Both the position numbers and the translations under genes were made by a program. DNA of 36,791 nucleotides, from assembly GCA_031257535.1 (NCBI GenBank), contig JAIROO010000316.1, positions 1 to 36,791 on the forward strand, in the 5' to 3' direction. Below the pieces are notes generated by a model. It saw only the letters and a list, made by a program, of their open reading frames with translations, was not told the DNA's origin and searched no databases. The first letter of the stretch is position 1; each line of letters begins with the position of its first letter. The stretch comes from Deltaproteobacteria bacterium (lineage in GTDB: Bacteria; Desulfobacterota; Desulfarculia; Adiutricales; Adiutricaceae). Below are positions 1 through 36,791 of the stretch, in pieces.

Positions 1-96
1 GTGAAGGTCGTGCCGGGATTTCCTTTAACGGCTAGCGGCAAGATTCAAAGATTTAAGTTAAGGGAGATGGCCGCGGATCTATGGGGTAAATACTGA
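1..96 (+). CDS. C-terminal fragment of an AMP-forming acyl-CoA synthetase/ligase (5' truncated by the window edge)
   Basis: An open frame runs from base 1 to a TGA at 94-96. The 31 residues include PLTASGKIQRFKLRE, which matches the C-terminal signature of the acyl-adenylate-forming (ANL) superfamily; the lysine in SGKIQ is the usual catalytic lysine of the adenylation step. Enzymes of this family activate a carboxylate with ATP and transfer it to CoA. Only the tail is visible, so the substrate cannot be named. The first codon is GTG but is almost certainly internal. Confidence 0.8.
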   Translation: MKVVPGFPLTASGKIQRFKLREMAADLWGKY

Positions 97-276
97 GGCG
101 GCCGCTAAATCCTAAAAAAAACGGTTGTCGTAATATTTTAGGCGAGATTTAGTTTTTTGTAGGTTCTTAGTTTTTTTTGTTTTTTAAAAAGGCTTTTTTT
201 CTTAGGCGTTTAAAGGGCTTTATTTAGAAGTCTTTTTGACCTAAGAGTTTTTTTGTGGAGTTGACGGGAGGACGCC

Positions 277-1443
277 ATGCCCATTGAGTTCGCCGAGCGG
301 CTAAAAGCTCTGCCGCCCTATTTATTTAAAGAACTAGACCGGATCCGAGACGAAGTCAAAGCCAAGGGGGTGGACGTCATTGATTTAGGGGTAGGCGATC
401 CAGACCGACCGACCCCGCCCCATATAATCCAGGCCTTAAACGAGGCCGCCGCTGACTCCAAAAATCATCAGTACCCAGTTTACTCTGGCATGAACTCGTT
501 TTTGACGGTCGTGGCTAACTGGTATAAGAGGCGCTATGGGGTAGACCTTGACCCCAAGACCGAGGTCTGCTCCTTAATCGGCTCCAAAGAGGGTTTGGCC
601 CAGTTTCCTTTGGCCTTTGTTAATCCCGGGGATCTGGTTTTAGCCCCAGAACCGGCTTATCCGGTTTACCGTAGTGGGACTATTTTCGCTGGGGGGACGG
701 TTCATTTTACCCCTCTTTTGGAGAAAAACGGCTTTTTGCCCGATTTAAAGGCTATCCCCAAAGATATTCTAACAAAGGCCAAGATTATCTGGGTTAATTA
801 CCCCAATAACCCCACTGGGGCTTCGGCGAGCTTAGATTTTTATCAAGAGCTTTTGGCTTTAGCTAAAGAGTACGATCTCATCGTGGCCTCGGACGCGGCT
901 TATTCTGAAGTCACCTGGTCAGGTCGACCCCATCCTAGTATTTTACAGGCTCCTTTAGCCAAAGAGCGGGCCATTGAGTTCCATTCTCTATCTAAAACTT
1001 ACAACATGACTGGGTGGCGCGTGGGCTGGGCCGCGGGATCGGCCACCTTAATTAAAGGATTGGGGTTAGTTAAAAGCAACGTCGACTCTGGAGTCTTTCA
1101 AGCGGTCCAGTTCGCGGCCATGGCGGCTTTAGAGGGTAGCCAAGACTCGGTTGAGGCTATGGGGCGGCTTTATCAAACTAGGCGGGAGACGGTCGTCCAA
1201 GGTTTAAAGGCGGCTGGTCTTACGGTTTTTCCCACGGAATACACTTTTTACGTCTGGGTTAAAGTCCCCAGTGGCTTAAAGTCGGCGGATTTCGCGTCGA
1301 AGGTCTTAAACGAGGCGGGCGTGGTCGTGACTCCGGGCAATGGGTTTGGGCCGTCGGGGGAAGGTTGGGCAAGGATCGCCTTGGTCCAGGAAGTCCCTCG
1401 GCTTAAAGAAGCGGCCGAAAGATTAGCCAAGTTAAAGTTTTAA
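277..1443 (+). CDS. dapL: LL-diaminopimelate aminotransferase
   Basis: A 388-residue class I/II fold-type I aminotransferase. It would convert tetrahydrodipicolinate directly to LL-diaminopimelate, using glutamate and PLP, for lysine and peptidoglycan synthesis in the cytoplasm. Visible motifs are LGVGDPDRPTPPH near residues 37-49, NYPNNPTG at 174-181, Asp206 (pyridine-N ligand region), and SLSKTYNMTGWR with PLP-binding Lys240. Length is normal for DapL. The ATG follows a strong GGGAGG ribosome site. The N-terminal pattern (FAERLKALPPYLFKELDRIRDEVKAKG broken across residues 5-31) is typical of DapL rather than aspartate aminotransferase. A related aminotransferase of other specificity is the main alternative. 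It appears monocistronic, preceded by a T-rich 180-base gap after the ligase. Confidence 0.88.
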   Translation: MPIEFAERLKALPPYLFKELDRIRDEVKAKGVDVIDLGVGDPDRPTPPHIIQALNEAAADSKNHQYPVYSGMNSFLTVVANWYKRRYGVDLDPKTEVCSLIGSKEGLAQFPLAFVNPGDLVLAPEPAYPVYRSGTIFAGGTVHFTPLLEKNGFLPDLKAIPKDILTKAKIIWVNYPNNPTGASASLDFYQELLALAKEYDLIVASDAAYSEVTWSGRPHPSILQAPLAKERAIEFHSLSKTYNMTGWRVGWAAGSATLIKGLGLVKSNVDSGVFQAVQFAAMAALEGSQDSVEAMGRLYQTRRETVVQGLKAAGLTVFPTEYTFYVWVKVPSGLKSADFASKVLNEAGVVVTPGNGFGPSGEGWARIALVQEVPRLKEAAERLAKLKF

Positions 1444-1764
1444 AAAAAGTCCTTTTTATAGGGCAACCTAGATCTGACGCGTAAGGTTAGGTCTGGCCTA
1501 GACGTTTTTTCCCGCTAAACAAGTCGTCGTCTACCGTTTTCCCTATTCGTCGTGACCTTGGTCGATAAGAAATATTGTTCAAGGTCACGTCGCCAAAAAA
1601 AGTTGAGACGCTCCTTAAGTCGAGACGCTGACGGTCAAAGGCGAGTTATTTCCCGTCAAAACAAGGAAAATCTAAACGCCGCTATGGGGGGTCCTTTAGC
1701 GACCTTTTAGACCTCAGAGGGTCATTATTATTTAATCGTTAATGATGATTATAAGGGTGATTTT
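1444..1764. other. Intergenic region with an inverted repeat
   Basis: No gene is seen in these 321 bases between dapL and the LRAT-like gene. There is an inverted repeat, GTGACCTTG at 1552-1560 and CAAGGTCAC at about 1580-1588, separated by about 19 bases. The octamer GAGACGCT occurs twice (about 1605 and 1622). No clear U-tract follows the inverted repeat, so it is not called a terminator. Confidence 0.4.
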
Positions 1765-2139
1765 ATGGAAAAATTTCCTCTAGGATCACATATTAAGGTC
1801 GCCCGGCGGTTTTACGCGCACCACGGTATCTACGTCGGCCAAGGTCAGGTTATCCACTATACCGATTTAGAGCCAACCAAGGTTAAAGGCCAGGTGACCA
1901 AGACCACTTTAGAAGAGTTCGCGAGTGGCGAGACTCCGACGTTAGTCAAGCACAGTAATCCAAGATATTCGCCATTAGAGGTTATTAAAAGGGCTGAGTC
2001 TCGGCTTAATTATGATGATTATAATATTATAATCAATAATTGCGAGCATTTTTGTAATTGGTGTGTTGAAGATTCAAGTTTGTCAATGCAAGTCGTTGAA
2101 CTGATAAATAAGATTGTCTCAAAGATTCCTGTCCGATAG
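1765..2139 (+). CDS. Small LRAT/NlpC-P60-like (NC-domain) protein
   Basis: A 124-residue protein with the two signature elements of the LRAT-type permuted papain-like fold: an N-terminal HHGIYVG (His19-His20) and, after about 70 residues, NNCEHFCNWC, with the expected nucleophile at Cys93. Family members are thiol acyltransferases, phospholipases or hydrolases, and bacterial versions are mostly uncharacterised. There is no signal peptide or transmembrane segment, so it is probably cytosolic. The ATG follows AAGGGTG. The second half is visibly AT-richer than the first. It stands alone between dapL and a convergent ADP-ribosylglycohydrolase, so context gives no pathway. The family call is from motifs; function is unknown. 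Confidence 0.72.
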   Translation: MEKFPLGSHIKVARRFYAHHGIYVGQGQVIHYTDLEPTKVKGQVTKTTLEEFASGETPTLVKHSNPRYSPLEVIKRAESRLNYDDYNIIINNCEHFCNWCVEDSSLSMQVVELINKIVSKIPVR

Positions 2140-2213
2140 TAAACTAAAATACGCTTAAGCCTAACGGACCTACTTGGTTTTAGCCCTATATTTTCCTATG
2201 TATTAATGATAGG

Positions 2214-2294
2214 CCGAGGTCGCTCTGGTCTCCTTGCTCTCCTTGGTCGCGCTGGTCGGCGCGGTCGTGGCTGGTCGCCTTGGTCGCGGTTTAA
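2214..2294. repeat. Degenerate short direct repeats built on CTGGTCGC
   Basis: The gap between the LRAT-like gene and the ADP-ribosylglycohydrolase contains many imperfect copies of a CTGGTCGC or CTTGGTCGC word in about 80 bases, with irregular spacing. It lies just beyond the 3' ends of two convergent genes. It looks like slippage-generated simple sequence, with no coding support. Confidence 0.45.
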
Positions 2295-2301
2295 TAGTTG
2301 G

Positions 2302-3258
2302 TTAGGAAGTGGTTAGGGCGACCTTTTCCCCAGTTAAAAGGTAAGCGGCTAGCTCTAAAGCGTCTTGGGGCCAATAAATTTCCGGCCGCGGGCGTTTGAC
2401 TCCGGGCTGACCGGCTTGGGGTCGGCAGTTTAAGACCGCCTCTCGCCATTGGGTTGGGACCGCCGTAAGGCCATAAACCGCGCCCAAGAGAGACCCGCAG
2501 ATGGCCGCGTTAGTGTCCGTGTCCCCACCTCGACCGACTGTATCGACTAGACCCTCCTCCAAGTTCGGGGCGTTTACCAACTGATAGAGAGCGTTTTGAA
2601 AAGCGATAAGAAGCCAGCCCATGCTTTTGACGTAAGAGTCAGGAGGCTGGTCTTTGGCTTTTTGGGCGGCTTCTAAAAGAGTGGGATCGACTTTAAATTC
2701 TTTAGCCCAGTCCAAGATAGCCCGATACAGCTCTAAAGGGGTCGGCCCAGTTTTAATGGCTAAAGCGATGGCCAGGACGTAAAGAACGTTGGCCTCTTGA
2801 CAGAGTTGATTAGGGTGAGTGAGGGTCGCGTCGGTTAAGGCCCAACTTTTTAAAGTCTCAAATGGCGCGTTGACCCCAAAGATCCCTAAAGGGCTGACCC
2901 GCATCAGGGCTCCGTTGGCCTGGCTCTTTTGATTTAGTCGGCCAGTCAGGGCGCCTTTAACCGTGCGGCCAATGTCAAAGGGGTTGGAGTTTAACCAGTC
3001 CTGATAGGCCTTAAAGACTTCTTTAGAATCGTAAGTCCCGTGTTTAACTAAGGTTCTAGCCAAAGCCAAGGCCAGCTCCGAGTCGTCGGTGGGTTGGCCC
3101 GCGAGAATATTCCAAGTTCCGCCGTCGGCCAAAAAGCGAACCCCATTAGGGTAAGCCGCGTTGATCTGAGCCGTATTCTGGAACTCGACTAAAGCCCCTA
3201 AAGAGTCTCCGGCTAATTGGCCTAAAAGACAGCCTTGGGCTCGGCTTAAAGCGGTCAT
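2302..3258 (-). CDS. ADP-ribosylglycohydrolase family protein
   Basis: About 318 residues from the ATG at 3258. Visible motifs are AQGCLLGQLAGDSLGALVEF near the N-terminus, TDDSELALALARTL (paired acidic metal-binding residues), and GRGGDTDTNAAICGSLLGA near the C-terminus (second metal site). These identify the DraG/ARH family, which uses two Mg or Mn ions to remove ADP-ribose from proteins or small molecules. A longer frame reaches 3330, but its first 24 residues do not resemble the family; a TTG two codons before 3258, better spaced from GGGAG, is also possible. DraG reverses nitrogenase reductase modification in diazotrophs, but nothing ties this gene to the distant nitrogenase-like genes. 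Its substrate is not predictable. Confidence 0.85.
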   Translation of the reverse strand: MTALSRAQGCLLGQLAGDSLGALVEFQNTAQINAAYPNGVRFLADGGTWNILAGQPTDDSELALALARTLVKHGTYDSKEVFKAYQDWLNSNPFDIGRTVKGALTGRLNQKSQANGALMRVSPLGIFGVNAPFETLKSWALTDATLTHPNQLCQEANVLYVLAIALAIKTGPTPLELYRAILDWAKEFKVDPTLLEAAQKAKDQPPDSYVKSMGWLLIAFQNALYQLVNAPNLEEGLVDTVGRGGDTDTNAAICGSLLGAVYGLTAVPTQWREAVLNCRPQAGQPGVKRPRPEIYWPQDALELAAYLLTGEKVALTTS

Positions 3259-3758
3259 AGTCAAGGAAAGCTCCCAAAAAACAAAAAATAGGCGACTAAG
3301 AGGGTCAAGAAAAGGCCGAAAAAGGCGCAAAACACATTGGTCGCGATTAGCGATTTGAATTAGAGCGATTAGGGGATTTTAATTAGAGCGGTTAGTGGTT
3401 GTCAAGGGAAAGTTAAAAAGAGGCTTTTAAAGCTAAGCTACTTTTTTTAGCCAAAGCCCTTTTGAAAAAGGTTTAAGGTTAAAAAAGCCAAAAAGGATTT
3501 GAACTTTGGCTTTAAGGCTAGGCGCCGGCCATAAGGCCAAGGCTAAGGCTTTAAGGCTTTTAAAGACAAAAACGCCGACTTATCAGGGAAATAAGTCGGC
3601 GGCGGAGGATTTTAGCTAAACAACGCGTTTTAAACCACAATAAAGATAGAAAAACGCCATAAGGCCACGCGATAATATTAAGGTCAAAAATGAGCCGCGC
3701 GAACAAAGCTTTTCTGACCCGGAAGACAAAAAAATCGCGTTACGCAATAAGCGTTTTT
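3259..3758. other. Intergenic region upstream of the ADP-ribosylglycohydrolase, containing the tRNA-Cys terminator
   Basis: About 500 bases, rich in short AAGGCTTT/TTTAAAGG words. Apart from the terminator hairpin at 3568-3601, no gene or RNA is recognised. The promoters for the ADP-ribosylglycohydrolase presumably lie between about 3260 and 3400, but no convincing -35/-10 pair was found. Confidence 0.35.
3568..3601 (-). terminator. Rho-independent terminator downstream of tRNA-Cys
   Basis: A perfect 11-bp stem (CGCCGACTTAT at 3573-3583 with ATAAGTCGGCG at 3591-3601) has a 7-base loop. Read on the minus strand it is followed directly by TTTTTGTCTTT. This is the right orientation to end a minus-strand transcript carrying the tRNA-Cys about 160 bases upstream. 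Confidence 0.75.
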
Positions 3759-3830
3759 AGGCGGCGGGCGGAGTCGAACCGCCGATATCGGCTTTGCAGA
3801 CCGACGCCTTAACCCCTTGGCTACGCCGCC
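3759..3830 (-). tRNA. tRNA-Cys (anticodon GCA)
   Basis: On the minus strand a cloverleaf can be folded. The acceptor stem GGCGGCG pairs with CGCCGCC, the anticodon loop reads TCTGCAAA with anticodon GCA (plus-strand 3795-3797), and the T arm contains GGTTCGACTCC. The discriminator is U, as expected for cysteine tRNA. CCA is not encoded. It decodes UGC/UGU. It sits about 9.7 kb from the cysteine synthase gene, with no evident functional link. Confidence 0.93.
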
Positions 3831-4371
3831 ACCGGCGATCCAGCTGATTGTAATGAATCTCACTAGATAGGATAAAAAGAAAAAAAGGCAATAGAATTGG
3901 AAGAAAAATGTCCCGTAAAAGAGCCTAAAAACAAATCTTTTAAATTTTAGTAAAAATCAAACCAAAAACTCGCGCGAGCCACGTAATTAATTGGTAAAAA
4001 AATTATCCAAAACTTTCTTGAGGTCAAAAGCTTTTTTTGGTCAAAAATTTAAGGCCACATTTGTTTATTAAGTCTAAAAATTATTTTAGGTCTTAGGCTC
4101 AAAAATGTCAAGAAGATAATCGCTTTTTTTTAAGAGAATTTAATTTTTTTTTCCGCGTTTTTTGGCTTAAATCATCCAGAAGGTTTACGAGAGTCAGTGG
4201 CCAGGGTTAAGAAAATCAGAGCCAAGGAATAAAAAAATCATCGGCTTTGGCTTTGGAGCCTTAAATAATCCAAAAAAACGATCTTAATTTTTTTTAGTGG
4301 CCAAAAATAAAGCCGGAAAAAAAACCAAAAAAGGATTTTAGCCGGCTTGACAAAACGTTTTTTAAGGCGGG
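3831..4371. other. AT-rich intergenic region, nothing recognised
   Basis: About 540 bases between the tRNA-Cys and the DUF5329-like gene. It is A/T-rich with repeated A and T runs and GTCAAAA/TTTTTTGG words. No open frame of convincing composition, RNA or strong hairpin was found. It should contain the tRNA promoter near 3840-3890 and the 3' end of the neighbouring transcript. Confidence 0.35.
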
Positions 4372-4737
4372 TTAGTCGCTGGCCGCCAAAAGCTTATGAA
4401 AATACGGTCCCGCCTCTTCTTTGACCCCGTCTTTTTGGCGGATCAAATAAGGTTTGCCCGAAAGACTGGATTTGGAAGCCACCTGGTCGATAAATTCATC
4501 GGCGGTCCGTAATTTATCTTGGGAGCTTTTTAGCTTGCGACGAAGATGCCTGACCGCCCGACTAGCCGGGTATTCGGATCCATTGCGGATAAAGACCAGG
4601 TCCTTTTCCTGGCTTAAAGCGGTTAAGAATTTTTCCACCCTTTGGGCTTCGGCCGGGGGCAAAGCCTCGGCCGAAGCGGCTAAAAAAAAGATCGAAAGGG
4701 TCAAGGTCAAAAATAAAACCGTAAATTTTAAAATCAT
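4372..4737 (-). CDS. DUF5329-like exported protein
   Basis: A 121-residue protein with a clear Sec signal (charged start, hydrophobic LFLTLTLSIFFLAASAEA, likely cleavage after about residue 25). The mature part contains FIRNGSEYPASRAVRHLRRK followed by TADEFIDQVASKSSLSGKPY. This pattern matches the DUF5329 family of small periplasmic proteins of unknown function. Length is normal. GGAG lies about 13 bases before the ATG, so the ribosome site is weak. A 98-residue frame on the opposite strand is a shadow. No operon partner is present, and no function can be assigned. Confidence 0.75.
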   Translation of the reverse strand: MILKFTVLFLTLTLSIFFLAASAEALPPAEAQRVEKFLTALSQEKDLVFIRNGSEYPASRAVRHLRRKLKSSQDKLRTADEFIDQVASKSSLSGKPYLIRQKDGVKEEAGPYFHKLLAASD

Positions 4738-5299
4738 AAGCCCGTCTTAACTCCCCAAAAACTTTCCTGACTCGCTCGTCACCCCGAAGTCATGAAAAAT
4801 AATTTTTTTTAAAAATATTTGTTTTCACGGTAAAAAGTCGATAGTCCGAAGTAAAAAACTAGCCGTTTATTAGATCTTATCACTTTAGCTCTTTTTTAAA
4901 AAACGGTCTTCTTTGGGCGCGGTTTAAGATCGGCGAAATCTAAAAAAAAAGGTCAGGACTAAAAGGCTCCGCCTTAGACCAGAAAATCTCTTTTTCTAAA
5001 GGCGAGGGTATTTGAGGAATAAGTGAATCCGTTTAAATATAAAATGTTTGATAATTATATGATAATATCTATTTGAAGACGAATATATAAAACCTTATTT
5101 GACTAAATAATTGTAGTCTATTGATTCAGAAACTAAGTTACTCAGGGGATAATTTTTTAACTCCAATTATATCCAAGAATAATAAAACATCAAAATAGTT
5201 GCCATTAAGATAATGAATATAATATATCTAGCCCCGCTTCTAAAAATAACAAAGCGAGGCTAGATTTATTTATTTTATAATTTTAAGTTATCTTATTAT
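4738..5299. other. AT-rich intergenic region between the DUF5329-like gene and the TonB receptor
   Basis: About 560 bases with no credible gene. Bases 4790-4900 are rich in T runs and would include the promoter of the DUF5329-like gene. Bases 5030-5220 are very AT-rich. The only clear structure is the hairpin at 5227-5264. Confidence 0.35.
5227..5264. terminator. Hairpin after the TonB receptor, probable terminator
   Basis: TCTAGCCCCGCTT at 5227-5239 pairs with AAGCGAGGCTAGA at 5252-5264, with one mismatch. It lies 36 bases past the receptor stop codon. Downstream sequence is AT-rich on the minus strand (ATATATTATATT) but lacks a pure U-tract; on the plus strand it is followed by TTTATTTATTTT. 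It may act on both strands. Confidence 0.5.
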
Positions 5300-7351
5300 T
5301 TAGAAGACAGCGGTTAGTTTAACCCAAGCGATTCGTCCAGGCTCGTTTATTCGGACGTTAGCGGGATATCCCCAGCCAGAGTTACCAGCCAGATTCAAGT
5401 GTTCAGAATAGGTGGAGTCAAATAAGTTATCGACTCCAGCGCTTATATTTAAACGATCAGCGAATTTGTGGCCCGCGTATATGGAAAAGACGCCATAGCC
5501 GCGACTTTGGGAGAAATCTCGGCCAACTACGTTGCCTTCGTTAATGGCCACCCGATCTTGCTTGGCGACCACCCGCCATAAAACGCCAGCCCGAGAATTC
5601 TGAGTTTGGTAATCCGCGCTAAATTTGGCCTCTAAAGGTGGAATTTGAGGCAGAGGTTTATCCTCGTCGGTATTTTTAGCGTAAGCGTAGGCGAGGCTTC
5701 CGCTCAAACGTAGTTTTTTAACAAATAAATAAGAAGCCCCAAGTTCGCCGCCAAATGTCCTCGCGTCCACGTTTTGCGTCCGGGAGTTGATAGTCGTTCC
5801 CATCATGCCAACTGTCGTTTCTTGTTTAAAGAGGATATAGTCCTTTATGACTCCAGCGTAACCGGATAACCAAAGATCCAAGTTGTCGGTTTTGTATTGA
5901 AACCCTATATCTAGCTGGCCTGTTTTTTCTGGCTTTAAATCAGGGAAAACGCGAAATAGGGTTGGGGTCATGCCGCGGGGAAAGTTTTTGACTTGAGTCA
6001 ATTCCCAATAGTCAGGAAAACGTTCGGTATAGCCAAGGCCAATGTACGTTTGGAGAGGTATTCCTTCAAAAGACCGCTCATAACGGATAAAGGCGCTAGG
6101 TAAAACGTTGTGTCTTTCCCGCTCGTAGGCCGAGTAGTTAGCCGGAAGGACGCGAAAGTCTTTGGCTTTGGCGTAGTCGCCCCGAAGCCCGGCTATGATG
6201 ACGTTATTAGGGCTAACTTCGGTTTTTAGCTCGCTGAAAAGGCCTATTTTATCGATTTCCAGATCTTTTCGTCTTTTAGGGCTAGCCGTGGAACTCGCGT
6301 CATGTCTATCGAATTGAGCGTCTAGGCCGTTAGTTAGCCGTGTCTTTTCGCCTAACGAGATGGTCGCGGCCAACCTCCCGCCATAAACCGTCCGGGTCGG
6401 GTTGCTCCACATGGGCATAGGCATAGTTCCCGAAGGTTTTCTTAAGTGATAGTTGTCCATGACATGGTCGGCGTGGTTATAGTAAAAGGCCCCTTCAAGT
6501 TTGGTTAAGACAGTCGAAATTTCGCGATTTTCGAATCTTAAGCCAAAGCTTTCTCTTTTAAACCGCGAACCATCCATGCCGCGAGCGGCGTAGCGAGCCT
6601 CCCCGTCGCCGCCGCCAGCGCTAAATTCAATGACGGCGTTTTTATGGGGAGTCCAGCCTAAAGCCAGGTCGACGTTCCATTTTTCCCAGGCCGAGGGGAC
6701 TTTTTGGCCGTCGCCATCTTTATAATCCGACGAGCGGCCATGGTTGGCGTTAAGCCTCGCGTAGACGTTAGCGTCGCCTAAAGTGGCGTCTATATATTCG
6801 TCCAACCGCCCATAAGATCCGGCTAAAAAGCCCACTTCGGCTTTGGCGGTAAACTCGTCGTAACTAGGCGGCAATCGGTCAAAGCGGATAGTCGCCCCAG
6901 AAGCCCCGCCCCCGTAAAGAACGGTTTGCGGGCCTTTAATAATCGTGATCTGGTCAAAAGACTCTGGGGATATGTACGACGATGGCGAGTCCATGCGATT
7001 GGGGCAGGAGCCTAAAATCACGCCGCCATTGGTTAAAAGATTGAGCCGAGAGCCAAACTGGCCGCGAAACGCGGGATCGCCATTAGCTCCCCCCGACCGG
7101 ACCACGGCAAAGCCTGGCGTTGTTTTTAAGTAGTCCGCCCCATCGCTAGCTGGGAGGGGCAATTGGGCTTCCTTAGGATTTAGGATTATTGCAAGGGGAT
7201 TGCCTTCGGGCGTCGCGATGACGACAATCCTTTCTAACGACAATTTTTGGTCGCTTATAAATTCTTGATCTTGGGACAATGACGTTCCATTATAAATAAC
7301 TATTAAAAATATGTTAATAACGAGAAATATAAAAGCGCGATTGATAAACAT
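5300..7351 (-). CDS. TonB-dependent outer-membrane receptor, copper type (OprC-like)
   Basis: A 683-residue receptor with an N-terminal signal, a plug domain and a 22-strand-type barrel ending in aromatic VKLTAVF. The plug carries DGADYLKTTPGFAVVRSGG and FRGQFGSRLNLL, closely resembling the OprC/TonB-copper receptor family. The copper-site residues known for OprC are visible: C116-x3-M120 (GSCPNRMD) in the plug and H296-x-M298 (DHVMDNY) in the barrel. It would move copper or a copper complex across the outer membrane using TonB energy. The ATG follows GGAG at a 9-base spacing. It is the last gene of a minus-strand set that starts with two permeases and a histidine-rich binding protein, though a 581-base gap suggests its own promoter. 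A siderophore or other ligand is the alternative. Confidence 0.88.
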   Translation of the reverse strand: MFINRAFIFLVINIFLIVIYNGTSLSQDQEFISDQKLSLERIVVIATPEGNPLAIILNPKEAQLPLPASDGADYLKTTPGFAVVRSGGANGDPAFRGQFGSRLNLLTNGGVILGSCPNRMDSPSSYISPESFDQITIIKGPQTVLYGGGASGATIRFDRLPPSYDEFTAKAEVGFLAGSYGRLDEYIDATLGDANVYARLNANHGRSSDYKDGDGQKVPSAWEKWNVDLALGWTPHKNAVIEFSAGGGDGEARYAARGMDGSRFKRESFGLRFENREISTVLTKLEGAFYYNHADHVMDNYHLRKPSGTMPMPMWSNPTRTVYGGRLAATISLGEKTRLTNGLDAQFDRHDASSTASPKRRKDLEIDKIGLFSELKTEVSPNNVIIAGLRGDYAKAKDFRVLPANYSAYERERHNVLPSAFIRYERSFEGIPLQTYIGLGYTERFPDYWELTQVKNFPRGMTPTLFRVFPDLKPEKTGQLDIGFQYKTDNLDLWLSGYAGVIKDYILFKQETTVGMMGTTINSRTQNVDARTFGGELGASYLFVKKLRLSGSLAYAYAKNTDEDKPLPQIPPLEAKFSADYQTQNSRAGVLWRVVAKQDRVAINEGNVVGRDFSQSRGYGVFSIYAGHKFADRLNISAGVDNLFDSTYSEHLNLAGNSGWGYPANVRINEPGRIAWVKLTAVF

Positions 7352-7932
7352 TCTTCAGTTCTCCATAAACTGATCGCTTTAGTCGTTGTTTAATAAGAAT
7401 GTTGATTAGCTAAATGTCGCTTTGCTTTTTGTTGACCTGACTAAATATATTGAATTCGCCGATAAAAATTTTTCGCGTAATTCCTTTTGGCGACGGCGCC
7501 CATAGCTTTTAGGGCCGCGATTTGTTTTAAGACAAACCTTTCCCTTTAATCCCAATCTACAGCTATAAATAGCTATAAACAGCCAAAAATTGGGATTTAC
7601 GCGTTTAGGAAATTTTTTACGCGATTTATATTAATCTTTTAGGTCGTTGTCAACTAAATAGCCTTGACGACGGAAATAGCGATTATAAGCGACTATAATA
7701 GCGGTCCGTGGAGACGTGAAAAGAGAATATATACTTTAACCAGATGATTAAATGGCGAGGGGAAAACATAATTTTATCCATTTGATTATGAGTGGTCCAA
7801 GCCCCAGATCTAAAATTGAAAAACTCTTAAACTAGTTATTTATAATTTTCGATTTAGAAAAAAAGACCGAATATATTAATAAAATTAATACTTACGGCCT
7901 TTATTTTATAAATAAGCAAGTTATTTGCAATT
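7352..7932. other. Intergenic region upstream of the TonB receptor
   Basis: A 581-base gap. A tandem AGCTATAA-AT motif (about 7560-7582) sits inside a possible stem CCCAAT (about 7551) with ATTGGG (about 7592). The receptor promoter and any metal-responsive operator should be here, but no certain Fur, CopY or cobalamin-riboswitch pattern was recognised. The left part (7800-7930) is AT-rich and trails the binding-protein gene. Confidence 0.35.
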
Positions 7933-9234
7933 TTAATTTAAATCCGGGAGTAACTGAATGAAGACTTTATCAAAAAAAGCCTTCTCGTCGGTCTGGGCTG
8001 GGAGTTTGCCCCGGCCAATCCCCTCGTGAATATACGTTTTTAGGTGTTCTTTAGCTTGACTTACGCCTGGCATCCACATGTAGCGGCCCAGTTCGCCCAC
8101 TAGACTTTGACGATCCCCTGGCCAAAGTTTTTTGTCTAAGCCTAAATCAGCGGCTTGGTCTTTGTTCTCCCCGGTCCAGCGCGCCCCCCGGATGAGAGCC
8201 CGGGTGACCGCCACCGCCGTTTTTTGGTCGTCTTTAATAAACTGGCCGCTTAAAACCACAAAAGAGTTAAACAAGTGGTGCTCGGCCGTATGATGGGCGT
8301 GGGGATTAGCCGAGGGCGCGGCTCCGGGCGGGGCTTTGGGTAAAAGAGCTCGGGCTGAGAAAATAATGGCGTATTTAGAGTCGCTCTTGGAGTCTTGGTC
8401 GGCTGAGTTTAAGGCCGCGTCTTGCGTGGGGCCATGACCATGGGCGGACGGTTGACTTGGCGACGCGGAGTCAGGGCTAGCTTTGTTTTCGGCCTTATGA
8501 CCGTGACTTAAGTCGGAGCTGGTCGCGGGGCTCTTTGCGCTAGCCTTGGGATCCTGGCCGCCATGACCATGGCCCCCGCCATGGTCATGGCTCGCGACTT
8601 GGGCCGGGGCCCAAGGTTCCTTGGGGGCCGGGGCCGCGAGGTTCCAGCGAGCTAGGTCCGTGGCCGCGCCTTTGAGTAAGGTTTTAGTCAATTGGTCTTC
8701 GGGCGCTGTGGTCCATTTCACGTCTTGGTCGGGATTAAGGCCCAAAGCCCGTAAGCGTCTGGCCGCGGCCACGGCTGGACCAGACAGAGGGTCAACCGTG
8801 ACTAAGGTAATCTGGCCAGGGTTTAAAGGTAAACCTATTATCTCTAAAAAACCGCTATACAGACCGGCGGTAAAACCTATGTTTAGGCCATTAGCGGCTA
8901 AAACCAGGGCCTCGCCGGTAAACTCGCCGCCGACGATGGTCTTATTTTCGATTAAAGTTTTAAAGTTAGCCGCGTCTTTGATGGCGACTGGGGTCACGTT
9001 AAGACCTTCCTCGGCGAAATAACCTTGGCTAATGGCCGCGTAAATGGCGATCCCGCCGTCAGGGGTTAAATAGCCTAGGGCGAGGTCTCGGTTCTGGGCC
9101 CACAAAAAAGAAGAGCTCGTCAAAAAAATAGCCATAACTATAAGGCTAAAAAAAGTCGCCGCGGCCAGACCCTTAGTCTTGGTAAAATAGTCTAAAGGGT
9201 CAAAAAGAAATTTAGATACAATCAATTTAAGCAT
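7933..9234 (-). CDS. Histidine-rich periplasmic substrate-binding protein of the NMT1/SsuA class
   Basis: A 433-residue protein with an N-terminal membrane/signal segment (about residues 23-46, ending SSFLWAQ). A periplasmic-binding fold starts at LALGYLTPDGGIAIYAAISQGYFAEEGLNV. Between the two lobes is a low-complexity insert (about 205-320) with 13 histidines, including SHDHGGGHGHGG, SHGHK, AHGHGP and PHAHHTAEHH. Such inserts in binding proteins such as ZnuA bind metal ions, so metal or metal-complex capture is inferred. AGGAAG precedes the ATG at suitable spacing. Upstream in the same direction are two SsuC-type permeases and downstream is a copper-type TonB receptor, suggesting one uptake route. 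No ATPase is encoded beside it. Confidence 0.8.
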   Translation of the reverse strand: MLKLIVSKFLFDPLDYFTKTKGLAAATFFSLIVMAIFLTSSSFLWAQNRDLALGYLTPDGGIAIYAAISQGYFAEEGLNVTPVAIKDAANFKTLIENKTIVGGEFTGEALVLAANGLNIGFTAGLYSGFLEIIGLPLNPGQITLVTVDPLSGPAVAAARRLRALGLNPDQDVKWTTAPEDQLTKTLLKGAATDLARWNLAAPAPKEPWAPAQVASHDHGGGHGHGGQDPKASAKSPATSSDLSHGHKAENKASPDSASPSQPSAHGHGPTQDAALNSADQDSKSDSKYAIIFSARALLPKAPPGAAPSANPHAHHTAEHHLFNSFVVLSGQFIKDDQKTAVAVTRALIRGARWTGENKDQAADLGLDKKLWPGDRQSLVGELGRYMWMPGVSQAKEHLKTYIHEGIGRGKLPAQTDEKAFFDKVFIQLLPDLN

Positions 9235-9637
9235 GATTAATACTTCCTGGGTATTAAAAAGTTAAATAAAAATCCCATTTTTAGAGAATAGGCGCGATAA
9301 AAAATGATGAAAATTTATAAAATATTTAAAAAATTAAACTCATATGACTATTAAATAATGTTATAATATTAATTTTTGAGATAATAGATTTATATAATAA
9401 TTATATTGCATTATTTATTAATATAATACTTTTTACTTAGTAAAATTATCGTATTAAATAGTAAGCTAGTAGTTTTACAGATCAAACTTATTGTATTGGT
9501 TATTAATCTAATAGGTTTACTTAATATGTTAATGATTAATATGTTAAAATAATGATAAAAAATTAAATATTTATAAATTTATCTTTATCTTTATCTTTAT
9601 CTTAATCATTATTTTTTCGATATAATGACAATATTGA
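9235..9637. other. Very AT-rich intergenic region
   Basis: About 400 bases, by eye among the most AT-rich in the window, between a permease stop and the histidine-rich binding protein. It has many TTAAT/ATTAAT words and a hexanucleotide tract near 9577-9603. It probably holds the promoter of the binding protein. No gene was found. Confidence 0.45.
9577..9603. repeat. Hexanucleotide microsatellite (TTTATC)n, about 4.5 copies
   Basis: About 4.5 perfect copies of TTTATC run in tandem 35-60 bases past the end of the permease gene. It is a potential slippage site in the AT-rich gap upstream of the histidine-rich binding protein. Confidence 0.8.
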
Positions 9638-10408
9638 TTATTCAATAACCACATTTAAGTAATTTTCTAATGATAAAGACAAAAACTTCCGCCCTAAGAT
9701 AAATAAAAGCCCATCTAAAATAAGCCCCAAAAAAGCGATGACCACGACTGAGGCGTAGACGCGGTCCAGCTGAAACGCTTCTTGGCTTCTGATGACTAAA
9801 AACCCCAAACCACTGGAGGCCCCCATCATCTCGGCGGCGATAAGCATAAAAAGGGAGTAGCCAAGGCTTAAGCGAATCCCAGTAAAGACCGTGGGCGCGG
9901 CCGCGGGCCAGACGATTTTGCGGATTAAGGCTAAGCGGCGTAAACCAAAGGCCCGGCCGGATTTAATTAAGCCTGGGTTGACCTGGGCGGCTCCGTTAAA
10001 AGAGCTAAATAAAGTTGGCCAGAGGCAAGTCCAGGCCACGATGGCGATTTTGGGAGATTCGCCAAGACCCATGAATAAAATCAAAATATGAAACAACAAA
10101 AAAGGGTTGATCTGGGAAAAGACTTCCAAAGGCAACTCTAAAACGTCGTTCAGGCTTTTATAAAAGCCGCCTAAGAGAAGGCCTAAAGGTACCCCGACTA
10201 TGGTGGCTAGGGCAAAGCCACTTAAAGCCCTGGATAAGCTCGCCGAAATGTGGGGCCCTAAAGTTCCGATCTTAAAGAGGTGGATAATCGACTCGATGAC
10301 CACCGAAAAAGGCGGAAAAAATAACGCGTCTAAAAACCCCAAGCGAGTTAGGGCCTCCCACAAAAGAAGAAAGGCTAAAACGCAAAAGTATTTTCGGCAA
10401 AATTTCAT
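9638..10408 (-). CDS. ABC transporter permease, SsuC/NitT-TauT type
   Basis: A 256-residue integral membrane protein with about six hydrophobic segments. The EAA-loop region SGRAFGLRRLALIRKIVWPAAAP fits the BPD_transp_1 fold of nitrate/sulfonate/taurine permeases. The ribosome site before the ATG is weak, and the gene follows another permease by 78 bases, so coupled expression is likely. It would form half of a membrane channel, probably with the preceding permease as heterodimer. The nearest binding protein is the histidine-rich one downstream. No ATPase gene is adjacent; the only one in the window is at 32698-33585. Substrate is unknown. Confidence 0.85.
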   Translation of the reverse strand: MKFCRKYFCVLAFLLLWEALTRLGFLDALFFPPFSVVIESIIHLFKIGTLGPHISASLSRALSGFALATIVGVPLGLLLGGFYKSLNDVLELPLEVFSQINPFLLFHILILFMGLGESPKIAIVAWTCLWPTLFSSFNGAAQVNPGLIKSGRAFGLRRLALIRKIVWPAAAPTVFTGIRLSLGYSLFMLIAAEMMGASSGLGFLVIRSQEAFQLDRVYASVVVIAFLGLILDGLLFILGRKFLSLSLENYLNVVIE

Positions 10409-10486
10409 GTCGAGGATGACCTTAATTGTTGGCGGCGAGCCAAAAAAGAGGTTTTTAGCCTGGCTATTTTTTAGCTATGGGCTAAT

Positions 10487-11509
10487 CTACTTATTCCAGA
10501 TCCGGTAATCCGGGGTCAGGGTGGCGTCGAGCAATAAGTTTTCGGCCTTAAAGACTTGGTAAAAACCAAAAACCATTAAAACCACAAAAACAATCAGCCA
10601 AACGTAGCCCGTGGTTTTACTAATGGGTTTGTGGTCGGCTTTGGCGTTTTGGAGCCAAGAAGGGGACAAGGCCTCGCTAAAAGACAAAAAGGCTCTTTTT
10701 ATAACTAAAAGAAAGCGGTTAATTAAGACCCCCAAAAGGACGACGCAAATCCCGGCCCCGTAAATCCGGACCGTCTGATACGAGGCCCCAGCGTTATGGA
10801 CTATCCAACCCAAGCCCGCGGTGGCTCCAGTCATCTCCGCGGCGATGAGAATAAAAAACGACATTTCCACCCCGATCCGAACGCCGTTAAAAATAGCCGG
10901 AATCGTGGCCGGGAGCGTGACCCGAAAAAATATGGCCCAAGCTCCGCAGTTCATGGAGCGGGCGGTTTTTAAAAGCTGGGGATCGACGTTGCGGCAGGCG
11001 GTTTGGGCGCTAAAGTAGATGGGCCAGACCGAAACCCAGGCCAAGACCGCGATTTTGGGAGTTTCGCCCAAACCAAAGAAAATGACGAAGACCGGAAAAA
11101 GGCAATAAGGGTTAATTAGGCCAAAAACCCGTAAAAGCGCGTCGACCTTAGCCGCGACGTTGGGTAAGAGCCGGCCTAAAATAAAGGCCAAAGGCACGGC
11201 CACGACTAAGCCAATTATTAGCCCAATGATTACCCGGCCTAAGGAGGCCATTATGTGGAGGCCCAAGTGGATATGGTTCCACATCTCGACGACCGAGCTT
11301 AAGGAGGTCGAAAGCGAGGGGACAATGGTCTGGTCCACTAAATTGGCCCGGCCGGATAACTCCCAAATAAAGAGGAAAATAAGAAGCAACCCGTATTTTC
11401 GGGCCAGAGCCGAAAGACGCTCCAAAAAGGGCTTAACCCAAAATGTCTTTAAGATCGGTTTGGACGGCCCGAGGTTGGGGCTTAGGTTTAAAGTTTGGGC
11501 TGATTTCAT
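10487..11509 (-). CDS. ABC transporter permease, SsuC type, with an extra C-terminal membrane segment
   Basis: A 340-residue permease. After a 35-residue basic N-terminal tail come the usual membrane helices and the EAA-like segment TARSMNCGAWAIFFRVTLPATIP. Unlike its neighbour (256 residues), it continues with an additional hydrophobic helix near residues 298-316 (YVWLIVFVVLMVFGFY) and a short periplasmic or cytosolic tail. It likely pairs with the permease at 9638-10408. Same-strand order is permease, permease, histidine-rich binding protein, TonB receptor. A metal or metal-chelate substrate is inferred from those neighbours only. Confidence 0.83.
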   Translation of the reverse strand: MKSAQTLNLSPNLGPSKPILKTFWVKPFLERLSALARKYGLLLIFLFIWELSGRANLVDQTIVPSLSTSLSSVVEMWNHIHLGLHIMASLGRVIIGLIIGLVVAVPLAFILGRLLPNVAAKVDALLRVFGLINPYCLFPVFVIFFGLGETPKIAVLAWVSVWPIYFSAQTACRNVDPQLLKTARSMNCGAWAIFFRVTLPATIPAIFNGVRIGVEMSFFILIAAEMTGATAGLGWIVHNAGASYQTVRIYGAGICVVLLGVLINRFLLVIKRAFLSFSEALSPSWLQNAKADHKPISKTTGYVWLIVFVVLMVFGFYQVFKAENLLLDATLTPDYRIWNK

Positions 11510-11978
11510 GGATTGTTAAGCTCAATTATAAGGTGTTATCGTTAAAAAGAATCAATAAATAATAAATAAAACAATATAAATTTGATAAAACAATAAATTT
11601 TTATTAGCGTTTAATGGTGATATAAAGATTTTAGTGGAAATAAAGACGAAAAAGAAAAGGGCGAAAGGTAGTCGAAGGAAGTTTGGCTCGCCCATTAGCT
11701 AAAAAAAAGACCTAAAATTAAGGAGCGAGCCCTTTGAAAAGGCTTAAAGTCTTTTTTTTAGCCGAAATTTCGCCTTTTGGCGGGGACATAAGCGACAAGG
11801 CGATTTTCGCGGATTTAGGGTTGGTCGTTTAATGGGCTTAGAAGAATCAAAAGGCGTTAAAAAAAGCATGGGGCTAAACCTATAAAAAAACTCGATCAAA
11901 ATAAGCGACTGAGGCCAAAGGGGGCGCCCAAAATAAGCGAAGGCTAAAGGGGGCGCCCAAAAATCGACTAAGGCCAAA
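11510..11978. other. Intergenic region between the MFS exporter and the left permease pair
   Basis: A 469-base gap. Bases 11520-11640 are AT-rich and probably hold the promoter for the permeases. GGCTCGC at 11684-11690 can pair with GCGAGCC at 11724-11730 across a 33-base loop, a weak transcription-end candidate for the MFS gene. Tandem repeats occupy 11898-11974. A 77-residue frame at 11744-11977 is not considered a gene because it is built largely on the repeats. Confidence 0.4.
11898..11974. repeat. Tandem repeat of about 30 bp after the MFS gene
   Basis: Two to three imperfect units share AAAATAAGCGA, AGGCCAAAG and GGGGCGCCC, ending about five bases past the MFS stop codon. The third unit is truncated (AAAATCGACTAAGGCC). 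Confidence 0.6.
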
Positions 11979-13406
11979 TTAATGGGTCACCCAAGGCTGG
12001 ATATTTTGACCTTGGCTGTCGTTAGGCAATTTCCGCATGATCAAGGAGGAGGTTAAGATGACCAGCCCGATCACGAAAAAGGCTTTTTGAAAAATAGCGT
12101 CGGACGGTAAATCGACCCGAAAAGCCCCGCCTTGATCCAAAAGAGCGAAAAGGCCCAAAAGAGCCGCTCCCATGGCTACCCCGCTATTGGAGCAGACCTG
12201 AATCACGACCGACAAAAGGCTGTTGCCGGGTCCCGCCTTTTGGTGATTCAAATCAATCAAGATTAAGGAGTTTAAGGCGGTAAATTGCATGCTATTAATT
12301 GCTCCATAAATCATAAAAACTACTACTAACCGCCAATGTTCAGTGTTAGAGCTTAAAAAAGAAAAGGAGCTAACTATAAGACCTAACGAGATTGTGTTAA
12401 ACAGTAAAAATCGTCGAAAACCCGCTTTTGGCAAAATAATGGTAATGATTTTTTTGCCAATAATGGAGCCAATCGCCTGGGGCAGCATAAAAAGGCCGGC
12501 TCTAACCGGACTAAAGCCTAAGGCTAACTGCAAGAAAATAGGCAGCATAAAGGGCATGGCCCCTGAGCCAACCCGCGAGCAGAGGTTCCCGCAGATGCCG
12601 GTTAAAAACCCAGGCTTTTCGAAAATAGACACCTGAAACAAAGCCCCCCGCCTTTTGGCTAGACGCGCCCAATAAAAGAGCATTAAGAAGAGGCCAAAGC
12701 CCAAAGTTAAAACGTTTTGGTCCCAAGCGTGACCAGGGGCGCTCTCTAAACCCAAAGACAAGATGGCGACGGACCCGCCAAAAACCACAAAGCCCACAAA
12801 ATCAAAGGAGTCGAGTTTTTCCTCCCTTAAATCAGGCATATATTTTAAAGCCAACCAAAAACCAAAGACCCCAAAGGGGAGGTTGATCAAAAAGATCCAA
12901 TGCCAGGTGGCGTATTCAACGAAAAAGCCTCCGGCTAAGGGCCCGCAAACTGGGCCTAAAAGGGAAGGCACGCTAACGAAGCTTAAGACCCGAATTAAAT
13001 CAGTCCGGTCGTAAGCTTTGACCACGGCTAAGCGCCCGACGGGAACCATTAAAGCCCCGCCTAAACCCTGGAGGACGCGCGAGGCCACGAGACTATCTAA
13101 AGTCGGCGACAAAGCGCAGGCTAAAGAGCCTAAACTAAAGATAATTATGGCTAAACTAAATATACGTCTTATGCCAAAGCGGTCCGCCAGCCAGCCCGAC
13201 AAAGGAATAAAAAGGGCGGTGGTTAATAAATAGGCGATAATCACGGACTGCATCTTTAAGGGGTTAACGTTTAAAGATACGGCCATGGTCGGGATAGCGT
13301 TATTTAAAACGCTCCCGTCAATGGCCTGCATAAAAAACGAAACCCCCACAATCCAGGGTAGAAACGACGGGGCCTTGGCTTGGGGCGATTGATCTGGCGG
13401 TGACAT
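11979..13406 (-). CDS. MFS drug/metabolite exporter, DHA2 (EmrB/QacA) family
   Basis: A 475-residue protein with about 14 predicted membrane segments. Motif A-like GWLADRFGIRRIF sits after helix 2, SRVLQGLGGALMVP after helix 4 (motif B), and a glycine/proline-rich GPVCGPLAGGFF in helix 5 (antiporter motif C). These indicate a proton-driven exporter of the inner membrane. AAGGA precedes the ATG. It lies 132 bases downstream of cysK on the same strand, so it may be the last gene of that unit and export a product or a toxic substrate. It could also be independent; DHA2 substrates cannot be read from sequence. Confidence 0.88.
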   Translation of the reverse strand: MSPPDQSPQAKAPSFLPWIVGVSFFMQAIDGSVLNNAIPTMAVSLNVNPLKMQSVIIAYLLTTALFIPLSGWLADRFGIRRIFSLAIIIFSLGSLACALSPTLDSLVASRVLQGLGGALMVPVGRLAVVKAYDRTDLIRVLSFVSVPSLLGPVCGPLAGGFFVEYATWHWIFLINLPFGVFGFWLALKYMPDLREEKLDSFDFVGFVVFGGSVAILSLGLESAPGHAWDQNVLTLGFGLFLMLFYWARLAKRRGALFQVSIFEKPGFLTGICGNLCSRVGSGAMPFMLPIFLQLALGFSPVRAGLFMLPQAIGSIIGKKIITIILPKAGFRRFLLFNTISLGLIVSSFSFLSSNTEHWRLVVVFMIYGAINSMQFTALNSLILIDLNHQKAGPGNSLLSVVIQVCSNSGVAMGAALLGLFALLDQGGAFRVDLPSDAIFQKAFFVIGLVILTSSLIMRKLPNDSQGQNIQPWVTH

Positions 13407-13538
13407 GTTCCTTAATAAGCGGCCAGTAGATGGCCTAAAGTTAATAAAATATAGGTCAATTTCGCCTCAAAAGCCCTAAAAGGGGAGGTCCCCTCAAAAA
13501 TCCTTTTTAGCCCGCAAAAAGTTAAATAATTAAAGTGG

Positions 13539-14501
13539 TTAGCGCCAGTACTTGGAGCCTTCGTCGGTTAGATCCTTAAATAAGACCGTCGATAAGTACC
13601 TTTCCCCGGTGTCCGGCAAGATGGCGACGATGGTTTTGGCGGCGTTCTCCGGTCGTAAGGCGATCTTGGTGGCCGCGAAAGCCGCCGCTCCCGAGGAGAT
13701 GCCCACCAGTAAGCCTTCGGTCCGGGCTAAGACCCGAGCCGTGTCCACGGCCTCGTCGTTTTTGACCTTAAAAATCTCGTCGACGGTCTGAAAGTCAAAA
13801 ACCTGGGGCACAAACCCCGCCCCAATGCCTTGGATCTGGTGGGGCCCAGGGGCCCCCCCAGACAGCACGGCCGAGTCGGAGGGTTCGACGGCCACGATCT
13901 GGACCGTCTCTTTCTTCTCTTTTAAAGCCTGGCCGACCCCGGTAATGGTGCCGCCCGTGCCCACCCCGCCCACGAAGACGTCCACCGCCCCGGCCGTGTC
14001 CCGCCAGACCTCCTCGGCGGTGGTGGCCCGATGGATGGCCGGGTTAGCCGGGTTATTGAACTGCTGGAGGATGATGGAGTTGGGAATGGCCGTGGACAGC
14101 TCCTCGGCTTTGCGGATGGCCCCTTTCATGCCGTCGGCTCCGGGGGTTAAGACCAATTCCGCGCCCAAGGCTTTGAGTAAGGACCGCCGCTCAAGGCTCA
14201 TGGTCTCGGGCATGGTTAAAACTATCCGGTAGCCTTTCGCCGCGGCCACAAAGGCTAAACCAATGCCGGTGTTGCCGCTGGTGGGCTCAATAATGACCGA
14301 GCCGCTCTTTAAAAGGCCCTTTTCCTCGGCGTCCAAAATCATGGACAAAGCGATCCGGTCTTTCACGCTCCCGGCTGGATTAAAGTACTCCAGCTTAAAC
14401 AAAAGGTCGGCTTTAACCTTAGCCAGCTTCAGAAAATTCTTGGGCCTTAAAAGCGGGGTGTTGCCGATTAGATCGGTTAAACTATCAACGGCGTTACTCA
14501 C
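13539..14501 (-). CDS. cysK: Cysteine synthase (O-acetylserine sulfhydrylase)
   Basis: A fold-type II PLP enzyme of 320 residues from the GTG at 14501. [12 protein letters not shown] opens the protein; NPAGSVKDR carries PLP Lys47, TSGNTG (74-79) is the substrate loop, and GTGGT (181-185) binds the cofactor phosphate. It makes cysteine from O-acetylserine and sulfide. A longer frame to 14573 is artificial. The GTG overlaps the TGA of the NifD-like gene (GTGA), with AAGGAG 9 bases before it, so translation is coupled to the nitrogenase-like protein. This tight coupling suggests that the upstream enzyme supplies sulfide, or that cysteine feeds cluster assembly. Cystathionine beta-synthase-like or O-phosphoserine-using variants are less likely alternatives. 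Confidence 0.93.
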
Positions 14502-16072
14502 TGTACTGCGCTCCTTAAGCTTTCCTCGGGTTGAATCTCCTTGATATTGGCCAGCGGATCGCTGTCGTACCAAGCTTGTTTAAAGGGCAAGACCACGTTG
14601 GCGCCCACTTTTTTGGCGAGGTTGGTGTTTAACAAAGCCCGGGCCGCTTTTCTGGCCAGCTCAAAGGCCCCGGAGTAGCCCATATGGTTTTGGGACTGAC
14701 CGTAAAGAGGAATGGTCGGAATGCCTAAACGTACCACCCAGCCGTTAGCCCCGCCGTGCCCCACGTAGAGATCGGGTTTAAGGCGCTTTAGGTAGACGAT
14801 CTCCTCGGCGGGTTGACCAGCGGCCACGGCGACGGCGGTTTCTGGATCGTCGACGTCGTCCAGCATGGGAATGGCGAAGCGGTCAAAGTTGTGGGGTTTT
14901 AAGCCCAAGACCTTCATGCCCAAAGACTGGAAAAACTCGGCCGTGGTAAAGATCCGGGTCTCGCCGCCGCCGACCCAGATGGATTTGCCGGCTAGGGTCT
15001 TTTTAAAGGGCTCTAAGGCTTCTAAGAGCTGCGAGGTCTCCAGGGCGATGACCTTTTCCGTCTCTTCCGAAAGATTCAGGGCCGCCCCAATCGCCCGGAG
15101 CCATTGGTTGGTGTTCTTAATACCAATGGGTAAGGTGTCGATCACGAAGGGCGTGCCAAATCTCTCTCTTAAGTGGCCAATGAGATAGTCGTCGTGGGTG
15201 GCGCAGATGCTGACGTTTAAAGCCGCCTCCCCCATGCGGGCGATCTCGTCGACGTGTCCATAAAGGGGTAAAACGTTGACCTTTAAACCAATGGCGGTCA
15301 GGATCCGCGACAACTCCACCTCGTCGCCAAAGCTGGTGGAGCCGACGTTTAAAAGGTTTACGGTCCGCGAGTTTTGCCGCCGGATCCGCTCGAGCCGCTC
15401 CGCCTCGTCTTGGGCTCCAACTATGACCGACTCAATGACCTCAGGCGGGTCAACCAGTTTTTTAAGTAACCCGTGGTAAGCCGCGTCATAGCCACTAGCC
15501 ACGAACCGACTGCGGAAGCCCTCGCAGTGGACGGGCACGAGTTTGGCCGAGACCAAGGGGGTGAGGTCGTCGACTAAGGAGTCAATGTCGTCGCCAATGA
15601 TCCCCGGCACGCAGCTGTTGCCAATAACTATAACGTCAGGGCGGTACTCTTTTTCCGCGTATAAAATGGCGTTTTTAAGTTTTTCGTCCCCGCCGTTAAT
15701 GACGTCGGCCTCGTCTAGATTGGTGTGGATCCAGATGACGTCGTTGGCGGGTTTGCCCTTTAAAGCTCGGGCGGTCTTGTTGAAACCGGCGAGACCTATG
15801 TTGTTGGAGGCGCAACCCAAAGGGCCGTGGATAATGGTCACCACGTTTTGGAAGGTTCGGACGATGCCTAAGGCCAAGATCAGTTGGCAACCGATGCCTT
15901 GGGAAAAGTAGCGGCTGTTAAACTTGGCGCAACCTTGGCCCATGGCGCGTTTAAGGGACCGACAAGTGCCTAAGTAAGCGTTGGTGGGCTCAATCCGGAC
16001 GTCGCGGGTCGGGGGTTCCATGGCCGAAGTGTAGTTATAAACCAAGCCTTCGGTTAAGTCTTTTTCGGACAT
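14498..16072 (-). CDS. Nitrogenase-like component 1, NifD-like (alpha) subunit
   Basis: A 524-residue protein of the oxidoreductase/nitrogenase component 1 family. Alignment by eye to NifD places C62 (GIGCQL), C87 (IIHGPLGC) and C154 ([13 protein letters not shown]) on the three P-cluster ligands. C290 ([16 protein letters not shown]) falls on the FeMo-cofactor ligand Cys275. The His442 region reads [10 protein letters not shown], with H463 displaced by one residue, so the second cofactor ligand is uncertain. C37, C48 and C183 are extra. It lacks the full nitrogenase context: no nifH, nifB, nifE or nifN is in the window. It follows the NifK-like gene by 27 bases, with AAAGGA before its ATG, and is translationally coupled to cysK. 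It probably forms a heterotetramer that reduces a non-N2 substrate, as methylthio-alkane reductase does; the substrate here is inferred to contain sulfur. Confidence 0.88.
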
Positions 16073-16099
16073 AAGAAAATCCTTTCGTTAAGGAGGTGG

Positions 16100-17446
16100 T
16101 TAACGGTTACTGACTAAGACGCTGTAAATGTCCTCGGCCAAGGTCAGCCCGCCCCGGTAGCCGGTATACCCTCTGGTTAAAACCGCCCGATTGGTCACCG
16201 GATAGGATATCGGCAAGAGCATGGCCCCGGTTTTTTGGGCCACGCTGCCTTCTAAACTGCTGCCAAAGATAAACAAGGGCGACAGTTGGTTGTAATATTT
16301 TTCGTTACGGTTATAAGGCCAGCTTTCCCGGATATGGCGTAAAAGCTGGCCGGTGTTAGCCTCAAAAATCAGTTTGGTCTTCACGTTCGCGGTTAGGGTC
16401 TCAAACTTAGCCGCGTATTTAGCCGACTCCTCGGCCTCGGCGGGTTCTTCGTTAATGACCACCAGATGCGGGATCCAGCCTAAGTCCTCGGACACGAAGC
16501 GGATCAAAGGAAAGGCGTAATTAATGTCCGTCGAGACCACGGCGTAGCGTTGGTAGTCTAAGTCCCCGTGGATCTCTAAAAACCTTTGGAAGTAACTATA
16601 ATAAAAGGCTCTTTCCTCGGCGATGACCTCTTCGAGACGGTTTTTGGGGATTTTTAAGGGTTCGGCGATCTGCCTTAAAAAGGCCTCGGTGCCGGTGTCG
16701 CCAATGGGTAGATCCACCAAAATGGATGGGATGTCTAGGCGGTCCTCAAAAACCTTGGCCGTCTCGCGACCATGAATAGCCGAGAAAACCAGGTTATGGC
16801 CGGCTTGGCCGTAACCTTTGATCTTTTCCACCGTCTCCCCGTCGCCAAAAAAGGTGTTGACCTCAAGGCCCAGCTTATTTAGGAGAAAGGCGAGGTTAGC
16901 GAGATTGCCTTTGTAAAAGACGTCTTGGCCTGGGGTAAAGCCCAAAAGGTTGACCTTTTTTTTGTCTTTTTTGGTTGAGGGCGTAATAAAGTTCGTGGCC
17001 AAAGAGCTTAAGACGGCCTCGTAACCTTTAAAGCCGTCCCCCAAAAAGCCCGGGGTGCTAGCGTAAAGGACCGGGACCTCGCTATCCTTAAAACGGTTGG
17101 TCACGTTGGCCGCGTTGTCGCCGATGATCTCCACTTGGCAGCCGGTGACCACAAAAAACAGATCGCCATCCATGACTTTTAAGGTCGCCTCAATCTGCTC
17201 TTCTAAGCGCTCCTCGCCTCCAAAGACGATGTTGTTCTCGGCGATGGAGGTGGTCGGGGTCATGGTTCCGCTGCAGTAACCCGGGCCTTTGTAACCACTG
17301 CCGAGGTTGTAAGTGGCCGATAAAGTCTGAGCGCAGCCCCCAGAGGCGTGGACGATGGGGACAGAGCGGGGGAGCGAGGAGATGGTGGCGATGGCCCCGC
17401 CCAAGGCGCAGGAAGATTTCGCCCGTTCGATAAAATTGTTTTCCAC
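16100..17446 (-). CDS. Nitrogenase-like component 1, NifK-like (beta) subunit
   Basis: A 448-residue protein with the beta-type pattern. C13 (SSCALGG) and C38 (IVHASGGC) have the same 25-residue spacing as NifK Cys70 and Cys95. C102 (VTGCQVEIIGDN) matches Cys153, and NNIVFGGEERLEEQI is the typical VFGG segment. Together with the NifD-like partner, all six P-cluster ligands are present. C58 is additional. The start is GTG with AAAGGTG upstream. It lacks the long N-terminal extension of Mo-nitrogenase NifK. The order is K before D, opposite to nifHDK. A 336-base leader with repeats and overlapping hairpins separates it from the binding-protein genes, so it may start its own transcript. Confidence 0.87.
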   Translation of the reverse strand: MENNFIERAKSSCALGGAIATISSLPRSVPIVHASGGCAQTLSATYNLGSGYKGPGYCSGTMTPTTSIAENNIVFGGEERLEEQIEATLKVMDGDLFFVVTGCQVEIIGDNAANVTNRFKDSEVPVLYASTPGFLGDGFKGYEAVLSSLATNFITPSTKKDKKKVNLLGFTPGQDVFYKGNLANLAFLLNKLGLEVNTFFGDGETVEKIKGYGQAGHNLVFSAIHGRETAKVFEDRLDIPSILVDLPIGDTGTEAFLRQIAEPLKIPKNRLEEVIAEERAFYYSYFQRFLEIHGDLDYQRYAVVSTDINYAFPLIRFVSEDLGWIPHLVVINEEPAEAEESAKYAAKFETLTANVKTKLIFEANTGQLLRHIRESWPYNRNEKYYNQLSPLFIFGSSLEGSVAQKTGAMLLPISYPVTNRAVLTRGYTGYRGGLTLAEDIYSVLVSNR

Positions 17447-17530
17447 GATGTGGCACCTTTTTGGCCCGAAAATATCGGCGTTTTGGTTCTTTTCTAAAAC
17501 GATGAAACCGACTAAAAAACGTCAAGAGAG

Positions 17531-17634
17531 CCAGTTAACTTAAACTTATGGCCCGCTAACTTAATCATTTGGCCCGCTAATTTAAACTTTTGACCCGCTA
17601 ACTTAATCTTTGAGCCAACTAATTAATCTTGGAG
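17531..17634. repeat. Five 21-bp degenerate tandem repeats
   Basis: Units start at 17531, 17552, 17573, 17594 and 17615, with consensus CCCGCTAACTTAATCATTTGG and a few changes each. They lie about 85-190 bases upstream of the NifK-like start codon. There are no unique spacers, so this is not a CRISPR. Confidence 0.8.
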
Positions 17635-17664
17635 CTCGAGGTTATAATCTTGGGGGACCTTGAT

Positions 17665-17731
17665 AAAGCGTCAAGGGCCACCCTTGAAATAAAGGCTTAA
17701 AAAGCCAGCTAAACCGCTAACTTGACGCTTT
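17665..17731 (-). promoter_or_regulatory. Overlapping alternative hairpins, possible attenuator
   Basis: An 11-bp inverted repeat (AAAGCGTCAAG at 17665-17675, CTTGACGCTTT at 17721-17731) encloses a smaller perfect stem (CAAGGG at 17673-17678, CCCTTG at 17682-17687, 3-base loop). The two share bases 17673-17675, so they exclude each other in RNA. No U-tract follows, so classical attenuation is uncertain. The location 220-285 bases before the NifK-like start makes a regulatory role plausible. Confidence 0.35.
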
Positions 17732-17782
17732 AAGAGTCCTAAATAAACCAGGAAGAGTAAACAAACTAAATATCAGTTTGTT

Positions 17783-18850
17783 TTACGATTTTTGAAAATA
17801 AGGATTAAACTCGTTAGTATAGACTTTGTTTAAGTCAACGGCTTTAGATATTTCTTTGTACTCTATAAGGAGGTCCATCCAGACCTCGACGCTTTCGGCC
17901 TTGATAATGGCGTTGGGCGCGTAATAGCGTTCCGTGACCTTGTTAACGTCGACGTTGGCCCTTCTGGCCGTGATCTCGCGGTTAAGCTGGGGGTTGTCGT
18001 TGGCCCAGTTGGCGGTTTTAGCCATGGCCGCGGCGAACCCGCGAATCACGTCGGGCCGCTCTTTAATAAAATCTAAATGGAAGAAAAAGGGCGTGCCCCC
18101 GCCGCGGTTTTCCCAGATATCGTAGTCGGAAAATAAAACCCGAAACTCGCCATTATTAAGGAAATACTCGGGGGTTTTATGCATAAGGGCCACGTCAATG
18201 TCCCCTTGCCGGAGGGCCTGCTCAATTAAGGTTTCTTTGATAATGACTTGCTCTATGGCGTTTTTTTGATCTTCGACGCCATGTTTCCTTAAAAAAGCCA
18301 AAGGAAAATAACCGCTGCAGCCTGTGGCCGAGGGCGAGCCAATTTTGCGGCCGACCATGTCTTTAGCGGTTTTAATGGGGCTGTCGATTTTGACGATGGC
18401 CACCATATGGGGGACTCTTTCGGTGGATTCCGTTTTTTGGGCCACGGCCAGGATTTGGGCCCCAGCGGCGATGGCCGAGATGGTCGTGTTGACGTGGCCG
18501 CCAGAGTTGGTGTGGATAATTTTCTTTAAGACCGAAGGAATGGTCTGAGTCGAGGGGACCGCGCCTATATAATTGATTTGAATGCCATTTTCGTCGAAGA
18601 AACCGTTTTCCTCGGCGGCCATGAGGATTTCCGGCGAAGTCAGCTCGGCCGAGTTGGGGACGTTTAAGACGTAATATTTGCGACCAGCCTCAAAGACTTC
18701 CCCGGGTTTGAGATCCACCGGGGCCTCGCTCGGGGTCGAGGCTTGAATATTATTAGGTCGATTTTGGCCTTGCGAGGTTTGATTGTCGCCGCAAGCGGTA
18801 ATTAGACCGCTTAAAGCTATTAAAGTTAAGGCAAAGTTAATTATTTTCAT
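17783..18850 (-). CDS. NMT1/SsuA-type substrate-binding lipoprotein 5
   Basis: A 355-residue ABC binding protein. The signal peptide ends in a lipobox, LITAC (Cys20). The mature protein carries the NMT1/THI5-like fold, with segments TSPEILMAAEENGFFDENG, HMVAIVKIDSPIKTAKDM and the C-terminal TNEFNPYF shared with its four upstream paralogs. It is the most divergent of the five: the shared GGCHEYTPYAWL becomes TGCSGYFPLAFL, implying a different ligand. It ends 336 bases before the NifK-like gene. It should deliver substrate to the permease pair at 30999-32664. Confidence 0.88.
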   Translation of the reverse strand: MKIINFALTLIALSGLITACGDNQTSQGQNRPNNIQASTPSEAPVDLKPGEVFEAGRKYYVLNVPNSAELTSPEILMAAEENGFFDENGIQINYIGAVPSTQTIPSVLKKIIHTNSGGHVNTTISAIAAGAQILAVAQKTESTERVPHMVAIVKIDSPIKTAKDMVGRKIGSPSATGCSGYFPLAFLRKHGVEDQKNAIEQVIIKETLIEQALRQGDIDVALMHKTPEYFLNNGEFRVLFSDYDIWENRGGGTPFFFHLDFIKERPDVIRGFAAAMAKTANWANDNPQLNREITARRANVDVNKVTERYYAPNAIIKAESVEVWMDLLIEYKEISKAVDLNKVYTNEFNPYFQKS

Positions 18851-18909
18851 TATTCTACTTTATTAGATAGACTTAAAGTCTAACAATATTTTATAAAAAA
18901 TATTAATAG

Positions 18910-20040
18910 TTAATTGACTTGATAATATGGGTTAAATTCATTGGTGTAAATTTGATCTATGGTTAGGCCTGGTTTAATTTCCCCAAAAAGCTCTAATAGT
19001 TCGATCCAGACTTGGGCCGTCTCGGGTCGGATAAGGCCGTTGGGCGTAAAATACCTTTCATTAACGTAGTTAAAGTCGGTATTGGTCCGGCGGGCCGTGA
19101 TCTCGCGGGCTCCAACCGGGTTTTGGTTGGCCCAATTTAAGGTCTCGGCCGTGGCCGCGACAAAGGCTCGGACTAAGTCTGGATGTTCCTCGATGAATTT
19201 GGTGGCGAAATAAAAGGGCGTGGCTCCGCCGTCCGCTCCCCAGACGTCAAAGTCGGAAAAGACCACCCGAAACTCGCCTTGCCGGTCAATCTCCTCAGGC
19301 AGCTTGTGGGTCATGGCCAGATCGATTTCCCCTTGTCTTAAAACCTGCTGGATGTTTTTCTCTGGCAGAACCAAGACTTCAATTTTGTTTTTGGGGTTAT
19401 CTACGCCAAACTTATTGAGCCAGGCGTAAGGGGTGTACTCGTTGCAACCGCCAATGGTTGGGATGCCGACTTTTTTGCCCACTAGATCGGCCGGGGTTTT
19501 AATAAGGCTGTCTTTGGGGACTATGCCTATCATGTGCGGCACTCTTTGGCTGGTCTCGGTTTTGCCAGCCACGGCTTTAATCTTGGCTCCGGCCGAGACG
19601 CCGGCGATGGTCCGGTTAATATGGCTCCCAGGGCTCACGTCGATATGGCCCGAGACCACGGCGGCCACGTATTGGGGGGTGGGCACGACTCCGACGAAGT
19701 CCATTAAAATGCCGTGTTTTTGGTAGATTTTCAGATCGTCGCCCACCACGAAAATATCCGGCGAAGTCGGCTCAGCCGGCATGGGGACTTTAAACTTGGT
19801 GAGTTTAAGGGAGACGGCGGGACCACTCGCGACTTTGGTGGACTGACTCGCGGCGGAGTTACTGGGGGCGGTTGAGGCGGCGCTTTTCGGCCCCTTCTCT
19901 TGGCTAACCGAAGACGTAGGCGACCCTTTCGAGCTGGTGGGTTGATTGTCGCCGCAGCCAGAAAGAAACGACAAAAAGGCGGCTAAAACGACCAATAAAA
20001 GTCTAAAAACATGGTTATTATAATGGGCTAGGTAGATCAC
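18910..20040 (-). CDS. NMT1/SsuA-type substrate-binding lipoprotein 4
   Basis: A binding protein of about 376 residues. The GTG at 20040 is chosen because GGAG lies six bases upstream; a longer frame reaches 20073 from another GTG without a ribosome site. A hydrophobic leader leads to lipobox FLSGC, then a Ser/Thr/Pro/Ala-rich linker of about 50 residues before the folded domain. Conserved family segments are HMIGIVPKDSLIKTPADL, GGCNEYTPYAWL, FSDFDVWGADGGATPFYF and TNEFNPYY. The position with His in GGCHEY is Asn here. It is the fourth of five tandem paralogs, 59 bases before the fifth. Confidence 0.88.
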   Translation of the reverse strand: MIYLAHYNNHVFRLLLVVLAAFLSFLSGCGDNQPTSSKGSPTSSVSQEKGPKSAASTAPSNSAASQSTKVASGPAVSLKLTKFKVPMPAEPTSPDIFVVGDDLKIYQKHGILMDFVGVVPTPQYVAAVVSGHIDVSPGSHINRTIAGVSAGAKIKAVAGKTETSQRVPHMIGIVPKDSLIKTPADLVGKKVGIPTIGGCNEYTPYAWLNKFGVDNPKNKIEVLVLPEKNIQQVLRQGEIDLAMTHKLPEEIDRQGEFRVVFSDFDVWGADGGATPFYFATKFIEEHPDLVRAFVAATAETLNWANQNPVGAREITARRTNTDFNYVNERYFTPNGLIRPETAQVWIELLELFGEIKPGLTIDQIYTNEFNPYYQVN

Positions 20041-20110
20041 GATTGACTCCAAAACAAAAAAACGAAAAGCCACTAAGGGGACTTTTTAAGCCTATTCGCC
20101 GTTAGGCTTT

Positions 20111-21145
20111 TTAAGTGGTCGGCCGATAATTCGGGTTAAACTCGTTGGTATAAATTTGGTCCAAGGTTATGCCCGGTTTGATTTCCCCAAACTCCACTAG
20201 TAAGTCTATCCAGAGCTGAGCGGTGATGGGTTTGATGATCCCATCGGGCACGTAAAAATTGGGCGATATCCTTAAAGGATCGTAATTGGTCCGGATCGCC
20301 GTAATGTCTATGGCTTTTTGGGTATTTTCGTTAGCCCACTTTATGGTTTCGGTCATGCCTTCCACGAAGTTTTTGACGACTTTAGGGTTATCTTTAATAT
20401 ATTGAGTCGTAAAATAAGGCGGGGTGGCCCCCCCATCGGGACCCCAGACGTCGTAATCGGAAAAGACCGTGTCAAACTCGCCCACCCTTTCCATTTCCCC
20501 CGGGGTTTTGTGGAGCATGGCCAGGTCGATTTCGCCTTGACGTAAGGCTTGCTCAATGACGTTTTTGGACATGACCACGATTTCGACCTTATTTTTGGGA
20601 TCTTCTATCCCGTTATTTTTTAGCCAAGCGTAAGGGGTGTACTCGTGACAACCGCCAATTAGAGTTAAGCCAATTTTTTTGCCCACAAAGTCTTTGGCCG
20701 TCCTTAAAGGCGAGTCTTTGCGGACCACGCCTATCATGTGGGGAAAAACCTCGGTCGTCTCCGTGTGGCCCACCACGGCTTTGACTTTAGCCCCGGCCGA
20801 GATGCCGGCGATGGTGCGGTTGATGTGGGCGCCGTGGCTGACGTCCAACTGGCCAGAGACCACCGCCGCCACCAGTTGGGTCGAAGGAATATTGCCCACA
20901 AACTTTAATTCGATTCCTCGTTTTTTAAAAAAGCCCATCTCGTCGGCCACCAAAAATAGGCTGGGCGTATTGGGATCGGCCGGAAACGCGGCCTTTAAGA
21001 CCGTAACTTCTGGGGCGGGGGTCTTAGCGCTGGCCGCGGTATTGGAATCGGCTTTCGGTTTTGGGCTCTCTTGGCTCGAGCAGCTCCCTAAAACTAATAG
21101 CGATAGGACTAAACTTATAAATATTAAATAAACTTTATTGTTCAT
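20111..21145 (-). CDS. NMT1/SsuA-type substrate-binding lipoprotein 3
   Basis: About 344 residues from the ATG at 21145; a longer frame to 21193 adds 16 residues that precede the natural signal peptide. The lipobox is LVLGSC. The domain has PHMIGVVRKDSPLRTAKDF, GGCHEYTPYAWL, FSDYDVWGPDGGATPPYF and TNEFNPNY. It is close in sequence to binding proteins 1 and 2. The ribosome site is weak (AAGAAA), suggesting translation after the preceding gene in the operon. Confidence 0.87.
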   Translation of the reverse strand: MNNKVYLIFISLVLSLLVLGSCSSQESPKPKADSNTAASAKTPAPEVTVLKAAFPADPNTPSLFLVADEMGFFKKRGIELKFVGNIPSTQLVAAVVSGQLDVSHGAHINRTIAGISAGAKVKAVVGHTETTEVFPHMIGVVRKDSPLRTAKDFVGKKIGLTLIGGCHEYTPYAWLKNNGIEDPKNKVEIVVMSKNVIEQALRQGEIDLAMLHKTPGEMERVGEFDTVFSDYDVWGPDGGATPPYFTTQYIKDNPKVVKNFVEGMTETIKWANENTQKAIDITAIRTNYDPLRISPNFYVPDGIIKPITAQLWIDLLVEFGEIKPGITLDQIYTNEFNPNYRPTT

Positions 21146-21193
21146 ATTTAATTTTTTCTTACGTATACAGACTTTAAACAGTATACGCGTCAA

Positions 21194-22489
21194 TTAAAAT
21201 TGGCCGGTATAATAGGGATTAAACTCGTTAGTAAAGACTTGAGGGACGGTTATACCGGGTTTTATTTCCCCAAAGCGCGTCAAGAGTTCGATCCACAACT
21301 CCGCGGTCACGGGTTTCATGAGGCCATCGGGCGTGTAATAATTGGAAGTGATTTTACTGATATCCTGATTAGTCCTTTTGGCCGTAATAGCCCGGGCCCC
21401 GTCTAAGTTCTCGTTCATCCAGTTTAAGGTTTCGGCCACGGCCGCGACGAAGTTTCTGACCACGTCTGGGTGGTCTTTAATAAATTGAGTCCCGAAGTAA
21501 TTGGGCGTGGCTCCCCCGTCGCCTTCCCAGACGTCGTAGTCGGAGTAAATCACGTCGAACTCGCCGTTATTGGCGATTTCCGCCGGGGTCTTGTGGAGCA
21601 TGGCCATATCGATATCGCCTTGCCTTAAGGCTTGTTCCAATAAGCTCCTGGCGATGATGACGGTTTGGATTTTGTTTTTTGGATCCTTTATCCCGTGTTT
21701 TTCCAGCCAGGCGTAAGGGGTGTACTCGTGGCAGCCCCCAGGGTTGGACAAGCCTATTTTTTGGCCGATAATATCGGCCGCTTGTCTAATAGGGCTATCT
21801 TTGCGGACGACCCCCACCATATGAGGATAAATGGGGGTGGTTTCCGTGTTGCCGACCACGGCTAAGATCTTGGCCCCAGCCGAGATGCCGGCGATGGTTC
21901 GGTTGATATGCGCCCCGTGACTGACGTCCAGTTGGCCGGACATGATGGCCGCGACCAGTTGGGTCACGGGAATATTGCCGACAATGTCCAGCTTAAGGCC
22001 CCTTTTTTGAAAGAAGCCCAAGTCGTCGCCAATCAAAAAGGTGACTGGAGTCGTGGGATCCGGGGAAATCGAGGCTCTTAAAACGACTAAGCCTTCGGCG
22101 TTTCTTATAAGACCCTTTTCGCTCGACTTAGTCGCTAGAGCCGCTTTAGCCGCTGAATCGACCGCCGCCTCTTTTTTGGGCTCGGCGCTTTCGCAACCAA
22201 AAAAGAGAGCGACTAAGGTTAAAGAGACCGCGAGCCGCGATAAAGCCCGTATTTTAGTTAGCCAAACTAGCCCGCTTAGGCTAGGGGTTACAAATGTCTT
22301 TAAGGCTAATGTCGTTTTTTGATTAAGGGTTAACCATTTAATAAAGGCTAACCATTTGGCCAGGGTGAGACATTTGACAAGAGCTAGCCATTTGGTAATG
22401 GTCGCCCATAAAAGCTTTTGGTCCTTGCCCATCGCCCGCTTCCGTTCCGCTATTATCGCTTTGTTCAATTGGTCGAATATTGGCGTCAT
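21194..22489 (-). CDS. NMT1/SsuA-type substrate-binding lipoprotein 2 with a repeat-expanded leader
   Basis: A 431-residue binding protein, about 75 residues longer than its paralogs at the N-terminus. The folded domain is standard: PHMVGVVRKDSPIRQAADI, GGCHEYTPYAWL, YSDYDVWEGDGGATPNYF, TNEFNPYY. The leader contains about four to five copies of a six-residue unit (KWLALV, KCLTLA, KWLAFI, KWLTLN) encoded by an 18-bp tandem repeat, before a normal lipoprotein signal ending VALFFGC. The real start may be internal, after the repeats, but no better ribosome site was found, so the first ATG is kept. Confidence 0.8.
   Translation of the reverse strand: MTPIFDQLNKAIIAERKRAMGKDQKLLWATITKWLALVKCLTLAKWLAFIKWLTLNQKTTLALKTFVTPSLSGLVWLTKIRALSRLAVSLTLVALFFGCESAEPKKEAAVDSAAKAALATKSSEKGLIRNAEGLVVLRASISPDPTTPVTFLIGDDLGFFQKRGLKLDIVGNIPVTQLVAAIMSGQLDVSHGAHINRTIAGISAGAKILAVVGNTETTPIYPHMVGVVRKDSPIRQAADIIGQKIGLSNPGGCHEYTPYAWLEKHGIKDPKNKIQTVIIARSLLEQALRQGDIDMAMLHKTPAEIANNGEFDVIYSDYDVWEGDGGATPNYFGTQFIKDHPDVVRNFVAAVAETLNWMNENLDGARAITAKRTNQDISKITSNYYTPDGLMKPVTAELWIELLTRFGEIKPGITVPQVFTNEFNPYYTGQF
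22334..22411. repeat. 18-bp tandem repeat inside the leader of binding protein 2
   Basis: The word CCATTT (once ACATTT, last CCATAA) recurs at exactly 18-base steps: 22334, 22352, 22370, 22388 and 22406. The period is a multiple of three, giving in-frame six-residue repeats rich in Lys-Trp-Leu in the protein leader. Confidence 0.8.
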
Positions 22490-22532
22490 TTATTTTTATT
22501 CCTATTTCTTGGCCTAAAAAAAGGGCGAAGAG

Positions 22533-23606
22533 CTAAAGGCCTTCTTTATAAAATGGATTAAATTTATTGGTATAAATTTGCTCCAAGGTTATGCCAGGCT
22601 TGATTTCGCCATATTCGACTAAAAGGTCGATCCAGACTTCCGCGGTTATGGGCTGGATTAGTCCGTCCGGGGCGTAGAATCTTTGATTGATTAAATTAAC
22701 GTCGTAATTGGTCCTTCTGGCCGTAATTTCTCTGGCCCGATAGGGATTGGCGTTCGACCAATTGATGGTCTCGGCCAGAGCCGCGGTAAAATTTTTAACG
22801 ACTTGGGGATTGTTTTTAATAAATTCTAAGGAAAAATAATTGGGAGTCGCCCCGCCATCAGTCCCCCAGACGTCGTAATCGGAAAAGATCACGTCAAACT
22901 CGCCTTTGCGATTAATTTCTTCCGGCATTTTGTGGAGCATGGCTAAATCAAGATCCCCTTGCCGGACGGCTTGCTCTAAGGCGTTTCGGGATAAAATGAT
23001 CACTTGGACCTTATGTTTAGGATCCTTAATCCCGTGTTTAGAGAGCCAGGCGTAAGGGGTGTACTCGTGGCAGCCCCCATTTAGGGCGAGGCCTATTTTT
23101 TTACCAACAAAATCTTCGGGTTTTCTTAATTTACCGCCTTTTTTGACGACCCCGATCATGTGGGGAAATCTTTCGGTGGTTTCTGAGTTGGCGATGACGG
23201 CCAAAATTTTCGCCCCGGCCGAAATCCCGGCGATGGTTCGGTTAAAGTGGGCGCCGCCCACGTCTATGTAGCCAGAGACGACCGAGGCCACCAATTGGGT
23301 GGACGGGATAACCCCTGGGTACTCCAACTGAATATTGTGTTTTTTAAAAATACCCAATTCTTCCCCGACCAAAAAGTTGCTTGGGCTCGTGGGTTCTTCG
23401 GGATAAGGGACTTTTAAAACAGCGACTTCATTATGAGTTGGGCTCAAGTCGTCGGCCGCGAAAGCCGCTTTAGTCCAGTTTGTTTTTTGATTTTGGCTAA
23501 ACGACTTTAAATTTAGCCATTGGGTCGCGTAAAGGGCGGCGACTAGACCAGCTATTATTAACGTTATTCTTATGAACGCGGGCCGCGCGTTTTTTTTTAT
23601 TTCCAT
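22533..23606 (-). CDS. NMT1/SsuA-type substrate-binding protein 1
   Basis: A 357-residue binding protein, first of five tandem paralogs. Unlike the other four it has no lipobox; the hydrophobic segment TLIIAGLVAALYATQWL (about residues 15-31) acts as a signal peptide or membrane anchor, with a possible cleavage near AAFAAD. Family segments are FPHMIGVVKKGGKLRKPEDF, GGCHEYTPYAWL, FSDYDVWGTDGGATPNYF and TNKFNPFY. Fifty to a hundred bases upstream is a perfect 10-bp hairpin. It most likely delivers substrate to the SsuC-type permeases at 30999-32664, energised by the ATPase at 32698-33585. Confidence 0.87.
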   Translation of the reverse strand: MEIKKNARPAFIRITLIIAGLVAALYATQWLNLKSFSQNQKTNWTKAAFAADDLSPTHNEVAVLKVPYPEEPTSPSNFLVGEELGIFKKHNIQLEYPGVIPSTQLVASVVSGYIDVGGAHFNRTIAGISAGAKILAVIANSETTERFPHMIGVVKKGGKLRKPEDFVGKKIGLALNGGCHEYTPYAWLSKHGIKDPKHKVQVIILSRNALEQAVRQGDLDLAMLHKMPEEINRKGEFDVIFSDYDVWGTDGGATPNYFSLEFIKNNPQVVKNFTAALAETINWSNANPYRAREITARRTNYDVNLINQRFYAPDGLIQPITAEVWIDLLVEYGEIKPGITLEQIYTNKFNPFYKEGL

Positions 23607-23987
23607 ATTCGGGCCTTATTTTAAGGGTAGAACGCGTAAGGTTTTAGCCGCTCTAAAAGAGCCTTTTTTACGCCCGGAGCCAAAGAAAAATGTTTGGCTC
23701 CGTGACTACAGGCGCATTTTAATTTTAGGCGCATATTTTTTCCCTAAAGTCGTTTAGATCGTTTCTATTAATAAAAAAAGGTTTAACTAATTATCTTAAT
23801 ATTTAATCTACATAAAACTTAATAGTTTAAATGACCTTAATAAATGATTAACAGCCGAAAAATTTCTAGGCCTTAACCCTTAGACGGCCAGCGCTTTCCA
23901 AAAAAGCCTTAACCCTTTAGGCGGCCAGCGTTTCCACCAAAGCCTTGACCTTTAGGCGGCCAGCGTTTTCCAAAAAAGTCTTGACCT
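23607..23987. other. Gap between DCCP-C and the binding-protein genes
   Basis: The 381 bases hold a perfect 10-bp hairpin (23675-23702), an AT-rich middle (23760-23850) and three extra copies of the DCCP-C gene terminus (23881-23988). No gene was recognised. A promoter or processing site separating the enzyme genes from the binding-protein genes may lie here. Confidence 0.45.
23675..23702. promoter_or_regulatory. Perfect 10-bp hairpin upstream of binding protein 1
   Basis: CGGAGCCAAA at 23675-23684 pairs with TTTGGCTCCG at 23693-23702 around an 8-base loop. Neither strand has a following U-tract, so it is not a standard terminator. It could stabilise or process the mRNA at the junction between enzyme and binding-protein genes, about 70 bases before the binding protein 1 start. 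Confidence 0.5.
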
Positions 23988-24024
23988 TTAGGCGGCCAGC
24001 ATTTCCACAAAAGCCTTGATCCTG
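23881..24024. repeat. Tandem copies (about 36 bp) of the 3' end of the DCCP-C gene
   Basis: Units begin at 23881, 23918, 23953 and 23989 with TAGRCGGCCAGC followed by TTTCCAMMAAAGCCTTGACC. The fourth is the genuine end of the coding sequence (KAFVEMLAA and stop on the minus strand). The other three lie past the stop codon, with spacings of 37, 35 and 36 bases. Confidence 0.85.
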
Positions 24025-25223
24025 GTTAAGACTTGACCAGTTGGGGCCCCAGTTTGAAACGAGCCTTCCAAGTTAACGCAGGGCAACCCCTTTTCGTGGA
24101 AAAAGCGTCGCCACATCTCCCGGTCAATGGAGGCGAAAGAGCAGCCAATGTAGCCGTAGAGGATGACTCCACGGGCTTTGAGCCGGGTCACCTCGGCGTC
24201 TAAAACGTGCCGGGCGTAAACTCCAGCTCCGGCGATGGAGTTGTCGTAAACCCAGCGGGCGATGGCCTCTAAAGGCGGAATGTCTTCGCGGTAGTCCTTA
24301 AAAGGGGCGCTCCGAAGGCCTAATAAAGCCCCGCCCGCCAGATCAATGGCCTCGTAAACGCCAAACTCCTGGCCAGTGCCCCCCGCCCAGACCAAAGGAA
24401 TGGCTTTTTGGATCTCTTTTTCGTCAATAGGGGTGTTTTCGAGTTCGACGATTAGCTCGTCTATGGCCGCCTCGTAATCGTCTGGTCGGCCAAAGTAATT
24501 GTTTAAGCCCACGTTTAAGGTCAAGATAATGGCTAAGGACTTCATGTAAAAAGGATGGAGGATCCTTAGATCCAAGACCTTTTTAACTTTTCTTAAGAGG
24601 CGATTTTTGCGGGCGATCTCAAAGCTAAGCTTGGTCTCGTCGACGTCGCGACTTCCGGTCAGCCACTCGGCCACGTCCCTTAACTGCTCGACGGTAAAAT
24701 CGACTAGCTGCTCCAAACGCTCCCCTTCCACCGAGGGCCCGCGGTAAATTACCTCGTTAACGAATACGTCGTAGCCCCGAAGGCGCATGAGTTCCCAAGA
24801 CAGGTTAAAGGGCTCGCAGCTAGAGGAGCTGCCTAAGATCCGGTTGATGGTCCCGGTATTGAGCCTTTTGTGCCATTGAGCCACCGTGCATTTGAGCATG
24901 GAGCAGGTTTCCACGGGAAATTGATAGACATCCTCGGCTAAAAGCATGTCCTCTTTGGAGCTATAACGACCCATCTCGCTATAGGCCACTGGGGTCACCC
25001 CTAAGGCGTAGAGAAGAGGTGGTTGGTAGTTGCCGCCCTGGCACCAGACGGCTGGGCGCCCGGCTTTAAAAGCTCTTTCCGACCCAGGCACGTAATCTTC
25101 CGAGAGATCCAAAAGTTTTTTAATGGCCGGGGAGTAATCGTGAACCTGTTTGGAGTAGGTCACGTATTCCGATTGGCTGTTAATATCCAAGGCCTCAAGG
25201 TCCACTTTTAATGGTAAAGCCAA
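23988..25223 (-). CDS. Double-cubane-cluster-type protein C (2-hydroxyacyl-CoA dehydratase D-component family)
   Basis: A 411-residue HGD-D/BcrC/HgdB-family protein. Cysteines are C61 (AVWCQGG), C107 and C112 (VETCSMLKC), C136 (SSSSCEPFN), C361 (GYIGCSFAS) and C382 (LPCVNLEGS): exactly six. The double-cubane protein of Carboxydothermus uses six cysteines for an [Fe8S9] cluster, whereas true dehydratase subunits hold one [4Fe-4S]. It would receive electrons from an activator ATPase. The start is TTG with AGAGG nine bases upstream, at the same place as in its paralogs. Substrate is unknown; a dehydratase or reductase of a CoA ester is the alternative. Confidence 0.83.
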   Translation of the reverse strand: MALPLKVDLEALDINSQSEYVTYSKQVHDYSPAIKKLLDLSEDYVPGSERAFKAGRPAVWCQGGNYQPPLLYALGVTPVAYSEMGRYSSKEDMLLAEDVYQFPVETCSMLKCTVAQWHKRLNTGTINRILGSSSSCEPFNLSWELMRLRGYDVFVNEVIYRGPSVEGERLEQLVDFTVEQLRDVAEWLTGSRDVDETKLSFEIARKNRLLRKVKKVLDLRILHPFYMKSLAIILTLNVGLNNYFGRPDDYEAAIDELIVELENTPIDEKEIQKAIPLVWAGGTGQEFGVYEAIDLAGGALLGLRSAPFKDYREDIPPLEAIARWVYDNSIAGAGVYARHVLDAEVTRLKARGVILYGYIGCSFASIDREMWRRFFHEKGLPCVNLEGSFQTGAPTGQVLTRIKAFVEMLAA

Positions 25224-25316
25224 CTTAAATTACCTCTTACAAGTCTAAAAGCGCGATAAAGTATCGTTCAATGGGTTTTTAACCGAAAATCTTAACGTTA
25301 AAATCAGCCGCTTGGT

Positions 25317-26567
25317 TTAATGGGTGGAGGTCAGCATCTCCACAAAGGCCTTGACCCTGGTCAACAGCTGGCCATGGGGAGCCCCCACCTGAAAAGAGCC
25401 TTCCAGGTTTAAGCAGGGCAAGCCTTTTTCGTGGAAATAGCGCCTAAACATCTCCCGGTCGACCGAGGAGTAGGAGCAGCCAATGTAGCCATATAAGATC
25501 ATGCCCCGGGCCCCTAGGCGGTTGTACTCGGACTCCAAGACCTCGCGGGTGTAGACCCCCGCCCCGGCCCTAGCGTTCCCGTAGACGTAACGGGCCATGG
25601 CCTCCAAAGGCGGCAGGTCCTCGTTCACCAGCCGAAATGGCGCGTCCCGAAAACCCAGTAAGGAGCCGCCGGCCTGGTCGATGGCCTCGTAAACGCCAAA
25701 TTCCTGGCCCGTGCCGCCGCCCCAAATAATGGGGATGACTCGCTTTAAGTCGTCGGGGTTGACTGGCTCGTTTTCCAGCTCCTCGATTAAAAGGTCGATC
25801 CCTTCTTCGTACTCTTTTGGCCGGCCAAAATAGTTGGACAGACCTACGTTTAAGAACATGATCGTGGCTAAGGATTTGACGTAAAAGGGATGGGTTACCC
25901 TTAGCTCTAAAAGCTTTTTGAGTTTTTTCATGAGGCGATTTTTCCGGCGAAACTCCTCGCGCAGAGCCTCTTCGTCGACTTTTCGCTCCCCGGTCACCCA
26001 CTCGGCGATGTCCAAAAGCTGCTCGATCATGAATTTAACCAGTTTTTCCAGCCGCTCGCCGGTCACCGTCGGCCCGCGATAAGTCGTCTCGTAAGCGAAA
26101 ACCTCGTAACCTTGCTTCCGCATGATTTCCCAGGCCAGGTTAAAAGGCTCGCAACCCGTGGAATTGGTTAAGATCCGCTTTATGGTAAAGGCCCCAATCC
26201 TTTTGTGTAACTGTCCCACCACGCATTTGACCATGGAGCAAGTTTCGACTGGGAACTGGTAGTGATCCTCGGAAACCTGCATGTCTTCCCGGTCGCTATA
26301 GCGGCCCATCTCGGTGTAGCCAATGGGGGTGTAACCAAGGGCGTAGACAAACAAAGGCTCCCAATTGTAGGTGTTGCAAAAAAGAGCCGGTTTCCCCTCT
26401 TCGACGTAGGCCCTTTCGATTTTGGGCACGTAATAGTCGAGGAGATCTAATAGTTTAAGGCAAGCCGGCGAATAACTATGGGTCGTTTTGGAGTACAGAA
26501 TATAATCGTGCTGCGTGACGATACTATCTGGATTGTCGACCAACTCTTCGGCCAGGTTAAGGCTCAT
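25317..26567 (-). CDS. Double-cubane-cluster-type protein B (HGD-D family)
   Basis: About 416 residues from the second ATG at 26567, which has GGAG nine bases upstream; an ATG at 26582 has none. It is the most divergent of the three paralogs but keeps the same six cysteines (C64, C110, C115, C139, C364, C385 from this start) in ALFCNTYN, VETCSMVKC, STGCEPFN, GYIGCSYSS and LPCLNLEGS. One extra cysteine lies near residue 36. GTGQEFGVYEAIDQAGG is shared by all three. It lies between the stand-alone activator gene and DCCP-C. It may form a homodimer like known double-cubane proteins, or pair with A or C. Confidence 0.82.
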   Translation of the reverse strand: MSLNLAEELVDNPDSIVTQHDYILYSKTTHSYSPACLKLLDLLDYYVPKIERAYVEEGKPALFCNTYNWEPLFVYALGYTPIGYTEMGRYSDREDMQVSEDHYQFPVETCSMVKCVVGQLHKRIGAFTIKRILTNSTGCEPFNLAWEIMRKQGYEVFAYETTYRGPTVTGERLEKLVKFMIEQLLDIAEWVTGERKVDEEALREEFRRKNRLMKKLKKLLELRVTHPFYVKSLATIMFLNVGLSNYFGRPKEYEEGIDLLIEELENEPVNPDDLKRVIPIIWGGGTGQEFGVYEAIDQAGGSLLGFRDAPFRLVNEDLPPLEAMARYVYGNARAGAGVYTREVLESEYNRLGARGMILYGYIGCSYSSVDREMFRRYFHEKGLPCLNLEGSFQVGAPHGQLLTRVKAFVEMLTSTH

Positions 26568-26582
26568 AATCGCGTTCTCCAT

Positions 26583-26700
26583 TTTTGGTCGCCGTAAGGT
26601 TTGTTAAAAAAAGGCCATTTTTGGTCGTCGTAAGGTTTTTGGTTAAAAAAGTCCACTTTTGGTCGTCATAAGGTTTTTGGTTAAAAAAGGCCACTTTGGG
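26583..26700. repeat. Tandem repeat of about 37 bp upstream of DCCP-B
   Basis: Three units share TTTTGGTCGTCGTAAGG and TTTTTGGTTAAAAAAGGCCA, with GGTC starts at 26587, 26623 and 26661. They fill the 139-base gap between the activator stop and the DCCP-B start. Confidence 0.8.
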
Positions 26701-26706
26701 GCGCCT

Positions 26707-27579
26707 TTAGATGTTAATGGCCATGTCTAATTTCGAGGAGGTCAAGGTCTGCTGAGCTAAGATGGCCCCCCCTAAAGCCCCGGTGTAGATGGCGTCGAAT
26801 TTAACGTCAATAAACTTTTGGCCTAAGACCTGTTCCACCGCTTTTTTCATGCCCACGTTATGAGCCACGCCCCCGCTAAACATGATTTCCGGGACTAAAC
26901 CAATGCGGTTAAAGAGGTTTTTGACGCGTCGGGCGTTGGCTAAGTGGATGCCGGCGGCGATATTGGCCGGGGACTCGCTTTTGGCCGACAAGGAAATGAC
27001 CTCGGACTCGGCGAAAACCACGCATTGGCTACTAATGTCCGCGGGCTCGGTGGCTTGTAAGGAGACCAGGCCCAAGTCCTCGGTGGTTAAACCTAAGAGT
27101 TCGGCCACTTTTTCCAAAAAGCGACCCGTGCCGGCCGCGCACTTGTCGTTCATGATGAAGTCGATGACGTGGCCATTTTTCGGATCCACCCGGATGGCTT
27201 TGGCGTCTTGGCCACCAATGTCGACGATGGACTGGATGTCGGAGTTTAAGTAGTAGGCCCCCATGGCGTGGCAGGTGATCTCGGTGATGATTTTTTTTCG
27301 GGTGTCTTTCAGATCGAAGGCCACCCGGCCGTACCCCGTGCCAATGGCGAAGTCGATTTGATCCAAAAAGACCCCGGAATCGGCGGCCAAAAGAGCCAAG
27401 AGTTTTTCCACGGTTTGCTGAGTAAAAACCGCGGTCGGGGTAATGACCGAGTACAGGCGGCCGTCTTTGATTAAGACGGCTTTGCCGGTCCGGGAGCCGA
27501 TGTCAAAGCCAACTACCACGTCGTCGGTGAGCTCGTTGATTCGCCTAGGGTCTAAAACCTCCTTGGCTAAAACGCTCAT
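26707..27579 (-). CDS. Activator ATPase (BadF/BadG/BcrA/HgdC type), probable reductase of the double-cubane proteins
   Basis: A 290-residue ASKHA-fold ATPase. Phosphate-1 motif VGFDIGSRTGKAVLI is at 23-37 and phosphate-2 DIGGQDAK at 120-127; FSGGVAHNVGM near 234 is the adenosine motif. The [4Fe-4S] ligand cysteines are C147 (NDKCAAGTGRF) and C186 (SSQCVVFAESE), one per subunit pair in the homodimer. Such activators couple ATP hydrolysis to one-electron transfer at very low potential. GGAG precedes the ATG. It lies between the genes for DCCP-A and DCCP-B, and is therefore their likely electron donor. Confidence 0.9.
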   Translation of the reverse strand: MSVLAKEVLDPRRINELTDDVVVGFDIGSRTGKAVLIKDGRLYSVITPTAVFTQQTVEKLLALLAADSGVFLDQIDFAIGTGYGRVAFDLKDTRKKIITEITCHAMGAYYLNSDIQSIVDIGGQDAKAIRVDPKNGHVIDFIMNDKCAAGTGRFLEKVAELLGLTTEDLGLVSLQATEPADISSQCVVFAESEVISLSAKSESPANIAAGIHLANARRVKNLFNRIGLVPEIMFSGGVAHNVGMKKAVEQVLGQKFIDVKFDAIYTGALGGAILAQQTLTSSKLDMAINI

Positions 27580-27669
27580 AAGAATATCTCCAAGAATAAT
27601 TAATAAATAAAATTAAACGTTAAACAATTGTTTTTGTTAAAAAAATTTTAGTTTTTGATAAAAGGCTCT

Positions 27670-28905
27670 TTAGGCGGCTAACATCTCCACAAAAGCCTTG
27701 ACTCGGGTTAAAACCTGGCCCGTGGGCGAGCCAGTTTGAAACGAGCCTTCCAAATTTATGCAGGGGAGACCCTTTTCGTGGAAAAAGCGCCGCCACATCT
27801 CCCGGTCGACCGAGGCGAAGGAGCAGCCAATGTAGCCGTAGAGGATGACCCCTTTGGCTTTGAGCTTTTCGACCTCAAAGTTCAGAACTTCTCGGGCGTA
27901 AACCCCAGCCCCGGCGTTGGAGTTGTCGTAAACCCAGCGGGCGATGGCTTCTAAGGGCGGTAGATCCTCGCGGTAAAATCGGAAAGGCACGCTCCGAAGG
28001 CCGAGTAAGGCTCCGCCGGCCAGATCAATGGCCTCGTAAACCCCAAACTCTTGACCCGTGCCGCCAGCCCAGACCAAAGGAATGACGGTCTTTAAGTCCT
28101 TTTCGTTAACCGGGGCTTTTTCCAGTTCGGCGATCAATTCGTCAATGGCCGCCTCATACTTGGTTGGTTGGCCAAAGTAATTGTTTAAGCCAACGTTTAA
28201 GGTTAAGATAATGGCCAAAGACTTCATGTAAAAAGGATGAGTAAGCCGAAGGTCCAAGATTTTCCGCAGTTTCCCCAACAAGCGGTTTTTGCGGGCGATT
28301 TCTATTTTTAGCTTTTCCGGATCGACTTCTCGCCGCCCTGTCAGCCACTCGGCCACGTCCAGCATCTGCTCCATGGTGAATTTGACCAGCTGGTCTAAAC
28401 GCTCCCCCGTCACCGTCGGGCCCCGATAGATGACTTCATTGGTAAAGACGTCGTAGCCATGCTTTCGCATGACTTCCCAAGATAAGTTAAAGGGCTCGCA
28501 ACTGGAGCAATTGCCCAAGATGCGGTTGATGGTCCCCGAGTTTAGCCTTTTGTGCCACTGGGCGACCGTGCACTTGACCATGGAGCAGGTTTCCACTGGA
28601 AATTGGTAAACGTCCTCGGCGATCAGCATGTCCTCTTTGGCGCTATAGCGACCCATCTCGCCATAGGAGACCGGGGTGACTCCCAAGGAGTACAGTAAAA
28701 CCGGTTGATAGTTGTTGGCGTTGCACCAGACCGCGGGTCGGCCTTCTTTAAAAGCTTTCTCCGCCCCGGGCACGTAATTGTTGGCTAAATCCAAAAGCTG
28801 GTTGATAGCCGGGGAATAAGAGTGGACTTTTTTGGAGTAGTCTATGTACTCCTTTTGGGTATTGATATCCTCCGGCTCAATAGGTTGGGCTAAAGCTAAG
28901 GTCAC
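27670..28905 (-). CDS. Double-cubane-cluster-type protein A (HGD-D family)
   Basis: A 411-residue close paralog of protein C. The six shared cysteines are C61, C107, C112, C136, C361 and C382; a seventh, C133 (GNCSSCEP), is Ser in B and C. Motifs FPVETCSMVKC, GTGQEFGVYEAIDLAGG and ILYGYIGCSFAS place it in the HGD-D family. The start is GTG with GAGG eight bases upstream. It is preceded at 30 bases by the fused activator and followed by the stand-alone activator. If the double-cubane assignment is right it carries out ATP-dependent two-electron reductions of small molecules, or passes electrons to the NifKD-like pair; the latter is an inference. Confidence 0.83.
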   Translation of the reverse strand: MTLALAQPIEPEDINTQKEYIDYSKKVHSYSPAINQLLDLANNYVPGAEKAFKEGRPAVWCNANNYQPVLLYSLGVTPVSYGEMGRYSAKEDMLIAEDVYQFPVETCSMVKCTVAQWHKRLNSGTINRILGNCSSCEPFNLSWEVMRKHGYDVFTNEVIYRGPTVTGERLDQLVKFTMEQMLDVAEWLTGRREVDPEKLKIEIARKNRLLGKLRKILDLRLTHPFYMKSLAIILTLNVGLNNYFGQPTKYEAAIDELIAELEKAPVNEKDLKTVIPLVWAGGTGQEFGVYEAIDLAGGALLGLRSVPFRFYREDLPPLEAIARWVYDNSNAGAGVYAREVLNFEVEKLKAKGVILYGYIGCSFASVDREMWRRFFHEKGLPCINLEGSFQTGSPTGQVLTRVKAFVEMLAA

Positions 28906-28935
28906 TGGTTGCCTCTTTTTTGGGACCGCGATTTG

Positions 28936-30963
28936 TTAAGCGGTCTTCCGGGATCTGTCGCGCTCGTTTAAGACCTCAATAAAGGCTTCTAAACGAGTTT
29001 TGAGCTGACCTTGATCGCTTCTGGAGTAATCTAAGGCCACTTCCAGGACGGGAATGTCTAAGGCCTGGAAATGTTGGAAAAACTCGTGCTTGACTTGACC
29101 GTAGCAGGGGCAGAATTTTAAGTAGACGTACAAGATGCCGTCCACCCGAAAATCTTGGGCCAACTGACCAGATATCTTGATTCTTTCTTCCAAGGGCTTC
29201 ATCCGGGTGCAGGGGGACTGGTCCAGATAGCCATGGGCTAAGGCGGTATAAGGGTCAATGGTCTCGTCCAACTGAAAGCTAACGTTCCGGGCCCCGGTGC
29301 AGTGATCCTCGATGACCACCCTGGCCCCTAAGTTGTCTTCCACGATCTCGAGTAATCGTCGGTCGCCGTCGGCCACGATGCCGCCAGCCATCATGAGGCG
29401 TAAAGGCGGCTTTTGGTCAAAAGAGGCTACGTTGGATAGGCGATGGTAAAGATCGTCGTAGAGCGGCAGAAGACGTTCCGGCGGCAAATAGAAAAAGGCT
29501 TGGACCGCGTCCAGAAAATCGTGGCCCTTTAAAGGCGGATAGTCTTTACGCCTTAAGTCAGAGATTTTCTTTAAGGATTTGCGGACGAGGTTATAAAGCT
29601 TTATTTTGTCGGCCACTTCTTCCTCGCTGATGGGGCGGCCGGTTAGCTTTTCCAGATCTTCTTTAAAGTTGACGATCTCGGTCCGGTAGTAGTTCCGCGA
29701 GGACTCCTTGTGCCGGATGCGGGGCAGGTTATAGATTTCCGAAGGGCCAAAAAAGTCGCCAATGGCCTCGCCCACCTTTTTAATGCAGTCGCAGGTGTAA
29801 AAGGTGTAGATCTTCTCTAAGGATTTGTTTAAGGGGACGCCTTCCTTAAAAGCCCCGAGGATACTTTTGGTGAAATCGCAGAAAACCGACTGGGTGATCT
29901 GCTCGCCGCTGGCCACTATTTCGGTGGAGCCCATTTTAAACAAACGAACGTAATTGACCCCGGCCGCGCTCATGAGCTCTAAGGGGGTGTAAGAGCAGAT
30001 GTAGCCCACGCTATGGCGGCCAGTCGCGCCTAAGACGATACTGTCTTGGTGGCGGTTGACCTCGGTGGTTATCTCGCTTAAGTTAACGTTGCCTTGGTCG
30101 GCGCTCCGCGCGACTTTGACCACGCTGTCGGCCTGGAATTGACGGGCGTGGATGGCCGCCCCCAAAGCTCCGGCGTAGACCGCGTCCAGTTTGAATTTGG
30201 AGACCGGGTAACCAACTAAGTCCTCAATGGCTTTGGCCATGCCCACGTTATTGGCCACTCCCCCGGAAAAAGCTAAGTTGGGCTCGATCCCGACCCTTGA
30301 CAGAAGGTTTTTAACCCTTCTGGCCGTGGCTAGGTGGATGCCAGCGGCGATGTCGGGCGGGGTGGCTCCTTTGGCCCTTAAGGAGACGACTTCGGACTCG
30401 GCGAAGACCACGCACTGGCTGCTGATCTCGGCGGGGACTTGGGTTTGTAAGGCGATGGGCCCGAGTTCGTTTAAGTCAAGATCTAGAAGCTGAGCCACTT
30501 TTTCCAAAAATCGCCCGGTCCCGGCCGCGCACTTGTCGTTCATGACAAAGCTAACCACCCGGCCCGATTCGGGATCGACTTTGATGCTTTTTGAGTCTTG
30601 ACCGCCAATGTCGATGATGGTCCGGACCTCGGGATCCAGATAATGAACGCCTAAGGCGTGGCAAGATATCTCCGTGACAATTTGGTGGCCCACGTCTGGA
30701 AAAGACATGGCTACCCGGCCGTAACCCGTGCCGACGATATATCTTAGGTCTTCGTATTTAAGGCCGCTTACGGCTAAGAGCTCGGCTAAAAGAGAGTCAG
30801 CCGTTTTTTGCATGTTTATGTCCGTGGGCGCCTGGAGAGTATAAATCTCGCCGTCTTTTAAAATAACGGCTTTAGCCTGACGGGAACCCACGTCTACCCC
30901 AGCCACGGCCGGGCCCGTTAAGCGTTCGGCGAGTTTTGGGTCAATGACCTCGCTAATTTTCAT
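28936..30963 (-). CDS. Fused activator ATPase and 2-hydroxyacyl-CoA-dehydratase-like (HGD-D) protein
   Basis: A 675-residue fusion. The ATG at 30963 follows GGAG; a TTG-initiated frame to 30990 has no support. Residues 1 to about 285 form an activator with VGSRQAKAV, DIGGQDSK, NDKCAAGTGRF, SSQCVVFAESE and FSGGVANNVG, including both cluster cysteines. After a short linker, the C-terminal half resembles the D-component fold: HSVGYICSYTPLELM, FCDFTKS, YTCDCIKK, EDHCTGARN, SPCTRMK and YLKFCPCYG, eight cysteines in all. Similar activase-dehydratase fusions are known in anaerobes, mostly uncharacterised. It may be a self-contained electron carrier feeding the DCCPs, since donor and acceptor are on one chain. 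Confidence 0.87.
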   Translation of the reverse strand: MKISEVIDPKLAERLTGPAVAGVDVGSRQAKAVILKDGEIYTLQAPTDINMQKTADSLLAELLAVSGLKYEDLRYIVGTGYGRVAMSFPDVGHQIVTEISCHALGVHYLDPEVRTIIDIGGQDSKSIKVDPESGRVVSFVMNDKCAAGTGRFLEKVAQLLDLDLNELGPIALQTQVPAEISSQCVVFAESEVVSLRAKGATPPDIAAGIHLATARRVKNLLSRVGIEPNLAFSGGVANNVGMAKAIEDLVGYPVSKFKLDAVYAGALGAAIHARQFQADSVVKVARSADQGNVNLSEITTEVNRHQDSIVLGATGRHSVGYICSYTPLELMSAAGVNYVRLFKMGSTEIVASGEQITQSVFCDFTKSILGAFKEGVPLNKSLEKIYTFYTCDCIKKVGEAIGDFFGPSEIYNLPRIRHKESSRNYYRTEIVNFKEDLEKLTGRPISEEEVADKIKLYNLVRKSLKKISDLRRKDYPPLKGHDFLDAVQAFFYLPPERLLPLYDDLYHRLSNVASFDQKPPLRLMMAGGIVADGDRRLLEIVEDNLGARVVIEDHCTGARNVSFQLDETIDPYTALAHGYLDQSPCTRMKPLEERIKISGQLAQDFRVDGILYVYLKFCPCYGQVKHEFFQHFQALDIPVLEVALDYSRSDQGQLKTRLEAFIEVLNERDRSRKTA

Positions 30964-30998
30964 AAAAAAAGTCTCCACAAATATAACCAAAATGGTAA

Positions 30999-31784
30999 CT
31001 AAGCTGATCTTTTCCAGACAGTCAATCGTTTTTCAAGGCGTATTAACCCAAAATTAATTAGCATGCCAATGCTAATTAAGGTTATGATGGCCGCGTACAT
31101 CTTGTCGATTTCGTCTTTGTTTTGGGTGTCGAAAATTAAGTAACCTAACCCGCTAGAGGCCCCTAGCATTTCCGCGGCCACCAAAGCCACCATGGATCGG
31201 GTGGCGCTAATCCGTAAACCAGTCAAGATATAGGGGATGGTCGAGGGTAAAATGACCCGAAAAAAGAGGGCCACCGTGGAAATGCTCATGGATTTAGCGG
31301 CTTTGACGTAAATGGCGTCCACCGCCCGCACCCCATCGATGACGCTAATTAATAAAGGCCACGAGGCGGTCCAAAAAATAATGATGAATTTAGCCGTTTC
31401 CCCAATGCCAAAAATCAAAAGGACCACCGGATAAAGGGCTAAAGAGGAAGTATTTCGAAAAAGCTGGACAATGGGGTTAAAAAATTGGTGAATTTTCTTC
31501 GACCAGACCATCATAAAGCCTAAAGGGATGGCCACGACCACGGCCGCGGAAAAACCGCTGACCGATCTTTTTAAGCTAATGGCGATATGGACGCGCAATT
31601 CGCCATTAATAATGATCTGCCAGAGTTTAGTTAAGACCACGGACAAAGGCGGAAGGGTCCTTGGGTTAATAATCTCAAGCGAGGGAAAGACCTGCCAGAT
31701 AAACAGAAAAATAGCGATGGCTATGGTTTTCCGAAAGATGAACTGGCCGGAGAGGAGCTTTTTCTGGGCTGGGATGACTGTCAT
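30999..31784 (-). CDS. ABC transporter permease, SsuC type (second of pair)
   Basis: About 261 residues from the ATG at 31784, 13 bases past the stop of the preceding permease; a TTG at 31808 would overlap it by 11 bases. Six hydrophobic segments and the EAA loop AAKSMSISTVALFFRVILPSTIP identify the nitrate/sulfonate/taurine permease family. It would form the membrane channel with the permease encoded just upstream. Membership in the enzyme operon is supported by the 35-base gap to the fused activator. Substrate class (sulfonate-like, aromatic or pyrimidine-like) cannot be resolved from sequence alone. Confidence 0.88.
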   Translation of the reverse strand: MTVIPAQKKLLSGQFIFRKTIAIAIFLFIWQVFPSLEIINPRTLPPLSVVLTKLWQIIINGELRVHIAISLKRSVSGFSAAVVVAIPLGFMMVWSKKIHQFFNPIVQLFRNTSSLALYPVVLLIFGIGETAKFIIIFWTASWPLLISVIDGVRAVDAIYVKAAKSMSISTVALFFRVILPSTIPYILTGLRISATRSMVALVAAEMLGASSGLGYLIFDTQNKDEIDKMYAAIITLISIGMLINFGLIRLEKRLTVWKRSA

Positions 31785-31797
31785 TTTTTGGCGCCTA

Positions 31798-32664
31798 TTA
31801 AGTCCCAAAATAAATGGATTTTTCGTGCCAGGAGGTTAACCGTTTTTCCAAGCGAAACAGGGCTTCGTTAACCGCGAGCCCCATAATGGCCAAAAAAACC
31901 ACCCCGCCGTACATCTCTGGGATAGCGTAGCGGGCTTCGTAGTAAAAAATCATATAGCCCAGTCCAGCGTTAGAGCCGATCATCTCGGCGGCGATTAAAA
32001 TCAAAATAGAGTTGGCCGCCCCTAACCGAACGCCGGTGATAATTGAGGGCGTGGCGGCGGGCAAAATTACTTTCCACAATAAGGACCAGTCGCGCATGCC
32101 CATGGAGCGGGCGGATTTAATCAAGACTGGGTCGACGTTTTTGACCCCTGAGATGGTGTTTAACAAAACTACCCAGACCGTGCCCCACATGATGATGGAG
32201 ATCTTGGCTTTTTCGCCAATGCCAAACAAAAGGATAAAAATCGGATACAGGGTTAAAACCGAGGAGTTCCGGCAAGCCTCGACCAAGGGATTAACGTACT
32301 CCTCAAAGGTCTTAAACCAACCCATGAAAACGCCTAAAGGGATGGCTAAACATAAACCGCCAAAGAATCCAGTGACGATGCGGACGACGCTCACGTTAAA
32401 ATGTTTAAAGAATTCGCCGGTTTTAAATAAATTTAGGGTGTTGCCGAGCACTTCGGAAAAAGGGGGCAATAAAAATGGATCGATCCAGCCAAAGCGCGGA
32501 AAGGCTTCCCACAAGGCGATAATGATAAAAATAATCGCGAAGCTTAAGAAAAAGCCGCCCACCCCGCGACCAGTTTTTTTTAACAATTTTAGAGCCACGT
32601 CGCTTTTGAGCGCGTTTGGGGTTAGGCTCCCCTCAATGACGTTGGCCTTAACGTCGGTCGCCAT
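31798..32664 (-). CDS. ABC transporter permease, SsuC type (first of pair)
   Basis: A 288-residue permease with an N-terminal cytosolic tail of about 35 residues, six hydrophobic segments and the EAA loop SARSMGMRDWSLLWKVILPAATP. It is clearly paralogous to the downstream permease. GAGG precedes the ATG, and the gene starts 33 bases after the ATPase stop. With the ATPase and the binding proteins encoded downstream it forms a complete importer. Confidence 0.9.
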   Translation of the reverse strand: MATDVKANVIEGSLTPNALKSDVALKLLKKTGRGVGGFFLSFAIIFIIIALWEAFPRFGWIDPFLLPPFSEVLGNTLNLFKTGEFFKHFNVSVVRIVTGFFGGLCLAIPLGVFMGWFKTFEEYVNPLVEACRNSSVLTLYPIFILLFGIGEKAKISIIMWGTVWVVLLNTISGVKNVDPVLIKSARSMGMRDWSLLWKVILPAATPSIITGVRLGAANSILILIAAEMIGSNAGLGYMIFYYEARYAIPEMYGGVVFLAIMGLAVNEALFRLEKRLTSWHEKSIYFGT

Positions 32665-32697
32665 GGTTTAGCCTCTTCGCCCTTACGGTAACCATTT

Positions 32698-33585
32698 TCA
32701 TAACGTCGCCTGGGAGTCAATAACTTCCGCCACGTCCGCCGCTCCCACGACGGGGAAATTTTCTTTGACCGCTTCCTCTGGTTGCAGATACTGCCAGATT
32801 TTATGCCGGATCCAACCAAATTCGGCCGAGCCGCGGCTGCCTTGCCGGGGCCGATTGAGCTTAATGTTGACCAGTTCCGTTATCCGGCCTGGGTTAGTCC
32901 CCATAACCGCGATCCGATCGGCTAAGTAGACCGCCTCGTCTATGGCGTGGGTGACAAAGACAATGGTTTTGCCCGTTTTTTCCCACAGCTCTAAAAGCTC
33001 GTCTTGGAGGGTCTCCCGGGTTTGGGCGTCCAAGGCGGCGAAGGGCTCGTCCATTAACAAAACCTCAGGATCAAAAGCCAAGGCTCGGGCGATGGCCACC
33101 CTTTGCTTCATGCCCCCGCTTAGCTCGTGGGGGTAACGATTAGCGAAATTGGTTAGGCCCACTAGCTCCAGGTAGTGGCCACTGATGGCTCGTCTTTCGG
33201 TTTTAGGCACCTTTTTTATGGTTAAGCCAAACTCCACGTTGGCCTGGACCGTGAGCCAAGGAAAGAGCGCGTAGGCCTGCATGACGAAACCGCGGTCCAT
33301 GGCCGGGCCAGTGATAACTCGGCCGTCGATCCGAATCTCGCCCCCAGAATTGGGGATTAAGCCAGCCAAGAGATCGAGCATGGTGGATTTGCCGCAGCCA
33401 GAGGGTCCCACCAAGGTCAGGAACTCGCCGGCGTAGACGTCTAAGTTAACGTCCTTTAAAACCACGAAGTCGTCGTAACCGCCGCCGTTCTCCTTTTTGA
33501 CTCGGTATATTTTTTGAATGTCGCGGACTTCAATCTTGGTCGTCTGTCTAGCCGCGTTTGTTGCGGAATCGGTCGTCGAATCCAT
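32698..33585 (-). CDS. ABC transporter ATPase, SsuB/TauB/NrtD type
   Basis: A 295-residue nucleotide-binding subunit. Walker A is GPSGCGKS (about 60-67), the Q loop is VMQAYALFPWLTV, the signature is LSGGMKQR, Walker B is VLLMDEPFAALD and the H loop is VTHAIDEA. The C-terminal extension after about 235 is longer than in minimal SsuB. It energises the permease pair that follows and, being the only ABC ATPase in the window, might also serve the permeases at 9638-11509. It is the first gene of the large minus-strand block, with about 1.2 kb of non-coding sequence upstream. Confidence 0.93.
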   Translation of the reverse strand: MDSTTDSATNAARQTTKIEVRDIQKIYRVKKENGGGYDDFVVLKDVNLDVYAGEFLTLVGPSGCGKSTMLDLLAGLIPNSGGEIRIDGRVITGPAMDRGFVMQAYALFPWLTVQANVEFGLTIKKVPKTERRAISGHYLELVGLTNFANRYPHELSGGMKQRVAIARALAFDPEVLLMDEPFAALDAQTRETLQDELLELWEKTGKTIVFVTHAIDEAVYLADRIAVMGTNPGRITELVNIKLNRPRQGSRGSAEFGWIRHKIWQYLQPEEAVKENFPVVGAADVAEVIDSQATL

Positions 33586-34362
33586 TTAGCCACCTTCGAA
33601 TAATTTTCCCGAATCGTTTTACCTGATCGGGACAAAATATGGCCCAAATGACTTTTTGGTTATATTTTGAGTGGGTTTTTGTTAAATATTGGCGAAAAGG
33701 CGTATATTTAAGAATTGGTCCTTAAAACCCTAAAAAATCCAAAATAAATTGGATCTTTTTTAGATTTCGCCGATTTATGACCGGTATTTTCGAGGGGAAA
33801 TTTAACAACTACAACAGTGGCGAGAGCTATGGCGAGCGAAGAAAGCGCTGGAGAAACGACTGGACCTGGGCCTTATGAGCCAACCCAGAGAATTCAGCTG
33901 AAAGATTTTTAAGTTTCGCGAATTCATAAAAAACTCCAAAAGGAAACCTTCGACTTTTGTCGAGGACGGAATTTAGGTTCCCGAAGGCCAGCCGCGCCGG
34001 CTTAAAAATATAAAATGTCCGTTAGGACCTTAGTTCTTTTTCTTTTGGGAACGTCGTTGCCCAAGGCGTTTGACTAAGAGCCGCGTGGCCTTTTTAGCGG
34101 CGCCCTTTTTGGCTTTTTGAGCTTAAAAGGTTCTCGCTTAAAGCGGCCTTAAAACGTTTTTTTGGGCTTTTAGCCAAATAAGCAAAGCCAGGCGGCCCTT
34201 CGCTTGGCCCTTATAAAGCCACCAAATAAACTCTTAAAAGCCATAAAACATTACGCGCGAGTAATTGACCGTTAAGCCTTAGAAATCAAAAAATAAAGAT
34301 AAAAAAAACTTTTAGTCAAAAGGGGACACGAAAAAATAATCACAAAAAACCATTAAACGCAA
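33586..34362. other. Non-coding region upstream of the large operon
   Basis: Nearly 800 bases without a convincing gene. Just before the ATPase gene is an imperfect palindrome, CCCGAATC...GATCGGG (33608-33631), which could be an operator or leader hairpin. Bases 34060-34200 contain Lys/Arg/Ala-rich broken frames on the minus strand, without a continuous gene, possibly a decayed remnant. The operon promoter is expected between about 33640 and 33760. Confidence 0.4.
33659..33685 (-). promoter_or_regulatory. Possible sigma-70-type promoter of the large operon
   Basis: On the minus strand TTAACA (33685-33680) and TATAAC (33664-33659) resemble -35 and -10 boxes, with a 15-base spacer shorter than the optimal 17. 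They lie 75-100 bases before the ATPase start codon. The match is modest, and the surrounding AT-richness makes chance likely. Confidence 0.22.
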
Positions 34363-34402
34363 AAAGGCCGGATATATTCAAAAATGAACACATCCGGCCT
34401 TT
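34363..34402 (-). terminator. Rho-independent terminator downstream of the beta-propeller gene
   Basis: AAAGGCCGGAT (34363-34373) and ATCCGGCCTTT (34392-34402) form a perfect 11-bp stem around an 18-base loop. On the minus strand it is followed by TTTGCG, giving a U-run. It is about 380 bases past the beta-propeller stop codon, correctly oriented to separate that transcript from the large operon. Confidence 0.7.
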
Positions 34403-34784
34403 AAGTTTATTAATCAGCCAAATAATTAATTTTTATATTTAAGAAAATCGCGTCACCATTAAAAGCCTTAAGCTTTAAGCCCTAAGCTCTTTTCAGCGAC
34501 AGAGAGAAATTACCAAACCCCTTTGGGTTTGTCAATGTTTTTTTTGTTTTTGGCCAAATAATTTTCTTGACAAAATTGATAGCGACCTTAAGGACGGCCC
34601 CGCTGGGAAAGTCGCTCCGCTGAAAAAGTCGCCCCGCTGAAAAAGTCCTTCCGCTGGCAAAGTCGCTCCACTGGTAAAGTCCTCACGCTGGTAGTCCTTC
34701 CGCTGGTAAAGTCCTTCCGCTGGCAAAGTCGTTCTACTGGAAAAAGTAGTTAAGGGGCTTTCGCTAGCGTTTAGCTCCCCTAAT
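34403..34784. other. 3' region of the beta-propeller gene
   Basis: About 380 bases between the beta-propeller stop and its terminator. About 150 bases are a nine-unit minisatellite (34601-34750). A 100-residue frame at 34532-34834 crosses it but is repeat-driven and overlaps the real gene, so it is not called. Nothing else was recognised. Confidence 0.45.
34601..34750. repeat. Nine-unit 17-bp tandem repeat
   Basis: Consensus CGCTGGYAAAGTCSYTC. Units start at 34601, 34618, 34635, 34652, 34669, 34686, 34701, 34718 and 34735; all are 17 bases except one of 15. It lies 35 bases past the end of the beta-propeller gene. There are no spacers, so it is a minisatellite and not a CRISPR. Confidence 0.85.
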
Positions 34785-36143
34785 CTACGAGGGCTCTTGG
34801 ATCTTAAAGATTTCAAAGGAGTTGCCGCCAACAAAACCAGGCGTTTTGGCCGCCTTATCGACTCCGCCTTGGCTAGTTAAGCCTAAAAACTGGCCATTTC
34901 GCGAGACGTCTAAACCCACTGGCCTGGGACAAACCTTTTTCCTTTCCACGACTTTAAAGGAGTCGAGGTCAACCCGGACTAGTTCGCCTTGGCCGTGGAG
35001 GACCGCGTACAGACTTTTTTCGTGAGGGGATAAGGCCACGGTTCGAGGTAAGGACCCCACAAATAGGCTGTCGCCTTTGGGACCAGAGACTAGTCGCTTA
35101 GGACTGTCTTTAAGGCTGTCTAAGGCCGCGGCTAGGTTAACCCGGTTGACGGTCCCTTCCCGCGAGTCGCTAGAGTAGAGGTTACCCTTGGAATCCACGA
35201 CTAGATGCCGCGGGGAGGGGGAAAAATCCGTAAAGCCGCCCTCATACTCGCCATTGGGCATTGAAAACACGGCCACCCCGCCCCCGGACATCCGGCCAAC
35301 TAAAAGGTTCAGGCCATCTGGGGTAAAGACCGTGCCCCTTAAACAATGACCGCAGTTTTTGTCGCGGTTACCACCTATATTGGCTGTATTTAGTTTAGGT
35401 TCCACCACCAGTCGTTTTACGTAGGCGAATTTTGCCGCGTCCCCAGAGCTAATGTCCATGAGACCAATCGTATTGTCCCCCCAGTGGGTGACGGCCAAAA
35501 GCGCGCCATCTGGGGAGACGGCCACCATCTTGGGTAAGGGGCCAGTTGGCATGACCCGGACGATTTGGTCGATTCGCGTGTCGATAATGGCCATAGCTGA
35601 GGGGTCGGAGGCCCGGTGGTCAAAGTCGCGGCGATAATAGGGCGCGAAAAAATAGCGCCCGTCTTTGGAGAAGGTTCCTTCCACGGGTTTACCCGAAAAA
35701 ACGTTTAAGTTATTTTTGCGGCTATAGTATTGGTAGTCAAAAACCGTGGTTTCGCCATTTTTAAAAAGGTTGGCGTTCGCGGCCGTAAAGATATGGGGAA
35801 TGACCGCGATTTTTTTGAGATCCGGTAAAGAGTAGACCAAGGTCGCCAGGCCCTCTAAGGCGTTAACGTAAATTTTGGTTCCGTCGGGATAAAAATTGAT
35901 GGATTTCGGGGAAATAACGTCCTCGTCTTTAATCGCGTTGGCCTGAAGGACTTGCCTTAATCGCGGCGAGTAACGCTGCCCCGCCGGGATCAAGGTTCCG
36001 GTCTCGTCCTTGTAAGGGGCCGGAGGACTAGCGGCGGACGAGCTAGACGGGCTTAAGAAAGCTATAAGGACCCAAAGAACGGCCAAGGTTAAGCCAAGGA
36101 ATTGGCTAAAACCGGCGCGGGGGACTATGGTTAAGCGTCTCAA
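34785..36143 (-). CDS. Secreted YVTN-type beta-propeller protein
   Basis: A 452-residue protein starting at TTG with AAGGAG six bases upstream. A signal peptide (LTLAVLWVLIAFLSPSSSSAAS) precedes repeated blades such as MVAVSPDGALLAVTHWGDNTI, GTVFTPDGLNLLVGRMSGG and TVALSPHEKSLYAVLHGQGE, typical of YncE/YVTN seven-bladed propellers. One loop carries NCGHCLRG, a CxxC-type pair that could bind a metal or form a disulfide. It is probably periplasmic, binding a ligand or protein partner. It is separated from the large operon by a terminator and over 1 kb, so a shared role is not implied. Confidence 0.82.
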   Translation of the reverse strand: MRRLTIVPRAGFSQFLGLTLAVLWVLIAFLSPSSSSAASPPAPYKDETGTLIPAGQRYSPRLRQVLQANAIKDEDVISPKSINFYPDGTKIYVNALEGLATLVYSLPDLKKIAVIPHIFTAANANLFKNGETTVFDYQYYSRKNNLNVFSGKPVEGTFSKDGRYFFAPYYRRDFDHRASDPSAMAIIDTRIDQIVRVMPTGPLPKMVAVSPDGALLAVTHWGDNTIGLMDISSGDAAKFAYVKRLVVEPKLNTANIGGNRDKNCGHCLRGTVFTPDGLNLLVGRMSGGGVAVFSMPNGEYEGGFTDFSPSPRHLVVDSKGNLYSSDSREGTVNRVNLAAALDSLKDSPKRLVSGPKGDSLFVGSLPRTVALSPHEKSLYAVLHGQGELVRVDLDSFKVVERKKVCPRPVGLDVSRNGQFLGLTSQGGVDKAAKTPGFVGGNSFEIFKIQEPS

Positions 36144-36791
36144 TTTTGTCTCCTTAATTAAGGGTGGGGGGGCGATACCTATACCTATCTTTATTGGCGA
36201 CAGCGGCTATTAGGGTTCCTAAGTTCTATGGCTCCCCTTTTGTTCGGCTTTTTTGGCTCTTTCTTCCGCCTCTAACGATAGGAGATTAATTTTTCGAAAA
36301 GCCACCGCCCAAAAAAACGCCAAAAAGAATATGGGCGGGAGCCTTCCTTTGTCTCTCATTGGCTGAAGTTCTAAGTATGAATTGAATAACGAGCCACGTC
36401 AACCACGAACTACAGGCTTTTTCCAGCGAATGGGGATATGAGAAGTTTTGGGGTAGCTTTTTCGGCCGTTGGCTATTTTTTGGCTGAAATAGTTTGACTT
36501 TAAAGGCGAAGAGGATCCAGAGATAAGCTCTAGAGCTCCGAAATATAGGCGTTATCTTGGGAGTCTACTGGAAAAACCTCCATATAGGGGCAAAAAACTA
36601 TGGTATATTGGAATATTTTGTCATGAGTGGCGAGGCTTTTAGATCTTTTTAAGGAGTAATGGACCTTATGGACGGTGGGGGAGAGCCAAAAACGTAATTA
36701 GCGCGCGCGATGGAGAGGCGTCGGACAATTCATTTTTATAAAATCTTTCGCAGAAAACCGGTAGACTTTAGTCTAGCGGATGAATGCGTTT
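36144..36791. other. Right-end region with no recognised gene
   Basis: About 650 bases. It should contain the promoter of the beta-propeller gene. Only tiny frames are present, such as a 12-codon one after AAGGAG near 36660, which is not supported. Nothing else was seen. Confidence 0.4.

Follow-up and report, generated by a model that had tools for sequence, protein, structure and literature searches.

In the taurine-binding protein TauA, the sulfonate group is held by Gln30, Gly61, Gly79, and Thr132, and the amine is contacted by Glu106, Thr132, and Asp205; T132 and G79 touch taurine, and Trp176 packs on MES, according to the excerpted part of the source (PMC6906117). Two nitrogenase-like systems act on organosulfur compounds. 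As described in the available excerpts, Isr acts with SsuCAB on isethionate and its IsrD subunit retains just one of three P-cluster Cys (PMC11423573), and Mar cleaves C-S bonds, with MarDK carrying the same set of Cys as the NifDK-like pair described below (PMC12552129). The binding protein SaoX of the Sec-assisted organometallic system has a UxP selenocysteine motif in the section of the source consulted (PMC13188914).

The locus examined here lies in a window of 36,791 nucleotides, the whole stretch of DNA analyzed, from an uncultured bacterium. At its center is a tandem array of five minus-strand open reading frames (ORFs) at 17783 to 23606, all encoding NMT1/SsuA-like binding proteins.

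Five old paralogs in tandem

Binding protein 1 (22533 to 23606) is followed on the same minus strand by binding proteins 2 (21194 to 22489), 3 (20111 to 21193), 4 (18910 to 20073), and 5 (17783 to 18850). Proteins 2 to 5 were 53, 58, 52, and 45% identical to protein 1, respectively, far beyond chance, and all five matched the Pfam NMT1/THI5-like family (PF09084) at 55 to 75 bits against a curated cut-off of 20.5 (E values of 1e-14 to 8e-21). The segment PHM(I/V)(G/A)(V/I)V was present in all five, with TN(E/K)FNP at the end. The central motif GGC(H/N)EYTPYAWL was found in proteins 1 to 4, with TGCSGYFPLAFL in its place in protein 5. The ORFs, the Pfam matches, the identities, and the motifs therefore bear out the preliminary description of the array as five tandem paralogs with shared segments, the fifth having diverged at the central motif.

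Lipoboxes were recognized in protein 3 (LGSC), protein 4 (LSGC), and protein 5 (ITAC). In protein 2, a lipobox-like FFGC occurs at residues 96 to 99, and the listed start is probably too far upstream. In protein 1, a lipobox is missing and the first Cys is residue 179. Since its ortholog (L001:9869-10933) keeps the lipobox LWGC, the loss already noted from the sequence is specific to protein 1.

Each of the five proteins had its own ortholog in the sister species represented by genome G005, at 66 to 76% identity, in trees of 76 rows (built by a quick method) and 52 rows; the G005 ortholog of protein 2 was on a different contig. In the 52-row tree, the groupings of SBP1 to SBP5 with their G005 partners had support values of 100/97 to 100/99. 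Because the orthology is one to one, the duplications predate the species split, and the five genes are old paralogs that have each been retained on their own. Separate tandem expansions were found at L062 (four genes, one clade) and at L015, L019, and L074 (two genes each), and L013 carried a row of four SBP5-type genes.

The family has a rare and patchy distribution. Each of the seven genus genomes had matches, two to nine with fragments counted, and 2 of the 53 other relatives searched did so. In a sample of the phylum, 3 of 395 genomes matched, all three from the genus, and in the phylum of Sporomusa the figure was 4 of 398; few candidates were scored per genome in these two samples, and the absences hold at that sensitivity. 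Several of the relatives' metagenome-assembled genomes presumably come from termite guts.

A predicted, conserved Cys/His pocket in place of the sulfonate site

The AlphaFold2 models of proteins 1 and 5 were confident (pLDDT of 90.6 and 92.3, respectively). TauA was the best Foldseek match of the predicted fold (E value of 7e-18), and the VIA comparisons, used for fold only, gave Z scores of 22.6 to 26.4 to TauA, SsuA, and Thi5 structures. The nearest solved structures were those of TauA, thiamin-precursor binding proteins, and SsuA. The Cys of the central motif is invariant across the five proteins, and in both models a helix begins at the residue preceding it (C179 in protein 1, C178 in protein 5). 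When the proteins were aligned with Escherichia coli TauA and SsuA, two MAFFT modes agreed in placing C179 at TauA Thr132, H225 at Trp176, and H120 at Gly79. Profile alignment to PDB chains shifted C179 by one residue, onto Thr133, and H149 could be placed only approximately, a few residues or less from Glu106. The helix start in the models and the alignment with Thr132 together predict that this Cys lies in the pocket, as the preliminary description had supposed, and not on the surface.

At the positions of the TauA/SsuA sulfonate site (Gln30, Gly79, Thr/Ser132, and Trp176), all five proteins have Pro or Leu, His, Cys, and His, respectively, and TauA Asp205 is replaced by Thr. The changes at Gln30 and Asp205 therefore make a plain sulfonate unlikely as the ligand. 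Judged from these alignments, the predicted pocket is a soft Cys/His site and not a canonical sulfonate site.

Conservation was examined in an alignment of 77 rows; another alignment comprised 64 rows, from which fragments of <250 residues and the L036, L037, and L051 sequences had been removed. C179 was present in 68 of the 77 relatives. Among these 68, H149 occurred in every row, H225 in 67, and H120 in 62, with Met or Gln replacing H120 in the other 6. None of the nine rows without C179 had H149, H225, or H120. All nine were among the 25 rows less than 36% identical to protein 1, and in the other 16 of these, C179, H149, and H225 were invariant. As the rows without C179 are confined to just two clades, the pattern reflects conservation within the family and not many independent events. 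Coevolution of C179 with H225 was considered and dropped in favor of conservation, since the Fisher test (P = 6e-11) ignores descent and the rows lacking both residues fall in those two clades. A disulfide at C179 was judged unlikely, as it is the sole core-domain Cys in 54 of the 68 rows.

We read the conserved C179, H149, H225, and H120 as a putative ligand or metal site. The Cys had been called unusual, which holds in comparison with TauA and SsuA (Thr and Ser) but not as a feature special to the five, given its presence throughout most of the relatives and always with His149. The pocket cysteine belongs to a conserved Cys/His quartet and stands on firmer ground than could have been known from the array by itself.

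Gene neighborhood

All of the genes flanking the array described here are on the minus strand. In the direction of transcription, an ABC transporter ATPase (32698 to 33585; Pfam ABC_tran, 113.6 bits) is followed by ABC permease 2 (31798 to 32664; syntenic in L001, L003, and L056) and ABC permease 1 (30999 to 31808; BPD_transp_1), a fusion of a BcrAD/BadFG activase with an HGD-D domain (28936 to 30990), HGD-D subunit c (27670 to 28905; Pfam HGD-D), an acyl-CoA dehydratase activase-like ATPase (26707 to 27579; TIGR00241, 221.7 bits), and HGD-D subunits b (25317 to 26582) and a (23988 to 25223), both recognized by profile match and conserved Cys, and then by the five-gene array. Downstream of the array are a NifK-like subunit (16100 to 17446), a NifD-like subunit (14498 to 16072), and the cysteine synthase CysK (13539 to 14573; TIGR01139, 451.6 bits against a cut-off of 350.95), whose listed ORF overlaps the NifD-like ORF. 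The cluster order was the same in sister genomes, for example, in L055 with L056 and in L063. A scan of the window for riboswitches or other RNA control gave only the tRNA, and promoter and terminator scans were no richer than shuffled sequence (16 versus 15.9 and 29 versus 32.5, respectively).

The importer beside the array is of the Ssu type, and its permease pair (30999 to 32664) adjoins the only ATPase gene seen in the window. A second permease pair (9638 to 11509) is without an ATPase gene and lies beside a His-rich binding protein. The single permease pair previously assigned to the array is therefore the likely reading of the locus, but the window as a whole holds two.

Nitrogenase-like and HGD-D enzymes

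The NifD-like and NifK-like proteins were aligned with the NifDK of the same genome. Between them they retain the six P-cluster Cys as well as the Cys275 equivalent, with Tyr at the His442 column. Every one of the 16 aligned D rows and all but one of the 21 K rows likewise kept their Cys, the exception being cut by a contig end. The pair thus has the Cys residues of MarDK, namely, the six P-cluster Cys and the equivalent of MarD Cys270. The IsrHDK pattern was not observed, as the window NifD-like protein has all three of its P-cluster Cys. NifH is not encoded in the window, but another contig of the same genome (L070) carries a NifH-like gene scoring over the nifH cut-off. A further NifDK-like pair in the genome (L053) is without CysK.

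Cys residues 107, 136, and 361 of HGD-D (HGD_c numbering) were kept in 26 of 27 rows, and the remaining row was a 19-residue piece. The activase/HGD-D fusion is double-cubane-like, but at 226 bits it fell under the cut-off of 350 for the double-cubane-cluster reductase family (NF040772), as did HGD_a at 41 bits. The known relatives of HGD-D proteins have CoA thioesters or aromatics as substrates.

Sulfur context and proposed function

CysK adjoins the NifDK-like genes in the window and at L001, L002, L003, L008, L010, L013, L014, and L021. More distantly related proteins had neighbors, each scoring over its cut-off, that included an O-acetylhomoserine sulfhydrylase domain (L027), SfnB (L025), and an NtaA/DmoA monooxygenase (L024). 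In several lineages, then, the gene context points to sulfur acquisition. Among the neighbors examined at L028, L054, and L064, a sulfur gene was absent: L028 had a corrinoid/molybdopterin neighborhood, L054 had HGD-D alone beside the relative, and L064 had a glycyl radical enzyme. Assignment of the last as an isethionate lyase was rejected, since isethionate sulfite-lyase is only a low-ranking PDB match of the enzyme. At L079, an apparent further O-acetylhomoserine sulfhydrylase was seen, judged by eye only. The relatives at L062 had NifHDK only. A common enzyme set fed by all five proteins, as first suggested, is accordingly plausible for the window, but it does not extend to the L062 relatives with NifHDK alone or to those of L054 with HGD-D alone.

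The pocket shared by the five proteins probably catches sulfur compounds. In the explanation we propose, the five old paralogs would be NMT1/TauA-like periplasmic binding proteins in which the sulfonate site has been rebuilt as a Cys/His site (C179, H149, H225, and H120). They would collect sulfur compounds and deliver them to the single Ssu-type ABC importer, and sulfur would then be removed reductively in the cell by the low-potential NifDK-like pair, fed by the NifH-like protein from the other contig, and by the activase-driven HGD-D proteins. The sulfide so released would be fixed by CysK. Proteins 1 to 3 would probably share one ligand class, protein 4 would bind a close one, and protein 5 another. 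Mar and Isr provide a precedent for this scheme. Counting against it are the replaced TauA contacts, the relatives with no sulfur gene among their neighbors, the L053 pair without CysK, the substrates of known HGD-D relatives, and the absence of NifH from the window. Taken as a whole, this chain has, in our estimate, an even chance of being correct.

Alternative explanations

How the five proteins divide their work bears on two other accounts. Over 49 pocket-window positions, proteins 1 to 3 were mutually 80 to 86% identical, against 57 to 62% at 242 other positions; protein 4 was 67 to 69% identical to these three, and protein 5 was 49 to 55% identical to the others. Such near identity in the pockets of proteins 1 to 3, together with a lipid anchor missing in protein 1 only, would suit an affinity or dosage ladder, in which one ligand is bound by all five, with differences in their affinity, expression, or anchoring. 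However, the sister species keeps each paralog separately, and protein 5 differs at many pocket positions in a pattern of its own that is largely kept in the orthologs compared, so that we regard a ladder as rather unlikely. Because the pockets of proteins 1 to 3 are nearly alike, that of protein 4 slightly off, and that of protein 5 the most divergent, the simplest reading of the sequences is that two or three ligand classes would be expected, not five. Alternatively, each binding protein could have a dedicated HGD-D subunit, with capture and reduction of substrates expanding in step. The numbers of HGD-D and binding-protein matches increase in parallel across 18 genomes (Spearman coefficient of 0.69, P = 0.0016) and across the seven genus genomes (0.79, P = 0.035), although these counts include fragments and the genomes are incomplete and related. 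Lone pairs of HGD-D and a binding protein occur at L054 and L022, but the L062 and L019 arrays are without HGD-D, and in the window three subunits and a fusion stand against five binding proteins, and such pairing is improbable.

The serious rival concerns the ligand itself, which could be a transition metal ion or metal complex held by a 3His-1Cys site (C179, H120, H149, and H225), the array then importing a metal or organometal that the cluster metalloenzymes require or that is toxic in their vicinity. The four soft or nitrogen ligands are invariant or nearly so, and the 30 most conserved columns include no invariant Lys or Arg. SaoX, of a soft-ligand NMT1 family, has Cys at the H225 column in seven of the eight proteins aligned; the L087 ORF selected for this comparison did not encode SaoX. 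Downstream in the window are a TonB copper receptor (723 bits; cut-off, 472.45) and the His-rich binding protein. However, the copper receptor scored over its cut-off in just 4 of the 16 genomes with these binding proteins, and it is not present in G005 and G006, which are nearly complete and carry this cluster; copper import was therefore rejected as a constant partner. The recurring neighbors seen for the family include sulfur-fixing enzymes but no metal-handling enzyme, and the substitutions at H120 also count against a metal site. We consider a metal ligand doubtful. Organosulfur capture is the best supported reading, and the two can be combined: the family could form a new class of ABC binding protein that catches organosulfur compounds via a metal bound by one Cys and three His in the former sulfonate site, in repeatedly expanded arrays that feed nitrogenase-like and benzoyl-CoA-reductase-like desulfurizing enzymes. 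In this full form the proposal is unlikely to hold.

Several anaerobic lineages have nitrogenase-like enzymes whose substrates are unknown and difficult to guess. The accompanying binding proteins, being small and easily screened, would give direct access to those substrates. A metal in the Cys/His site, if there is one, would in addition represent a new mode by which a transporter catches sulfur compounds.

Comparison with known systems

The closest binding proteins by fold and importer type are TauA and SsuA (PF09084/TIGR01728). SsuA_fam was the best NCBIfam match of the five, but all scored 65 to 75 bits against the TIGR01728 cut-off of 163.5, and they differ from TauA at the ligand contacts given above. 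SaoX (NF040735) is likewise an NMT1-type protein whose ligand site has soft residues, including one at the H225 column. Four of the five window proteins scored 28 to 41 bits (maximum, 40.9) against its cut-off of 300, and the fifth gave no score; SaoX has Cys-Cys at the H225 column and lacks C179, H120, and H149, whereas the window proteins have His there. Among nitrogenase-like organosulfur enzymes, IsrBHDK with SsuCAB of Rhodobacter capsulatus and MarBHDK of Rhodospirillum rubrum are the nearest counterparts, the Isr importer also being of the Ssu type. In contrast to both, the window is without NifH or NifB and has five binding proteins, additional HGD-D/activase reductases, and CysK.

As far as the literature search reached, no publication on such binding-protein arrays with nitrogenase-like genes was found. 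Importers served by five binding proteins are known: OppA1 to OppA5 of Borrelia and DppA1 to DppA5 of Pseudomonas aeruginosa are likewise five paralogs with overlapping but distinct ligands, as summarized in the excerpts consulted. Those proteins bind peptides and, in the same excerpts, have no tie to nitrogenase-like enzymes, unlike the array in the window. What looks new here is a family with a Cys/His pocket that is tied to such enzymes.

Related genes in the window and at other loci

Within the window, a TonB-dependent copper receptor, scoring above the family cut-off, adjoins a binding protein that carries a His-rich insert (5300-7351 and 7933-9234), and a second permease pair lies beside them (9638-11509). 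Two other contigs of the same genome carry further related genes. On contig C103 (locus L054, 1615-4010), a single HGD-D gene precedes the gene for another closely related binding protein, the sixth, in which the Cys and His residues (C179, H120, H149, and H225 in the numbering of binding protein 1) are identical to those of the array proteins. On contig C112 (locus L053, 3463-9178), a further NifDK-like pair, the second of this genome, has a permease and an ATPase of its own, and the binding protein found there is without these Cys and His residues.

At locus L059 (1537-2791 and 9851-10827), copies of an HGD-D gene and of a binding-protein gene are interrupted, with intact ones alongside, as if such arrays acquire and shed members.

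Other enzymes were also found beside relatives. At L027 (3611-5770), an Fe-S domain protein and an O-acetylhomoserine sulfhydrylase domain are fused in a single ORF adjoining importer genes. At L064 (12094-15460), a Cys/His binding protein and importer are adjoined by a glycyl radical enzyme and by an ORF that looks, by eye, radical-SAM activase-like. In Sporomusa sp. KB1 (L074, L075, and L010), NifDK-like genes or pairs, at least five of them, are interspersed with binding proteins and permeases in one large island.
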